The position numbers were made by a program, and so were the translations under genes. Under the pieces are notes generated by a model. That model saw nothing but the letters and a program-made list of their open reading frames with translations. It did no database searches and was not told the DNA's origin. A DNA stretch of 64,000 bases from Rhizobium jaguaris (lineage in GTDB: Bacteria; Pseudomonadota; Alphaproteobacteria; Rhizobiales; Rhizobiaceae). The DNA lies in the NCBI RefSeq assembly GCF_003627755.1, contig NZ_CP032694.1, positions 4,460,501 through 4,524,500 of the forward strand, in the 5' to 3' direction. Positions 1 through 64,000 of the stretch are shown here, one piece after another (within the stretch, counting starts at the first letter, position 1; every line of letters begins with the position of its first letter).

Positions 1-42
1 GCTGGCGCGCACGGCAGCCATGGTGGATGGGCTCACAACCAT
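1..42 (-). CDS. Start of the next gene downstream of the sugar-binding protein (partial)
   Basis: Only the first 14 codons are inside the window, reading MVVSPSTMAAVRAS on the minus strand. A strong ribosome binding site (GGAGGG) lies about 7 bases before the ATG, which is why I accept it. It follows the periplasmic binding protein on the same strand with a hairpin between them. In this ABC transporter family that position is usually held by the ATP-binding subunit, but no domain is visible here, so that identity is inference. Confidence 0.5.
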   Translation of the reverse strand, partial: MVVSPSTMAAVRAS

Positions 43-71
43 CTTTTCCCTCCGGGGCTGGCGGAATTTGA

Positions 72-97
72 GGATGCGGGCGCTAGCGCCCGCATCC
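72..97 (-). terminator. Perfect 26-bp palindrome between binding protein and next gene
   Basis: A perfect inverted repeat of 13-base arms with no spacer, core GGGCGCTAGCGCCC, lies 14 bases after the binding-protein stop codon. No T-run follows it on the minus strand. Such intercistronic hairpins in ABC operons usually stabilise or partly terminate the binding-protein transcript so that it is made in excess over the membrane subunits; that role is inferred here. Confidence 0.6.
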
Positions 98-111
98 GTC
101 GGTAACAGCCG

Positions 112-1041
112 TCAGTTCTTCTTGACGAAGTCCTTGGCGTTTGCGGGCGTCACGAGCTGGAAGGGGATATAGACCTTCTTCTCCACCTTATCGCCCTTGG
201 CAAGCTTCAGCGCGGCATCGACCGCACCCTTGCCCTGGCCGGCGGCGTCCTGGAAAACGGTGACTTTGAGGTCGCCGGCCTGCATGGAGGCCAAGGCATC
301 CTGCGTCGCGTCGACACCGCCGACGACGATTTTATCCATCGATTTGCCGGCCGCCTTCAGCGCTTGGATCGCGCCGATCGCCATTTCGTCATTGTTGGAA
401 ATGACCGCATCAAAATCGAGACCGCTGGAGAGCCAGTTGGTCATCAAGTCGGAGCCCTGGGTGCGCTGCCAGTTGGCGGTCTGCTCCTGAACGATCTGGA
501 TGCCCTTGCAATCATCGGTGGCAAGAACGTCATGCACGTCCTTGGTGCGCATGCGGGCCGCCTGGTTCGAGAGCTCACCCATCATGACGACGGCCTTGCC
601 CTTGCCCTTCAGCAGACGGCAGACTTCCTTGGTTTCCAAGGTGCCGGATTCCTGCTCGTTGGAAGCGACGAAGGCCTGCTTGTCCGGCAAGCTATCGACG
701 TTCGCCGGCTCGCGGTTGACATAGATAAGCGGAATTTTTGCATCCGCTGCCAGCTTCGATATGGCCGCCGTGGCATCCGTATCCACCGGGTTGACGATGA
801 TGGCATCGACGTGGCTGGCAATGAAGTTCTGGATTTGGCTCTGCTGCTTGGCGACGTCGTTCTGTGCATCCTCGACCTGCAGCGTCACGCCCTTCATCGA
901 CTTGGCGTAGTCCTGCATGCCGTTGCGCAGAACGGTCAGAAAGTTGTCGTCGAACAGCGCCATCGACACGCCGATATTTTCGGCATGTGCGGCCGTCGAC
1001 AGCATAAGCGCCATGGCGGAACCCAGAATGAGTTTTTTCAT
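112..1041 (-). CDS. Periplasmic sugar-binding protein of an ABC transporter, inositol/rhizopine type
   Basis: 309 aa. Residues 1-20 form a Sec signal peptide (MKKLILGSAMALMLSTAAHA) and the rest is a Peripla_BP_4/LacI-like two-lobed binding fold. The stretch GVSMALFDDNFLTVLRNGM near the N-terminus and the segments VNPVDTDATAAI and NNDEMAIGAIQALKAAG are typical of the inositol/rhizopine binders (IbpA, IntA, MocB-like). It should capture substrate in the periplasm for an ABC importer whose next gene begins at position 42. Two GGAA-N6-TTCC palindromes upstream match the form described for the inositol repressor IolR in Sinorhizobium, which supports an inositol-related substrate. The exact substrate cannot be fixed from sequence. 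Confidence 0.88.
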   Translation of the reverse strand: MKKLILGSAMALMLSTAAHAENIGVSMALFDDNFLTVLRNGMQDYAKSMKGVTLQVEDAQNDVAKQQSQIQNFIASHVDAIIVNPVDTDATAAISKLAADAKIPLIYVNREPANVDSLPDKQAFVASNEQESGTLETKEVCRLLKGKGKAVVMMGELSNQAARMRTKDVHDVLATDDCKGIQIVQEQTANWQRTQGSDLMTNWLSSGLDFDAVISNNDEMAIGAIQALKAAGKSMDKIVVGGVDATQDALASMQAGDLKVTVFQDAAGQGKGAVDAALKLAKGDKVEKKVYIPFQLVTPANAKDFVKKN

Positions 1042-1189
1042 GATTTTTCCTCCAACTACGGTGTCCGGCTACACCCCTCCTCAACGCCGGAACCCCCGGT
1101 CTCCACCGCAGGGTCAATAATCCGGGCGGCCGTTACTCCCATAACGACAACCCCAAAACGGAACAAACAGACCGTTAAACTCCATATGC

Positions 1190-1203
1190 GGAATATTTAT
1201 TCC
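1190..1203. promoter_or_regulatory. Putative IolR operator 1 (GGAA-N6-TTCC)
   Basis: The sequence GGAATATTTATTCC is a perfect 14-bp palindrome of the form GGAA-N6-TTCC, about 150 bp upstream of the binding-protein start. This matches the motif reported for the RpiR-type repressor IolR of inositol catabolism in Sinorhizobium meliloti. The regulator gene itself is not in the window. Confidence 0.6.
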
Positions 1204-1340
1204 ATTTCTCGGTGGAAACGTCAACACTATTTTGTAGCCGCGCGCCTGGAACCGGCGATCGACGGGCGACAGAAGAAGTTTCAACGGAAAAGGCTGTAAA
1301 AGGTGACGATCGGGCCTACATGTGAGCCGCCCAATCCGAT

Positions 1341-1354
1341 GGAACGGACATTCC
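1341..1354. promoter_or_regulatory. Putative IolR operator 2 (GGAA-N6-TTCC)
   Basis: A second GGAA-N6-TTCC site (GGAACGGACATTCC), extended to 7-base arms GATGGAA/TTCCATC, lies 151 bp from the first. Both are in the 391-bp gap between the divergent binding-protein and DUF1993 genes. Two copies in one gap make chance less likely. Apart from these sites I see nothing else in the gap. Confidence 0.55.
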
Positions 1355-1432
1355 ATCTACATTTGAATGGCGTAAAATACCGTCGATATCAGGCCGAAAC
1401 CAACCCCCACCGGCCGACAATGGAGAACCAGC

Positions 1433-1939
1433 ATGCCCTCGATGTACCGCTTCTCAGTCCCCGTCTTTCAACGCGGCCTCGCAAACCTTTCGACCTATCT
1501 CGACAAGATCGAGGCCTATGCCGCAGAAAAAGGCACCGATCCGAACGAGCTTGTCAGCGCACGCCTTATTGACGACATGCTGCCGCTCTCCGGCCAATTT
1601 CAACGCGCCACCGACAGCGCCAAGCTTGCGATCGCCCGGCTGACGGGCATCGATGCGCCACGCTTCGAGGACAATGAGACCACCGTTGCCGAGCTGCGCG
1701 AACGCCTGAAGAAGACGCAGGATTTCTTGACGATGGTGACGCCCGAGACGATGGAAGGCACCGAAAGCCGCGAGGTAACGATCTCGCTCGGCGGCAACAA
1801 GACCGTGTTCAGCGGTGAAGACTATCTCGCAAGCTTCGCGCTGCCGAACTTCTTCTTCCACGTCACCACCGCGCACGACATCCTGCGCAGCCGTGGGCTG
1901 CCGGTCGGCAAGATGACCTATCTCGGCTCGTTTTCATGA
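1433..1939 (+). CDS. DUF1993 family protein
   Basis: 168 aa, full length for the DUF1993 family. The family start (MYRFSVPVFQRGLANLSTYLDK) and the C-terminal segment LPNFFFHVTTAHDILRSRG are visible. These are small helical proteins distantly like DinB/YfiT four-helix bundles, in which the conserved histidine (here in FFFHVTTAH) often serves metal binding. The biochemical role is unknown. It is transcribed alone, divergent from the sugar-binding gene, and ends at a good terminator. Confidence 0.85.
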   Translation: MPSMYRFSVPVFQRGLANLSTYLDKIEAYAAEKGTDPNELVSARLIDDMLPLSGQFQRATDSAKLAIARLTGIDAPRFEDNETTVAELRERLKKTQDFLTMVTPETMEGTESREVTISLGGNKTVFSGEDYLASFALPNFFFHVTTAHDILRSRGLPVGKMTYLGSFS

Positions 1940-1960
1940 TAGCCTGCTATCGAAGCGCGA

Positions 1961-3517
1961 TCAGGGCCGGCGCGATACCGGCCCTTTTTCCGTCAGTTCG
2001 GTATAGGCAAGCGTCTGATCGAGATGCCGTGCCCTGAGCGACAGCAGCTTTTCGGCGTAAGCAAGCCGGGTTGCCGCATAATCCCGGTCATCGGCGAGAT
2101 TGGTGAGCTCCATCGGATCATTCGCCAGGTCGAACAGCAGGGGCGGCAGGCCGGCGAAATGGACGTATTTGAAACGCTCGTCCCTGATGACAGCAAGGTT
2201 GCAGGCATCCGACTTGAGGCCGAAATGCCGTTCCGCCTCGCTCAGGGCGATATCGCGGAAATCGAACTCCCAGAACGCCGCATCGCGCCAGTCCTGCGGC
2301 TCCGCGCCTTGCACGAAAGGCATAAGCGTCTCACCGTCGAGGTGATTGTCAGGCACGAGGCCAAGGCGATCGCAGAGAGTCGGAAAAATATCGGCGGCGC
2401 TGGTGAAGCGCTGCACTTCCCCGCCCATGCCGCCGGGCTGTCCGGGATCGCGGATGACCAACGGGATATGATAACTGCCGTCGAAAAAGCCGCCCTTGCC
2501 GAGCAACCAGTGATCGCCCATCATTTCCGCATGATCTGATGTGAAGATGATTAGCGTATCATCCCAGGCATCCGCATCCTTCAGCGCTTGCCAGATCCGC
2601 CCGAGCTGCGCATCCACTTCGGCAATCATGCCGTAATAGATGGCGCGGATCGCCGACAAATCCTCAGCCGTCCAATCACTCGCTGCCCCCTCGCCGCCAT
2701 GGATGAAGCCGCCCTTGCCGATCAGCGGCATGGCGAAAGCGAGAAAGGGATGCGCCGCCTGCTCCATCTGGCGGTCGGCAGCGCGAGCAAAAGCCGGACC
2801 GTCGCCTGGAGCAAACATGCGGTTATAAGGCTCCGGCACAGAAAACGGCGGATGCGGCCTGAGGAACGAGACATGCGCGAACCATGGCTCGTCCTGTTCG
2901 CCGAGCCAGCGAATGAACTCGCCCGCCAGAAAAGCCGTCTGCGTCTCATCCCTGGAATAGGCCGGAGCGGCATTGGAGATTTCACCGGGCTTGGCCCCGA
3001 CAGGAATATGGATATCGCGGCTTTCGGCCTGGCTATGCCCCTTCGAGCGCAGCCACGACAGCCACTGCCTCTCATGTTCGGGTAGGAGCTGGCGCGCGCT
3101 GAAGCCGGGAAGCACGCCCTCATAGGTCGTCAGATGCGGATCGTTCGGATCCATGCCGCGTGGATCCGGTGCCGTATCGGTATAGCCGAACAGCGTCGGA
3201 TCGTAGCCGGCACGCCGGGCGGCAAGCGCCAGATTATCGAAACGGGCATCCAGCGGAGACCCGTTGCGGCAGACGCGATGGTTCATCTGATAAAGGCCGG
3301 TGTAAAGCGTCGCCCGCGCCGGAGAACAGGGCGCCGCACCGGCGAAATGCCGGCGGAACAACACGCCGTCACGCGCCAACGCATCGACATTGGGCGTCTT
3401 CACACAGGGATGACCGACGGCGGAAAGACAATCGCCCCGCCATTGATCGGCCGATATCAGCAACACGTTTGAGCGCTTGCCCGAAGCACGCCGCTCAATG
3501 CTGGTTGGATTTGGCAT
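1961..3517 (-). CDS. Sulfatase / alkaline phosphatase superfamily hydrolase
   Basis: 518 aa from the ATG at 3517. The open frame runs further upstream, but that part lies inside galE. Residues NVLLISADQWRG (17-28) carry the first metal ligand. The signature CSPARATLYTG places the active-site Cys64 that type I sulfatases convert to formylglycine, followed later by FTSDHAEMMGDH and LLGKGGFFDGSYHIPL. It should hydrolyse a sulfate or related ester; choline-sulfatase-like arylsulfatases are the nearest class by motif. It lacks an obvious signal peptide, so it is likely cytoplasmic. The start overlaps the galE stop by 23 bp, suggesting coupled translation. Confidence 0.87.
   Translation of the reverse strand: MPNPTSIERRASGKRSNVLLISADQWRGDCLSAVGHPCVKTPNVDALARDGVLFRRHFAGAAPCSPARATLYTGLYQMNHRVCRNGSPLDARFDNLALAARRAGYDPTLFGYTDTAPDPRGMDPNDPHLTTYEGVLPGFSARQLLPEHERQWLSWLRSKGHSQAESRDIHIPVGAKPGEISNAAPAYSRDETQTAFLAGEFIRWLGEQDEPWFAHVSFLRPHPPFSVPEPYNRMFAPGDGPAFARAADRQMEQAAHPFLAFAMPLIGKGGFIHGGEGAASDWTAEDLSAIRAIYYGMIAEVDAQLGRIWQALKDADAWDDTLIIFTSDHAEMMGDHWLLGKGGFFDGSYHIPLVIRDPGQPGGMGGEVQRFTSAADIFPTLCDRLGLVPDNHLDGETLMPFVQGAEPQDWRDAAFWEFDFRDIALSEAERHFGLKSDACNLAVIRDERFKYVHFAGLPPLLFDLANDPMELTNLADDRDYAATRLAYAEKLLSLRARHLDQTLAYTELTEKGPVSRRP
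1963..1989 (+). terminator. Rho-independent terminator inside the end of the converging gene
   Basis: AGGGCCGG, loop CGCGATA, CCGGCCCT, then TTTTT. It serves the + strand DUF1993 gene, yet its bases also encode the last residues of the sulfatase on the other strand. Confidence 0.8.
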
Positions 3518-4478
3518 GCCAATTCCAGGCCGATTCGATGATACGCGACAAATCATATTTCGGCGACCAGCCGAGAACATCGCGGGCCTTGTCGTTATTG
3601 GCGACCAGCGTGGTCGAATCGCCCTCGCGGCGGCTGACATATTCGACCGGGAAAGGCCGGTTCGACACCGTTTCGATCGTCGATAGCAATTCCTTGACTG
3701 TGGTGCCCGTACCCGTGCCGAGATTGAGCGCGACCGATTCACCGCCCCGCAGCAGATATTCCACCGCCCGAACATGCGCATCCGCAAGATCGAGGACGTG
3801 GATATAGTCGCGCACGCAGGTGCCGTCGCGCGTATCATAATCGCTGCCAAACACCTTGAAGCCTTGGCGGCGGCCAAGCGCCGCATCGATCGCCAGCGGG
3901 ATGGCATGGGTTTCCGGCGTATGCCATTCACCAATGCGCCCTTCGAAATCGGCGCCGGCCGCATTGAAATAACGCAGCACCACCGAGCGCAGACCCTTGT
4001 ACTGATCATAATCGGCAAGCGCCTGCTCGACGATATATTTGGTGCGGCCATAGGGATTGATCGGCACCTGCCGGTGGCCCTCATCCAGCGGTACGCTCTG
4101 CGGCAGGCCATAGGTCGCGCAGGTGGAAGAAAAGACGAAAGCCCCGATGCCGGCCGCCTGAGCTGCCGACAGCAGCGTCAGCGTGCCGATGACGTTGTTC
4201 TCATAGAAGGAGACGGGATCCTTGACCGATTCGCCGACCTCGATCAGCGCCGCGAAATGCAGGATGGCGGCTGGCTTGTATTTCGCCAGGACTTCGTCGA
4301 GCCGCGCCCGGTCCCGGATATCGCCCTCTTCCGCCGGGCCCCATTTGACGAATTCGCGATGACCGTTGGAAAAATTGTCGTAGACGACCGGCTGAAACCC
4401 CTTATTCGCCAGATCCAAACATGTATGCGAGCCAATATAACCAGCTCCCCCGACCACCAGAACCGTTTCGCCTGCCAT
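3495..4478 (-). CDS. galE: UDP-glucose 4-epimerase
   Basis: 327 aa, an extended short-chain dehydrogenase. The NAD-binding GGAGYIGSHT lies at the N-terminus and the catalytic Y-x-x-x-K is in YGRTKYIVEQ. Further marks are NLGTGTGTTVKELL and GWSPKYDL near the end. It interconverts UDP-glucose and UDP-galactose, feeding galactose residues to the surface polysaccharides encoded nearby. I prefer the ATG at 4478, with AGAGG 6 bases upstream, over the in-frame GTG at 4484. It is probably co-transcribed with the sulfatase. Confidence 0.93.
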   Translation of the reverse strand: MAGETVLVVGGAGYIGSHTCLDLANKGFQPVVYDNFSNGHREFVKWGPAEEGDIRDRARLDEVLAKYKPAAILHFAALIEVGESVKDPVSFYENNVIGTLTLLSAAQAAGIGAFVFSSTCATYGLPQSVPLDEGHRQVPINPYGRTKYIVEQALADYDQYKGLRSVVLRYFNAAGADFEGRIGEWHTPETHAIPLAIDAALGRRQGFKVFGSDYDTRDGTCVRDYIHVLDLADAHVRAVEYLLRGGESVALNLGTGTGTTVKELLSTIETVSNRPFPVEYVSRREGDSTTLVANNDKARDVLGWSPKYDLSRIIESAWNWHAKSNQH

Positions 4479-4627
4479 AATCACCTCTTCTCAAAGACTG
4501 ACTGTCCAAGCACGCAGCATCGTGCTCGAATCCCCGCGTAGAGTTAGAGACCTGTAGATCAGTTGCAAGACCAGAAAAAGACGAGAGATTTGCTAGCTCG
4601 ACGAAGAACGAAGAACGCCGAAACTGT

Positions 4628-5311
4628 CTATGCCGGCTTTGTCTCGGCCTTGGCCGTATGAAACAGGATTCCTACCAGCGCCAAAATTGGCGGCACGAGG
4701 AAACATTTCGTGCCGGCAAACATGAAGAGCAGGGCCGCCGCCGCGCAGCCGCAGGCAAAACCACCGACCGCAGCGCCCATCCGGCCAAGTCTTGCCTTGA
4801 TGGCGGCTTTCGCCTCCGGGGCAGGTCCTTGCAGGAGATCGGCAATATCGATCATGATTTGCGTCGTCGTACCCGTCATCAGCGTCGTCGGCGGCGCTGA
4901 GGCTAGATGAACGCGGTGCAACGCATTCTGAACAGCCATGGCCGAAACCAGCGTCATCCCCGTGAGGATCGCCTGCCAACCGTCACCGCTGGCAAAGGGA
5001 CCGAAGCTGATGGCAAAGATCGCGGCGAGCAGGAGCAGCAGGAATTTCAACGTTAAGATCATCCGCAGCACTGGCAACTTGCGCCGCGACAGACCATCGC
5101 CCAACAGGCGGGCAAGAATCACGACGATGCAGAAGACCGGTAGCGCCAGCAGCTTGGCCGTCGCGCCCGACGTTCCCAGCACCACCGAAGCGCCGAAGGT
5201 GACGAAGTTGCCAGTGACATGGGCCGTGAACAGGCCCTGCAAGGCAAGAAACCCGGCGGTGTCGACATAGCCGCCATTGATGCTGAGAAGAGTCGGCAGG
5301 CTCGGCTTCAT
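4628..5311 (-). CDS. YoaK/DUF1275 family membrane protein
   Basis: 227 aa with about six hydrophobic helices and the family signatures INGGYVDTAGFLAL and FTAHVTGNFVTFG near the N-terminus. DUF1275 (YoaK-like) proteins are inner-membrane proteins of unknown transport or sensory role. The start at 5311 is chosen because GAGGAG directly precedes it; 16 extra upstream codons are open but have no binding site. It is monocistronic, with no functional hint from its neighbours. Confidence 0.85.
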   Translation of the reverse strand: MKPSLPTLLSINGGYVDTAGFLALQGLFTAHVTGNFVTFGASVVLGTSGATAKLLALPVFCIVVILARLLGDGLSRRKLPVLRMILTLKFLLLLLAAIFAISFGPFASGDGWQAILTGMTLVSAMAVQNALHRVHLASAPPTTLMTGTTTQIMIDIADLLQGPAPEAKAAIKARLGRMGAAVGGFACGCAAAALLFMFAGTKCFLVPPILALVGILFHTAKAETKPA

Positions 5312-5422
5312 TGGCTCCTCGTTTCGCTGTGATCCAATCCAGATTTCGGTTGTTATCACGCGGAACCGGAGGCGATGTCGAGATATCGCCAGCCATCCTG
5401 CAAAGAATTTTGGAAGACTACC

Positions 5423-5611
5423 CTATTGGCTGTGCTCGTTTTCTTGCGCGGCGATCTCATCGGAAACCTCCCGGATTCGTTCCCTCAAATCCGCCTCGGT
5501 TCCGTCGTCGACCTCTCCCTCGCCAAAACAATAGCGCGCTATGTGCAACTCGAGTTTAGATTCCAGCTCCGAGCGTCTAGCATGTAATTGGGCAAGATAT
5601 TTGTTACGCAT
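5423..5611 (-). CDS. Small hypothetical coiled-coil protein
   Basis: 62 aa, highly charged, with helical heptad-like stretches (ARRSELESKLELHIARY and EADLRERIREVSDEIAAQE). No known domain is recognised. The ribosome binding site is weak, so this is a modest call. It sits between the DUF1275 and cytochrome b561 genes on the same strand and may be expressed alone. Confidence 0.4.
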   Translation of the reverse strand: MRNKYLAQLHARRSELESKLELHIARYCFGEGEVDDGTEADLRERIREVSDEIAAQENEHSQ

Positions 5612-5739
5612 CGCGAACCACGCATTCCGAGAAACATCTCTCTGAATACTAAATAAGTTCGCGGCGAAAAGGTTTCGATGGGGGGCGGCGCGACCTTTTG
5701 GCCCGCCGCGGCATTCATAGCGAGAAGCGGCCTAGCCGC

Positions 5740-6306
5740 CTATCCGCGCGCGGGAATCATCCGGACAAGCACGCGGTCACGAAGCACGTAATGATGCATG
5801 AGGGCTGCGGCCGCGTGAATTCCCGCAACGGCGATGATCGCCCAGGCGGTATAGTCATGCAGTTCACCGATCACATGCCGCGTTGGCTGATCGACGATGA
5901 CCAAGGGCGGCACGGAGAACAGGCCGAAGAAGCTCGGTCCGTTGCCGGAGGCCCAAATCATCAGGAAGCCATAGGACACCTGCGAAATCATCAGCACATA
6001 GAGAGCAAGGTGGACAAAAGTCGACACTGCATAGTGAAGCCCGGAGACCGCTGGCGCCGTACGCCGATGGGTCGCGATGCGCCACACGATGCGCAGGATG
6101 AGGACGACCGCAAGCAGAACGCCGAGCGAGATATGCACGAAGATCAGATCCGCGCGAAGGGGCGTTCCGCGGGCAACGAAGCCTCGGGCCTCAGCCAACG
6201 CGAACAAGGTCAGGACCAGAAGGGCTGTTAGCCAGTGGAGCGTGATGGTGAAATGGTCGTAGCGGGCCGCCCGCGCATCCGCGGCGGTCATATTGAAATT
6301 ACTCAT
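5740..6306 (-). CDS. Cytochrome b561 family membrane protein
   Basis: 188 aa with four transmembrane helices. Histidines in the right places for two b-type hemes are visible: ITLHWLTALL in helix 1, FVHISLG in helix 2, HDYTAWAIIAVAGIHAAAALMHH in helix 4. The family (prokaryotic b561, CybB-like) passes electrons between the quinone pool and a periplasmic or superoxide partner. AAGGAG is placed before the start codon at 6306. No partner gene such as a YceI protein is next to it. Confidence 0.88.
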   Translation of the reverse strand: MSNFNMTAADARAARYDHFTITLHWLTALLVLTLFALAEARGFVARGTPLRADLIFVHISLGVLLAVVLILRIVWRIATHRRTAPAVSGLHYAVSTFVHLALYVLMISQVSYGFLMIWASGNGPSFFGLFSVPPLVIVDQPTRHVIGELHDYTAWAIIAVAGIHAAAALMHHYVLRDRVLVRMIPARG

Positions 6307-6543
6307 GATTTACGATCTCCTTGGGAGGGACAGGCAGCAAACACGTGAGGCTTCCTCTTTATTCGGCGACCTCAAAAAGATGGGCAGCATACGAAAGCGC
6401 CCCGCCGATGCGCCTATTGCAAAGCCTCGGCCCGATAGTCACATTGATCTGACTTGCACCTGAATTGGCGTCTGCAAACAAAGATTTGCGCTGACATGCC
6501 GGCGAGGTTTGGGCTAATTCAGGCCGATTGTTCGAGGTAGATT

Positions 6544-7830
<1,287 letters not shown>

Positions 7831-7834
7831 GCAG

Positions 7835-8767
7835 TCAGCGATCCTTCTCGAGTGCCGCAACCGTCAGCCGCAGGCCGTCCTCGATAGAAAATGGCGGCGA
7901 CCAGCCGGTGATCGCTACTGTCTCGCCGATATCGACTTGCAACGAGCCCAGCAGCCGTTGTGCCGCCGCACGACGCCCAAGCAACGCGGCGAGCCCTTCC
8001 AACAAGCGCGGCGGCACGGATAGCAGCAGCGCTCTGCGCCCCATTGCCGAAGATAATTTGCCGATCAATTCGCCAATGGAAAGATCCGCGCCATCGCTGA
8101 CGAGGAACACTCGGTTCCCCGCATCGGGATGACGCGCGGAGAGCAGGATGAAATCGACGAGATTGCCGACGAACACCAGCGATCTGCGATTGGCAATGAG
8201 GCCGAAAGGCCAAGGAAGCGGGCGCTTGGCCCATTTCATCAAGCTCGCGAAATTCGCCTTCACCCCTGGCCCATAGATGAGCGGCGGGCGGATGATGACG
8301 ACATCCATGTTCGTTTCTTTGCCGATGGCCAGGAGTGCCTCCTCCGCCTCCCGCTTCGACTGCCCATAGGGGTCCTCCGGATGCGGTCTGTCGGACGCCG
8401 TAAACGGCCTGCCCCTTGCGGTCGCCTCACCATTGACCTTGATCGAGCTTAGGAAGATGAAGCGCTTTACACCGACCCGCGCCGCCTGCCGCGCCAGATT
8501 GACCGTAGCCTCGACGTTGACGGCGCGAAAGGCGGCAAGAGGATCGGCCGCTGTGTCGTTCATGACATGGACACGCGCCGCCAGATGCACGACCGTTTCG
8601 ATGCCCGCAAGCGCGCCGGCCCAATCCGTTTCGCCATCGAAGCTGCCCAAGGCCAGAAAACCTGGCTTAGGCGTACGGCTGATCGGTCGATAGGCCATCT
8701 CTCGCCGCGAAAGCTCGACACAAAGCGCCTCCCCGACAAAACCCGTCGCGCCCGTCACCAGGATCAT
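7835..8767 (-). CDS. NAD-dependent epimerase/dehydratase (4-reductase or 4-epimerase of an amino sugar nucleotide)
   Basis: 310 aa extended SDR. GATGFVGEAL is the nucleotide-binding loop and YGQSK holds the catalytic Tyr and Lys. FIFLSSIKVNGE and RPPLIYGPGVKANF resemble the WbpV/WreQ group, which makes UDP-QuiNAc or related sugars for the first O-antigen residue in Rhizobium. The gene beside it encodes the initiating sugar phosphate transferase, the partner expected for such an enzyme. The exact substrate is inferred. It is divergent from that transferase with a 189-bp promoter gap. Confidence 0.82.
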   Translation of the reverse strand: MILVTGATGFVGEALCVELSRREMAYRPISRTPKPGFLALGSFDGETDWAGALAGIETVVHLAARVHVMNDTAADPLAAFRAVNVEATVNLARQAARVGVKRFIFLSSIKVNGEATARGRPFTASDRPHPEDPYGQSKREAEEALLAIGKETNMDVVIIRPPLIYGPGVKANFASLMKWAKRPLPWPFGLIANRRSLVFVGNLVDFILLSARHPDAGNRVFLVSDGADLSIGELIGKLSSAMGRRALLLSVPPRLLEGLAALLGRRAAAQRLLGSLQVDIGETVAITGWSPPFSIEDGLRLTVAALEKDR

Positions 8768-8956
8768 GCGTCTGCCACCTCTTGTTCCGCCCGGCTTTCA
8801 CTCCCATCATGCTTTGCACATTCCCTCAGCAGGGAACAAGTCCGACAAAATTCGCGGGCAGAGTGATTGTGAACAAGCCCGTGATATGAGATGCACTCCG
8901 CACAAAGCCGTCATCGGCGCAATGAGACACGAGCCCCGGCAGAACCATCAGAAACG

Positions 8957-9532
8957 ATGCCTTATACGATCGCCAAGCGCCTTTTCGACTTCCTTGCCGC
9001 CCTCAGCGCAGCCGTGATTTTTTCCATCCCGGTCCTGATCGTTGCCATCGCCGTCCGGCTGACCTCTCCGGGCCCAGTTCTCTACTGGTCGGATCGCATC
9101 GGCCGCGAAAACAGGATTTTCCGCATGCCGAAATTTCGCAGTATGCGGACCGACACTCCGGCGGTTGCCACCCATCTTCTGAAGGACGCCAACGCCTATC
9201 TGACGCCGATCGGTTCCTTCCTGCGCAAATCCAGCCTGGATGAGCTGCCCCAGCTCTGGTGTATCCTGAAGGGTGAAATGAGCATCGTCGGCCCTCGCCC
9301 CGCCCTTTTCAACCAGCATGACCTGATTGCATTGCGCACCGAGCGCGGTGTCGAAGCCCTTCTGCCGGGCCTGACCGGCTGGGCACAAGTCAACGGCCGC
9401 GACGAGCTGCCGATCCCGGAAAAAGTGGCGTTGGACGAGGAGTATCTGCGCCGACGCTCTTTTGTCTTCGATCTCAAGATCATTGTCCTGACGGCGCTGA
9501 AAGTTGTGCGCAGTGACGGTGTCATTCATTAA
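8957..9532 (+). CDS. Initiating sugar phosphate transferase (WecP/WbaP/PglC C-terminal type)
   Basis: 191 aa from the ATG at 8957; a further 22 upstream codons are open but unlike the family. One N-terminal hydrophobic re-entrant segment is followed by the catalytic core RMPKFRSMRTD, SLDELPQLWCILKGEMSIVGPRP and LPGLTGWAQVNGRDEL. Such monotopic enzymes transfer a sugar-1-phosphate from a UDP-sugar to undecaprenyl phosphate, the first step of O-antigen or exopolysaccharide synthesis. Together with the divergent 4-reductase this resembles the wreU/wreQ pair of Rhizobium etli, which is inference. Confidence 0.9.
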   Translation: MPYTIAKRLFDFLAALSAAVIFSIPVLIVAIAVRLTSPGPVLYWSDRIGRENRIFRMPKFRSMRTDTPAVATHLLKDANAYLTPIGSFLRKSSLDELPQLWCILKGEMSIVGPRPALFNQHDLIALRTERGVEALLPGLTGWAQVNGRDELPIPEKVALDEEYLRRRSFVFDLKIIVLTALKVVRSDGVIH

Positions 9533-9693
9533 TGCGACAGCGATATTATAAGATTTCGATATCATAAACGGACGACGCAAAACGCCGGCCACCAAAATGC
9601 CGTATTACTGCCTCCTTGCGACCTTACTGGCCGGCAGGCGAAGGCTGAGGCTTTCTGGGATGGCTGAAATGTAGACGAAGGCGGACGAAGATA

Positions 9694-11094
9694 TTGGCTC
9701 AGTTGCAGATGAATAAACCACCGGTCGATCTCGCGTCTGGAAATAATGCCGGCGAACTCGTGCCCGTTGTCCTGCCACAAAGCCTGATCATCCTGGGTAG
9801 CCTCCTGTGGCTCGTGGTCGTATCGCCGCTATTCGTCGAAAGCGCCGCCTATCGCTATGTCGCTCCGTTCCTCGCCCTCATCGCTCTACACTACTACAGG
9901 ACGGCATCGGTGCGTCCACGCACCAACTGGCTCGGCTGGCTGTGCATGGGATGGGGTACCTATGTGCTCATTCGCTTCGTCGCCATCTTCCTCATGACGC
10001 CGGAGCATACGATCGGTGCATCCGACTGGCTCTATGCCTATCCCTTCTTCTTTCCGATCCTTGGCGTTGCCTTTTTGCTCTATGAACCGGTGCTGGAGAA
10101 AATCATCGCCGCAGTTTTCGCCGTCGCGCTCATCATGTTGATCGCCACGCAGCATTTCCGCGATGTCTTTGCCGGCGAAACGGTGCGCCCGCTAATCATG
10201 AACAATCAGATTCACGGCGCGGTCGCTTGCGGCATGATCTTGATCTTCACCGCGTTCTGGCTGCTGCACTATCTGACGGACAAATCCAGCAATCGATTGA
10301 TCGCTCGCTTCGCCTATATCGTCTCGCCATTGATCGCCGCTCTCTGTCTGATGGCCATTTACGGCGCCAAGTCGAAAGGCGTCTGGCTGGCACTCGGCGC
10401 CACGCTGCCGGTGCTGGGCTTGGTTACCTTGACTTATCTGCGCTTAAAAACCGGCCTTATCGTCGTCGCCTGCGCGGCGGTGCTTCTGCTAGCCGGCGCT
10501 TATGGAGTGCGGCACAATATTGAGAAAACCGCTGGTCCGACGGTGTCTTCCACCATCGAGATGATCGACAACATTACCAAAAATGACGATCTCAGTGACG
10601 CCGTGTCTAGCACGATAACCTCCGATACCACGCCCTTTGCCATGGACGCGCGGCTGCAGCTCTGGTCGAACGGCTGGGAGCTCTTCTCCTCCGCGCCTAT
10701 CTTCGGCTGGGGCGGTGAATGGGTGGAACGCTGGAAGCACACGCGCTATGCCGACGTCCAATATACGCTGCTGCACAACGGCTATCTCGAAATGCTGGTG
10801 CGCCATGGCTTGTTCGGCGGCCTTGTCATGACGGTCATTCTCGTCGGGCTCATCGCCAATGTCTGGCGTGCACGCAAGGCAGGCCTCATACCGCGCACCG
10901 CCTGGCATGCCTACGCTGTCTGCCTGTTCTTCTTTGCATTGACCTTGCTCAGCAACTCCAACAACCGCCTTGCAATCGGCGAAAGCCTTGCACTGACAAG
11001 CTCTGCTTTCGCCTGCTGGTGCAGCATACGCTTGAGTGGGGAACGTCTGCTGATACCGGCGAAAAAACAACAGGCAGAGGCTGTTAGCGCTTGA
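9694..11094 (+). CDS. O-antigen ligase / polymerase family membrane protein (Wzy_C)
   Basis: 466 aa with about eleven hydrophobic helices. The large loop holds the Wzy_C signature: IFGWGGEWVERWKH followed by LLHNGYLEMLVRHGLFGG with the key His and Glu. These proteins polymerise repeat units or ligate O-antigen to lipid A-core at the periplasmic face. Ligase and polymerase cannot be told apart by sequence alone. Start TTG 9694 is kept; ATG 9709 lies five codons in and also has a weak site. It ends 53 bp before the IS630 element. Confidence 0.85.
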   Translation: MAQLQMNKPPVDLASGNNAGELVPVVLPQSLIILGSLLWLVVVSPLFVESAAYRYVAPFLALIALHYYRTASVRPRTNWLGWLCMGWGTYVLIRFVAIFLMTPEHTIGASDWLYAYPFFFPILGVAFLLYEPVLEKIIAAVFAVALIMLIATQHFRDVFAGETVRPLIMNNQIHGAVACGMILIFTAFWLLHYLTDKSSNRLIARFAYIVSPLIAALCLMAIYGAKSKGVWLALGATLPVLGLVTLTYLRLKTGLIVVACAAVLLLAGAYGVRHNIEKTAGPTVSSTIEMIDNITKNDDLSDAVSSTITSDTTPFAMDARLQLWSNGWELFSSAPIFGWGGEWVERWKHTRYADVQYTLLHNGYLEMLVRHGLFGGLVMTVILVGLIANVWRARKAGLIPRTAWHAYAVCLFFFALTLLSNSNNRLAIGESLALTSSAFACWCSIRLSGERLLIPAKKQQAEAVSA

Positions 11095-11155
11095 TCATGA
11101 GCGGGTGGGCACAGCAACCCTGTGGTCGACGGGTCCCCTGCCCCTCTAGAGCCTT

Positions 11156-11768
11156 TCAGGTTTTGACGGAAGCGTAGCCGGCATTGGCGAAGTAGTTGCT
11201 ACATTCGTTGGGCTGGATTGTTGTAACGAGTTGTCCGATGTGACGCCACGTGTCATCGATGGTTCGCTTCTGAGCCAAGCGCATCCAGTGCTTGATTTTG
11301 GCGAAGGCCTGCTCAATCGGATTGAGGTCGGGTGAATAGGGCGGCAGGTACCAGAGCCGTGCACCGGCGTTGCGGATCATCTGACGGATGGCGACCGACT
11401 TGTGGGAACCGAGGTTATCCATCACGACGATGTCGCCGGGTTCGAGCACCGGTAGGAGTTGTTGCTCGACATAGGCACGGAAGCACTGACCGTTGATCGG
11501 TCCATCGAAGACACAAGGTGCGGCGAGCCGATCGCAGCGCAGCGCGCCGAGGAAAGTCAGGGTGCGCCAATGGCCGTGCGGGGCGAAGCTGCGCAGGCGT
11601 TTGCCCCTCGCCCCCCAGCCTCGAAGCGGCGCCATGTTGGTCTTGATCCAGGTTTCGTCGATGAAGACCAGCCGTCTTGGATCGAGACCGGCCTGCCAGG
11701 ACCGCCAGCGCTGTCGTCGCCGCGCTATGTCGGCACGCGCCTGCTCAAGGGCGAACAGTGTTTTTTTT
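11156..11768 (-). CDS. IS630 transposase, DDE catalytic part (second reading frame)
   Basis: This frame carries the DDE domain: VFIDETW, VVMDNLGSHK and the final glutamate in LPPYSPDLNPIEQAFAKIK. It has no start of its own near the junction; the first ATG in this frame is at 11635, inside the domain. It should be expressed as a fusion with the upstream frame through the A8 tract at 11761-11768, by slippage or frameshifting, or the copy is dead. With seven A residues the two frames would join as FKKTLFALEQ, as in intact relatives. Confidence 0.85.
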
Positions 11769-12104
11769 GAACCGCAGCCCTTCGCGCCGCAGGAACTGCC
11801 ATACGGTATCGTGGGACACCTTCACCCCTCGTGCGGCCAACTCTTCCTTCAACCCGTGCAGTGACAGATGCGGCGTCTGGTTGATCCGCTCTGCGATAAA
11901 CGCCCGGTACGGCTCCAGAACACGCTTGCGGTGACCACCCATCTTCCCGGGCGCGACGGATCCGCTCGAACGATAACGCTGAGACCACTTCACCGCTGAA
12001 GACACCGCAATACCGAACCGTGCCGCCACCGACCGGCAGCTCTCGCCGGCCTCGATCGCATCAACAACACGCTTACGAAGATCATTTGAAAGAGGTCGAG
12101 TCAT
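11745..12104 (-). CDS. IS630 transposase, N-terminal helix-turn-helix part (first reading frame)
   Basis: About 119 aa from the ATG at 12104. It contains paired helix-turn-helix motifs (NDLRKRVVDAIEAGESCRSV, then SVAARFGIAVSSAVKWSQRY) that bind the terminal repeats. The frame continues through GLRFKKN and stops soon after the run of eight A residues on the minus strand. Its product alone lacks catalytic residues. Confidence 0.85.
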   Translation of the reverse strand: MTRPLSNDLRKRVVDAIEAGESCRSVAARFGIAVSSAVKWSQRYRSSGSVAPGKMGGHRKRVLEPYRAFIAERINQTPHLSLHGLKEELAARGVKVSHDTVWQFLRREGLRFKKNTVRP

Positions 12105-12194
12105 CTGATGCTGGCCTCCACTCCAGCCAACATCTTGAATCACAAAACAAGCAAAAACGGAATCCCTTCCGATTCAGCTAAAAACGGAAACGCT

Positions 12195-13337
12195 CTAGCG
12201 CTTTCTTTCGCTAGCGCCAGAAGGCATTTGACTGTGCAGTCTTTTGTAAAGCACTGCATAGGCATTACCCATCCGCTCTGCGGTAAAACACTCTTCGTAT
12301 CGCAGGCGAGCCGCGTTGCCTAAGGACGCTGCTGCCTCACCATCAGCCACAAGACGTTCCATTGCTTCCGCAAGCGCCGACGGATCGTCCGGCCGCACGA
12401 CATAGCCGGTTTTGCCGTGCTGGTTGACGAAGCTGGTGCCAGTGCCGATTTCGCAGGAAATCATCGGCTTGCCGAACATCGAAGCTTCGACGAGCGAAAG
12501 GCCGAATGCTTCCGAACGGAGATTGGAAGGAAATACGACCCCGGTGCACAGTTCGAGAAGGGCAGTCTTATCTGCATCTGCCAGTGCACCTAGAAAAAAT
12601 GCGTTTCGCAGACCGTGCTGCTGCGCGTATTCCTTCAGCGAAGCCTCCATCGGACCTTCGCCGACGATGACAATATCGATGGCCGTCTGTCTTGCAGCCT
12701 CAAGCAGAATGTGAACGCCCTTGTAGTAGCGCAGCACCCCGACAAAGAGGAAAAACGGTTTGGCAAACCGCTCATGCCAGCGCGCTTTATCCTGTTCGCT
12801 TGCCTCACGATAATCCGCCTCATCCAGGCCAAGTGGGATGACAGTGGTCTTATCCTTGTAGCGCTGCAAAACCTCGCTCGTTGCCAGATAATTCGGGGAG
12901 GTAGCAACGATCGCGTCAACGCTCTTGAGAAAGCGGTGCATGACGGGTTCGTAGAGTTTCAGCAGAAGCTTTTGCTTCACGATGTCGGAATGGTAGGTCA
13001 CGACGGTCGGCTTGCCGGGCGGTGCGGCAAGATGGACGATATCCATCATCGGCCAGGGAAAGTGGTAGTGGATGATATCGGCCTTCCGGCTGAGCTCCCG
13101 AAAACGCCCGAATGCCTCGCGCGAAAAGCCGGTAGACGCGAATTCAAAGTCGAGCTTGGCCTTATGAGCCATATGGCCATCGAATTCAGCAGTGTTTTTC
13201 TCAGGCGTCTTGCTGAGCGAGAGAACATCGGACTGTATATCATGCCTTGCGACGCCCTTGACGATCGCGTGGATTGTCCGCTCGACCCCGCCGAAAGTAT
13301 CCGGCCAATATGTTTTGAAAAAATGTAGAACGCGCAT
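12195..13337 (-). CDS. GT4-family glycosyltransferase
   Basis: 380 aa, GT-B fold. The N-terminal GGVERTIHAI is a typical glycosyltransferase 4 start; the C-terminal E-x7-E region reads SEAFGLSLVEASMFGKP, with FVGVLRYYKGVHILLEA before it. It transfers a sugar from a nucleotide donor to a lipid-linked oligosaccharide at the cytoplasmic face. Start ATG 13337 has AGGA 7 bases upstream. The stop codon TAG is shared with the IS630 target site: T and A are the target, G is the first IS base. The pre-insertion sequence also read TAG, so the protein is unchanged. Confidence 0.9.
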   Translation of the reverse strand: MRVLHFFKTYWPDTFGGVERTIHAIVKGVARHDIQSDVLSLSKTPEKNTAEFDGHMAHKAKLDFEFASTGFSREAFGRFRELSRKADIIHYHFPWPMMDIVHLAAPPGKPTVVTYHSDIVKQKLLLKLYEPVMHRFLKSVDAIVATSPNYLATSEVLQRYKDKTTVIPLGLDEADYREASEQDKARWHERFAKPFFLFVGVLRYYKGVHILLEAARQTAIDIVIVGEGPMEASLKEYAQQHGLRNAFFLGALADADKTALLELCTGVVFPSNLRSEAFGLSLVEASMFGKPMISCEIGTGTSFVNQHGKTGYVVRPDDPSALAEAMERLVADGEAAASLGNAARLRYEECFTAERMGNAYAVLYKRLHSQMPSGASERKR

Positions 13338-13481
13338 TCCATTCCTGTAGCGAGAGAAGCTGCGCAGGTCCATAACCGGTGTCGCAAGATCCGGATGTCA
13401 GATCAATCCTTCATGCCGTCCGTATACCGGACAATCCCTCCTTGTTCGCCCAGCCTCGCGGCCTTCGCGGCAAATCCGGTA

Positions 13482-13912
13482 TCAGTCGAATATCTCGGCA
13501 TCCGTCAGCAACGGTTGCAGCTGATCCTTGGCGGAAAGCGTCATGGCGCCGACTGGTTTCCAATCGATTGCGAGCTTCGGATCATCCCAGCGAATCCCGC
13601 GGTCGCTTTCCGGAGCATAATAATTGGTGGTCTTGTAGAGAAATTCGACACGGTGGCTCAGCGTCAGGAATCCGTGCGCAAACCCTTCCGGGATCCACAG
13701 CTGACGCTTGTTTTCCTCCGACAGAAGGACGCCGACCCACTGGCCGAAGGTCGGCGAAGACCGTCTGATGTCGACGGCGACGTCGTACACCTCTCCGATG
13801 ACGACCCGGACAAGCTTGGCCTGAGCGTGCGGCGGCAATTGATAGTGCAGACCGCGCAGGACGCCCTTGCCGGACCGGCTGTGATTGTCCTGCACGAATG
13901 CCACGCTTTCTC
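13482..13912 (-). pseudogene. rmlC: dTDP-4-dehydrorhamnose 3,5-epimerase, 5' end deleted
   Basis: The RmlC cupin is clear from SVAFVQDNHSRSGKGVLRGLHYQ onward, including the catalytic His in GLHYQ, FLYKTTNYY and the C-terminal GIRWDDPKLAIDW. About 45 N-terminal residues are missing. The sequence switches abruptly near 13905-13920 to an integrase reading the other way. No rmlA, rmlB or rmlD is nearby. It is a remnant of a rhamnose pathway cluster cut by a deletion or excision event, and is probably inactive because N-terminal strands of the cupin are lost. Confidence 0.85.
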
Positions 13913-14865
13913 CTAAGGGCGGCCCACGATTGCCCGGCAAGCCCGGCGATCCGGAATTTGATGCAGCCTATAATGCGGCGCATTCCACCAAGAAAGCGCC
14001 CGCCAGCGGCACGCTGCAATCCATTCTCAACGGATTCCAGGAAAGCACCGATTGGCACGATCTCGCCGATCGGACACAAAGCGATTACATCAAGCTCATC
14101 AAGGTGATCGAGCAGAAATTCGGGACGTTCCCGCTCTCTGCGCTTGCAGATCAACGTACCAAGGGCGTCTTTCTCGCATGGAGGGATGAACGCGCGCTCA
14201 AATCGCGCCGCCAGGCTGATTATGGTTGGCAGGTTCTGGCGCGCATCATTTCATGGGCGAAGGATCGCGGCCTTGTGGTCGCCAACCCCTGCGAGAAGGG
14301 GGGCAGAACATATCGCACGACCCGCAATGAATTCGTCTGGTCGGACGCGGATGAGGCGGCCTTCCTGGCCTCCGCTGACGAGCATCTGCATTTGCCGCTG
14401 ATCCTCGCCCTCTGGACCGGCCAACGCCAAGGCGACCTGTTGCGGCTGGCGTGGATGCAGTACGACGGCCACTATATCCGCCTGAAGCAGGGCAAGACGA
14501 AGATCAACGTCACGATCCCGGTCGGCGCGCCGCTAAAGGCCATGCTCGATCCGCTGCGCCAGAAATCAGGGAACGTGCTGGTCAACAGCTACGGAGATCC
14601 TTGGACCAGCGACGGCTTCCGCTCGTCATGGGGCAAGGCGTGCCGAGCGGCCGGAATCTTCAATGTAACCTTCAACGACCTTCGCGGAACCGCCGTAACG
14701 CGCTTGGCTCTGGCCGGCTGCACGGAAGCGGAGATCGCGACAATTACCGGCCATACGCTTCGTGAGGTGCGTTCGATCCTTGATTCGAACTACCTCAAAC
14801 GCGACGTGGCCCTAGCCGAAAGTGCCATCCGGAAGCTCGAAGCGAGAACAAAATCTCCCAACTGA
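13913..14865 (+). pseudogene. Tyrosine recombinase (phage integrase), 5' end deleted
   Basis: About 315 aa of a phage-type integrase survive, starting at LPGKPGDPEFDAAYNAA; some 35 N-terminal residues that belong to the arm-binding part are absent. Core-binding and catalytic domains are present: WTGQRQGDLLRL (first Arg), FNDLRGTAVTRLALAGC (Asn where many relatives have His), ITGHTLREVRSIL and a final Tyr in DSNYL. The open frame runs back to an ATG at 13885 only by reading antisense rmlC. It lies 59 bp from the 3' end of tRNA-Gln, a normal place for such an integrase. Confidence 0.8.
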
Positions 14866-14924
14866 GTTTCCAACTGACCTGAAACGTTCTGGAATTAAAA
14901 CGGAAAAACGCTAGCAAAAACAGA

Positions 14925-14998
14925 TGGCTGGGAAACCTGGATTCGAACCAAGATTAACGGAGTCAGAGTCCGCTGTTCTACCATTGAACTATTTCCCA
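14925..14998 (-). tRNA. tRNA-Gln (anticodon CTG)
   Basis: 74 nt including an encoded CCA. The acceptor TGGGAAA pairs with TTTCCCA; the anticodon stem and loop read GCGGA-CTCTGAC-TCCGT, giving anticodon CTG; the T-loop is TTCGAATC. Its 3' end faces the truncated integrase, so it was probably an attachment site. I did not find a second copy of its 3' end in the window. Confidence 0.95.
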
Positions 14999-15214
14999 AC
15001 AGCCGCCGGGCGATGGACGCCCCCGCGGGGAAAGCAGCGCCTCTATAATGGAATTCGCCGCGGATGCAAACACTTTAACGCCGACGAATGCGATTTTTTA
15101 GGCAAGGCACAGGCATACAACAGGATAGTCCGTGAATGGCGGCGTTTCCAGGCATTATCCAAAATCGTTTGCCGCGCGCGGCCGCTATGGCAAAACGGCG
15201 GCAGTTCTAATCCA

Positions 15215-15850
15215 TCACCAGCGCAGCATGCGCTTGCCGACGACATATCCGACCGCCGTCACCACGGCGATTGCGATCGGATACCAGAGCAGGACGAAGA
15301 GCGGGCTGTCGTCCGTGCAGTTGGAAGCATAGAAGGTGGCGGCAATGCCGCTTGCCGCAAGCCCGGCGACCGCACCCGCGACACCTGGCTTTTCCGGCGC
15401 ACCTTGACGCAGCGCAAAGAGGAAACACGCGAGCGGGCCGATCGACAGCAGCGGAATGAAGGTCAGACAGAAACGGGCATTGTGCCCGATCATACGCGTA
15501 CCCCACGTATCGGCCGGCATGACCATCAACTCGGCAAGTGCGGCAGCGACCAGCAGCAGCGGCGCGGCGAGCAGCATCCAGCCCCAAGGGCGCAGCGATA
15601 CGCCGGGGCGGCCGATGCGGAAGACAACGGCACCGGCAGTGACGGCCAGCGTGATAGTGACGACGAACTTGAAAAGGAAGCGGACAGCTTCCATGGCGTT
15701 ATCGATATCGGCGCGAAAACCGATCGCCGTGAAAAAGATCGCCCCGCTGATGAGGATGCCACCGATGACCGCCAGCGTCAGCGCCTGCCCGATCCGCGAG
15801 CGGACCGGCGCATCCTGCGCCAGAAGGTTGATGAGGTCATCGGTTTTCAC
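15215..15850 (-). CDS. NrsF-like (DUF1109) membrane anti-sigma factor
   Basis: 211 aa from a GTG at 15850. Six hydrophobic helices follow a short cytoplasmic N-terminus (KTDDLINLLAQDAPVRS), the layout of the DUF1109/NrsF family. These proteins hold the cognate ECF sigma factor at the membrane and release it on oxidative or metal stress, probably sensed by cysteines such as those in NARFCLTF and ASNCTDDS. The start overlaps the last 14 bp of the sigma gene, indicating translational coupling. The signal is unknown here. Confidence 0.85.
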   Translation of the reverse strand: MKTDDLINLLAQDAPVRSRIGQALTLAVIGGILISGAIFFTAIGFRADIDNAMEAVRFLFKFVVTITLAVTAGAVVFRIGRPGVSLRPWGWMLLAAPLLLVAAALAELMVMPADTWGTRMIGHNARFCLTFIPLLSIGPLACFLFALRQGAPEKPGVAGAVAGLAASGIAATFYASNCTDDSPLFVLLWYPIAIAVVTAVGYVVGKRMLRW

Positions 15851-16403
15851 TTGTCTCACTCCGATATAAGGCGGCAAGCGCCTTCAATGCGCGATGCAGG
15901 GCCACGCGCACCGCACCCTCCGTCATCTTCAGCCGATTGGCCGTCTCGCGCACGCTGGTTCCTTCGACGGAAATGGAGCGCACGATGGTCCTCTGCGGAT
16001 CTTTCAATTGCTCCAACATATGATCGACATCAAGCCTATCCAAGGCACTCGTCTGCTGCTCCGCCTCCAAAATATCAATGACATCGTCGATCGGCACGCT
16101 TGTATGCCGCCCGCGCCGTCTCAGGCTGTCGATCAGCTTGTTGCGCACGATGGTCGATATCCACGGACCGATGGGGCGAGAAGTGTCCCAGGTTCCGCGT
16201 TTGAGATGCATCGTCAGCAATACTTCCTGGACCACGTCCTCGGCCTCGCTTGCCGGCGCGCCGAACTGATCGCAGCGTCTGCGCGCCATGGCGCGCAAAT
16301 GCGGAGTGACGTTGGACAGGAAACGATGATAGGCCTGCGCATCGCCGTCGACGGCGGCTCGCATCAAGACTGCCCATTCCTCTTCGCGCGCCGAATAATT
16401 CAT
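15837..16403 (-). CDS. ECF sigma factor paired with NrsF
   Basis: 188 aa. Region 2 (AEDVVQEVLLTMHLKRGTW, ending in PWISTIVRNKLIDSLRRRG) and region 4 (LKDPQRTIVRSISVEG, TEGAVRVALHRALKAL) are complete, with no extra C-terminal domain. AGGAGG precedes the ATG. It resembles the SigF of Caulobacter that is controlled by NrsF. It most likely directs a small stress regulon including its own operon; the target promoter is not identified. Confidence 0.88.
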   Translation of the reverse strand: MNYSAREEEWAVLMRAAVDGDAQAYHRFLSNVTPHLRAMARRRCDQFGAPASEAEDVVQEVLLTMHLKRGTWDTSRPIGPWISTIVRNKLIDSLRRRGRHTSVPIDDVIDILEAEQQTSALDRLDVDHMLEQLKDPQRTIVRSISVEGTSVRETANRLKMTEGAVRVALHRALKALAALYRSETSENR

Positions 16404-16833
16404 TCGACACTTCCTCCTACGCGCGACAGCACGATTTCGTTACCGGCAAAAGTCCTTCTTTTTTCAAAATCTCGTCCGAATCGAATTTCGGCCGAAAACA
16501 GATGCCCTGAAGATTGAGCATCATCCGGTGATGTTACCGGAGAGCAACAAGAAACAGTACGGCATGGAACGGCGACGCACAGGCATCGTTTCCGCCCCGT
16601 CCCATGCTGGCGCGTCATCCGTGCGGAATCAAATCTCATTTATTGCCCCCGGTATATACGCAGAGAATAGAATAATAGACTTGCCGTTGCAGAAGCTTGG
16701 GTCACATTCAAAAAAATTGTCGTTGCGTCTGTAACAATCACAAGGCGGCTCCGTAGACGTCAGTGCAAGCCCATGACGGTTCATACTCTTTGCGGGGATA
16801 GGCTTATGAAGGACAGCATCGTCACCCTGGCCA
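16404..16833. other. Gene-free stretch upstream of the sigma gene
   Basis: 430 bp without a convincing gene. It must hold the promoter of the sigma/NrsF operon. The only structure I see is a TCCGGT-N6-ACCGGA inverted repeat at 16524-16541. Short open frames here lack binding sites and family resemblance. Confidence 0.4.
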
Positions 16834-17433
16834 TCAATGCGCGACGCTCCGGGGATCAAGCAGTACAAAGGCCGGACGAATGAGCCCTTCCAGAAGGGCC
16901 CTTTCCGGCCGGGTGCGCGCCAGAACGCGAATACCGAGCAGCATGCCGAGCAACATCCGCGCCATGTCGTCCGCCGACTGTCCGTTGCTGATGGTGCCGT
17001 CTCGCTGGCCCGCTTCGATGCAGCGCCGGAAGAAGGCCTCGACTTGAACAAGGACATTGGCAACCACCCGCTGAAACTCCGGATCGCGCGGCGCAACCTC
17101 CAGCGCCGAGTTGACGAGCATGCAACCCTTGCGCTTGGTATCTTCCAGCGAGCGGGCAACGATTTCGTTGAAGAAAGCCTCGATCGCCCGGCGCGGCGGC
17201 AGATTGCCTTCGAAGCGGCCGACGCGATCGCCGAAACTATGGTCGACATAAAAATCGAGCGCACGCCGGTAGAGAGAGCGTTTGTCGCCGAAGGTATTGT
17301 AGATGCTGGCGCTGGTCAGGCCCATAACCGCGGCGAGATCGCGGATCGAGGTCGCCTCGTAGCCGTGCTCCCAAAAACGCTCGACCGCCAGCAGCAGCAC
17401 AGCCTCCTCATCGAATTCCCTTGGCCGGGCCAT
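16834..17433 (-). CDS. TetR-family transcriptional repressor
   Basis: 199 aa. The N-terminal TetR helix-turn-helix is clear: FWEHGYEATSIRDLAAVMGLTSASIYNTFGDKRSLY. The C-terminal ligand domain (KGCMLVNSALEVAPRDPEF) is like regulators of reactive-electrophile or quinone enzymes. It is divergent from a small monooxygenase gene with a 20-bp palindrome between them, so it likely represses that gene and itself. The inducer is unknown. Confidence 0.9.
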   Translation of the reverse strand: MARPREFDEEAVLLLAVERFWEHGYEATSIRDLAAVMGLTSASIYNTFGDKRSLYRRALDFYVDHSFGDRVGRFEGNLPPRRAIEAFFNEIVARSLEDTKRKGCMLVNSALEVAPRDPEFQRVVANVLVQVEAFFRRCIEAGQRDGTISNGQSADDMARMLLGMLLGIRVLARTRPERALLEGLIRPAFVLLDPRSVAH

Positions 17434-17495
17434 GGCCCAAGTCTCCCAAGAAGTTGATCCCTGCCCGAATGGCGCGGATAATGTTCGTCCTGTAA

Positions 17496-17515
17496 TTTAA
17501 AACGAGCGTTCTAAA
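17496..17515. promoter_or_regulatory. Putative TetR operator
   Basis: A 20-bp near-perfect palindrome, TTTAAAACGAGCGTTCTAAA, with one mismatch between 9-base arms, lies 63 bp upstream of the repressor start and 98 bp upstream of the monooxygenase. It nests with a second palindrome GCGTTCTAAAACGC at 17506-17519. Size and placement fit a TetR dimer site. Confidence 0.65.
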
Positions 17516-17613
17516 ACGCAAGACGAAGACGACACCAGAGTTCAAGGATGAGAGAGGTGCCGCCTTTCGCCCCGAACGATCCGAAACTGATCTATCCAAA
17601 GAGGAGACATGCC

Positions 17614-17916
17614 ATGACCAAGGTCGCGCTCTACGTCGAACTGAAAGCCAAGACCGGCAAGGAGGAAGAGGTCGCCGCCTTCCTGAAAAGCGCCGTCGGC
17701 CTGCTGACGCAGGAACCACAGACCGTCGCCTGGTTCGCCGTCCGTTTCGACCACAATACCTTCGCCATTTTCGACGCCTTCGACGGCGAGGATGGCCGCC
17801 AGGCTCACCTCAACGGCCCGATCGCGGCCGCGCTGATGGCCGGTCACGACGAACTCTTCGAAGGCCCGCTCGCCATCAAGAAACCGGATGTCCTGGCGGA
17901 CCGGTTGCCAGGTTAA
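17614..17916 (+). CDS. Putative quinol monooxygenase (ABM superfamily)
   Basis: 100 aa, the usual size of a single antibiotic-biosynthesis-monooxygenase (ABM) domain: KVALYVELKAKTGKEEEVAAFL, TVAWFAVRFDHNTFAIFDAF, DELFEGPLAI. The fold is a ferredoxin-like dimer related to YgiN. Start ATG 17614 follows GAGGAG. It probably oxidises or detoxifies a small quinol or aldehyde-type compound under control of the divergent TetR regulator; the substrate is not known. Confidence 0.82.
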   Translation: MTKVALYVELKAKTGKEEEVAAFLKSAVGLLTQEPQTVAWFAVRFDHNTFAIFDAFDGEDGRQAHLNGPIAAALMAGHDELFEGPLAIKKPDVLADRLPG

Positions 17917-18005
17917 CTGGTCGCCGCGCGATGGCGGTGTCTACATCCCATTACAGGAGATCGCCTGGGTGGGCAGTGTCCCGGTAGAGCCGGGCGTACG
18001 ATCCG

Positions 18006-18962
18006 CTACCGCAGAACCGGCTCCCCATGGAAGCGGCGTCGCGATGGCTTCGAGACGCCGAAGCCGACTTCCATCATCAGCCGCGGTTTCTGCGTCGGCA
18101 CGGTGCCCATGTGGAAACCGAAGGGATCCTCGACGAAGCCGAAACCGGCTTTGCCTGTCAGCGTCACGGCGCTTCCCTTCCCGTAAAATCCGAGAACCTC
18201 CTCTTCCGGATGACCGACAAGGAGCGTCAACTGATGCTTCATCCGCCGCCGTCTGTGACTGCCCTTGACGAAGACATGCGGCCCGGTGCCTTCGTCCACA
18301 TCGACCAGGTTGAAGAAGAACTTCAGCATCCGCCAGTCATCGAGATCGAAATGATATTTGAACGAGGCACGGCTTAGATCGGCCTCGGAGGCCGATTTTG
18401 TTGGAAAGCTCCACCAGATGCGGGTGGTGATCACCTGAGCCTGCCCACCGAGATAGTGTTTGGCAACGTCAGCAAGCAAAGGGTCGTGCTGAACCGCAAC
18501 GACCGAGGCGCAATCAAGCGAGCGTTCGAAAAAATGCCCGCTGAGCAGAGGGCGCCCAAATCGTGCTTCGGCATCCGCGTGTTCGGGCGCTATGAATTCA
18601 AGCTGCCTGTTGAAATTCCCGAAGCAGCCGGTGGACCCTGCAAATTGAGCAATTTCCCGATGGATGTTTTCGGGCAGCACCAAGCCGGGGAAAAACCCGT
18701 CCGTCCGGAGCGCGTTGACGACCGCATTGCACTCAATCCCAGAGAACATCGATGTACCGGGCTCCGGACGCGCCACGGGGCGCCTGGTCGCGAACCAGTG
18801 GATGCGCCGAAACGGCATCGTCCGGGCCAGCAGGAACATGGGCAGCCAAGCCGGATTTTCTTTCACATCTGCCAGATAGGTGGGTATGCGGACAGCCATT
18901 CGCTTAAGACGTCCGCCTTGTCGGGCGACGGACTCCAAGTCATTTGCCGAAGAGTTCTGCAT
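18006..18962 (-). CDS. Phytanoyl-CoA dioxygenase-like Fe(II)/2-oxoglutarate oxygenase
   Basis: 318 aa from ATG 18962, which has AAGGA 7 bases upstream. The double-stranded beta-helix metal triad can be read as KYHFDLDDW (His-x-Asp) and the distal His in FGFHMGTVP, followed by an Arg (KPRLMMEVGFG) suited to bind 2-oxoglutarate. VDEGTGPHVFVKGSH is typical of the PhyH family. The substrate is unknown. It stands alone between unrelated genes. Confidence 0.68.
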   Translation of the reverse strand: MQNSSANDLESVARQGGRLKRMAVRIPTYLADVKENPAWLPMFLLARTMPFRRIHWFATRRPVARPEPGTSMFSGIECNAVVNALRTDGFFPGLVLPENIHREIAQFAGSTGCFGNFNRQLEFIAPEHADAEARFGRPLLSGHFFERSLDCASVVAVQHDPLLADVAKHYLGGQAQVITTRIWWSFPTKSASEADLSRASFKYHFDLDDWRMLKFFFNLVDVDEGTGPHVFVKGSHRRRRMKHQLTLLVGHPEEEVLGFYGKGSAVTLTGKAGFGFVEDPFGFHMGTVPTQKPRLMMEVGFGVSKPSRRRFHGEPVLR

Positions 18963-19375
18963 AGGTATCCTTTCCGCACGCGCGCAGATCCGCAGCGACA
19001 GACAGAGTCCCATTGATAAACTCGTTGTATCTAATCACTTAATCGGCTTGCGAGGCATCTATTGCATCGCAGCAAATAGAAGGCCATCAACTGTGGTCAA
19101 GGGATGAAAATGGTAAAATCCGACGCAGACACGCTCCGATTTTGCAAATGTTTTCAATGGTTCCCGGATTAGTTGTTAATTGTTTCTGGTGCCTTGATTG
19201 GCGGGTGCCCGGCGCGCCGACGCGCCTGCGGCATATTTTGTTTGCCATTGCTTAGGGCAAGATCGCTACAATCATTTGCAATGAATGGGTGATCGGCTGG
19301 AACCGCCAATTTACAGTCACAATCCTGTTCCGATCATTGGCTAGACAAACAGGCAGCAGCAAAAGAGGGCGACAT
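18963..19375. other. Gene-free stretch between divergent genes
   Basis: About 410 bp separating the dioxygenase and DUF1003 genes, AT-richer than its surroundings near 19110-19200. Both promoters must be here. I see no repeat, RNA structure or conserved operator that I can name. Confidence 0.3.
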
Positions 19376-20293
19376 ATGGCAGAGACGAAGACCTTTGATC
19401 CGGCGGAAGGAATAGTCGATTTTGACGCGGGCGAAGGCGAAGCAGCGACCGTGGAGATGGACGACTACACGAAAAGCCTTGCCCAGGCGAAGGCCAAGTC
19501 CGTCAAACTCGTCGATGCCATTACCGGCGCAACGCTCAAGAAGAAGGATGCGGTGCATTTCGATGACCTGCGCCCATCGCTGGCGGAATTCGTGCGCCAG
19601 AAACATCCGGGCATTCGCTCCGACGACTACATAAGCCGTAAGGGGATGGACGACTATCGCGCCCAATATATCGCCGAACTGTTGACGCACGAGCGCGGCG
19701 AACTTTCGAACCTGGAAGACGAAGTCGTCGAAAGTCTGAAGACGCACGACACCCTGGCCGAGAACATCGAAGAGGACTACGAAGATCGTCGTTCCATCGG
19801 GGACCGCATGGCCGATGTCGTCGCGTCCTTCGGCGGCAGCTGGACCTTCATCATCTCGTTCTGCTTGTTCCTGACAGTCTGGATGGGCATCAATCTCGCC
19901 ATGGGCGAAAAGCAAGCCTTCGATGTCTATCCGTTTATCCTGTTGAACCTGATCCTTTCGACGATCGCCGCCCTGCAAGCGCCGATCATCATGATGAGTC
20001 AGCGCCGGCAGGAAGCGAAGGACCGGCTGCGCGCGCTCAACGACTATAAGGTCAACTTGAAAGCCGAACTGGAAATCCGCCACCTGCATGAAAAAGTCGA
20101 CCATCTCCTCAATCGCCAGTGGGAGCGGCTGACGGAAATCCAGCAGATCCAGATCGAGATGATGCTCGAGCAGGCCAAAGCGGCCACACGCGCCCTCAAG
20201 GCCAGCAAAGCATCGAAGGCAAAGACCAATGCCTTGAAGAGCCTTTTTGGCAAACCCAAAGCGGCGGAGCCGGACGAATCGACAGAAGAATAG
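19376..20293 (+). CDS. DUF1003 membrane protein
   Basis: 305 aa from ATG 19376 (AAAAGAGGG upstream). Order: acidic N-terminus, soluble part (GITDAIT-like VDAITGATLKKKD), then the DUF1003 core RRSIGDRMADVVASFGGSWTFI with two transmembrane helices around 180-235, and a basic coiled-coil tail rich in Ala and Lys (KASKASKAKTNALKS). The family is of unknown function, often stress-linked. A 29-codon upstream extension is open but has no site. Confidence 0.85.
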   Translation: MAETKTFDPAEGIVDFDAGEGEAATVEMDDYTKSLAQAKAKSVKLVDAITGATLKKKDAVHFDDLRPSLAEFVRQKHPGIRSDDYISRKGMDDYRAQYIAELLTHERGELSNLEDEVVESLKTHDTLAENIEEDYEDRRSIGDRMADVVASFGGSWTFIISFCLFLTVWMGINLAMGEKQAFDVYPFILLNLILSTIAALQAPIIMMSQRRQEAKDRLRALNDYKVNLKAELEIRHLHEKVDHLLNRQWERLTEIQQIQIEMMLEQAKAATRALKASKASKAKTNALKSLFGKPKAAEPDESTEE

Positions 20294-20374
20294 GGCCTGA
20301 GTTGCCCGCCTTCGTCATCGGCTCGGTACGCGGCCTCGGCCGAGCCTGTATCGCGGCATATCATGCGAGCGACG

Positions 20375-20650
20375 TCACGGACGAATGGCCATTCGCGCCC
20401 CTGCGGACGCGGGCCCGATCGACGATGAGCCGGAAGCCGGCCGGCAGCATGAGCGAACATCGCCCTGAACATATTTTTTATGATGGCCGTTGTAGTCACA
20501 CCAGGCAGCGTCCCCTCGGCCGGGTAGCAACAGGGCACTTTGTGCGATCTCGGCAGCAGGTATTATCGACGACACACGTATAACGTTTTCCGCCGCGCCT
20601 GCAGCCGCACCGCCCCAAAGTAAGACGAGAAAACACACGATCGTCCTCAT
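20375..20650 (-). CDS. Small putative secreted protein
   Basis: 91 aa. A strong site (GGGAGGAAGGC) precedes ATG 20650, and residues 1-20 form a good signal peptide (MRTIVCFLVLLWGGAAAGAA). The rest has three cysteines and no known domain; its composition after residue 60 is poor in typical coding features and may reflect an old frameshift. The call rests on the start signals. Confidence 0.42.
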   Translation of the reverse strand: MRTIVCFLVLLWGGAAAGAAENVIRVSSIIPAAEIAQSALLLPGRGDAAWCDYNGHHKKYVQGDVRSCCRPASGSSSIGPASAGARMAIRP

Positions 20651-21009
20651 GCCTTCCTCCCTTATCTTAGAGAAATGACAATGAACCTTGAGTTGTTTAT
20701 CGTCAATCAACACTCTTAAAGTAGCTAGAATGGGTGATGCCTACGCTCTGCGAAGAGCTTCGGAATTAGCCTTTTATAAATGCTGGTAGGGGAAGCCGAG
20801 GGATAGTCCTGGCACAACCAGCTCACGCACCTCGTCGATGCCAATCCGGCCTGACTTTGGCATCATTGCGCGATGAATGGCGCGATGATGGAAAGGCGCC
20901 TGAAATGACCCCGCGCGCGTCGATCGCGATGTTATCGCCAGCACGATCGACCCCGACCTCTGCCGGAACCGCGGGACCGTGTTTCGCGTTAAAGAGCGAG
21001 GTGAAGAAG
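20651..21009. other. Gene-free stretch upstream of the BA14K gene
   Basis: About 360 bp between a minus-strand small gene and the + strand BA14K gene. It contains short open frames only. No terminator, repeat or regulatory site stands out. Confidence 0.3.
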
Positions 21010-21471
21010 ATGAACAGGCTCGCCATTATAGCTCTATCCTGCGTAACCGCGCTGACCGGCGTGGTCACACCCGCTGAAGCTTTTCCGACAACTGGTCCGC
21101 TAAAGATCACAACATCGGACGTTCAGACCGTTCAGTATATGGGCGATCGCGGCAACATGAGGGGTCAGTGGAACCGTCCTTACTGGCGCCGCGGCTATGG
21201 CGGATACTACGGCCACGGCGGATATTACCGCCATGGCGGATATTATGGCCATGGCTACTACCACGATCACTACCATGACGATGCTGGCGCCATCATCGGC
21301 GGCCTGGCGGCCGGCGCCATTATCGGCGGGATCATCGCCTCGCAACGCGGCTATTACAGCGGCGGCGGACATACAAGCTGGTGCTATCAGCGCTATAGAT
21401 CCTATCGGGCCTACGACAATACGTACCAGCCCTACAACGGCCCCCGCCGGCAATGCTATTCGCCTTATTGA
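21010..21471 (+). CDS. BA14K family secreted protein with Gly-Tyr-His repeats
   Basis: 153 aa. Signal peptide at 1-24 (cleavage after PAEA). The middle, about 60-95, is a low-complexity [19 protein letters not shown] run. A glycine-rich membrane segment ([19 protein letters not shown]) follows, and the C-terminus has the BA14K signature CYQRYRSY...[10 protein letters not shown]14K proteins of Brucella are surface immunoreactive lectin-like proteins. GAGG lies before ATG 21010. The His/Tyr repeats could bind metal, which is only inference. Confidence 0.82.
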
Positions 21472-21934
21472 TGAGCATCTGTAGGCCAACGGCGACTGCG
21501 GTCGCGCAGCAATCCTCCTTGAGCGGAACATCGCCGCAGCAGGCTTCACATCAATTGTGATCGCAAATTGTGATCGCATCAGTCAAGCCGCGACGTCTGA
21601 GCGCGGCCCGCTGCCTTTCACTTCACCGCGTCGGCGCATGTCGCTGGCCCGTGGAGAAAGTCATTGCGATCATCTTCCATCAAAAATGTGCATCGCAGCA
21701 AAAAGACGGAAACACATCGCAGCGCGTCAAAAACTCGCCCCTTTTTCGTCTTAACGCCGAACCCGGCGGCAACATCAGCCGCTTGACCTGACGCGTTTCG
21801 GAGCCATTTGAGACAACTGCGTTCGAATTCTTAACCATGCACAACTGCCCTCGGCACAAACCAGATGGAGTTGCAACATCGCTAGTGAATCGAATGAAGG
21901 CTTGAAGTCGCCGCCCACCTGGGAAAGCGAAAGC
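21472..21934. other. Gene-free stretch upstream of the polysaccharide cluster
   Basis: About 460 bp with no gene. It contains a tandem 13-bp repeat (21553-21578) and presumably the promoter of the flippase operon. Long antisense open frames cross it but are not real. Confidence 0.35.
21553..21578 (+). repeat. Tandem 13-bp repeat AATTGTGATCGCA x2
   Basis: Two exact head-to-tail copies of AATTGTGATCGCA. The first is preceded by TCACAT, making TCACA-N5-TGTGA. It lies about 360 bp upstream of the polysaccharide genes and could be a regulator site; nothing else supports that. Confidence 0.5.
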
Positions 21935-23413
21935 ATGATCCCCGAGGCGGACGAAATCGTCTTCGAACACTTGAGTGAAAACCGGTCTCACGCGGCGGTG
22001 AAGGGCGCGTTCTGGTCGGCGCTCGACACGCTGATACCGACGGCGTTGAACAGCCTCGTTTTCATCGTCACGTCGAGATATCTGCTGCCGCATGATTTCG
22101 GCCTCGTGGCGCTTGCTTTCAGCATCGTCAGCTTTGCCGCCGGCCTCGGGCCGACCGCATTCGGCGAAGCGCTGATCCAGCAGAAGACCATCCGGCGCAG
22201 CCACCTCGACACGGTGTTCTGGCTCTCCTTCGTGTCGGCGGCCATCCTCTATATCGCAATCTTCTCCGGGTCGCCCTACATCGCCCATGCCCTGGGCCAT
22301 GACGAAATCGTCGGCTTGCTGATGATCATCGGCCTGAAGATCTTCTTCGACATGATGATCATCGTTCCCAATGCGCTGATCGGCCGCACGATGTCCTTTC
22401 ATCTTGCCGCCGTCCGCACGGCAATCGCCACGGTCGTATCCGGCCTCGTGTGCCTGGCCCTGATTTTCGCTGGATTCGGCCTCTGGGCACTGGCGATCGC
22501 GCAGATCGCCGCGCCTGCCGCCGGATGCATTGCCGCCTTCTGGGGCGCGGGATGGCTGCCGGGGTTGCGGATCCGGTGGAGCAGTCTTCGCGAGCTTCTG
22601 CACTATGGCATCTTTGCCTCCGGCAACCGATTTCTGCAGTCCATGAGCCTCGATCAGCTCATCATCGGCACGCTTGTCAGCCCCGCCGCGCTCGGCATCT
22701 ATAATTTCGCCCGGCGGCTTTTCGAGATGATCAACAACGTCGTCGCCGGAGGACTGACCTCGGTGACGCACGTTCTTCTGTCGTCGCTGCAGCACGATCA
22801 GAACAAGGTCCGCGAGGCCTTCCTCATGGCGACCTTCGGCTGCTCGCTCGTGTCGTTTCCGGCTTTCATGGGTCTGGCGGCCGTGGCTGATGACGCCATC
22901 CCGCTGATTTTCGGGCAGCATTGGGCCGCCGCGATCTGGCCGGTTCGCTTCTTCTGCGTCATCGGATTGATGGCCGGAATAGGCGTTGTCCAGGCATCCC
23001 TGATTACCAGCCAGGGCAGGTCGGACTGGTGGTTCTATTACCAGCTCGTCCGAAACATCGTGACGATCCTCACCGTGCTGCTGCTCTACCGATATGGCGT
23101 CACCATCATCGTCTTCGTGCTGATGCTCGAAGTGCTGCTGCTCTGGCCGGTCACACTTTGGATGGTTTCCCGCCTCATCGCGCTCAGTATCGGAAATTAC
23201 TTTGCCCAGTTTCTGAGACCGATCGCCGCCTATGTCGGCATGCTGGCCGCCGTGCTCGGCGCTTCCGTATTGCTGCAGGACTGGAGCCCGGCCCTGCGTC
23301 TGGCAGTCGAAATTCCCGTGGGCGCGATCGTCTACACGGGCCTGATCTTCATCCTGTGCCGGGAGAGAGTGCTCTTCCTGGCGCAGACAATGCTGCGGCG
23401 GCGCCAAAGATAG
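21935..23413 (+). CDS. Polysaccharide flippase (Wzx / MATE-like PST family)
   Basis: About 492 aa with twelve or more hydrophobic helices. The N-terminal LPHDFGLVALAFSIVSFAAGLG and the central YGIFASGNRFLQSMSLDQLIIG are typical of lipopolysaccharide exporters of the Wzx type, which flip undecaprenyl-linked oligosaccharide across the inner membrane. I use ATG 21935; TTG 21902 is in frame but has a site too close to it. It leads a run of three surface-polysaccharide genes. Confidence 0.87.
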   Translation: MIPEADEIVFEHLSENRSHAAVKGAFWSALDTLIPTALNSLVFIVTSRYLLPHDFGLVALAFSIVSFAAGLGPTAFGEALIQQKTIRRSHLDTVFWLSFVSAAILYIAIFSGSPYIAHALGHDEIVGLLMIIGLKIFFDMMIIVPNALIGRTMSFHLAAVRTAIATVVSGLVCLALIFAGFGLWALAIAQIAAPAAGCIAAFWGAGWLPGLRIRWSSLRELLHYGIFASGNRFLQSMSLDQLIIGTLVSPAALGIYNFARRLFEMINNVVAGGLTSVTHVLLSSLQHDQNKVREAFLMATFGCSLVSFPAFMGLAAVADDAIPLIFGQHWAAAIWPVRFFCVIGLMAGIGVVQASLITSQGRSDWWFYYQLVRNIVTILTVLLLYRYGVTIIVFVLMLEVLLLWPVTLWMVSRLIALSIGNYFAQFLRPIAAYVGMLAAVLGASVLLQDWSPALRLAVEIPVGAIVYTGLIFILCRERVLFLAQTMLRRRQR

Positions 23414-23520
23414 CCGTCCTTGAGCCCGTTCGGCGCTGTGAGCGAGGCGCCGAACGATCATCCATTCCAATGTCTCTATCGGACCCGCCGAGGCCGGTGT
23501 GATTGCAAAGGAGGGAATTT

Positions 23521-24381
23521 ATGTCACTCATCACCTTCATTATTCCGGTTCGACACCAGGCCAATGCAAAGGATTGGCCTGCCTTGAAAGAGCGGCTGTC
23601 CCAGACAGTCGGATCCATAGCCGGTCAATCCCATCGCGACTGGAGGGGCGTGATCGTCGCGAATGAGGGGGCGGACCTGCCCGATCTGCCACCGCAATTT
23701 TCCGTCGCGCGCGTTACATTTCCACCGAACCAGCTCCACGATTTGGACAGCGACGACAAGGAAAAGGTCTACGACGCCTTCCGCCTCGACAAGGGGCGCC
23801 GCGTGCTGCGCGGCATGCTTGCGGCCCGCGATTCGCGGTTTTTCATGATCGTGGACGATGACGATTTCGTCAGCGCCAACATCGTCGATCATATTGCCGA
23901 GCAGCCCGACGCAAATGGCTGGAAGATCGACAAGGGCTACCTCTGGAACGAAGGCGGCCGGTTGGTCATGCAGCACGATGACTTTGCCAATTTCTGCGGC
24001 ACATCATTGATCGTGCGAGCGAGTCTTTATGAGCTGCCGGCGGCCTTCGAAGATGCCGGCGCCGACTATGTGAAGTCGATGCTGGGCAGCCACGTGCGCA
24101 TTGCCGGGATCCTGGCTGGACGAGGCAGCCCGTTGGGTACACTACCGTTTCGCGGCGCCATCTACAGGGTTGGGCACAGCGGCGCACACAGCAAGTCTTC
24201 CAACCTCCTGACTTCGCATTTTTTGAGCCCCTATGCGCTTCGCCACCCGCGCCAGCTTGTTCGCAATCTCCTGCGGGTCCGCCCGCTCGATCGTGGCCTG
24301 CGCAGCGAATTTTTTGGCGCTGCCCTAAGCAGCTACGACAACCGGCAAGGCGGGATGGTGGCCAGTGCTGAACGCATCTGA
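23521..24381 (+). CDS. Glycosyltransferase, GT-A fold (galactosyltransferase-like)
   Basis: 286 aa. It starts as a GT-A domain (LITFIIPVRHQANAKDWPAL) and has the metal-binding acidic run FFMIVDDDDFVSANIV around residue 117. Start ATG 23521 has GGAGGG upstream; earlier in-frame codons are not supported. It likely adds a sugar to the repeat unit moved by the preceding flippase. Its last 17 bases overlap the next gene. Confidence 0.8.
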   Translation: MSLITFIIPVRHQANAKDWPALKERLSQTVGSIAGQSHRDWRGVIVANEGADLPDLPPQFSVARVTFPPNQLHDLDSDDKEKVYDAFRLDKGRRVLRGMLAARDSRFFMIVDDDDFVSANIVDHIAEQPDANGWKIDKGYLWNEGGRLVMQHDDFANFCGTSLIVRASLYELPAAFEDAGADYVKSMLGSHVRIAGILAGRGSPLGTLPFRGAIYRVGHSGAHSKSSNLLTSHFLSPYALRHPRQLVRNLLRVRPLDRGLRSEFFGAALSSYDNRQGGMVASAERI

Positions 24382-25474
24382 GATATCGGCGAGAGAAAAA
24401 GACTCCGAGATCATCCCCTCCCAAGGGCAGCCGCGCTCGCAGCCGGCCAGCCGGACGTGCCATCGATATGCATCGTTGGATGCCATGCGGGGCCTCGCGG
24501 CGTTTTCAGTCGTTGTCTATCATCTACAACGGCCCTATGCGCCCTTGGCCTATGTCGCGGTCGATTTCTTCTTTGTTCTGAGCGGCTTCGTCATCGCGCG
24601 GGCCTACAGCGAAAAGCTCGCTGGCGGCATGCCGCTCCGAGCCTTCATGAAAGCCCGCTACGCGCGCCTCTATCCCCTGTTCCTGCTCGGCACGCTCTAC
24701 GGCCTAGTGCAGCTGCTCGCCCATTGGAAATCGTCGAACGATACCGTCGCCGATCTCTTCGCAAGCTTGTTAACGACCTTGTTCATGCTGCCCTCGCCGA
24801 GCTTTCTGACGAGATCCGCGACGGACATATTGCCGCTCTATCCCCTGAATGGGCCGGCCTGGTCGCTGTTCTGGGAGCTGCTCGTCAACCTCGTATTTGC
24901 CCTGATGCTTTTCCGGATAAGAACGAGACATCTGGCTCTCATCGCCGCCGTCTCGCTAGCCGGCCTGGTGGCATCCGTCTCCGTCCACCAATCTCTCGAT
25001 CTCGGCTGGGAATGGCGATCGGTCGATGGCGGACTGGCGAGGGTCTTTTTCTCCTTCGTGGTCGGAATGATCATATTCCGACTTCGCAAGGGTAGCCCGC
25101 CCGCCGCCACCTATCTTGCGCTCCTGCCGATCGCCCTGATTTTCGGCCTGCTGTTTCTGCCCGTCTACTCGCTGAAATTCGCTCTGTTCTTCTGTGTCGT
25201 CATTTCGCCGCTTGTCGTCCTTGCCGGCACGTTTCTGGAAATTCCGGAGCGCATTCAGCCGTTTGGCATATTTCTCGGCTATCTCTCCTACCCGATCTAT
25301 ATGTGCCACCGAGGTTTCACGGAAATCTATGCCCACTTCGTCCATAGCGACCAGATACCCCCACTGCTCTACATCGGAGGATTCTTGGCATTGATCACGG
25401 TGATATCGCTTCTATCCGCCCAGAGCGTCGCCATCATTCCGAAACTTGCGCCAAAAAAAATGCAAACCCCGTAG
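24365..25474 (+). CDS. Acyltransferase 3 family membrane protein
   Basis: 369 aa, about ten transmembrane helices. The motif RYASLDAMRGLAAFSVVVYHL holds the conserved Arg and His of acyltransferase 3 (OafA/NodX/ExoZ-like) proteins; VDFFFVLSGFVIARAY is the second signature. They O-acetylate or succinylate exported polysaccharides. A GTG start at 24365 overlaps the glycosyltransferase by 17 bp, so translation is probably coupled. Confidence 0.9.
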   Translation: MLNASEISAREKDSEIIPSQGQPRSQPASRTCHRYASLDAMRGLAAFSVVVYHLQRPYAPLAYVAVDFFFVLSGFVIARAYSEKLAGGMPLRAFMKARYARLYPLFLLGTLYGLVQLLAHWKSSNDTVADLFASLLTTLFMLPSPSFLTRSATDILPLYPLNGPAWSLFWELLVNLVFALMLFRIRTRHLALIAAVSLAGLVASVSVHQSLDLGWEWRSVDGGLARVFFSFVVGMIIFRLRKGSPPAATYLALLPIALIFGLLFLPVYSLKFALFFCVVISPLVVLAGTFLEIPERIQPFGIFLGYLSYPIYMCHRGFTEIYAHFVHSDQIPPLLYIGGFLALITVISLLSAQSVAIIPKLAPKKMQTP

Positions 25475-25573
25475 ATTTGGGGTCGGCATCGGCGATGTCA
25501 CGGGCAATGGGGGTTTGAAGGCCTGATCCGACGCCATCGGCTCGGCAACCTTTAGGAGCGAGCAAAGTGATCT

Positions 25574-25923
25574 ATGCAACATACAGCTCTACTCGCCGAG
25601 ATCATTGCGCGGGTGAACGAGCTCTTCGGCGGCGACACGATAGAAGGTGACCAACTGAGCTATCTGACCACTCTGCGGGACAAGATGCTTGAGTCCGAGA
25701 CCTTGGCGACGCGGGCTGCGAATAACACTAAGGCCCAGTTCGACGATTCCCCGACCCTGCGGGACGACCTGATGAACGCAACGCCTTCGAGGCGCGTACC
25801 TCGCTCAGCAAGCAGGCGCCGGACTCGCAGAAAGTGCGTGATGGCTTGAAGGAGGTGCTGCTCGGACCTGCTGGTCTCTGTGAGGCTCTGTGCTCACGAG
25901 CAGACATGGTTACCAATCCTTAG
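25574..25923 (+). pseudogene. hsdR: 3' remnant of type I restriction enzyme hsdR
   Basis: The first frame reads LLAEIIARVNELFGGD and QLSYLTTLRDKMLESE, with TKAQFDDSPTLRDDLMNA, the C-terminal domain of HsdR. After a small deletion near 25775 the match continues in another frame: NAFEARTSLSKQAPDSQKVR then DGLKEVLLGPAGLCEAL, ending at a TAG at 25921. Only about 110 of the roughly 1,000 residues remain. No hsdM or hsdS is nearby. It marks a defence locus that has been lost. Confidence 0.82.
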
Positions 25924-26174
25924 CAGGAGGCTTGAGGATCACAGACATAGATGTCAACACTATAGCGTTGCTCGGATTTGACGGCTTCTCCAAAACTTGT
26001 CCGACGACCGGAATAGCGTAAGTGGTGCAGTGACCCCTGGCCATAGCAAGGCATCGAGCTTATTCGCGTGAGCTCACATGTCGGCGACTGCTGATTTAAA
26101 GGCATCAGCGGGTCTGGCTTTTACAACCAGATCGTGTCTAAAAAGGAACTGTCAAAAAGGGTTCACCGCTTCCG
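25924..26174. other. Gene-free remnant sequence
   Basis: About 250 bp between the hsdR remnant and the nucleotidyltransferase gene. It has no coding look and no recognised repeat or RNA. Confidence 0.3.
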
Positions 26175-27080
26175 ATGAAGGCCAGCCTCGATCATCTGCC
26201 GGAACGCAAACAGCGCGAATTGTCGCGCATCGTCGAGATCCTGCATGAGGAGTTCGAGGATGCGCTGAAGGAAGGCACCGCCGACTTCAAGAAGAAGGGG
26301 CGCATCCTCAAAATCATTTTGTTCGGCTCCTATAGTCGTGCCGACTGGGTGGATGAGGTCCACACCAGCAAGGGCTATAAGTCCGACTATGACCTGCTGA
26401 TCATAGTGAATAACCGCAAGCTCACCGATTTCGCGCTTTTCTGGCACAAGGCAGCCACTCGTTTCCCTTTCGACCGCCTCATCAAGACGCCGGTCAGCCT
26501 GATCGTGCATTCGCGCCGCGAGGTCAACGCGGCGCTGAAGGAAGGCAACTATTTCTTTAGCGACATCCGTCGCGACGGCATAGTACTCTTCGAGCTCGAC
26601 GATGAAGAGCTGTCCGAGCCCAAACCGCTCTCCGCCGCGGACGAGCTGAGCGCCGCGCGAACACATTTTGATAGCAGAGCCCCAGGTGCGACTAACTTTC
26701 TTCGTCTCTCGAAAGTCGCGATCGAGACAAACATGCTGAAAGAGGGGGCATTCTTACTTCATCAGGCCATCGAGCAAGCTTATTCGACATTACTGTTGAC
26801 GCTGACCAATTATAGCCCAGCCTCACATAACCTCAACCACCTAAGAACGCTAGCTGAAGGCCGTGACCGGCGCCTCGTGGAGATTTGGCCAAACGAGCGC
26901 CAACGCTATGTCGCCTGGTTCAACACCATCAATCAGGCTTATGTGAAGGCTCGCTATTCGCCGCACTACGAGATCAGCGAGGAGGCCCTGCTGTGGCTGC
27001 GTGAGCGGACGGCCGAGTTGCAGCAGCTCGTCAAGGCTATTTGCGAGGAGCACCTGACGGAATTGAAGAAGCGGTTGTAA
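26175..27080 (+). CDS. Nucleotidyltransferase-HEPN fusion protein (MNT/HEPN toxin-antitoxin type)
   Basis: 301 aa. The N-terminal half is a minimal nucleotidyltransferase: FGSYSRADW (Gly51-Ser52) and KSDYDLLIIV (Asp71, Asp73), the metal ligands. The C-terminal half (about 155-295) is a helical HEPN domain (FLRLSKVAIETNMLKEGAFL, HQAIEQAYSTLL) ending in KARYSPHYEIS. In two-gene MntA/HepT systems the nucleotidyltransferase AMPylates and silences the HEPN RNase; here both are in one chain, a known arrangement. It lies just outside the tRNA-Ser element. A defence role is inferred. Confidence 0.83.
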   Translation: MKASLDHLPERKQRELSRIVEILHEEFEDALKEGTADFKKKGRILKIILFGSYSRADWVDEVHTSKGYKSDYDLLIIVNNRKLTDFALFWHKAATRFPFDRLIKTPVSLIVHSRREVNAALKEGNYFFSDIRRDGIVLFELDDEELSEPKPLSAADELSAARTHFDSRAPGATNFLRLSKVAIETNMLKEGAFLLHQAIEQAYSTLLLTLTNYSPASHNLNHLRTLAEGRDRRLVEIWPNERQRYVAWFNTINQAYVKARYSPHYEISEEALLWLRERTAELQQLVKAICEEHLTELKKRL

Positions 27081-27268
27081 GCTCAGGGAAATACCGCGTC
27101 CGAGGCATGCCATAAGTGTGTTCCGGCGTGCAAATTTGAGTACTTTGGCACATTTCAGCTTGGAATAGGACGTAGGTACTTCCACCCATTCATTCACGGA
27201 ATGGGGAAAAAGTGGGGACACTGAGGGAATCTCGCAGAACCGCAAGAGAAAACAAAACGTTACGCATT

Positions 27269-27282
27269 TGGCGGAGAGGGTG
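27269..27282 (+). other. Left attachment core (attL) of the tRNA-Ser element
   Basis: TGGCGGAGAGGGTG is an exact copy of the 3' end of tRNA-Ser including CCA (41926-41939, read on the + strand). It is in the same orientation and 14.66 kb away, as expected for site-specific integration into the tRNA by the integrase next to the tRNA. Confidence 0.75.
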
Positions 27283-27342
27283 TCCTCCGTACATGAAAAT
27301 TTCTTCAGTAATATCAAAGAATTAATCAGTAAAAGATCTCGA

Positions 27343-27364
27343 TTTTGTAGCAAGATTTGTAGCA
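27343..27364 (+). repeat. Arm-type repeat pair, left end
   Basis: TTTTGTAGCA, three bases, TTTGTAGCA: a 9-bp direct repeat with a 12-bp period, 60 bp inside the left core. The same pair in the same orientation occurs near the right end. This is how arm sites of tyrosine integrases are usually arranged. Confidence 0.6.
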
Positions 27365-27466
27365 CGTATGGCTCGGTGTTAGAAGGATCTAAGGCAGATC
27401 CCATACAGGCGTTTTTTGGGATGTGGCAGTAATTCCTAACAGCCCTGTTTCACACTTGGGGACCCT

Positions 27467-27905
27467 ATGCAGGAAAGTATCCATCGACCGGCGACCGTCT
27501 CGTTCGTCTGCCCTGTCTGCAAAGGTGGGAACGTTTGGGACGTAACCGTTGCACCTTACAAGCTAACGGTAGATGACCCTCGGCAGGCGATCGGGATTTC
27601 CGAAACCGATGCCCCCTGCCCAGACTGCCGAGGAACAATCTACACGATAGTCGTTGAGAACCACGGTGGCGTGGTAAAAACATTTATTAGAGATAACCCC
27701 AATATCAAAGTGAGGTTGGAGAGTTACGAAATTACAAGGTACGAAGACTTTCTGCATAACTACTATCCAACTGATCCTCTCACGACATTCGATAATGCCA
27801 AATTGGAATTGGCAGCCCTGATTATGCGAGTCCCCGAATCCGTACGAGATAGCGTCACATTTTCGCGCATGGCATTTCTCCAATGGATGGGCATGATGGA
27901 GGCGT
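27467..27905 (+). pseudogene. Zinc-ribbon/HEPN protein, 5' part (split by IS3 element)
   Basis: The first 146 codons plus one base of a 292-codon gene. Two CxxC pairs (Cys15/Cys18 and Cys51/Cys54, CPVC and CPDC) form a zinc ribbon. The gene is cut at 27905 by an IS; the local frame then runs into IS sequence and stops after four foreign codons. The 3' part is at 29182-29621. With the IS and one GCGT copy removed, the frame reads MEAYLADRLLG without a break. Confidence 0.85.
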
Positions 27906-27969
27906 TGACCTTGCCCCGTTGAAATAATCCATTTTGAAGTAAGCTCTGGCCCATTGAGAGGACCAGGGA

Positions 27970-28236
27970 ATGAAACGCAACCGTTTTACTGACGAACAGA
28001 TTATCGGCATTCTGAAGGAGCACGAGGCGGGCACGCCAGTATCGGAGCTTTGCCGCAAGCACGGCGTCAGCGATGCCAGCATCTATAAATGGAAGGCCAG
28101 ATTCGGCGGGATGGAGGTGTCTGAGGCCAAGCGGCTGAAGACGCTGGAGGACGAGAACACGAAGCTGAAGCGGCTTCTGGCGGACGCGATGCTCGACAAT
28201 GCCGCGTTGAAAGACCTTTTGGGAAAGAAGTGGTGA
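27970..28236 (+). CDS. IS3-family transposase OrfA
   Basis: 88 aa. A helix-turn-helix ([40 protein letters not shown]) is followed by a leucine-zipper-like helix ([20 protein letters not shown]). It binds the IS ends and supplies the N-terminus of the OrfAB transposase made by -1 frameshifting in the 7-bp overlap with orfB. Confidence 0.92.
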
Positions 28237-29159
28237 CGCCCGCAGCAAAGCGGAACGCTGTCGCGCATCTGATGGATCACCATCGGATGAGTGAACGGCG
28301 GGCGTGTAAAGCCATCGGCGTTTGCCGGATGACAGTTCGTTACGAAAGCAGCCGCATCGACGACCAGGGCCTTCGCGAGCGGATGAAGGCGTTGGCGCAT
28401 GAACGCCGCCGCTTCGGCTATCGACGCATTCATGTGCTGCTCAGACGCGAGGGGCACCTTGTGAACCACAAGAAGCTCTTCCGGCTCTATCGGGAGGAGA
28501 AGTTGACCGTGCGCAAGCGTGGTGGCCGCAAGCGAGCGATCGGCACACGAGCACCGATGCTGATACCAGTAACCGCCAATGAACGTTGGTCGCTGGACTT
28601 CGTGTCGGATCAACTCACCGATGGTCGCAGGTTCCGGGTTCTGACGGTCGTCGATGATTGCACCAGAGAATGCCTGGGTCTCATCGCCGATACATCGCTT
28701 TCCGGCCTGCGTGTTGCTCGTGAGCTGGACCGGATCATCGAGGGGCGTGGCAAGCCGAAGATGATCGTCAGTGATAACGGCAGCGAGTTCACAAGCAATG
28801 CGATCCTGCAATGGACGGACAAGACGAAGATAGATTGGCACTATATCGCGCCAGGCAAGCCGATCCAGAACGCCTTCATCGAAAGCTTCAATGGACGGCT
28901 GCGAGACGAGTTCCTGAACGAAACACTGTTCTCGTCACTGACCCATGCTCGTTCAGCGCTTTCAAACTGGCGCAGCGATTATAACGATAACCGCCCGCAC
29001 TCTGGACTCGGCTGGAGGACACCTGCCGAGTTCGCTCAGACCATCAACCCGCGACGTGATGCGGTGCTGCGCAGCCGAAATGGCTCCGCACCGCAACCCG
29101 CCGCTACCGCCCCGAATACAGCAACCCAAAACCACTGGAGCGAACTCAAAACTGGATAA
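28230..29159 (+). CDS. IS3-family transposase OrfB (DDE integrase domain)
   Basis: 309 aa. HTH_21 segment ([16 protein letters not shown]), then the rve integrase core with [10 protein letters not shown] (Asp), [10 protein letters not shown] (Asp) and [18 protein letters not shown] (Glu). All three catalytic residues are present. It is likely translated as an OrfAB fusion; a GTG at 28230 could also start it. Confidence 0.92.
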
Positions 29160-29181
29160 AACTTGGGGGCAAGGTCAGCGT

Positions 29182-29621
29182 ATCTAGCTGACCGGCTGCT
29201 TGGGATAGTGTTGGATGACCCAAAAATCATGCTTGCTCTGATTGGCAAAGCCGGTCTTGTGGAGAAATTCAGTCTTTTCCAAATAGCCAAAGACCCTGAT
29301 CTAGTGAAAAATACGGTCAAAGCACACCTCCAACATGTGACGTATCACGATGTCGAAAAGGTCGAAAAGCTTTATGGGGCAGCGTTTAAGTCCGGTTTAT
29401 ACGACGAGGACACTCGCGCATATTTTCTTGAGAAAGCTGAAATCCGCCATCATTTTGTACATCGCAATGGTCGAGACAAAGAGGGGAATTTTGTACCCAT
29501 CTCCATTACCGAGGTAATCGCCTTCGGGCAAATGGTGGTTCAGTTGATCGAAGTGTGCGAAGAAAAGTATCGGAAATACAGGGAAGATCGTTATCCAAGC
29601 GGACTGATGCCTGTTGAGTAA
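29182..29621 (+). pseudogene. Zinc-ribbon/HEPN protein, 3' part
   Basis: Continues the gene that begins at 27467. In the reconstructed 292-residue protein the HEPN ribonuclease motif R-x4-H is Arg235 to His240 (RHHFVHRNG), in a C-terminal helical domain. It is therefore like zinc-ribbon/HEPN proteins of the RiboL-PSP-HEPN kind, predicted RNA-cleaving defence or stress effectors. In its present state the catalytic part has no start or ribosome site of its own and is probably silent. Confidence 0.8.
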
Positions 29622-29641
29622 GATGCTAATCTGCACGCAAG

Positions 29642-29845
29642 TCAGACGAAATTCCCACGCCCGGAATTATTGGATAAAAGGCAATAAAAAAGCAGCGCTC
29701 CCCAACCAATGATCGTAAAGCCGAATATCAGATTGAGGAAGAATATTCCGAATTTATTCGGAAGGCTTCGGCAGCACGAAACAATAAATGGCAGGAAATA
29801 GGCGGCAATTGCAACAACAACTATTCCACCGAAACTAAGAGGCAT
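29642..29845 (-). CDS. Superinfection immunity family small membrane protein
   Basis: 67 aa, two transmembrane helices. The pattern AAYFLPFIV...PNKFGIFFLNLIFGFTIIGWGALLFYCLL matches the superinfection immunity protein family (PF14373, T4 Imm-like), membrane proteins that block injection of incoming phage DNA in T4. It starts inside the last 11 bp of the upstream gene, so the two form a coupled operon. In bacterial chromosomes the family's role is less certain. Confidence 0.72.
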   Translation of the reverse strand: MPLSFGGIVVVAIAAYFLPFIVSCCRSLPNKFGIFFLNLIFGFTIIGWGALLFYCLLSNNSGRGNFV

Positions 29846-30404
29846 GGAGGGACTCCCTAACGTCCTTCGAAATTTCCTTAAAGAGACGGGAAATTCTTGG
29901 AGACTCTCCGTTATAGAGAGTGCCCAATAGCTCTTTTTCCATCATTACTTCAGCAGAAGTGAGATGGTTTTTGATTAGTATCTCGCTGGCCTGTGAAATC
30001 GGAAGCTTTCCAATTGTTGTTCTCCCATCCAAAATTTTCGCTGCCACGTTAAGTTCATAATAAACATTCTGGTTTGTGAACAGTATAAAATTGTCTTTCC
30101 TAGTTTTTATGAGTATTTCAGGAACCTCATCGGCAGCAAATTCGTATTTAGCCCGAGACATAATGAAACTCAACGTAGAAACGTCAATTTCTTGAGACGA
30201 TCCCTTTGAAAAAATCATCGGATGGTATCGTTTTTTCTTGAAAATGAGAACAAGAATACCTCCGATGAAGCCGGTAAATACAGTTAATATAACAAATCGC
30301 ATAAAACCGAAATATTTCTCCGAGAGAGTGTCGGCGTACTGGCCGGTCAATACACGTTTCTTCGTTTCAGTCGATATCAAACGTTTGGCGTGGCGAAATT
30401 CCAT
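29835..30404 (-). CDS. Membrane-anchored protein of unknown function
   Basis: 189 aa. One strong transmembrane helix near residues 34-54 (FMRFVILTVFTGFIGGILVLI) is followed by a basic stretch and a soluble C-terminal domain of about 130 aa with no family I recognise. It is translationally coupled to the superinfection-immunity-like gene. Low GC content sets it apart from the chromosome. It may be the partner of the small membrane protein. Confidence 0.68.
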   Translation of the reverse strand: MEFRHAKRLISTETKKRVLTGQYADTLSEKYFGFMRFVILTVFTGFIGGILVLIFKKKRYHPMIFSKGSSQEIDVSTLSFIMSRAKYEFAADEVPEILIKTRKDNFILFTNQNVYYELNVAAKILDGRTTIGKLPISQASEILIKNHLTSAEVMMEKELLGTLYNGESPRISRLFKEISKDVRESLHAS

Positions 30405-30579
30405 AATCGCAATCCATTAAGAGGCGTTTGTGGGACAGTTTTACGGGCCGTTTTGCAATTTGACTCGAAGCGGTTTTCGATTGTGTCGCCACGAACTGCC
30501 ATCAAACAAATCACAACTTTTATAATAGGAGAGTGTGGGACCGTAGATTTGTCAATCTCTAATTTCGTCTCATCCTGGG

Positions 30580-30849
30580 ATGGATGCAAAGGAAATCTTT
30601 GGCTGGAATCTGCGTAAAGCGAGAATTGCTAAGGGCCTTACACAAGAGGCTTTAGCGCTGGAAGCTGATGTTGATCGGGCCTATCTCGGGCGAATAGAGC
30701 GGGGAAAGGAGAACGTCACGATTAACGTCATCGAGATGCTCAGTAGAAAGCTCGACGCTCCGCTGGACAAGCTTTTTCAGGTTCCACCAAAAGATGAGCC
30801 AAAGCCGTTGCCCTTAAAAGCTGGGAGACGGCCAGGGAAGCGTGTCTGA
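30580..30849 (+). CDS. XRE-family transcriptional regulator
   Basis: 89 aa. A single Cro/C1 helix-turn-helix at residues 5-60: NLRKARIAKGLTQEALALEA then DRAYLGRIERGKENVT, followed by a basic tail (KAGRRPGKR). It is the size of a phage or element repressor or restriction controller. It is divergent from the membrane operon (175-bp gap) and converges on the ATPase pseudogene, so it may control the element's maintenance genes. Confidence 0.87.
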   Translation: MDAKEIFGWNLRKARIAKGLTQEALALEADVDRAYLGRIERGKENVTINVIEMLSRKLDAPLDKLFQVPPKDEPKPLPLKAGRRPGKRV

Positions 30850-30906
30850 AGCTTTATGGTGGTGGTCAAAGGAAGCGTGAGAAAGTCATCAAGGCGGAAT
30901 TGGGTA

Positions 30907-32614
30907 CTACTCGGCAAAATAGGACTTAAAGCTGTTTAGAAGGTCCCTGATATCAGGATGGATTTGCGACAATTCGAGTTCATCAACAACCCTCGAAGGC
31001 GTCAATGAAACTCCAAACTTGTCCTGAATGTCTTTTGCAATCAATGAAAATGCCGCTTTGCCTGGTACTTTCGCACGACGGAAGGTTTCCGTATTCCAAG
31101 CTTGAGAGAAGCGATCAGCCTCGTTCGCAGAGAGAGTTGTGACATCCTGTTTTGGATTTCTGCCAAGCTCATACTCGATATATTTCCCCACAATCCTACT
31201 GAAAACCGGATCTTTGAAACCACTGATCGTATCAGAGAAGATCTTGAGAATCTCATTCTCCCAGTCGGCTGCCAGGGTCTTTTTGGAATGCTTTTTGACT
31301 ACCTTTATGATTGCTTCTGGAACGAGAAGAATATTTTCGATTTCCTTCACAGGCAGGACGTGGCAAAGGACGTCGCTATCTTTCATCATCGAGACGAAAT
31401 CGGCTACGTCGGCATCGCACCGATAATCTCGGTCGAACAGCGAAGCAACTTTGACGTCGAATTCAAAAAATTGATTGAAAACCCAAGCAGACGTTGAGAC
31501 TCTTGACCAGTTGGAAAACCCATCGGTCTTCATAAGGGTCACAGAGGCGTCCGAAAGATAGTCTTCACCGCTAACAAGCCGTCCCAATTTGGCAAGTAAA
31601 CGATTATCATGGCCCTCGAAATAGAGTACCTTTTTGGTCCTTGCTAGGCGAGCAAATTGAGCGTTCTCCGAACTGCCGATTGCATCGTAGACTGCCGAAA
31701 AGTCACCTTCCGTTCGAATTCTTTTGGCGGAACGTGCGCCTGGACGAAGAATCAGAACATCTCCCGGATCTACTTTATTAATGATTTCAGTAGAATGCGT
31801 TGCGATGAAATATTGGCCAACTCGGCGTGAAACTACATCCAGAAGACGGTGCTGTAGGTCTGGATGAAGATATATATCCGGTTCATCTAAAACGAGGACG
31901 GACCCCTTATTCGCTTTCAGCAGATGCGTCATTGTTTGCATCCAAACTTGAAAACCGAAGCCGGCCCATTGCACTTCACGAACATGCGGCCCGTCTCTAA
32001 AATACATTCTAACGACCGGTTTCGTGTCGGTTTGTTGAGTTTCCGGGAATCGTAATTTTAAGCCGGGCCAGCCGAACTCCACCAATTCCGCAAACTCTTC
32101 GAATTCTTTTGACGTGCGATTTAGCCAGAAGTTTCGAAAGTTCCGGCTGGCAAGCCTGCTATACCTATTCCTCTCGACCGTTTCGGGGTTAACCAGTTCT
32201 TCGTTCTGTTCTAGAGGGCTCAGGGTTGGAACGACGACAATATCGAGGGGGAAATGCTTCCTGAGAAAACTGGCCTTCGTCTGAGCTCTTGCTTCGGTCA
32301 CCAAGTAGCACTCTAGGTCACCGTTCGCCGGTATCTTCATTTTGAAGGCAGAGCCATTATCGGCTCGAATTACAATTCTTGCGTTTATCCCGTCCATAAA
32401 ATTATGCACACAGTACCGGAGATCGGTCTGAATTGCCGTTGGAGGCACAAAGTAAGTTGCGCAGACGCCGTCTTGGTCCTGTGACCTCAGTTCACCTTTA
32501 CGTCGGCTCGCAAACCTCAATGTTCGGCCCGACGAGAACGTTTCGCGTTTTGGCAGACACCGAAAAGTGTGAATAAGATTTGTAGTCAAAAAATTCTAAT
32601 GCCCTTATCAACAT
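30907..32614 (-). pseudogene. AAA ATPase with TOPRIM-like C-terminus (OLD/PARIS-like), P-loop deleted
   Basis: The gene starts at ATG 32614 with MLIRALEFFDYKSYSHFS and VLVGPN, the normal run-up to a Walker A motif. It then loses the NxGKST segment and changes frame at about 32520; the old frame stops within 10 codons. The remaining 550 codons are open: Walker B VLVLDEPDIYLHP, H-loop FIATHSTEI, then VLYFEGHDNRLL and SLFDRDYR with KEIENILLVPE, a TOPRIM/DUF4435-like nuclease part. Relatives are OLD-type and AriA/AriB-like anti-phage ATPases. An open frame from TTG 32589 exists but gives a protein without a P-loop. Confidence 0.78.
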
Positions 32615-32882
32615 CGTAAGCCCGTCGATCTGCTTAGTTGAGTGATTAGGTGAATAGTGCAACTATTCATTTAATGATTTGTCTAGATTATGCGACGGGT
32701 CGGCAAGTTATCTCAAAACGCACAGCCTTATGACAGAGATCGATTCGACGTTTGTCGTTGTCACTTGAGAATTGGGTATACCTTTTGCGAACCGGGTTCG
32801 TGTTGGTTCGATAACTTTGATTTGACCATCTAAAAAGAACCGGATATAAGCGAACTAGTCAAAACGAACCGGGTGGCCAGAA
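32615..32882. other. Divergent promoter gap with GAACCGG repeats
   Basis: 268 AT-rich bases between the ATPase pseudogene and the serine recombinase. Three GAACCGG copies (see the separate entry) are the only structure seen besides promoter-like AT stretches. Confidence 0.4.
32789..32873 (+). repeat. Three GAACCGG repeats upstream of the serine recombinase
   Basis: GAACCGG starts at 32789 (inside the palindrome CGAACCGGGTTCG), 32837 and 32866. The last copy is 10 bp before the recombinase start. They could be the recombinase's own binding or operator sites, like subsites of a res region. Confidence 0.45.
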
Positions 32883-33497
32883 ATGACGTTCGTGCGTGCC
32901 TATCTCCGAGCCTCGACAAAAGACCAGGATGCAAACCGGGCAAAAGACGACCTGTTTCGATTTGCCGCCGAGCGAGGATTAAAGATCGCTGCTGCGTATT
33001 CCGAAAATGAGAGTGGTGCGTCGCTAAAGAGGCCGGAGCTTTTTCGATTGCTCAATGACTGCCAGCCGGGAGACATGCTTTTGGTAGAGCAGATTGATCG
33101 TTTGAGCCGGTTGAATGCCGAAGATTGGGAACGGCTGAAATCCCAAATCCAATCGAAGAAGGTCAAGGTCGTCGCCCTTGATCTTCCAACTTCATGGATA
33201 ATGGCGAACGGCAATGCAGACGATATTCAGTCTCGTATGATGGAGGCTATAAATGGGATGATGATTGATATGCTCGCTGCAATTGCACGCAAAGATTACG
33301 ATGATCGCAGAAGGCGGCAATCACAAGGAATTGCGAAAGCTAAGAGCGAAGGCAAATATAGAGGGAGACCGGAAGACAAGGAGCGGAATAAAGCAATCCG
33401 CAAAATGCTCGCATCCGGTCAAAGTTGGTCAGCGATAGTTGCGGCAACCGGGTGTTCGCGTTCAACGCTTTCGCGACTTACAAAGCAAGATGGGTAA
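32883..33497 (+). CDS. Serine recombinase (resolvase/invertase family)
   Basis: 204 aa. Catalytic Ser11 is in YLRASTKDQDANRAK; the supporting arginines are in EQIDRLSRL. A helix E and a C-terminal helix-turn-helix (GQSWSAIVAATGCSRSTLSRL) follow. It is the size of Pin/Tn3-resolvase-type enzymes that act on short sites to invert or resolve DNA. It is intact, unlike the element's integrase. It may resolve multimers or switch a promoter; its sites are probably the GAACCGG region just upstream. Confidence 0.9.
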   Translation: MTFVRAYLRASTKDQDANRAKDDLFRFAAERGLKIAAAYSENESGASLKRPELFRLLNDCQPGDMLLVEQIDRLSRLNAEDWERLKSQIQSKKVKVVALDLPTSWIMANGNADDIQSRMMEAINGMMIDMLAAIARKDYDDRRRRQSQGIAKAKSEGKYRGRPEDKERNKAIRKMLASGQSWSAIVAATGCSRSTLSRLTKQDG

Positions 33498-33498
33498 T

Positions 33499-33928
33499 CT
33501 ATTGGCACTTTGCCATGTATTTGTAAAACGGATATTTCTTCGCTGAAACAGTTGGGAAAAACTCGTCAACGCAATAGTTAGTATTGTTGTTCTTTAAGTT
33601 CGAGCTATATTTACCACAATAATCTATCGTTCTAGCAAATTCGAATTCAAAATAATCGATTTTTTTAAATGATACACTTTCAATTATTTTGCTGCCGCAC
33701 TTGTTAAGCACGCCAGAATCTAGAGCGCTGCGGAAATTATCGATTGTCTTCGGATTGACCAATATAATTCCATGCAAATGGGGTATCTGTGCATCCTGTA
33801 CAAATTTAGTTCTACGACTGCCCTCGACATCGTAGGAAACCCATGTCAATGGCTGCAGATGGACGTTTTTGAATGGCTTGTTTGGAATCAACGTTTTCAC
33901 GAGTTCCAAATAATATTGCAAATTCCGA
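33499..33928 (-). pseudogene. HUH-like replication protein, 3' part (split by IS21 element)
   Basis: This carries codons 77-218 of the reconstructed 218-aa protein. It has QIPHLHGIILV (His126-Leu-His128, the metal-binding HxH of HUH nucleases) and TIDYCGKYSSN (Tyr179 and Tyr183 around Lys182, a Y-x-x-K-Y active-site pattern). The 5' part lies beyond the IS at 36511-36737. GC content is far lower than the chromosome. Assignment to HUH replication proteins or relaxases rests on these two motifs only. Confidence 0.62.
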
Positions 33929-34087
33929 GGCAATCCGCCCCCTGATTCCGAAATGATGTCGCCCCCCAATTCCGAGAATTAGTCGCCCCCTTGTTCCGAG
34001 ATGATGCCGCCCCCTACGGAGGGATGTGGCAAGGGTGTTCTGCCGGTGTGAAGTTCCTTCCGTCAATGATGACAAGGAAGGAACGGG

Positions 34088-35638
34088 ATGCCTGCGGAGA
34101 GACTGGAGATGCGGCGTGTCCGCGAGATACTGAGATATCGGTCCGAGCAAGGGCTGGGCCACAAATCGATTGCGGTTCGGGTCGGAGCAGCAGCCTCGAC
34201 GGTGCGCGAGACGCTGCGACGGGCGGCGGCTGCGGGGCTTTCGTGGCCGTTGGATGATGACGTGAGTGATGCCGTCCTGGAGGCGGCGCTCTACCGTGCG
34301 GCTGGGACGAAGACGGGTCATCGTCGCGCACCGGAGCCTGACTGGGTGCAAGTCCATCGCGAGCTCAAGCGCAAGCACGTGACGCTGCAAATTCTCTGGG
34401 ACGAATACATAAGCCGTTATCCCGATGGTTACCGCTACAGCCGATATTGTGACCTCTATCGCGGCTGGGCGTTGAAGCTGCCGGTGACGATGCGGCAGGA
34501 TCATATGGCGGGCGACAAATTGTTCGTCGACTACGCCGGCGACACGGTCACTGTTGTCGTTGATCGGCTGTCGGGCAAAACACGGCAGGCCCATTTATTT
34601 GTCGCTGTCCTGGGGGCATCCAGTCTTTCGTTCGCGCAGGCGCGCTGGACCGAGACGCTTCCGGACTGGGTCGAATGCCATGTTCAGGCGCTGGAGTTCT
34701 TCGGCGGTGCGCCGGCGTTGCTGGTTCCCGACAATGCCAAGGTGGCGATCATCAAGGCGTGCCACTTCGATCCCCAGGTCAACCGGACGTATTGCGCGAT
34801 GGCAGCGCATTATGGCAGCGCCGTCCTGCCGACGAGGCCGAGACGCCCCCGCGACAAGGCGAAAGTCGAGGCTGCGGTTCGTATCGTCGAGCGTTGGCTG
34901 CTGGGCCGCCTCCGCCATCGCACCTTCTACAGTCTGGCCGAAGTCAATGCGGCGATTGCCGACTTGCTATATGATTTGAACGACAGGCGTGTCCTTCGCC
35001 GGGTTGGCGTCACGCGCCGCCAATTGTTCGAAGAGCTCGACCGGCCCGCTTTAAGGCCATTGCCCGTTGAACGCTATGTCTTTGCGGAATGGCGTATCCG
35101 GCGTGCTGGATTGGATTACCACGTCGAGATCGAGCGGCATTATTACTCCGTTCCCTATCGCTTTGCTCGCGAGCAAGTCGAGGCGCGCATCACCGCCAAT
35201 ACGATCGAGATATTCCACAAAGGCGAGCGAATAGCCGCTCATCGCCGCTCCAGCGGTAACGGCAAGCACACCACAATCCCCGATCACATGCCCTCGGCCC
35301 ACCGCCGCTTTGCCGACTGGACGATCGAACGCATTCAACGCGAGGCCTCTTCCATCGGGCCGGAGGTTGCATTGCTGTGTGAGAAGATCCTCGCCGACAG
35401 GCCGCACCCGGAGCAGGGCTTTCGAGCCTGCATGGGAATTATCCGCCTGAACAAAAGCTTTGGCCGCGACAGAGTGAACGCTGCTTGCAGCCGTGCGCTT
35501 GAGATCGGGGCCCGGACCTACGGTTCGGTGCGCTCCATCCTCGACAATCATCTCGATCGAGCCGCCTCCACCAATGGACCACCTTCGCATGAGCCTATCC
35601 AACACGAAAACATCCGTGGACCTCGCTATTACCACTAA
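34088..35638 (+). CDS. istA: IS21-family transposase IstA
   Basis: 516 aa. The N-terminal helix-turn-helix (GLGHKSIAVRVGAAASTVRE) is followed by the rve-type DDE core: DKLFVDYAGD (Asp), LVPDNAKVAI (Asp) and DKAKVEAAVRIVERWLLG (Glu). AAGGAACGGG precedes the ATG. It catalyses cut-and-paste of circularised IS21 together with IstB. Confidence 0.95.
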   Translation: MPAERLEMRRVREILRYRSEQGLGHKSIAVRVGAAASTVRETLRRAAAAGLSWPLDDDVSDAVLEAALYRAAGTKTGHRRAPEPDWVQVHRELKRKHVTLQILWDEYISRYPDGYRYSRYCDLYRGWALKLPVTMRQDHMAGDKLFVDYAGDTVTVVVDRLSGKTRQAHLFVAVLGASSLSFAQARWTETLPDWVECHVQALEFFGGAPALLVPDNAKVAIIKACHFDPQVNRTYCAMAAHYGSAVLPTRPRRPRDKAKVEAAVRIVERWLLGRLRHRTFYSLAEVNAAIADLLYDLNDRRVLRRVGVTRRQLFEELDRPALRPLPVERYVFAEWRIRRAGLDYHVEIERHYYSVPYRFAREQVEARITANTIEIFHKGERIAAHRRSSGNGKHTTIPDHMPSAHRRFADWTIERIQREASSIGPEVALLCEKILADRPHPEQGFRACMGIIRLNKSFGRDRVNAACSRALEIGARTYGSVRSILDNHLDRAASTNGPPSHEPIQHENIRGPRYYH

Positions 35639-35650
35639 GGAGAACAAAGA

Positions 35651-36388
35651 ATGCTTGCCCATCCAACACTCGACAAACTCAATTCCATGGGCCTGGCCGG
35701 CATGGCAAAGGCCTTCGGGGAGCTCGTCACCAACGGCGAAGCCGAACATCTCTCGCATGCCGAGTGGCTAGGACTGCTGCTCGAACGGGAGTGGAGTTCC
35801 CGCTACGATCGTAAGCTTGCCGCACGCCTCAGGTTTGCCAAGCTTCGCCACCAGGCCACCCCGGAAGATGTCGACTACCGCAGCGAGCGCGGCCTTGATC
35901 GCGCGCTCTTCATGAAGCTGCTCGGCGGCGACTGGATCAACGCTCATGACAATCTGGCCATTTGCGGACCCTCGGGTGTCGGAAAAAGCTGGTTAGCCTG
36001 CGCTCTCGGCCACAAGGCTTGCCGTGACGATCGTTCCGTTCTCTATCAGCGTGTCCCACGACTGTTTGCTCAGCTCGCACTTGCTCGCGGCGACGGCAGG
36101 TATGCTCGGCTGCAACGTACCCTGGGCCATGTTCAAGTCCTGATCCTCGACGACTGGGGTCTCGAACCGCTCAACGAACAGGCCCGGCACGACCTCCTCG
36201 AAATCCTGGAAGATCGCTACGGCCGCAGATCAACCATCATTACCAGCCAACTTCCGGTGTCGGCATGGCACGACGTCATAGGAAACCCGACTTATGCTGA
36301 TGCCATCCTGGATCGCCTCGTTCACAACGCCCATCGCATCGAATTGAGCGGCGATAGCCTACGCCGAAACCTGCCCCGAAAAGCTTGA
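35651..36388 (+). CDS. istB: IS21-family helper ATPase IstB
   Basis: 245 aa, DnaC/DnaA-like AAA+ ATPase. Walker A is CGPSGVGKSWLACALG (about 105-120) and Walker B is VLILDDWGLEPL; the IstB N-terminal helices (STMGLAGMAKAFGEL-like) are present. It remodels target DNA for IstA. The 12-bp gap and the same strand indicate one operon with istA. Confidence 0.95.
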   Translation: MLAHPTLDKLNSMGLAGMAKAFGELVTNGEAEHLSHAEWLGLLLEREWSSRYDRKLAARLRFAKLRHQATPEDVDYRSERGLDRALFMKLLGGDWINAHDNLAICGPSGVGKSWLACALGHKACRDDRSVLYQRVPRLFAQLALARGDGRYARLQRTLGHVQVLILDDWGLEPLNEQARHDLLEILEDRYGRRSTIITSQLPVSAWHDVIGNPTYADAILDRLVHNAHRIELSGDSLRRNLPRKA

Positions 36389-36510
36389 CACCCCGCCTAA
36401 ATGGACTGACAACAATCATCGCCTGCAGACCCCACTAAACAGGGGGCGAGATCATCCCGGAATCAAGGGGCGCAATCATCTCGGAACAAAGGGGCGGCTT
36501 CATCGGAATC

Positions 36511-36737
36511 GGCAAATATTGTTTGAAAGCCTTCATAACATATTCTTGTTTTAATATATCGCTCTTTATACTTGTATGCTTGAAGTGGGCAGTCAATAAA
36601 TAAAGATTTGTCTCTAATAGATTTTTATCGATATCGTTGTGAAAAAATGTGTTATCAAATATCGATTTATCTTCGAATGTTCTCTGAACAAAATCGGGCA
36701 TTGAGTTCAATTTATTTCCAATATAGTTTTTATACAT
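36511..36737 (-). pseudogene. HUH-like replication protein, 5' part
   Basis: Codons 1-75 and two bases of the gene whose remainder is at 33499-33928. ATG 36737 is preceded by AAAGGA. Joined across the IS with one GGCAA removed, the frame reads FKQYLPRNLQYYLELVK. It follows a 24-bp hairpin (36768-36791) by 30 bases, a layout like a rep gene just downstream of its nick-site hairpin; that parallel is inference. Confidence 0.6.
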
Positions 36738-36767
36738 ATTAATCCTTTATCTTAAATACTCCTAAAC

Positions 36768-36791
36768 AATAGTCAGGAGAACCTGACTATT
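36768..36791. terminator. Perfect hairpin upstream of the replication-like gene
   Basis: AATAGTCAGG, loop AGAA, CCTGACTATT: 10-bp perfect arms in AT-rich DNA. It could end transcription between the 58-aa gene and the next one, or be the nick-site hairpin of a rolling-circle origin. The rest of the 254-bp gap (36738-36991) shows no gene. Confidence 0.5.
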
Positions 36792-36991
36792 TTAATTGAT
36801 AAATTCTGTTTGATTATCTAAGCCACCTATCGGAAAATTTATCCGGAAAAAGCGCTGTTCTTTTGAAGATCGCAGCAGAAGTAAATGAATAACCTATACT
36901 AATTATAAGTATATTCAGAGAAATAATTCTTAAAAATTTTATTTTAAGACAAAATTAAATCGAGTTGCCAAATTACAACAGTGCGTATTTC

Positions 36992-37168
36992 TTAAAAAGA
37001 ATCCATTTCATCAATATATCCCTTGATCGCTATTGCGATACTCTTTGCCTTAATGTAATTCTTATAGTCACCGTTATTATCGAATACAATAATAGCCTGC
37101 TTTAGTTCGCTGAAAAATTGTTCTCTATATGAATAATCTAAAAGTATATCTCGATTATGGTTTCGCAT
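36992..37168 (-). CDS. Small protein of 58 aa in the element
   Basis: An open frame read by me: MRNHNRDILLDYSYREQFFS at the start and KAKSIAIAIKGYIDEMDSF at the end. It is mostly helical and charged with no known family. ATG 37168 lies 14 bp inside the end of the integrase gene and GAAAGG is about 10 bases upstream, so it is probably coupled to the integrase. In many integrative elements a small protein at this place is an excisionase or a regulator; no helix-turn-helix is obvious here. Confidence 0.5.
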   Translation of the reverse strand: MRNHNRDILLDYSYREQFFSELKQAIIVFDNNGDYKNYIKAKSIAIAIKGYIDEMDSF

Positions 37169-37517
37169 ATTTTTCTTGCCTTTCTTTCAAGTGCGCTTTC
37201 CCGTTTTTGTGCGCTTCGGCAAGAGCATCATACTTATTTTTGAGGGTGTATCCCGTCCCGTAATGCATTCCGATCACATTTTGCTTGTGTCCAAGAATTG
37301 CATTGGCGAGTCTATCCTCACACCCACTATTTCGAAGGAGATCCGCAAGACGGTGCCGGAAGGAGTAGAATGTCTTCTCAGGATATTTGCTTAGGAATTT
37401 TCGCGCAGCAACGCTCACTGCTTCGCCACCGTTGTCACGACGATATCGGTCAAAGCCGTTCGGAAAACGCTTCATCCAAGTCAACGACTCTCCATACAGC
37501 GGTATCTCGCGATGACG
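37155..37517 (-). pseudogene. Tyrosine integrase of the tRNA-Ser element, 3' part
   Basis: The last 118 codons of the integrase whose 5' part is at 40667-41640. The C-terminal catalytic boxes are YSFRHRLADLLRNSG, LGHKQNVIGMHYGTG with the nucleophile candidate Tyr in HYGTGY. Many relatives have His where this copy has Tyr in YSFRH. IS66 separates the two parts; 37510-37517 is the duplicated CGATGACG. Confidence 0.85.
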
Positions 37518-37578
37518 GTGAGCGCAATGAATGGCCCACGGCTTTTGTGATTGACTAAAATAGGTTTCTGGCTCTCGG

Positions 37579-38142
37579 TCAGAACTTCTGCTTTGCCCGC
37601 TTCGGCATAAAATAGGTTCGGATATTGACGAGTGCTTCGGCGACGGCAGCAGCATCCTGGTGGGTCGCTTTCCGTTTTATCTCGCCGAGCTTGCGGAGTG
37701 GCGCGATGATATCCCCAGTGACGGCATGACCTCGAAGGACAGGCCGCCACAGCTTCGGCGCATACCCTGTTCCCAGCAAAAAGCAGAGGTCCCAATCAAA
37801 TGGATCAAGGGTCTGATCATCGATCTGGGTGAACCTTGGCCGGTGGTCTTTCGGTCTCTCGGAAAGGCTTGCAGATATCCGATTATACTCTGCAACGATC
37901 GTCTGCACGGCCCGATGTTCGGTTGTTTCCATCGGCAGGTTTAGGGCATCCGGGCCGGTCAGTTCCGGGATCCACTTGCGTGGGTCGATGAACTTTGGGC
38001 CGATGATGAGAGCCGTGAGATAGCCATCGAGACCGCTCATTGACCAGATAGGCGATGGCGGACGACGTTTCCTGATAAAGGCTTCGAATGCGTCGTCATC
38101 GAGCTTCGGTCGCGGCGTCATCTCCTGGCTGTTCTGTGTCAT
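37579..38142 (-). CDS. UPF0149 (YecA/YgfB-like) passenger protein of IS66
   Basis: 187 aa. LDDDAFEAFIRKRR and MSGLDGYLTALIIGPKFIDPRKWIPEL are the marks of the UPF0149/YecA family, small helical proteins of unclear function. Its ATG overlaps the tnpC stop as ATGA, so it is translated with the transposase genes. It lacks the C-terminal SEC-C zinc motif present in some relatives. Such passengers recur in some IS66 elements. Confidence 0.8.
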   Translation of the reverse strand: MTQNSQEMTPRPKLDDDAFEAFIRKRRPPSPIWSMSGLDGYLTALIIGPKFIDPRKWIPELTGPDALNLPMETTEHRAVQTIVAEYNRISASLSERPKDHRPRFTQIDDQTLDPFDWDLCFLLGTGYAPKLWRPVLRGHAVTGDIIAPLRKLGEIKRKATHQDAAAVAEALVNIRTYFMPKRAKQKF

Positions 38143-39713
38143 GCCGCTTGTCGCTCCTGCTGTGTCATCGCTTCGCGCTCCGCCTTCCAGGCCCAAGGCA
38201 AAAGGCTCTCCATCTCGTTGGCTTTCACTTTGCCGGAGATGATGCGCTCCAACACATCGGCAAGCCAGACGTCGGGGTCCACGCCGTTAAGCTTTGCCGT
38301 GTTGACGAGCGATGCCAGAACAGCGAAGGACTTTCCACCCCGCTCGTTGCCCACGAATAATGAGTTCTTTCTCGTCAGAGCCACGGATTTCATTGAACGC
38401 TCGACGACATTGGAGTCCACCTCGATCCGGCCATCCTCCAGGAAGGCTGTCAGTCCGCTCCAGTGGTTGAGCATGTAAGTGACTGCCTTGCCAAGTGCCG
38501 ATTTCGACGACACCTCGTCGCTCAGTTCGGTGAGATGGACCTTCAGTTCTCTCATGATGGGAGCTGCCTCACGACGCCTGCCGCTAAGCCGGGTATCTTC
38601 ATCTTCCCCTCGTAGTTTTGCTTCGATGCGATAGATTTCGGCAATCCTGGCAAGGATCGACAAGGCCTCCGAAGAGCCGGTCAGCTTGACGACATCGACG
38701 AACTTTCGCCGGGCGTGGGCCAGGCAGAAGGCCAGCCGCATGGGGGCAACGTTGCTCTTGCCGCGTCGTTTGACCATGGTTTTATAGGCTTGGTATCCAT
38801 CAACCTGAAGCACGCCGGCAAACGACGACAGTTGCCCCTCAACCTCGCGAGCGCTGCGGCTTTCGGCAAAAGTATAGGCCACCGCCGGTGGCGCCGGACC
38901 ATTCCAGGGGCGGTCGTCAACTGCTTGCGCCCATAACTGGCAAAGCTTGGTTCGTTTGCGCCCCGGATCGAGGCGCGGCAACGGCGTCTCATCACAGAAC
39001 ATCCTCGGCTGCGAGCGGATGAAGGCGAGTAGCTCGTTATAGAGAAGTTCTAGCCACCAGGCGACCCGCATGACCCAGGCGCCGAGTGTGCCGCGATCGA
39101 TGATGACGCCGCAGGAGGCCAGCATCTGGGCCTGGCGATTGAGCGGGAGATGCCAGGCAAACTTCGAAACAGCGACATGCGCGGCAAACGCCGTGGTCAC
39201 CATGCCACCATCCATCACGCGCGCTGGTGCCGGCGCCTGCACAACAACGCTTTCGCAAGCCCGGCATGCGTAGCGCGGCCGGATCGTCCGTTTCACCCGG
39301 ACAACCGCAGGCACGATGCCGAGCGCCTCGCTGACATCAGCGCCGATGCAATGAAGTTCGAACGAACAGCAGGGGCAAGTCTTGCTCTCCGGCTCGATGA
39401 CCTCGTCATAACGCGGAAGGTGCTTGGGCAAGCGGCCGATATTGCGGGCTGGCGATCTCCGTGCCTGCGTTTTGTCGTCATCGACTGGCGCGACATCGTC
39501 ATTGGCAGCAACGGGAATGTCGCTTAGATCGCCAAGATCGAGCATTGCCTGCGTCGGATCGAGCACCGTCATCTTCTCCGATTTCGTCCCGAAGAGTTGG
39601 CGCTCAAGGAAGGCCACGCGCGCTTTGAGATCGGCATTCTCTTCGTTGAGCGAGAGAATGATCCGGGTCAATTGCGCAGCATCCTGGGGCAAGGGATCGG
39701 GTCGAAGCGGCAT
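38139..39713 (-). CDS. tnpC: IS66 transposase TnpC
   Basis: About 524 aa from ATG 39713 (TAGGG upstream). An N-terminal leucine-zipper helix (LNEENADLKARVAFLERQL) and a zinc-finger segment with CPCC and CRAC pairs precede the DDE core: MFCDETPLP, LQVDGYQAY and GRIEVDSNVVERS. All three acidic residues are present, so this copy may be active. Confidence 0.94.
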   Translation of the reverse strand: MPLRPDPLPQDAAQLTRIILSLNEENADLKARVAFLERQLFGTKSEKMTVLDPTQAMLDLGDLSDIPVAANDDVAPVDDDKTQARRSPARNIGRLPKHLPRYDEVIEPESKTCPCCSFELHCIGADVSEALGIVPAVVRVKRTIRPRYACRACESVVVQAPAPARVMDGGMVTTAFAAHVAVSKFAWHLPLNRQAQMLASCGVIIDRGTLGAWVMRVAWWLELLYNELLAFIRSQPRMFCDETPLPRLDPGRKRTKLCQLWAQAVDDRPWNGPAPPAVAYTFAESRSAREVEGQLSSFAGVLQVDGYQAYKTMVKRRGKSNVAPMRLAFCLAHARRKFVDVVKLTGSSEALSILARIAEIYRIEAKLRGEDEDTRLSGRRREAAPIMRELKVHLTELSDEVSSKSALGKAVTYMLNHWSGLTAFLEDGRIEVDSNVVERSMKSVALTRKNSLFVGNERGGKSFAVLASLVNTAKLNGVDPDVWLADVLERIISGKVKANEMESLLPWAWKAEREAMTQQERQAA

Positions 39714-39761
39714 GACAGACCCTACCATATGAGTCTGAATCTTCAAGCAAAACCAATAGGA

Positions 39762-40118
39762 TCAGCCTGCTTTTGAGGGCCTTCTCACCGCGTTTCGTTT
39801 GACCCTCGTCCAGTCAATGCCGGCCAGCAAAAGCGAGAACTCCTGGGCACTCATCTGCATCGCGCCATCGCAGATCGGCGGCCAAACGAACTTTCCGCTT
39901 TCCAACCACTTCGTTGCCAGGATCATGCCGGATCCGTCCCAATAGATGCAGCGCAGCCGATCGAGACGCTTGGCGCGGAACACAAAAACATCGCCACAAT
40001 ACGGATCAGCAGCAAGCGCCGAAGCCACCAATGCCACCAGGCCATTCATCCCGCGCCGGAAGTCGACAGGTTGCGTCGCAATCATGATCTTCACGCCATT
40101 TGGCGAAACTCCGATCAC
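39762..40118 (-). CDS. tnpB: IS66 accessory protein TnpB
   Basis: 118 aa, IS66 Orf2-like: IMIATQPVDFRRGMNGLVAL then DVFVFRAKRLDRLRCIYWDG and GMILATKWLESGKFVWP. The GTG start overlaps tnpA as GTGA. It is required for IS66 transposition; its biochemical activity is not known. Confidence 0.94.
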   Translation of the reverse strand: MIGVSPNGVKIMIATQPVDFRRGMNGLVALVASALAADPYCGDVFVFRAKRLDRLRCIYWDGSGMILATKWLESGKFVWPPICDGAMQMSAQEFSLLLAGIDWTRVKRNAVRRPSKAG

Positions 40119-40585
40119 CGGCGTCCTCGCAACGCCGCCACCATTGCTTGTGCCAGCTCAGGCGCTACCGAACCGATAACCGTCATGCGCGCGCCGGCAA
40201 TCTCGATCTCAATCCGGCCAGCAAGAACCTCCGAGGCATTCGATGGCGAGCCTTCGTGTCGTGCGCCATCCCCAACCACTGTCACCGGCACGAATACGGC
40301 AGGCGGCAAGCTGGCCTTTGCCGACCGTTGAGAGGTTAGTCCGGCATCCCGTCGCCACACATTCAGCAAGCCGCGATTGACGCCCCAGCGCCTCGCAACA
40401 GCCGAAATGTTCACTTCAGGTTCTGCGCTCTCCGCGAGAATCCGCGCCTTCTCCTCGTCAGTCCAATTCCGCCGCTGCCGCCGACCGGTGATCATCTCGA
40501 TCCGCCGATACTTTCCCTCATGCCTGGCTTCATGCATGCCTTCATCCATGACTTCAAGCATGGCATCAGCGCGATCTCCAACCAT
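40115..40585 (-). CDS. tnpA: IS66 accessory protein TnpA
   Basis: 156 aa. A transposase-8-like helix-turn-helix (NWTDEEKARILAESAEPEVN, AVARRWGVNRGLLNVWRRDA) is followed by a C-terminal part (IEIEIAGARMTVIGSVAPEL) typical of IS66 Orf1. GGAG is 9 bases before the ATG. It starts the coupled tnpA-tnpB-tnpC-passenger operon. Confidence 0.93.
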   Translation of the reverse strand: MVGDRADAMLEVMDEGMHEARHEGKYRRIEMITGRRQRRNWTDEEKARILAESAEPEVNISAVARRWGVNRGLLNVWRRDAGLTSQRSAKASLPPAVFVPVTVVGDGARHEGSPSNASEVLAGRIEIEIAGARMTVIGSVAPELAQAMVAALRGRR

Positions 40586-40666
40586 CCCGGTCCACTCCTA
40601 TCAATGATAGAGCTTATCTCGCGGCCTCATTCACAAAAGAAAAGGTGGGCTGTTCGTCGCGCTCAC

Positions 40667-41640
40667 CGATGACGCTCTCCGCCGCCTTTCACTTTCGTTC
40701 GGAATTCGTTTGGTTTGATACGAATATGAGGGATATCCGCGTCTAAAACGATGTCCGATGACGTGAGTAGGGCCAGTTCCTTGCACCCCGCTCCAGTAAA
40801 CATCGACACAAACATAATGGCCTTAAGCTGGTCATTTACATTGTTGGAATGAAGCTTCTCCGTAATATCTTCGATCTCGATTTCACTGAATGGCTTCCGA
40901 CGACCCTTTTCAGTGTCTTCAATCGCCTTAACTTCAAAGGGGTTGACTAGTTCCGGATAATCCGCCTGGAAAACGGCATTAATGATCTTACGAAGATGCA
41001 TAATCTTCTTGTTTGCCGTAGATGCAGAGATCTTTCCGCTTTCGATATCAGAGATCAGCTTGTCCCTGAATTGATACCCCTCCTTTTTGGTGAGTTTTCG
41101 AACATCCAAATCACCGATTGCTACGACGAATTCACTGATAGCAAGCTCAATTGGCTTTTGAGCCTTTTGCCGTTCTCTAGGAGTACGCCTGAGGTCTTTG
41201 TCGCGAGTAATGACCTTATATCGGTCATAGATATCTGCGAGTCTCACACTTGAGTTTAGAGCCGCTGCTAGAACGCCAGCTCTGATCCTCGGATTGCTTG
41301 GCAAAGACCTGATTATATCAAGGTTCTTTCCCGTTAGCTCTATGAGTTCGGGCACCGACAAGGACCCGACATCATCGGGAAACGAATGGATTCCTGAGTC
41401 GGCTGCCATTTTTTGAAACTCTGTCGCGCCGATGAAATTTGGGTCTTGCGCTGCAAGCTTAAGCAGAGAATCGTATTTCTGATCCAGCTTTGAGTAATTG
41501 AGCGTGGCCAACCTGCGATCTTTTGTTCCTAACGAAATCACAAACTCTCGTTTGTTATCGAACTGATACCTCAATCGAGGAGGGATAGCCCTTCGAAAAT
41601 AATAAAAACCGTCCCTAATGTGTAAATAATTTAGCTTCAA
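40667..41640 (-). pseudogene. Tyrosine integrase of the tRNA-Ser element, 5' part
   Basis: TTG 41640 with AAAGGA upstream is the likely start; a frame to 41676 is also open. The product would be 442 aa. It holds the N-terminal arm domain (YLHIRDGFYYFRRAIPPRLR), the core-binding domain and the first catalytic box, which reads FTGAGCKELALL: the usual Arg of TGAR is Gly here. After removal of IS66 and one CGATGACG the frame reads KGGGERHREIPLYGES. It lies next to tRNA-Ser, its presumed target. Confidence 0.85.
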
Positions 41641-41847
41641 ATGATTTCCTTTCAATTGATAATTAATCAATGACAAGGTTTGTAGCTAAAATTCCCTTAT
41701 TTGTCAAGGTTTAATTTAGATGCGAGAAATCTATACTTAAATTATGAAATATTGTACTTACAATTCCAAAGTACAAACTTTTGTTATACAAGTATATTTC
41801 TCAGGTAGCTGGTAATGGCGAGCAGCGTTCGCTGCGGAAAACGTGCG

Positions 41848-41869
41848 TTTTGTAGCACAGTTTGTATCA
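41848..41869 (+). repeat. Arm-type repeat pair, right end
   Basis: TTTTGTAGCA, three bases, TTTGTATCA: the same two 9-bp units with the same 12-bp period and orientation as at 27343-27364, with one mismatch. It ends 57 bp before the right core. A single further TTTGTAGC is at 41679-41686. The 285-bp gap between integrase and tRNA holds nothing else I can identify. Confidence 0.6.
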
Positions 41870-41925
41870 TAACACCCGGTTCCGAGCGCTAACTATCTGA
41901 TTTCAATGAAGAAATGTCACAAAAA

Positions 41926-41939
41926 TGGCGGAGAGGGTG
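41926..41939 (+). other. Right attachment core (attR) within tRNA-Ser
   Basis: TGGCGGAGAGGGTG, the 3' end of tRNA-Ser with CCA, repeated at 27269-27282. Integration at this place leaves the tRNA intact. Confidence 0.75.
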
Positions 41940-42015
41940 GGATTTGAACCCACGATGCCCTTGCAGGCATGCCGCATTTCGAGTGCGGTGCATTCGACCA
42001 CTCTGCCACCTCTCC
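41926..42015 (-). tRNA. tRNA-Ser (anticodon CGA)
   Basis: 90 nt including encoded CCA. Acceptor GGAGAGG pairs with CCTCTCC; the anticodon loop is CTCGAAA, anticodon CGA; a long variable arm (GCATGCCTGCAAGGGCATC) and T-loop TTCAAAT are present, as in class II tRNAs. Its 3' end is the attachment site of the 14.7-kb element. Confidence 0.95.
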
Positions 42016-42322
42016 GGTTATGCTGGTCGGCGCGTTTCTCAGCGCGGGCGTTCTCATAGCGAGAGAAGGATGGGATGGCAAGGGTGAATATTCAAGGTTT
42101 TCATCCTTTTGCCTTGACAGATCACAGGCCCTTATATATCCCGTGCGACGCAATAGGTGTGGACAAGTCCGCGCCTTGCCCGCCCAGCTTTGTGCAGGGC
42201 TTCACCGGCAGATCTTTTTGAAGGCCCAAGCCTTTGAAATCCCTGCTAAATTTAGACTGATAAAAAGACGGCCGCTTGTCCTTCTGGGCGAGAGAGCCGG
42301 AACGAACATGAAAGGATAAAAA
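42016..42322. other. Leader of the rplU operon
   Basis: About 300 bp between tRNA-Ser and rplU. It should contain the ribosomal protein promoter and leader. I see no clear hairpin with a known regulatory identity; GGATAAAAA is directly before the rplU ATG. Confidence 0.35.
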
Positions 42323-42640
42323 ATGTTCGCAGTCATCAAGACCGGCGGTAAGCAGTACCGTGTGGCAGCCGACGACGTGCTGACCATCGAGAAGCTGGAA
42401 GCCACCGCCGGCGACACCGTAGAATTCACCGAAGTCCTCGTTATCGGCGAAGGCGCCGACGCTGCGATTGGTGCTCCCTTCGTCAAGGGCGCTTCCGTCA
42501 AGGCCGAAGTGGTCGAGCACAACCGCGGCAAGAAGGTCATCGCCTTCAAGAAGCGCCGTCGTCAGAACTCGAAGCGTTCGCGCGGCCATCGCCAGCATCA
42601 CACGGTCGTCCGCATCACGGACATCGTGGCTGCCAAGTAA
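42323..42640 (+). CDS. rplU: 50S ribosomal protein L21
   Basis: 105 aa, full length. [20 protein letters not shown] is the family start and [20 protein letters not shown] the basic C-terminal RNA-binding tail. It is part of the large ribosomal subunit, binding 23S rRNA near L20. It leads the rplU-rpmA operon with a 32-bp gap. Confidence 0.98.
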
Positions 42641-42672
42641 GTAACGGGATCAAGGTTTAAAGGAGAACTCCA

Positions 42673-42942
42673 ATGGCACACAAAAAAGCTGGCGGTTCCT
42701 CGCGTAACGGTCGCGATTCCGAATCCAAGCGCCTTGGCGTGAAGAAGTTCGGCGGCGAAACCGTCGCAGCAGGCAACATCATCGTGCGTCAGCGCGGTAC
42801 GCAGTGGCATCCGGGCGCCAATGTCGGCCTCGGCAAAGATCATACCATTTTTGCGCTTACGGCCGGCAATGTGGACTACCGTACGAAGGCCAATGGCCGC
42901 GTGTACGTGTCTGTAATGCCGAAAGCGGAAGCAGCGGAATAA
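42673..42942 (+). CDS. rpmA: 50S ribosomal protein L27
   Basis: 89 aa. [20 protein letters not shown] is the conserved flexible N-terminus that reaches the peptidyl-transferase centre, and the start needs no N-terminal processing peptide as in some Firmicutes. [20 protein letters not shown] is the core motif. AAAGGAG precedes the ATG. A strong terminator follows. Confidence 0.98.
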
Positions 42943-43006
42943 GCCGGTAGCGCTCAAAAACAGCCGGCGTCTCATCGACCCGGCTGATCGCAACAGGTTC
43001 AGTCAG

Positions 43007-43040
43007 AAAAGGGGAGATGGGGCGCCATCTCCCCTTTTTT
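43007..43040 (+). terminator. Strong terminator after rplU-rpmA
   Basis: Perfect 14-bp arms, AAAAGGGGAGATGG and CCATCTCCCCTTTT, with loop GGCG and extra T residues. Clear Rho-independent terminator ending the ribosomal operon. Confidence 0.93.
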
Positions 43041-43067
43041 CTTTATCCCAACCAGGAGGACTGAACC

Positions 43068-43703
43068 ATGCAAGGCGAATTGTTAAGGGAAGGCCAATCG
43101 AGGTCTCCCGAAGAACGGCTGAGGCCGGAGCGGTTAAGGACCGATTGCCCTGTCTTGTTGTCGGAAAGGCTCGTTCTGCGCGCGCCCCACGAAGAAGACA
43201 TCGACGCCCTTGCCCATCTCGCCAACAACGCCAACGTCGCCACAATGGTATCGCGTATGCCGCACCCGTATACGACCGCCGATGCCGCCGATTTCGTGCG
43301 ACGCACGAAGCTTGGCGAGATTGGCAAGTGCGTCTATGCGATCACCAAAGCCGACAACGGCGCCTTTCTCGGTTGCTGCGGCGTCGAGCCGACGGCCGAC
43401 CCGCAGACCGTCGAGATCGGCTATTGGCTGGGCGAGCCTTATTGGAACCAGGGCTATATGACGGAAGCCGCCCATGCCCTGATCGACATGGTCTTCCGTA
43501 CGCGCGAGAACGTCGCCCAGATCGATGCCCGTTGCCGGGTGATGAACGTTGCCTCGAGGAGGGTCGTGCAGAAGTGCGGCTTCCAGTTCCAGGGATCCGG
43601 CCTTGCCGCGTCGCTGGCGCTCGGCAGCACGGTATCGGTCGAATGGTACCGGCTGGACCGCAAGACCTGGATATCCTTGAGAAGCTGGGGAGGTCTGAGA
43701 TGA
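43068..43703 (+). CDS. GNAT acetyltransferase, RimJ/RimL type
   Basis: 211 aa. It has an N-terminal extension of about 25 aa, then LSERLVLRAPHEEDIDALAHL, the middle IGYWLGEPYWNQGYMTEAAHAL (acetyl-CoA binding Q/RxxGxx region) and NVASRRVVQKCGFQFQG. Family members acetylate N-terminal amines of ribosomal proteins or small amines; the substrate is unknown. Its stop overlaps the next GNAT gene as ATGA. Confidence 0.87.
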   Translation: MQGELLREGQSRSPEERLRPERLRTDCPVLLSERLVLRAPHEEDIDALAHLANNANVATMVSRMPHPYTTADAADFVRRTKLGEIGKCVYAITKADNGAFLGCCGVEPTADPQTVEIGYWLGEPYWNQGYMTEAAHALIDMVFRTRENVAQIDARCRVMNVASRRVVQKCGFQFQGSGLAASLALGSTVSVEWYRLDRKTWISLRSWGGLR

Positions 43704-44290
43704 ACGCCGCCATCCTGCACCGCCGCGACGTCAGGACCCTGGCGCCCGGACCGACGCCGGTCATCCGGACCAAACGGCTGACGCTGCGCCCGCACCGGCT
43801 CGGCGATGCCGACGCGATGACGGAATCCCTGTCGGATTTCGCCGTCACCCGCATGCTGGCCCGCGTGCCGGTGCCCTACGACCGTCAGGATGCGTTGGAC
43901 TGGCTGGTCCCGCGCACCTGCGGCGATCTGGACAGTGACTGGATGCTGGCCATCACCGAGCGGGACGATGTCCATATCGGCTGCGTCGGCATCGACCTCA
44001 GGCATGGCCGCTGGCATCTCGGCTACTGGCTGAACCGCTACTACTGGCGGCGCGGCATCATGACCGAGGCGGTCACGGCCGCGCTCGAGCGCTTCGCCCG
44101 CCGCATGCCCGAGGTCGCCGTGTTCTCCGGCGTCTTCGCCGACAATCCGGCGTCGTTGAAGCTGCAGCAGAAGCTCGGCTTCGACATCATCGGCTGCGCG
44201 GAGGTCTACAGCTTCGCCCGCAACACCATGGTTCCGCATATCGAAACCGTGCTGAAGCCGGGCGCGCTGCGGCTCTCGCAGGCGGCGTGA
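43700..44290 (+). CDS. Second GNAT acetyltransferase, RimJ/RimL type
   Basis: 196 aa. VIRTKRLTLRPHRLGDADAM, LGYWLNRYYWRRGIMTEAVT and NPASLKLQQKLGFDIIG repeat the layout of the gene before it, so the two are likely ancient tandem duplicates. The ATG at 43700 overlaps the upstream stop; the same frame is open much further 5' but antiparallel to nothing real and out of frame with the first gene. Confidence 0.87.
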   Translation: MNAAILHRRDVRTLAPGPTPVIRTKRLTLRPHRLGDADAMTESLSDFAVTRMLARVPVPYDRQDALDWLVPRTCGDLDSDWMLAITERDDVHIGCVGIDLRHGRWHLGYWLNRYYWRRGIMTEAVTAALERFARRMPEVAVFSGVFADNPASLKLQQKLGFDIIGCAEVYSFARNTMVPHIETVLKPGALRLSQAA

Positions 44291-44341
44291 AATAGAGGAT
44301 GAGGCTGGTCAGGCGTGCCCGTATCAAGATGCGATGTGCCC

Positions 44342-44491
44342 GGCCCCTCACCCTAACCCTCTCCCCGCAAGGCGGGGAGAGGGGACCAACTTAGCGGTTG
44401 CCGCTCTTTCGCGGCCAGTTGCGAAGCGACTGATTTAACACGGAAATTCCCTCTCCCCGTACAAACGGGGAGAGGGCTAGGGTGAGGGGCC
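44342..44491. repeat. Palindromic intergenic repeat (RIME-like)
   Basis: 26-bp inverted arms, starting GGCCCCTCACCCTAACCCTC on the left, differ at one base and enclose about 98 bp, with further CCTCTCCCCGC/CGGGGAGAGG hairpins inside. Such GGGGAGAGGG-type palindromes are scattered between genes in rhizobial genomes. It lies between convergent genes and may also terminate transcription. Confidence 0.75.
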
Positions 44492-44531
44492 AGGCACAGA
44501 CGCGCGGCAACGGCGGACACGCCTGCTACCA

Positions 44532-45380
44532 TCAATCGATCTCGACCCATACCGGAAAATGATCGGAACCTTCCGCGTCGATATCGACATGGGCCGACCG
44601 CAGACGATCACTCAACCCGCAACTGATGAAGCAGTAATCGAGATGCATGCGCTTGTTACGATCCTTCGGATCCATCCAGCTATAGGCTCCGGGCTTCAGC
44701 CAGCCGGCGGCATCGAGCGCGTCGACCGGCATGTCGAAACGCGGCATGCGCCCGTAGAAGGCATCCCTCAGGCCGGCAAGCGCGCAATATTCCGGCGATT
44801 CCGGCCCCATGTTGAAATCGCCCATCAGGACAAAATCCTCCGGCAGCGGCGGATCGCTGTAGCCGATCTCCAGGCCGCCCGTCAGCGAGCCGCCGTCGCG
44901 CGCAAAGTTGACCGCATGGTCCTTGAGATAGTGAATCTGGCGGATACGCTCGTCCGGAGAGACGTGATCGAGATGCACGGAATAGACCCGGAAAGCCCTG
45001 CCGGGCGCATCGATCACCGCTTCCACGGCAACCCGCTGCAGATTGAGTTTGGAAAGCGTGCGGCTGCGCGGCAGAGGCACCGTCCGTGTCGCACGGATCG
45101 GCCAGCGCGACAGCACCATATTGCCGAACTGAAACCGGGGATCTCGTGGGCCGGCGCCTGGCGGCAGCACGTCCAGCCCAGCCCCGTAGATGGAATAATA
45201 ATTCGGCAGCAGGGCTTGGATCGCGGCGACCATGTCGACATGGCCGTTGCTCGCGAAACCGCAGGTTACTTCCTGCAGGGCAACAACATCGGCGCCCGCA
45301 AGGTTTGCGACGATGCGTTCGAGATCATATCTGCCGTCGAGGCCGAAGCCGTACTGGATGTTATAGCTCACCAACTTCAC
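44532..45380 (-). CDS. Endonuclease/exonuclease/phosphatase family protein
   Basis: 282 aa from a GTG at 45380. The metal-dependent fold shows SYNIQYGFG, VALQEV (Glu), SVHLDHVS (His), LMGDFNMGP (Asp, Asn) and the final EGSDHFPVWVEI with the catalytic Asp-His pair. These enzymes cleave phosphodiesters in nucleic acids, lipids or inositol phosphates. The GGAGG is 13 bases upstream, so the start is uncertain by a few codons. It is antiparallel to obgE. Confidence 0.84.
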   Translation of the reverse strand: MKLVSYNIQYGFGLDGRYDLERIVANLAGADVVALQEVTCGFASNGHVDMVAAIQALLPNYYSIYGAGLDVLPPGAGPRDPRFQFGNMVLSRWPIRATRTVPLPRSRTLSKLNLQRVAVEAVIDAPGRAFRVYSVHLDHVSPDERIRQIHYLKDHAVNFARDGGSLTGGLEIGYSDPPLPEDFVLMGDFNMGPESPEYCALAGLRDAFYGRMPRFDMPVDALDAAGWLKPGAYSWMDPKDRNKRMHLDYCFISCGLSDRLRSAHVDIDAEGSDHFPVWVEID

Positions 45381-45507
45381 GATAATCTTTGACCTCCGGC
45401 TGAACGGCCTATATCGAAGGCGACATGACGGGCAAATGACCGCGCCTGTCCTGGTGGACAAGCAGAGGACGCGGTAACAATTGAAAAGAGCGCATAGGCT
45501 TTCCTAA

Positions 45508-47817
<2,310 letters not shown>

Positions 47818-47825
<8 letters not shown>

Positions 47826-49101
47826 TACCGTCGCGCAAAGCCCCGACATCGACACCTTGATGAACGATATCGGCCGCAAGGCCAGGGCTGCGTCGCGACC
47901 ACTGGCATTCGCGTCGACCGGAAGCAAAAACAAGGCACTGAACGCCATGGCGGATGCCATTCTTGCCCGCAAGGACCGTATCCTTGCCGAGAATGCCAAG
48001 GACCTGAAAGATGTCGAGGGCACGGATATTCTTGCCTCCTTCGTCGATCGCCTGACGCTCAACGACAAACGCGTCACTGAGATGGCCGAGGGCATTCGCG
48101 CCATTGCGGCGTTGCCGGATCCGGTGGGCGAGGTCATTGCTGCCTGGGACCGGCCGAACGGCCTGAAGATCGAGCGCGTGCGCACGCCGCTCGGCGTCAT
48201 CGGCGTCATCTTCGAAAGCCGGCCGAACGTCACCGCCGATGCCGGCGCGCTGTGCCTGAAGGCCGGCAATGCCGTCATTCTGCGCTGCGGCAGCGATTCG
48301 CGCCGCTCGTCTCAGGCAATCCATGAATGCCTGGTCGAAGGGCTGAAGGTCGCTGGCCTGCCGGAATATGCGATCCAGCTCGTCCCTGTCAGCGACCGCG
48401 CCGCCGTTGGTGCGATGCTGCGGGGGCTGGAGGGTACGATCGACGTCATCGTGCCGCGCGGCGGCAAAAGCCTGGTCGCGCGCGTACAGAGCGAAGCGCG
48501 TGTACCGGTCTTCGCTCACCTTGAAGGCCTATGCCACGTCTATATCGACGGCTCGGCAGATCTGGAGATGGCAAAGACGATCATCGTCAACGCCAAGATG
48601 CGCCGTACGGGCGTATGCGGCTCGGCCGAGACGCTGCTGGTCGATGCCAAGGCCGCGCCGACGCATCTGAAACCGCTGCTCGACGCGCTCTCCGACGCCG
48701 GCTGTGAAATCCGCGGCTCCGCCGAGGTGCTGGGCCACGTGCCGGGATTGAAAGCCGCGACGGAAGAGGATTGGTCGACCGAATATCTCGCCGCCATCAT
48801 CTCCGTCGCCATTGTCGACGGCATTTCGGGCGCGATCGCCCATATCGGCAAATATTCGTCCAATCATACCGAAGCCGTGATTGCCGAGGACCCCGCCGTG
48901 GTCGAGCGCTTCTTCACCGAAATCGATTCGGCGATCCTGCTGCACAACGCCTCGACGCAATTTGCCGACGGCGGCGAGTTCGGCATGGGCGCGGAAATCG
49001 GGATCGCCACGGGCAAGATGCATGCGCGCGGCCCGGTTGGCGTCGAGCAGCTTACCTCTTTCAAATATCGCGTGCGCGGCACCGGACAGATACGGCCCTG
49101 A
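47818..49101 (+). CDS. proA: Gamma-glutamyl phosphate reductase
   Basis: 427 aa. The aldehyde dehydrogenase-like fold has the catalytic Cys in [15 protein letters not shown] and ends with [18 protein letters not shown]. It reduces the product of ProB with NADPH to glutamate semialdehyde. I prefer ATG 47818 because GAAGG is 9 bases upstream; the ATG at 47809 is too close to that site. It overlaps the end of proB by 8 bp. Confidence 0.97.
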
Positions 49102-49102
49102 C

Positions 49103-49720
49103 GTGCACAAAGAAGAGATCGATTACCGCTATCTGCGCATGCCGCATGCCGAACGCGGCATGGTGGTCGGTCTTTTCGGCGGCTCCTTCAATCCGCCGCA
49201 TCGCGGCCATGCGCTGGTGGCCGAGATCGCCATTCGCCGGCTTGGCCTCGATCAACTCTGGTGGATGGTGACACCGGGCAATCCGCTGAAGAACAACAAT
49301 CATCTAGCGCCGCTCGCCGAGCGCATCGCACTCAGCGAGCAGATTCTCCACAATCCGCGTATCAAGGTGACGGCATTCGAGCAGGCGCTCGGCATGAGTT
49401 ACACGGCCGATACGCTCGCCTGCGTTAAGGCGCGCAACAGCCAGGTTCATTTCATCTGGATTATGGGTGCCGACAGCCTCAACACGTTTCACCGCTGGCA
49501 GAAATGGCAGGAGATTGCCCGCACCTTTCCGATCGCCGTCATCGACCGGCCTGGATCGACGCTGTCCTATCTTTCTGCAAAGATGGCCAAGACATTTCAC
49601 TATGCACGCGTCGACGAAGACGACGCACGGGTGTTGTGGAAAAAACCCGCACCTGCCTGGACCTTCATCCACGGCCGGCGCTCGACATTGAGCTCGACCG
49701 CACTGCGCGCCGCGCAATAA
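49103..49720 (+). CDS. nadD: Nicotinate-nucleotide adenylyltransferase
   Basis: 205 aa from a GTG directly after proA; ATG 49139 is an alternative. The nucleotide-binding loop is GLFGGSFNPPHRGHALVAE and the C-terminal motif is LSSTALRA. WWMVTPGNPLK is typical of alphaproteobacterial NadD. It adenylates nicotinate mononucleotide in NAD synthesis. In related genomes rsfS follows nadD directly; here a small RNA and the molybdate genes lie between. Confidence 0.94.
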   Translation: MHKEEIDYRYLRMPHAERGMVVGLFGGSFNPPHRGHALVAEIAIRRLGLDQLWWMVTPGNPLKNNNHLAPLAERIALSEQILHNPRIKVTAFEQALGMSYTADTLACVKARNSQVHFIWIMGADSLNTFHRWQKWQEIARTFPIAVIDRPGSTLSYLSAKMAKTFHYARVDEDDARVLWKKPAPAWTFIHGRRSTLSSTALRAAQ

Positions 49721-49767
49721 CCGCATCTGCGCGATATAGAGTCTGATTTTCAGGAAAATCCCCCAAA

Positions 49768-49895
49768 AATGAAAAGCCCGACGGGGGAGGAGATCCGTCG
49801 GGCCTTCAAACCTGGTCGGCAATTGGGAGGAGGAGGGTTGCCGACCCTTATCGAAAGGCGTTGGGAGGAGGAGATCGCCGTTTCGATGTTTATGT
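49768..49895 (-). ncRNA. Small regulatory RNA of the alpha-r14 type (three anti-SD hairpins)
   Basis: Read on the minus strand there are three successive hairpins: 49853-49884 (GAAAcGGCG/CGCCTTTC), 49815-49845 (GTCGGCAA/TTGCCGAC, 8 perfect pairs) and 49776-49803 (GCCCGACGG/CCGTCGGGC). Each loop carries CTCCTCC, complementary to ribosome binding sites. The third is followed by TTTTCATTTTT and is the terminator. This is the design of the alpha-r14 family (NfeR1/Smr14C2-like) of rhizobial trans-acting small RNAs, which block translation of transporter and stress messengers. The 5' end is estimated. Confidence 0.75.
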
Positions 49896-50211
49896 TTTAG
49901 CAGATTTGACCGAATGGTAAAACGCTGATTGCGCATTGCAGCAATGCATTTTGATCATAACTGCGAAAACACTTTGCCCAAAAAACGCTTCTTTTACATT
50001 ACCTAAGCGCGCTATAGCCTCCTTTCAAGACCGCCTGCCGTGAAGAGATTTGCGAAAACGCACGATTCGTAACGTTAAGTCTCATACCGTGAGCGTTCGC
50101 TATCCTCCTGGGCGAATCCAGCCATGCATTTCTGCAATGACAAAATGCTCTAATATGCGCCCCGAAGGCAAAACTCCATCATATTCGTAGGGTTACGCTT
50201 TCCGGCGACGC

Positions 50212-50229
50212 TATATTTTCGAAATATAT
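50212..50229. promoter_or_regulatory. Putative ModE operator upstream of modABC
   Basis: TATATTTTCGAAATATAT: TATAT-N8-TATAT with matching 7-base arms, 66 bp before the modA ATG. The known ModE site of E. coli is TATAT-N7-TAYAT. A ModE-like regulator gene lies at the other end of this operon. Confidence 0.6.
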
Positions 50230-50294
50230 CCCTCTAGCCAAGCTTCGTCAGCCGTTATATCTGTCCAAATATGTCGATACTTTCCGGGAGAAAT

Positions 50295-51095
50295 ATGATG
50301 GCCACGCGCCGCCACCAATGGATCAAGCTTGCAACTGCCGCCCTTTCCGTCGCTTGGCTCGGCATGTCGGTCATTCCTGCGCCGGCCTTCGCCGCTGACA
50401 AGATCACCGTCTTTGCTGCCGCGAGCATGAAAAACGCGCTGGATAACATCGACGCCGCCTTCACCAAGGAAACCGGCAAACAGGTTACCGTCTCCTATGC
50501 GGCAAGCGGCCCACTCGCCAAGCAGCTCGAAAACGGCGCACCGGCCGACGTCTTCATCTCCGCCGATACCGACTGGATGGACTATGTCGCCAAGAAAAAG
50601 CTGATCAAGGACGACAGCCGCGTCAACCTGCTCGGCAACCAAATCGTTCTCGTCGCCGCCAAGGAAAAGGCCAAGCCCGTCGAGGTCAAGCAGGGTATGG
50701 ATCTTGCCGGCCTTCTCGGCGACGGACGCCTGGCGATCGGCCAGCCGGAATCAGTGCCGGCGGGCAAATACGGCAAGGCAGCGCTCGAAAAGCTTGGCGT
50801 CTGGCCTTCCGTCGAGAAGAAGGTCGCCGGCGCTGAAAGCGTACGTGCCGCGCTCGCGCTGGTTTCACGTGGCGAAGCACCCTACGGCATCGTCTATCAG
50901 ACCGACGTCTCCGCCGATCCAGGCGTCGCCGTCGTCGGCACCTTTCCGGAAGACAGCCATCCGCCGATCATCTATCCGATCGCGATCACTGTCAGCAGCA
51001 CCAACCCGGACACGCGGGCCTATTTCGACTATCTGAAATCGGCTAAGGCTGTTCCGTTCTTCGAGCATGAAGGCTTCACGGTTCTGAAGCAGTGA
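50295..51095 (+). CDS. modA: Molybdate-binding periplasmic protein
   Basis: 266 aa. Signal peptide to about residue 33 (cleavage APAFA-ADK), then ITVFAAASMKNALDNI and YAASGPLAKQLENGAPADVFISAD, the binding-site loops for the oxyanion in ModA. GGGAG precedes ATG 50295. It delivers molybdate to ModBC for molybdenum cofactor enzymes. It is first in modABC. Confidence 0.95.
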   Translation: MMATRRHQWIKLATAALSVAWLGMSVIPAPAFAADKITVFAAASMKNALDNIDAAFTKETGKQVTVSYAASGPLAKQLENGAPADVFISADTDWMDYVAKKKLIKDDSRVNLLGNQIVLVAAKEKAKPVEVKQGMDLAGLLGDGRLAIGQPESVPAGKYGKAALEKLGVWPSVEKKVAGAESVRAALALVSRGEAPYGIVYQTDVSADPGVAVVGTFPEDSHPPIIYPIAITVSSTNPDTRAYFDYLKSAKAVPFFEHEGFTVLKQ

Positions 51096-51182
51096 GCAGC
51101 ATCGCTCAACCGTAGGCATTCTGTTTGTTTCGACAGGCTCGCCGGACCTCGGCGGGCCTGACATTTCTTTGTGAGGCCGGAC

Positions 51183-51884
51183 TTGGACGCATTGGGTTTG
51201 AGCAGCGACGAATGGACGGCGATCGAGCTGAGCCTGCGCGTCTCGACCGTTGCGATGCTGGTGAGCCTGCCCTTCGGCATTGCCGCAGCAATGTTGCTTG
51301 CGCGCGGTAAATTCTGGGGCAAGTCGATCTTCAACGGCATCATCCATCTGCCGCTGATTCTACCGCCCGTCGTCACCGGCTTTATCCTCCTGATCCTCTT
51401 CGGCCGCAAAGGCCCGATCGGTGCCTTGCTCGACCAATATCTCGGTATCGTCTTCTCCTTCCGCTGGACCGGCGCCGCACTTGCCTGCGGTATCATGGGC
51501 TTTCCGCTGATGGTCAGAAGCATCCGCCTGTCGATCGAAGCCGTCGATCGCAAGCTCGAGGAGGCCGCCGGAACGCTTGGAGCAAACCCGCTCTGGATAT
51601 TCCTCACCGTGACCTTGCCGTTGATCCTGCCCGGCATCATTGCCGGCATGATCCTGTCCTTCGCCAAGGCCATGGGCGAGTTCGGCGCCACCATCACCTT
51701 CGTCTCCAACATTCCCGGCGAAACGCAGACACTATCGTCGGCGATCTACACCTTCACGCAGGTGCCCGGTGGTGATGCCGGTGCGCTGCGGCTGACGATC
51801 GTCGCTATCGTCATTTCCATGGCGGCATTGCTTGCCTCGGAATTCCTCGCCTATCTCGCCGGCAAGAGGGTGCATTGGGAATGA
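51183..51884 (+). CDS. modB: Molybdate ABC transporter permease
   Basis: 233 aa from TTG 51183 with GAGG 6 bases upstream; GTG 51171 is also open. Five or six transmembrane helices and the EAA loop [21 protein letters not shown] that contacts ModC are visible, ending with [18 protein letters not shown]. It forms the membrane channel. Its stop overlaps the modC start as ATGA. Confidence 0.94.
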
Positions 51885-52954
51885 CGCTCAGTGTCGATAT
51901 CCGCCACCGATTAGGCGCCTTCTCGCTCGACACTGCCTTCACAACCGACGGCGGTGTCACCGCCCTGTTCGGCCGCTCCGGCTCCGGCAAGACCTCGATC
52001 ATCCGCATCATCGCCGGCCTTACCAAACCGGACCATGGCCGCGTCACTCTTGACGGCGCAGTGCTCGCCGACGCCGACGCCCGCGTCTTCGTTCCGCGCC
52101 ACCGCCGCCGTTTCGGTTATGTCTTCCAGGAGGCGCGGCTGTTTCCGCATCTCTCGGTGCGGCAAAACCTGAATTACGGTCGCTGGTTCGCCCCGAAAAG
52201 CGAGCGCGGCGAGAGCTTCGACGGCGTCGTTGATCTGCTGGGCATCGCAGCACTTCTCGATCGAAGACCGGCAAAACTCTCCGGCGGCGAGAAACAGCGT
52301 GTCGCCATCGGCCGCGCCCTGCTGTCTTCACCGCGGCTGCTGCTGATGGATGAACCGCTGGCAGCACTCGACGAGGCCCGCAAAGCCGAGATCCTGCCCT
52401 ATCTCGAACGGCTCCGTGACGAGACGAAGGTGCCGATCATCTATGTCAGTCACTCGATCGCCGAAGTGGCACGGCTGGCCAACCGCGTCGTCGTCCTGCG
52501 CGACGGCAAGGTGGAGGCAATGGGGCCGGCGGTAGAAATCTTTAGCCAGCTTTCCGGCCCGCAGGCGACCGACCGTCGCGAAGCCGGTGTTCTGCTCGAG
52601 GGTCGGGTGGAGCATATCGACCGCCAGCACCGTTTGACTATCGTGGCGCTGAAAGCGGCAAAGCTTTTCGTGCCCGGCGAAGCGGCTGGCGTTGGCAAGG
52701 CCGTCCGCGTCCACATTCCCGCCCGCGACGTCATGCTGGCAACGGCGCGCCCCGAAGGCCTGAGCGCCCTCAACATCCTCGAAGGCCGGGTGATCGCGAT
52801 CGGCACGGCGGCCGACGGCACCGTTGAAGTGAAGATCGATTGCGGTGGTGACAAGGTGCTTGCCCGCATCACGCAATTTTCCACCGAGCGGCTGGGTCTG
52901 CGGATCGGACTGCCCGTTCATGCGGTCATCAAGACCGTAGCGCTCGAATCCTAA
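51881..52954 (+). CDS. modC: Molybdate ABC transporter ATPase
   Basis: 357 aa. Walker [15 protein letters not shown]-loop [14 protein letters not shown], signature [15 protein letters not shown], Walker [13 protein letters not shown] and H-loop YVSHSIAEV are all present. The C-terminal 130 aa form a TOBE/mop molybdate-sensing domain ([20 protein letters not shown]). It drives molybdate import and can slow transport when molybdate is bound. Confidence 0.96.
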
Positions 52955-52960
52955 GAAAGA

Positions 52961-53353
52961 TCAGGAGTCCGCCCGCGGCTCTGCAGCGGCATCACTTGGG
53001 TTGCGATTGGCCTCCAGCCATTCGAGATCGCCAGCGATGGCCGCCCGCACTGAGCTTTCCATGCCGCGGAACCGCCGCAACAATTCCTCGCCGAATGGCG
53101 TCAGCGCAGCACCGCCGCCCTTCTGTCCGCCACGCTGCGATTCGACGACAGGCTCCTGGAACATATGGTTGAGTTCGCTGATGAGCAGCCAGGCACGGCG
53201 ATAGGACATATCCATGGCGCGCCCGGCAGCTGAGATCGAGCCGGTTTCGCGAATATGTTCAAGGAGTTCCATCTTGCCGCGCCCAAGCCGGTCCTGCCCC
53301 GAAAAACTGATGCGGAGGATAGGTTTCAGGGATTGTTGCGGAGCTTTGGTCAT
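52961..53353 (-). CDS. ModE-like winged-helix regulator (DNA-binding domain only)
   Basis: 130 aa. The LysR-type winged helix of ModE is clear: LLEHIRETGSISAAGRAMDM, SYRRAWLLISELNHMF, VESQRGGQKGGGAALTPFG. The C-terminal molybdate-binding mop domains of E. coli ModE are absent, so molybdate sensing must differ. It converges on modC with a 6-bp gap. Start ATG 53353; ATG 53377 is an alternative. It probably acts on the palindrome upstream of modA. Confidence 0.87.
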   Translation of the reverse strand: MTKAPQQSLKPILRISFSGQDRLGRGKMELLEHIRETGSISAAGRAMDMSYRRAWLLISELNHMFQEPVVESQRGGQKGGGAALTPFGEELLRRFRGMESSVRAAIAGDLEWLEANRNPSDAAAEPRADS

Positions 53354-53666
53354 GGTGTCGGAGCGTTTCGATCTCATCTTGTGTATACGCGCCCTTCGCT
53401 CGCCTGTACATGGGATGCCCGCGAAGGGAGATGGCGGCCGCGGCACTCTGCCTTACCTTACGTTACCTGCCGCTTCCGCTGCAACTTTCGCGAACGATTG
53501 CCCATATCTGGTGCGAAAGAGGGGGAATTTAATACAAAACCTTGTCTCTACGTCGAATAGGTGACGACCAGCGTCTTGAAACCTTAATGCTTTGGTGCCT
53601 ATCTTTGTAGCGTGATCGACTCAGATCACCTATGTGCATGTTCTGTTACTCAAGGAAGGAAGAGCA

Positions 53667-54080
53667 CTGACAACAGTACACGCCAAGGGAAGAACGCCTG
53701 TCGTTATCCCGAAGAGCCCGGAACGTGGCGCCGATGCCGCTGCCCGAGCCCTGCACGCTGTCCTCGCAAGCCTCGAGGACTCCAAGGCCGAAAATATCGT
53801 CACCATCAACATTGCTGGCAAATCCGCGCTTGGGGACTACATGGTCGTCGTCTCCGGACGCTCGAACCGGCATGTCCTGGCGATTGCCGATCATCTGATC
53901 ACCGACCTCAAGGACGAAGGCCTGGGCAGCGCCCGCGTCGAAGGCCTGGAAGGCGGCGATTGGGTGTTGATCGACACCGGTGACATCATCATTCACGTGT
54001 TCCGTCCGGAGATCCGCGAGTTCTACAACATCGAAAAGATGTGGGCTGCTCCTGATCTCGACGAAGGCACGCTGCACTAA
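53667..54080 (+). CDS. rsfS: Ribosomal silencing factor RsfS
   Basis: About 137 aa. The DUF143/RsfS core reads LEDSKAENIVTINIAGKSAL, GDYMVVVSGRSNRHVLAIAD and GDWVLIDTGDIIIHVFRPEI followed by REFYNIEKMW. It binds L14 and keeps ribosomal subunits apart under starvation. The best start is a CTG at 53667, since AAGGAAGGA lies directly before it and close relatives begin LTTVH or MTTVH there; GTG 53634 is in frame but has no site. Confidence 0.93.
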   Translation: MTTVHAKGRTPVVIPKSPERGADAAARALHAVLASLEDSKAENIVTINIAGKSALGDYMVVVSGRSNRHVLAIADHLITDLKDEGLGSARVEGLEGGDWVLIDTGDIIIHVFRPEIREFYNIEKMWAAPDLDEGTLH

Positions 54081-54195
54081 CCTGTTCCGGGCATTATTCC
54101 CGGTCCCGGTTGGCAGTATCGAATCTCCGGACATGTTTGTCCGGCAACGATCTATATCTGTGCCGCCATGATGGCGGATATGCTTGGGAGCGGGA

Positions 54196-54678
54196 ATGCG
54201 GATAGGTCTTTTTGCGGTGGGACGGTTGAAAACCGGCCCTGAAAAGGATCTTGCGGCCCGTTATCTTGACCGTTTCGCCAAGGCTGGTCCAGCAATCGGC
54301 CTCGAACTGGCGCGCATGACCGAGGTCGCCGAAAGCCGCGCGTCCAACGGTGAGACGCGCAAGCGTGAAGAGGCGGTCCTGCTGCAGAAGGCCCATCCCG
54401 AAGGCGGCATTCTCATCCTCCTCGACGAGCGCGGCAAGGCGCTGGACAGCGAAGCCTTCGCTGCTTTGCTCGGTGGATTCCGCGACCAGGGCAAGCGCGA
54501 CCTGACGCTCGCCATCGGCGGCGCGGATGGTCTCGACCCATCCCTGTACGACAAGGCCGACGCCACCATCTGCCTCGGCAAAATGACCTGGCCGCATCAA
54601 CTGGTGCGCATTCTCATCGCCGAACAGCTCTATCGCGCCGTCACTATTCTGTCCGGCCACCCCTACCATCGGGTTTGA
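54196..54678 (+). CDS. rlmH: 23S rRNA pseudouridine1915 N3-methyltransferase
   Basis: 160 aa, SPOUT fold with the C-terminal knot: LAIGGADGLDPSLYDKADATICLGKMTWPHQLVRILIAEQLYRA followed by ILSGHPYHR. GGGAGCGGGA precedes ATG 54196. It methylates the pseudouridine in helix 69 of 23S rRNA on assembled 70S ribosomes. It is normally found directly after rsfS, as here. Confidence 0.96.
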   Translation: MRIGLFAVGRLKTGPEKDLAARYLDRFAKAGPAIGLELARMTEVAESRASNGETRKREEAVLLQKAHPEGGILILLDERGKALDSEAFAALLGGFRDQGKRDLTLAIGGADGLDPSLYDKADATICLGKMTWPHQLVRILIAEQLYRAVTILSGHPYHRV

Positions 54679-54858
54679 CGTAGCGCCGCCGGAAATCGAA
54701 ACACTCGAAAACAGTTTGGCTTTCGGATATTTTGCGTTAACGGAACGCTCACACAGGCGTGTTTTGATTCCCGCCGCAAAATTGATGATGCTTCCTGGAT
54801 AATCGCGGCAAATCGGTTTAATTTCACGCGATTTGAGGGGCTGAGCCCAAACGACTGG

Positions 54859-56322
54859 ATGAGAAAAACCCCGCCCACGCTTTCCCGCCTGTTGCTGCCA
54901 TCTCTGGCGGTGTGTTTTGGCGTGGGTGTCTATGTTGAAACTCCGCTCCAGTTCCGCGACATGGCCCAGGCTCAGGAAGATGGCGGCGCGTCACCCACGC
55001 GGACCAAGGACGATCAGCCCGCCTCAGCCACACCATCGGCGCAGCCGACGGAGCGGACGCCCGACCCGGCTGCCGATCTCGCCCGAAAGCGCGACCAGAC
55101 CCGCGCCGAGCTGGAAGAATTGTCAAAGACCATCAACCTTTCGGCCGACAAGACGAAGGCGCTGGAAGACGGTATCGCCTCGCTCGACAAGAGCACCGCC
55201 AGCCTGCGCCAGGCGCTGATCGACAGCGCCGCCCGCCGAAGGGATATGGATCGCAAGATTCAGCAGAGCGAGAAGACGCTGACCGATCTCGCCGTCAAGG
55301 AAGACAAAATCCGAGGATCGTTACACGAGCGCCGCGGGCTGCTGGCCGAAGTTCTGGGCGCATTGGAACGCATGGGCCGCAACCCGCCACCGGCGCTGCT
55401 GGTGACGCCGGACGATGCGCTTGCCTCCGTGCGCAGCGCTATCCTGCTCGGTGCCGTCGTTCCCGGCATGCGCAAGGAGACGGACAAGCTCGTCGCCGAC
55501 CTTACCGATCTCACCAAACTGCATGCCGCCACGGCTGCCGAAAAGGCCGATCTCACCGCCACCATGACCAACAGTCTGGAGGAGGAACGGCGCATGGACC
55601 TTCTGATCGCCGAGAACGACAAGCAGACCCACGAAAACGCTGCTAAACTGGATGCCGAGCGCAAGCGCTCCGAAGAACTGGCGGGTCAAGCGACCAGTCT
55701 CGAGGGTCTCGTCGCGTCCCTGGAAAGCCAGATCGGCTCGGTGCGCGATGCCGCTGCCGCCGCGCGGGCGGAAGAGGCGCGCCGAGAGCAGATGACCGAC
55801 CAGCAGCGCGAACAGGCCAAGGCACTGGCCGAAGGCGGCGTGCCCGATAAAAACCGCATTGCGCCCGCATATCCGTTCTCCGACCTTAAACGGAAATTGG
55901 AGCTGCCTGTGGCGGGTGATATTCTCCGCCAGTTCGGCGACGATGACGGAACGGGACATACGGCGATGGGCATAACCGTCGCGACCGGCCCCGACGCGCT
56001 CGTCACCGCTCCTGCCGATGGGACGGTCGTCTACGCCGGCGCGTTTCGCAGCTACGGCCAGATGGTTATCTTGGACACGGGCGACGGCTATCACATGGTG
56101 CTGTCAGGAATGGACGCGATCAAGACGCGTCTCGGCAAATTTGTCTTCGCCGGAGAGCCGCTCGCTGTGATGGGCGAAAAAAGAGTCGCGAGCGCGACTG
56201 CATTGGCGCTGGAAACGGATCGGCCAACGCTCTACATTGAATTTCGAAAAGATGGGAAGCCGGTCGATTCTCGACCTTGGTGGACCTCCAAAGACACTGG
56301 AAAGGCACGCAATGATACGTAG
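54859..56322 (+). CDS. EnvC-like murein hydrolase activator
   Basis: 487 aa. An N-terminal signal or anchor (LLLPSLAVCFGVGVYV), a long coiled coil (about 75-330, many Lys, Glu and Ala heptads), and a C-terminal LytM/M23 domain (about 365-470). In that domain the zinc ligands are degenerate: GHTAMGITVATG has no Asp after the His, and the end reads TLYIEFRKDG instead of HxH. So it is an EnvC-type activator of amidases, not an active peptidase. Its stop overlaps ctpA by 11 bp. Confidence 0.88.
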   Translation: MRKTPPTLSRLLLPSLAVCFGVGVYVETPLQFRDMAQAQEDGGASPTRTKDDQPASATPSAQPTERTPDPAADLARKRDQTRAELEELSKTINLSADKTKALEDGIASLDKSTASLRQALIDSAARRRDMDRKIQQSEKTLTDLAVKEDKIRGSLHERRGLLAEVLGALERMGRNPPPALLVTPDDALASVRSAILLGAVVPGMRKETDKLVADLTDLTKLHAATAAEKADLTATMTNSLEEERRMDLLIAENDKQTHENAAKLDAERKRSEELAGQATSLEGLVASLESQIGSVRDAAAAARAEEARREQMTDQQREQAKALAEGGVPDKNRIAPAYPFSDLKRKLELPVAGDILRQFGDDDGTGHTAMGITVATGPDALVTAPADGTVVYAGAFRSYGQMVILDTGDGYHMVLSGMDAIKTRLGKFVFAGEPLAVMGEKRVASATALALETDRPTLYIEFRKDGKPVDSRPWWTSKDTGKARNDT

Positions 56323-57640
56323 GGCTTCTCTTGTTCTCGTTGGCGCATTGATGGGTGCGACCGCGATGAGCGTCATCTACACGGCGGTAGCGCCGGCGGA
56401 AGCCGCAGGCGCTTCCACGTACAAGGAATTGTCGATTTTCGGCGATGTCTTTGAACGTGTGCGCGCGCAGTACGTAACACCGCCCCAGGAAGACAAGCTT
56501 ATTGAAGCCGCCATCAACGGCATGCTGTCCTCGCTGGACCCGCATTCGAGCTACATGAATGCCAAGGATGCCGACGACATGCGCACCCAGACCAAGGGTG
56601 AATTTGGCGGCCTCGGCATCGAAGTGACGATGGATAACGACCTGGTCAAGGTCATCACTCCGATCGATGATACGCCCGCCGCCAAGGCCGGTGTTCTCGC
56701 CGGCGACTATATCACCGCCATCGACGGCCAGTCCGTACGCGGCCTTAAGCTGGAAGACGCCGTGGAGAAGATGCGCGGCGCCGTCAAGACGCCGATCAAG
56801 CTGACGCTGATGCGCAAGGGCGCCGACAAGCCGATCGAACTCACCATCATCCGTGACGTGATCGCTGTTGCCGCCGTCAAGTCGCGCGAAGAAGGCGGCG
56901 ACGTCGGTTATCTCCGCATCATTTCCTTCACCGAAAAAACCACTCCGGACCTGGAAGCCGCGATCGCCAAGATCAAGAAGGACATTCCAGCCGACAAGCT
57001 GAAGGGCTACGTCCTCGATCTGCGCCTCAATCCGGGCGGCCTGCTCGATCAAGCGATCAACGTCGCCGACGATGTGCTGGAGCGTGGTGAAATCGTCTCC
57101 ACCCGCGGCCGCAATCCGGACGAGACCCGCCGCTTCAACGCCGGCCCGGGCGACCTGACCGACGGAAAGCCGATCATCGTGCTCATTAACGGCGGTTCGG
57201 CTTCAGCCTCGGAAATCGTCGCCGGCGCCCTGCAGGATCTGCGCCGCGCCACCGTTCTCGGCACCCAGTCCTTCGGTAAGGGCTCCGTGCAAACCATCAT
57301 CCCGCTTGGCGATGGTAACGGTGCGCTGCGCCTGACGACGGCGCTCTATTACACGCCATCGGGTCGTTCGATCCAGGGCACAGGTATCACGCCTGACGTC
57401 AAGGTCGACGAACCACTGCCCGACGATCTGAAGGGTAAGCTGGTGACCGAAGGCGAATCCAGCTTGCCGGGCCACATTAAGGGCCAGAGCGAAACCGACC
57501 AAGGTTCCGGCTCGGCCGCCTATGTACCGCCGGATCCGAAGGACGACATTCAGCTCAACTACGCGCTTGACCTGTTGCGCGGCGCAAAGACGGACCCGTC
57601 CTTCCCGCCCAATCCGGAAAAGGCGGTTTCCTCCAAATAA
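56312..57640 (+). CDS. ctpA: S41 family C-terminal processing protease
   Basis: 442 aa. N-terminal signal or anchor (ASLVLVGALMGATAMSVIY), PDZ domain (about 85-165, GGLGIEVTMDNDLVKVITPI) and catalytic domain with the Ser in NGGSASASEIVAGAL and the Lys in GTQSFGKGSVQT. It is a periplasmic Ser/Lys protease that cleaves C-termini of envelope proteins. Start ATG 56312 with GGAAAGG upstream. It is coupled to the EnvC-like gene, suggesting joint work on cell-wall remodelling. Confidence 0.94.
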   Translation: MIRRASLVLVGALMGATAMSVIYTAVAPAEAAGASTYKELSIFGDVFERVRAQYVTPPQEDKLIEAAINGMLSSLDPHSSYMNAKDADDMRTQTKGEFGGLGIEVTMDNDLVKVITPIDDTPAAKAGVLAGDYITAIDGQSVRGLKLEDAVEKMRGAVKTPIKLTLMRKGADKPIELTIIRDVIAVAAVKSREEGGDVGYLRIISFTEKTTPDLEAAIAKIKKDIPADKLKGYVLDLRLNPGGLLDQAINVADDVLERGEIVSTRGRNPDETRRFNAGPGDLTDGKPIIVLINGGSASASEIVAGALQDLRRATVLGTQSFGKGSVQTIIPLGDGNGALRLTTALYYTPSGRSIQGTGITPDVKVDEPLPDDLKGKLVTEGESSLPGHIKGQSETDQGSGSAAYVPPDPKDDIQLNYALDLLRGAKTDPSFPPNPEKAVSSK

Positions 57641-57646
57641 GGAAAC

Positions 57647-57675
57647 AGCGCCGGGCTGGAAACAGACCCGGCGCT
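57647..57675 (+). terminator. Terminator after ctpA
   Basis: AGCGCCGGG, 11-base loop, CCCGGCGCT, then TTTC. It lies 6 bases after the ctpA stop. A second hairpin, GAGCGAGGTGA/TCATCTCGCTC, follows at 57686-57713. Confidence 0.75.
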
Positions 57676-57865
57676 TTCATATCCGGAGCGAGGTGATCTA
57701 TCTCATCTCGCTCTTGCTGTTTGAATAAGTGCGATCTTATTCGAAATCCATTTTGGATCATGCTTGGGTGTTTGGAATCTGGAGCGTCCTCTCCGCTTTG
57801 ATGGCTACGCTTGAAAGCGGAATGCTCTGGGGCGGACAGCTTCCCGCTTGGGGTGGATACGGACT

Positions 57866-59053
57866 TTGGGAACGGATTTGCATGCACCGCTGGGCCAGAA
57901 CCGCAGCCCTGGCCGCAAATGGCAGCGCCCTCCCTTCGGGCGCATCCTTGCCGGGTTCTGCCTGATCGCGATCGCCAGTTTTTCCCTCTATTCGGCGCTG
58001 CTGCGCGACAATCTTCAGAAAACTCCGCCAGCCGAGACAGCCGAGAAGACCTCGCCACCCCCAACAGCGGCGGCCGAAAAGCCCACCACGAGCAACCAAA
58101 CGGGCCTGACGCAAGTCGACCCGCAATCTGGCGCCGATACCCATCGCATCGTCACCAGCGACGGTTCCGTCGTGACGATGTTCAGCCCGAACTCGCGCGA
58201 CGGCAGCGGCCCGGTACTGATCAACGCCAATCAGGTCGGCCAGGATCCGCGCATGGCGGCAACGCCGAACGACAGCCTGCTGGAGGACTCGCCCTCCGGC
58301 AAATTGCCGATCACGGCACCGAGCGGGCTGAGACCAATGGACCAATATGCGCGGCCCTGGTCCGGTGCCCGCGGCACGCGCGTTGCCATCGTCGTCAGCG
58401 GTCTCGGCCTCAGCCAGACCGGCACGCAGCGCGCCATCGAGAAGCTGCCCGAGGAGATCACGCTTGCCTTTGCCGCCACCGGCAACAGCCTGCAGCGCTG
58501 GATGCAGGAGGCGCGGCGAGGCGGCCATGAGATCCTGCTCCAGGTGCCTTTCGAGCCTTTCGATTATCCCGGAAACAATCCCGGGCCGGATACGCTTTTG
58601 ACCTCGCAGCCCGCAGCCAAGAATATCGAAGACCTGCACAAGGCCATGGGCGAGATCACCAACTACACCGGCGTGATGAACTATCTCGGCGGACGGTTCC
58701 TTTCGAATGCCGATGCCATGGAACCTGTCATGCGCGATATCGGCAAGCGCGGCCTGCTGTTCCTTGATGACGGCTCCTCGGCACAGTCCAAATCCGGCAC
58801 CATCGCCAAGGCGCTGGAGGTGCCGCATGCTTTTGCTGACGTGCAGCTCGACGGAGAATTGCAGCAGGATGCCATCCTGAAGAAACTCGATGAGCTGGAG
58901 CGCATCGCGCGCCGCAATGGCTCGGCGATCGGCGTTGCAGCCGCTTTCGACGAGAGCGTCGATGCCATCAGCAAATGGAGCGAGGAGGCAGCCATGCGCG
59001 GCATCGAGATCGTTGCCGTCTCGGCCCTCGCCGACGACCCCAAACATCCCTGA
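57866..59053 (+). CDS. Divergent polysaccharide deacetylase family protein
   Basis: About 395 aa from TTG 57866. One N-terminal transmembrane helix (ILAGFCLIAIASFSLYSALL), a Pro/Thr-rich linker, then the YibQ-like divergent deacetylase domain: VAIVVSGLGLSQTGTQRAIE, ILLQVPFEPFDYPGNNPGP, NYTGVMNYLGGRF, GLLFLDDGSS. Where most members have Asp-Asp in the first motif (IDDLG) this one has VSGLG, so metal binding is altered. It probably acts in envelope maintenance with CtpA. Confidence 0.85.
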   Translation: MGTDLHAPLGQNRSPGRKWQRPPFGRILAGFCLIAIASFSLYSALLRDNLQKTPPAETAEKTSPPPTAAAEKPTTSNQTGLTQVDPQSGADTHRIVTSDGSVVTMFSPNSRDGSGPVLINANQVGQDPRMAATPNDSLLEDSPSGKLPITAPSGLRPMDQYARPWSGARGTRVAIVVSGLGLSQTGTQRAIEKLPEEITLAFAATGNSLQRWMQEARRGGHEILLQVPFEPFDYPGNNPGPDTLLTSQPAAKNIEDLHKAMGEITNYTGVMNYLGGRFLSNADAMEPVMRDIGKRGLLFLDDGSSAQSKSGTIAKALEVPHAFADVQLDGELQQDAILKKLDELERIARRNGSAIGVAAAFDESVDAISKWSEEAAMRGIEIVAVSALADDPKHP

Positions 59054-59069
59054 TCGTTAGAGGATAACC

Positions 59070-59609
59070 ATGAGCAAGAGCCATCAACCCGTCAGAGCCG
59101 AAGACCTGCCCTATCGCCCTTGCGTCGGCGTCATGGTGCTCAGCCGCGAAGGGCTGGTCTGGGCCGGCAAGCGCATCCCGGATGTCAATTCCGAATATGA
59201 CGGCTCGCCGCAGCTCTGGCAGATGCCGCAGGGCGGCATCGACGAGGGCGAAGACCCGCTGGAGGCGGCCTATCGCGAGCTCCATGAAGAAACCGGTATA
59301 AAAACCGTGACGCTGCTCGCCGAAGCGAAGGACTGGATCAACTACGATCTGCCGCCGCAGCTGATCGGCATCGGCCTCAAGGGAAAATTCCGTGGCCAGA
59401 CGCAGCGCTGGTTTGCCTTCCGCTTTGACGGCGACGAAAGCGAAATCGCTATCAATCCGCCGCCGGGCGGCCACGAACCGGAATTCGACGCCTGGGAATG
59501 GAAGCCGATGGCGGAGCTGCCCGGCTTGATCGTCGCCTTCAAACGGTCTGTCTACGACCAGGTCGTTGCTGAATTCCAGCATTTAGCCGGTTTGAAGGCG
59601 GAAGACTGA
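59070..59609 (+). CDS. rppH: RNA pyrophosphohydrolase (Nudix)
   Basis: 179 aa. The Nudix box [20 protein letters not shown] followed by TGI is complete, and [13 protein letters not shown] and LWQMPQGG are typical of RppH. It removes pyrophosphate from 5'-triphosphate mRNA ends and starts RNase E-dependent decay. It follows the deacetylase gene by 16 bp. Confidence 0.95.
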
Positions 59610-59616
59610 GCGAAGC

Positions 59617-59639
59617 CCGGCCGCCGAAAAAACGGCCGG
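59617..59639 (+). terminator. Hairpin after rppH
   Basis: CCGGCCG, loop CCGAAAAAA, CGGCCGG, 8 bases after the rppH stop. It has no T-run but is a likely transcript end. The rest of the gap to bfr shows no gene. Confidence 0.5.
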
Positions 59640-59843
59640 AATCATTGGAGCGGTTCAGCTTTTCGCAGAATCTCAGAACCGCTCTATCCTTTTGTTTTTC
59701 TTCCCAATTCCGTACTTTTTCTGAAATTGCTCTAAAGCGTGTCGCGATCTTTCAGATTCGCTTGCCACGCTTTAGCTCTTTGTATTTATGCGTGTCGTTA
59801 TCGCAAAACCGCCGCACACCTTGCGCGACATGCGCTAGGCGAA

Positions 59844-60329
59844 TTATTCGGCGGAGTCGGCTGAATCGGCGTTGAGTTGGCCGTATTTGGCCTCACCGAT
59901 CTTTTCGAGCAGATCAATCTGAGTTTCCAGGAAGTCGATATGACCTTCCTCGTCCGCCAGCAGTTCCTCGAACAGCTTCATTGAAACATAGTCTCCGGCG
60001 TCGTGACAGATATCGCGTGACTTCTTGTAGGCGGTGCGGGCGTCGTATTCGCCGGCGAGATCGGCTTCCAGGACTTCCTTGACATTCTGGCCGATGCGCA
60101 GCGGCGCCAGCGTCTGCAGGTTCGGATGCCCCTCGAGGAAGATAATCCGAGCGACCAGACGATCGGCGTGGTGCATCTCTTCGATGGATTCCGCACGCTC
60201 CTTCTTGGCAAGCTTGGTATAGCCCCAATCTTCCAGAAGCCGGTAATGAACCCAATATTGATTGACTGCACCGAGTTCGAGAAACAGCGCCTCGTTAAGC
60301 CGCTCGATGACTTTTTTGTCGCCTTTCAA
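59844..60329 (-). CDS. bfr: Bacterioferritin
   Basis: 161 aa, full length. Ferroxidase ligands are in place: Glu18 ([12 protein letters not shown]), Glu51 and His54, and the heme ligand Met52 ([10 protein letters not shown]); [16 protein letters not shown] supplies the later Glu and His. It assembles 24-mers that oxidise and store iron with heme at the dimer interfaces. Its start overlaps the end of the bfd-like gene by 35 bp. Confidence 0.97.
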
Positions 60330-60606
60330 TGTCCGCTCTCCTGTTTTCTTCGTGGAACTTTTTCAAGCGGGACATGAAATCAAATATCTCCGCCTCAGTC
60401 GAGTGGCGGCGGGCATGATAGTCCTCGGTCGTCTGGATGATGATGTCGACGACATTCGGAAAACAGCCGCAGCAACGGCCGCGCTTCGACATGGCGTGAT
60501 AGACCTTGGCGGGAACGATGAGCTGCCAACAATCCTGATCAAGGAGCTCAATGATGGTCTCCCGGATTTCTTTGTCGGTGATGTAATTACAACTGCAAAC
60601 CAGCAT
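60295..60606 (-). CDS. bfd: Bacterioferritin-associated ferredoxin
   Basis: 103 aa. The [2Fe-2S] BFD-like domain has Cys4 and Cys6 (LVCSCNYIT) and the second pair in [10 protein letters not shown]. It is longer than E. coli Bfd by about 40 C-terminal residues, mostly charged helix. It passes electrons to bacterioferritin to release stored iron. It overlaps bfr and must share its transcript. Confidence 0.92.
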
Positions 60607-60677
60607 CTTCGCTCAGCCCGTCAAACATGACATCTGCTGTCTTGTTTCTGCGAAAGAAGACGATCTTTGTCAAGAAA

Positions 60678-60687
60678 GAATCGATTC
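60678..60687. promoter_or_regulatory. Palindrome upstream of bfd-bfr, possible iron-response site
   Basis: GAATCGATTC, a perfect 10-bp palindrome in the setting AAAGAATCGATTCATTT, lies 72 bp upstream of bfd. Iron-control boxes bound by Irr in rhizobia also contain GAAT/ATTC halves. The match is partial, so this is a candidate only. Confidence 0.35.
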
Positions 60688-60745
60688 ATTTTTCATGACG
60701 ACAGGCGGGGCAGGGTCACTTCAGTGTGAGACTTACCCCTGCGTA

Positions 60746-63700
60746 TCAATGGAAGTTACGGCCTCGCGGCATGACACTTGCCGTTTCGGTGACATCTCTG
60801 TGGCCATCTGCCACGGTCTCGGCCGCCTGCGCCCGCGCCAGCCGGCTTGCCTCGATGAGCCGTTTCTTTTGCCGGTGATCCATGGTCGGGCGCAAGGCTT
60901 CATCTGCCCGATCGCTGACCCCAAAGCGCCTAGCTTCGCATTGTAGGATCCCCAGCGCCGAGGTCATATCCTCGATATAGTCGACCACCACATGGATGAC
61001 GCCACTTTCGCTCTGCAGTCGGCCGCGGATCTTGACCAACCGGGCGCCCATGACGATGGCGCGGTATTTGTCGAACATTTTCGGCCAGACGATCGCATTG
61101 GAGACGCCGGTCTCGTCCTCCAGCGTCATGAAGATCACGCCCTTCGCCGATCCCGGCCGCTGGCGCACCAGCACCAGTCCGGCGATTGTCACCATCCGTC
61201 CATTAGCGACATTGGTCAGATCTCGGTTCTGCACGATGCCCATACGTGCGAAATCGGCCCGTAGGAAGGAAACAGGATGCGCCTTCAACGACAGCGACAG
61301 ATAGCGATAATCCTCGATCACCTGCTCGCCGGGCAGCATTTCCGGCAGGGAAACCGCTGGCTCGACTTGCAGGTCGGTGCGGTCGGCAAGATCGAAGAGG
61401 GGAAGCTTTTCAGCGGCGCTGCCGGCATCGAGCGCCCGCACGGCCCAGAGCGCCTCGCGACGGCTGAGCCCGATCGAACGAAAGGCATCGGCATCGGCCA
61501 GACGCTCAATAGCGGACTTGGCAAGGCCGGAGCGCAGCCAGAGATCCCGCACGGACCGATAGCCATCGCCACGCCGCTCGACGAGCTGCTTCATCTCATC
61601 CTCGGACAGGCCTTTGACCTGCAGGAAGCCGATACGGACGGCACATTGCGTCTTGATGATCTCGCGCATTGACGCATGGCGCGGCTCGACCGAACTGCGA
61701 TCGAAAGACGCCTTCTCTAGCAGGCAATCCCAACTGGAATGATTGACATCCACCGGGCGCACCTCGACGCCATGCTCACGCGCATCGCGCACGAGCTGCG
61801 CCGGCGCATAGAAGCCCATGGGCTGGGCATTCAGGATCGCCGCACAGAAGACATCGGGATAGTAGGCCTTGAGCCAGGAAGAGGCGTAGACGAGCAAGGC
61901 AAAGGAAGCCGCATGGCTTTCGGGAAAGCCATATTCGCCGAAGCCCTTGATCTGCTCGAAGCAGTTCTTGGCAAACTCACGATCATACCCTCTCGCAGCC
62001 ATGCCTTCGACCATCTTCTTCTCGAAAGTGTGGATGGTCCCGGTTCGCTTGAAGGTCGCCATCGCCCGGCGCAACTTGTCAGCCTCAGCAGGCGTAAACC
62101 CTGCTGCCGTAATGGCGATTTGCATTGCCTGTTCCTGAAACAGGGGGACTCCCAGCGTTCGCTTCAGAACCTCTTTCAGCTCTGGGCTCGGATAGTCGAG
62201 TTCCTTTCCTGCCCGATCGGCCTCCCGCCGCTTGAGATAGGGATGCACCATATTGCCCTGGATCGGGCCAGGCCGGACGATCGCCACTTCGATGACCAGA
62301 TCGTAGAATCTGCGAGGCCGGAGGCGTGGCAGCATGCTCATCTGCGCCCGGCTTTCGATCTGGAAAACGCCGATCGTGTCGGCACGGCAGATCATGTCAT
62401 AGACAGGTTCGCCATCCGGATAGTTGGCGTAGCCAAGATCGGCAAGCTCCTTCTTCACGTCGTAATGCAGCAGAAGGAGATCGAAAGCCTTGGCAAGACA
62501 AGTCAGCATGCCGAGCGCCAGCACGTCGATCTTCAATATGTTGAGATTGTCGAGATCATCCTTGTTCCACTCGATCATGTAGCGGTCGTCCATCGCCGTG
62601 TGCATGATCGGCACGACTTCATCCAGTCGATCCCGGGTGATGACAAAGCCGCCGACATGCTGGGTCAGATGCCGGGGAAAACCCATTAGCGTCGAAGCAT
62701 AGGAAAGAACATTCCGTGTCGTCCTGTCCTTGAGATCGAGACCGGCAACCTTCGCCTCGCGCTCGGACAGCTCCTCCGTCGACCAGCCCCAGACACCGCT
62801 TGCAAGAGCCGACTGCACATCCTCCGACAAGCCGAAGGCTTTCGCCACTTCGCGACCGGCCGAGCGCGCCCGATAGCTGGTGACCGCAGCCGTCAGCCCG
62901 GCATGTTCGATGTGGTAATGGTCATAGATAAACTGGATGACTTTTTCACGCTTCTCATGCTCGAAATCAACATCGATGTCAGGCGGTTCCTCGCGTTCCG
63001 TCGAGATGAAGCGCTCGAACAAAAGCGTCGTAATCTTCGGATTGACTTCCGTGATCCTGAGACAATAGCAGACCAAGGAGTTGGCGGCTGAACCGCGCCC
63101 CTGACACAAAATATTCTGGCTGCGGGCAAACTCCATGATGCGACGCACTGTCAGGAAGTAAGGCTCATATTGCCGCTCGCGTATAAGAGTAAGCTCATCG
63201 TTGATCTGTTTGACGACTTCTTCGGGAATCTCATCGGGATATCGCCATCTGGCGCCCTCCCACGTCAGCCGCTCCAGCGTTTCCGAAACGGTTTGGCCGG
63301 GAACGCTTTCGTCGGGATAATTATGCTTCAGCTCATCCAGCGAAAAAGACAGCCGGCTAAAAAACTTCTGCGTATTGGCGATGGCCTTCGGATAATCCCT
63401 GAAAAGGCGGGCCATCTCGGCAGAATCCTTCATATAACGTTCGGCATTGGCAGCCAGCTTGAAGCCGGCCTCGGCGATCGGCACATGCTCGCGGATCGAA
63501 ATGACGATATCGGCAAGCGGCTTGCGTTCGGTGGCGTGATAGACCGGTTGGTTGCTGGCGATCAGTCGCACGCCATTGCGCTGCGCAAGGATAGAAAGCG
63601 TGGCAAAGACCATCTGATCCCGCCCGTCATAGGCAGGCGACAGGACCATATGGAACTTTCGGCCAAAGCGCATCCATAGCCGCTTCAGGCATTCCTCAAG

Positions 63701-64000
63701 CTTTGCCTGCCCCTCCGGCGTCTCGATGCTGTCAGCCTCGGGAACAAGGGCCAGCATCATCTCGTCGCCCCATTCCATCAGATCGGCTTCTTCGAGCTGG
63801 CAGGAGCCTTTCTCGGCCCTGAGGTTGCCGGCGCTCAACAGCCGGCAGAGATGCGCCCAGCCCTTGCGGCTCTGCGGATAGGCAAGGACATCGGGCGTGC
63901 CGTCCGAAAACACCAGGCGAGCGCCGGGCTGGAAGGGAACTGGTTTCAGGAGGGGCTTTTCCGGCTCCCCCTTGGCTCTAAGTTCAAGGTTTTCCTCGGC
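60746..64000 (-). CDS. dnaE2: Error-prone DNA polymerase III alpha subunit (5' end outside window)
   Basis: 1,084 codons are visible, open through the right edge; about the first 100 residues (PHP domain start) are beyond it. Catalytic acidic residues are in [16 protein letters not shown]; a finger/palm region and a C-terminal OB-fold ([29 protein letters not shown]) follow, and the protein ends GRNFH as DnaE2 proteins do. It carries out SOS translesion synthesis together with ImuA and ImuB, whose genes usually lie upstream, outside the window. Confidence 0.95.

Follow-up and report, generated by a model that had tools for sequence, protein, structure and literature searches.

How did a 14,671-bp stretch of DNA, measured from core to core, come to lie in a tRNA-Ser gene of Rhizobium jaguaris, and what might it have done when not in the chromosome? 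We addressed this by analysis of the surrounding 64 kb (hereafter, the window) and of related loci in other genomes. The probable answer, read from the sequence, is an integrating, plasmid-like element whose replication is started by a rolling-circle initiator and which is now inactive.

tRNA-Ser cores and paired arm repeats bound the element

The 14-bp core TGGCGGAGAGGGTG was found in exact copies at 27269-27282 and 41926-41939; when up to two mismatches were allowed, three matches occurred in the 64-kb window, the third of them with two mismatches. Inside each core lies a pair of arm repeats, TTTTGTAGCA-AGA-TTTGTAGCA at the far end and TTTTGTAGCA-CAG-TTTGTATCA at the tRNA end. The arm pattern TTTGTAGCA-N2-5-TTTGTA was present exactly twice in the window, against an expectation of zero (0/100 shuffles), and the tRNA end repeated at 27269 with paired arms at both ends, as described in the original prediction, was thus confirmed.

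41926-42015, minus strand: tRNA-Ser(CGA), from ARAGORN and sequence; positions 41926-41939, at its 3' end, form attL, the core on the tRNA side
27269-27282, plus strand: attR, the core at the far end, identical to the last 14 bp of the tRNA gene
41848-41869, plus strand: paired arm repeats on the tRNA side, upstream of the integrase gene and 57-78 bp in from the core
27343-27364, plus strand: paired arm repeats on the far side, 61-82 bp in from the core, in the orientation seen at the tRNA end

Two relatives were examined at this locus. The tRNA-Ser site is empty in both, cleanly in G012 and with an older remnant in G046, and each carries a single copy of the 14-mer, within the tRNA itself; an unoccupied 27269 repeat, which the original prediction had named as counter-evidence, was absent from both. 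On the evidence of its sequence, the stretch is a site-specific integrative element in tRNA-Ser, and its paired direct arm repeats are of the kind present at attachment sites of integrases.

Three insertion sequences interrupt the window copy

The gene next to the tRNA, inside the core, is indeed an integrase, as had been proposed: its N-terminal piece is of the DUF6538 tyrosine integrase type. This piece gave 40 pattern matches among genome contigs and 19 among viral contigs, with no confirmed relative. The C-terminal piece matched PF00589 at E 0.0078, under the cut-off, and shares 71.6% DNA identity with G089 over 37201-37517.

40666-41676, minus strand: integrase, N-terminal piece (PF20172, DUF6538, E 1.2e-12), interrupted by IS66
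37158-37517, minus strand: integrase, C-terminal piece, beyond IS66; the listed reading frame extends into the IS to 37655
36995-37168, minus strand: 58-aa protein, immediately after the integrase
27906-29177, plus strand: IS3-family insertion, 1,272 bp, target duplication GCGT (PF13683, E 8.6e-31)
33917-36514, plus strand: IS21-family insertion, 2,598 bp, target duplication AATATT (PF01695, E 3.7e-70)
37518-40666, minus strand: IS66-family insertion, 3,149 bp, 8-bp target duplication CGATGACG (PF03050, E 5.2e-92)

The three insertion sequences sum to 7,019 bp, and their removal together with the duplications (14,671 - 7,019 - 18) leaves a calculated 7,634 bp for the ancestor, in agreement with the 7.6 kb first estimated.

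36515-36737, minus strand: HUH protein, N-terminal piece, interrupted by IS21; the listed reading frame extends into the IS to 36435
33502-33916, minus strand: HUH protein, C-terminal piece, which contains the motifs PHLHG and YCGK
32883-33494, plus strand: serine recombinase, intact (PF00239, E 1.5e-25), with a DNA match in four other elements
32772-32882, plus strand: conserved, res-like GAACC-repeat region upstream of the recombinase (blastn in G089, G421 and G503)
30910-32662, minus strand: AAA_21 ATPase with a TOPRIM/DUF4435-like part, in part similar to PARIS AriAB
30580-30846, plus strand: XRE-type regulator, intact (PF01381, E 2e-13)
29838-30404, minus strand: 189-aa protein, a membrane protein by eye, its DNA common to G089
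29645-29845, minus strand: Imm_superinfect protein (PF14373, E 1.7e-12)
27467-27905, plus strand: zinc-ribbon-like protein, N-terminal piece, interrupted by IS3 (best Pfam E 0.0086, under the cut-off)
29178-29618, plus strand: zinc-ribbon gene, C-terminal piece, HEPN-like by eye only (0 Pfam families, weak PHROG matches)

The zinc-ribbon/HEPN protein of the original prediction had no family support in its HEPN part: no Pfam family matched, and an RX4H motif was seen by eye only. In the ATPase gene the reading frame breaks at about 32490-32530, in the Walker A region. With its integrase, HUH, ATPase and zinc-ribbon genes broken, the window copy is inactive and, judged by these reading frames, would not be expected to excise or to replicate unaided.

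The HUH protein has the motif order of rolling-circle initiators

HxH followed by YxxK was present in all 12 rows of the HUH alignment, the window piece included; a distant match outside the alignment (G242) has HVQ instead. The HUH proteins of the elements are 200-265 aa long, and their models resemble rolling-circle Reps, with modest scores. No helicase family was found in the 12 members in Pfam at E up to 1. None of three profile libraries recognised the proteins as HUH, and one of them is recorded as 'hypothetical protein', so that annotation misses these elements. A sequence-profile search of the PDB gave a single weak and unrelated match. Protein searches recovered six and seven homologues, and a class-wide search matched one of 289, which was the query's own genome. 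Within the genus, HUH was found in 3 of 148 genomes, a count that leaves out matches confined to query residues 1-24, which are IS21 sequence within the reading frame.

Ten HUH genes were compared for an origin hairpin in their upstream DNA, and no shared one emerged. In the window a 10-bp stem there is perfect; four others have stems of 7-9 bp elsewhere, or none.

Relaxases are also among the HUH enzymes, and in these the tyrosine comes first. The locus could accordingly be read as an integrative mobilizable element, the HUH protein being a relaxase whose nick at an oriT would let a conjugative plasmid transfer the element; the host genome has four contigs, so conjugative replicons may be present. 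We consider this unlikely, because in the proteins studied here HxH precedes the catalytic-type tyrosine, with YxxK, which is the order of Reps (motifs named as in the main text of PMC6668415), and because no relaxase family was matched by any of the 12 in Pfam, nor by two in NCBIfam.

Ten elements share an integrase-HUH core and differ in cargo

Ten elements, the window's included, combine a tRNA end, a tyrosine integrase of the DUF6538 type and an HUH protein of small size. Cores were found at both ends in seven of the ten, across five tRNA types (G273a was outside the second-core search and G467 ends near a contig end); for G089, 46 kb contained no second core when at most one mismatch was allowed, and one 2-mismatch match was taken as chance. 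In the seven core-bounded elements, arm repeats lie inside both ends as 9-bp copies starting 47-102 bp from each end, 12-13 bp apart where tandem. Nine of the ten adjoin a tRNA called by ARAGORN and the tenth a sub-threshold selC-like match (at the G273a site, Rfam gave nothing at gathering and a tRNA-Sec match of E 0.43); the same gene set at loci lacking tRNA cores, the other outcome named as adverse, was not seen.

The elements range in size from 6.8 to 20.6 kb, and their cargo comprises restriction, SIR2/Schlafen, GmrSD/ATPase or arsenic genes. The serine recombinase and its upstream repeat site are common to five elements, and the GAACC-repeat region was aligned in five sequences, G374 included. 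A protein similar in size to the 58-aa one of the window follows the integrase in seven of the nine other elements, and also in three integrase relatives with no HUH gene seen (G072, L106 and L107). Phage defence, which the original prediction thought the element may carry, was not supported as a defining trait: the window ATPase and zinc-ribbon genes are broken, and arsenic genes are present instead in G374 and G503, as well as in the more distant G242. Some members have defence genes as cargo, but such genes do not define the family.

Outside the ten are HUH matches (L058, L059, L091-L096 and L103) in which the DUF6538 integrase arrangement was not seen as far as examined, and G072, which has the integrase and a 57-aa gene with no HUH seen before the contig end. 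DUF6538-type integrase relatives also occur on Sinorhizobium megaplasmids, where two of four examined adjoin tRNA-Arg(ccg); no HUH-pattern ORF was found near the four in the stretch listed.

Another reading is a tRNA genomic island of the ordinary kind, with the HUH protein as mere cargo (a transposase or nuclease) and no replication at all. In its favour, many DUF6538-type integrases of the genus have no HUH gene beside them: an integrase match occurs in 19 genomes, and HUH was found in three of these (the window genome, G089 and G132). This reading is nonetheless improbable, as the integrase and HUH genes keep the same order in ten elements of differing cargo, and the two co-diverge. We likewise give little credence to a phage satellite, whose excised DNA the HUH protein would replicate and a helper phage would package. 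The compact members of 6.8-8 kb, the superinfection-immunity gene and the matches of the first model in a viral library (those with a name being mainly initiators of microviruses, while the seven at E up to 0.001 have none) are in its favour; against it are the size range of the elements, the absence of any recognised packaging or capsid-related gene among ten window genes and gene pieces, integrase pieces left out, in the PHROG matches shown, and the G089 HUH protein (P0001), for which no relatives were found in plasmids, phage records or IMG/VR, the last search reaching close relatives only. Thus, of the satellite-like or plasmid-like nature first suggested, the plasmid-like half was upheld, by the Rep-type HUH protein and a resolvase-type serine recombinase with its repeat site, and the satellite-like half was not. 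Least probable is a larger element reaching to about 25500, with a nucleotidyltransferase-HEPN gene and the 27269 core as an internal relic: the entire 25500-41925 is extra relative to G012, but the arm pair inside that core matches other element ends, and fragment 25585-25894 lies 134 bp from the tRNA in the element-free G046 and so looks like an older layer.

A model for an integrating, plasmid-like element

As an integrating, plasmid-like element, the ancestor would have been joined in its circular form to the tRNA 3' end by the integrase, which could also excise it, perhaps with the help of the ~57-aa protein. On the circle, the HUH protein would nick an origin and so begin rolling-circle replication, and the serine recombinase would act on the repeat site ahead of its own gene to resolve multimers. 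Repression of the gene set may fall to the XRE protein, cargo genes are exchangeable, and cell-to-cell transfer would require a helper or transformation. More tentatively, the ten might belong to a lineage of Hyphomicrobiales elements, so far without a name, that integrate and replicate themselves. Their HUH initiators would be uncatalogued and helicase-free, their integrase would use doubled arm sites of 12 bp, different from branch to branch, and they would shuttle interchangeable defence and metal-resistance cargo from one tRNA gene to another, perhaps travelling as single-stranded DNA with the help of conjugation or of a filamentous phage.

The family amounts to a compact mobile chassis in several rhizobial genera, made of an integrase, mostly a small protein, and an HUH initiator, which carries entire defence or arsenic cassettes. 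The arm-repeat rule offers a simple means to find and bound such elements, and the pairing of integrase and HUH makes the movement of small, relaxase-less islands directly testable.

Comparison with known systems

The original prediction knew of no named element with this gene set; the family spans several genera, and our searches gave it no name either. No such element was found in the literature by title or abstract start, 'DUF6538' occurred in 0 papers, and the accessible parts of PMC13107129, PMC12324425 and PMC11389934 describe other systems.

The window ATPase resembles PARIS (AriAB) in its AAA_21 domain and a weak DUF4435 match (E 0.01), and matched AriAB at E 4.7e-15 over part of the model; unlike PARIS, its frame is broken at Walker A, there is no intact AriA, and the AriAB match covers residues 226-458 of 560. 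The AICEs of the pSAM2 type, which are actinobacterial, combine tRNA integration, a tyrosine integrase and a rolling-circle Rep. The present elements share the first two and a Rep-type protein, but no FtsK-like transfer protein was recognised in them, and the host phylum is different. The helicase domain of the Reps of the pCRESS groups belongs to superfamily 3.

These groups, as described in the main text of Kazlauskas et al. 2019 (PMC6668415), are integrated bacterial HUH-Rep plasmids with HUH and YxxK motifs, mostly integrated site-specifically, bounded by direct repeats and carrying no known viral structural genes. The elements studied here are alike in their motifs, site-specific integration and terminal direct repeats; they differ in that pCRESS Reps are nuclease-helicases, whereas the HUH proteins here, of 200-265 aa, have no Pfam helicase. 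That main text also describes five more clusters of HUH proteins as probable new integrated elements from other taxa, and contains no occurrence of Alphaproteobacteria, integrase or tRNA. The tRNA islands of S. meliloti, three of them on pSymB, have short direct repeats at tRNA 3' ends and tyrosine integrases, as do our elements; in contrast, HUH has no occurrence in the accessible text of that report (PMC11476347). Integrated HUH-Rep plasmids are known, and the present family looks like a new variant.

Ends of the window element

The original prediction held that the tRNA 3' end is repeated exactly and that the same arm repeats stand at both ends in one orientation; both were found, at the following positions.

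27269-27282, exact second copy of the last 14 bp (the core) of tRNA-Ser(cga)
27343-27364, arm pair at the far end, same orientation as the pair at the tRNA end
41848-41869, arm pair at the tRNA end, same orientation as the far pair
41926-42015, minus strand, tRNA-Ser(cga)

When the window was searched with up to two mismatches allowed, the core gave one extra match besides the two ends; the arm-pair pattern had no third occurrence in the window and arose in 0 of 100 shuffles.

Seven loci were fetched for the left flank, and the only two with the tRNA came from G012 and G046, relatives that lack the element and carry the 14-mer core once each. In G012, about 130 bp separate an acyltransferase gene from the tRNA, which the rplU side follows, and the alignment covers window 41925-44290 (95.9%) and 24318-25500 (87.0%); in G046, the site holds about 3.3 kb, including a fragment which matches window 25585-25894 (78.6%) and stops 134 bp short of the tRNA. 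From this comparison, window 25500-27268, with its nucleotidyltransferase-HEPN gene, looks like the debris of an older insertion, and the element proper stops at 27269. The gene fragment at 25585-25894 resembles, by eye, the terminal part of a type I restriction subunit, and seems to be an older insertion layer at the same tRNA-Ser(cga). The nucleotidyltransferase and HEPN protein is encoded at 26175-27077, outside the element; a DNA copy (80% identical) is present at G000:C1:3125828-3126766, with many weaker matches in the genus.

State of the window copy

Three insertion sequences, of the IS3, IS21 and IS66 families, are each flanked by a target duplication. Together they make up 7,019 of the 14,671 bp; subtracting them leaves about 7.6 kb, in agreement with the ancestor size predicted earlier. 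IS66 interrupts the integrase gene, IS21 the HUH gene and IS3 the zinc-ribbon gene, and the ATPase has lost its reading frame at the Walker A region. The genes for the 58-aa protein, the XRE protein and the serine recombinase have open frames, and so does the membrane/superinfection-immunity pair, which is common to the window and the element of G089. A PF03695 UPF0149 protein (E 3.8e-16) is encoded at 37582-38196, within the IS66-family insertion near its end. Immediately before the HUH start, 36768-36791 forms a perfect 10-bp stem with a TTCT loop, a candidate Rep site absent from relatives.

A family of integrating, probably plasmid-like elements

Each piece of the broken window genes was searched on its own, unjoined and unrepaired. 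Of 148 genomes in the genus, 19 gave a match to the integrase N-piece, whose best match beyond the window's own genome was G089 (68%), also in tRNA-Ser(cga). With the own genome counted, HUH was found by profile search in 3/148 genomes of the genus; in 8/394 genomes (6/109 genera) of the family with the G089 protein as query, matches which exclude G089 and G132, G089 evidently lying outside the genomes drawn; in 6/397 genomes (5/141 genera) of the order; and in 1/289 genomes of the class. In genus g96, leaving out the own genome, it was present in 4/7.

The tRNA, integrase and HUH occur together in ten elements: those of the window, G089, G132, G421, G503, G517, G273a, G273b, G467 and G374. 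Their targets are Ser(cga) in four, Ser(gga) in two, and Arg(tct), Arg(acg), Asn(gtt) and a selC-like tRNA, the last a sub-threshold match only. A ~57-aa gene follows the integrase in eight of the ten, several of these assignments resting on position and length, not sequence; none was seen in G421 or G467, and in G467 other genes separate integrase and HUH. The ten make up a family of integrating elements, plasmid-like on the best reading, and the window copy is a decayed member. Such elements presumably excise, replicate, are regulated and move between cells.

The serine recombinase gene matches in the window, G089, G421, G503 and G374; in G089, G421 and G503 the blastn match extends about 110 bp upstream of the gene, where an alignment including G374 reveals conserved GAACC/GGTTC repeats. 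G132 and G517 carry, by eye, a different serine recombinase. A resolvase with its site would fit a circular replicating form.

Cargo varies: GmrSD_N (E 2.3e-19) and an AAA-type protein resembling OLD-like ATPases in G132, SIR2_2 (1.4e-20) and Schlafen AlbA_2 (5.6e-18) in G273b, type I restriction in G072, DUF4062 in G089, and, in G374, G503 and G242, arsenic genes, which were identified by eye in the translated sequence. The G242 locus (L103) has a different integrase-like ORF with the same arsenic cargo as G374 and G503, so that this cargo seems to move between backbones; its HUH-family protein (1903-2628) has HVQ replacing HxH.

The arm rule

In each of the seven elements with cores at both ends, a word of 9-15 bp is common to the two ends.

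Core-to-core distances, and number of 1000 shuffles reaching the end-word length
Window: 14,657 bp; 10
G374: 17,921 bp; 0
G503: 20,599 bp, one core mismatch; 17
G421: 17,225 bp, one core mismatch; 55
G132: 6,826 bp; 6
G517: 7,209 bp; 0
G273b: 7,952 bp; 0

Across the seven, copies of a 9-bp part begin at a distance from the core of 47-102 bp at the tRNA end (54-57 bp in five) and of 60-94 bp at the far end, and are spaced 12-13 bp when one mismatch is allowed. The words themselves vary by element (TGCTACAAA, TGGTACAAA, CTGGTACAT, TGTTACATT, TCACGTTTT).

Four Sinorhizobium megaplasmid loci (L104-L107) carry DUF6538-type integrases, and in three of them tandem words precede the integrase gene, in two of these after tRNA-Arg(ccg); L107 had no tandem arm-type words before its integrase gene. 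Because the surroundings of these four integrases showed no HUH pattern, the arm rule seems to be a property of the integrase and not of HUH. The L104 and L105 integrases adjoin tRNA-Arg(ccg), and L106 and L107 have a ~57-aa gene. Each of the four has a 485-556-aa ORF, helicase-like by eye, with an ATP-binding loop seen in three, the fourth being visible in part only.

HUH relatives in other families lie near integrases of a different type at L092, L093, L094 and L096; at L092 a gene that is excisionase-like by eye sits between integrase and HUH, the position of the ~57-aa gene in most of the ten.

Comparison with known elements

According to PMC6668415, integrated HUH-Rep plasmids are an already known kind. 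Judged from open-licence titles, the starts of abstracts and term counts, three features look new: the helicase-free family of HUH proteins, the arm rule and the range of hosts.
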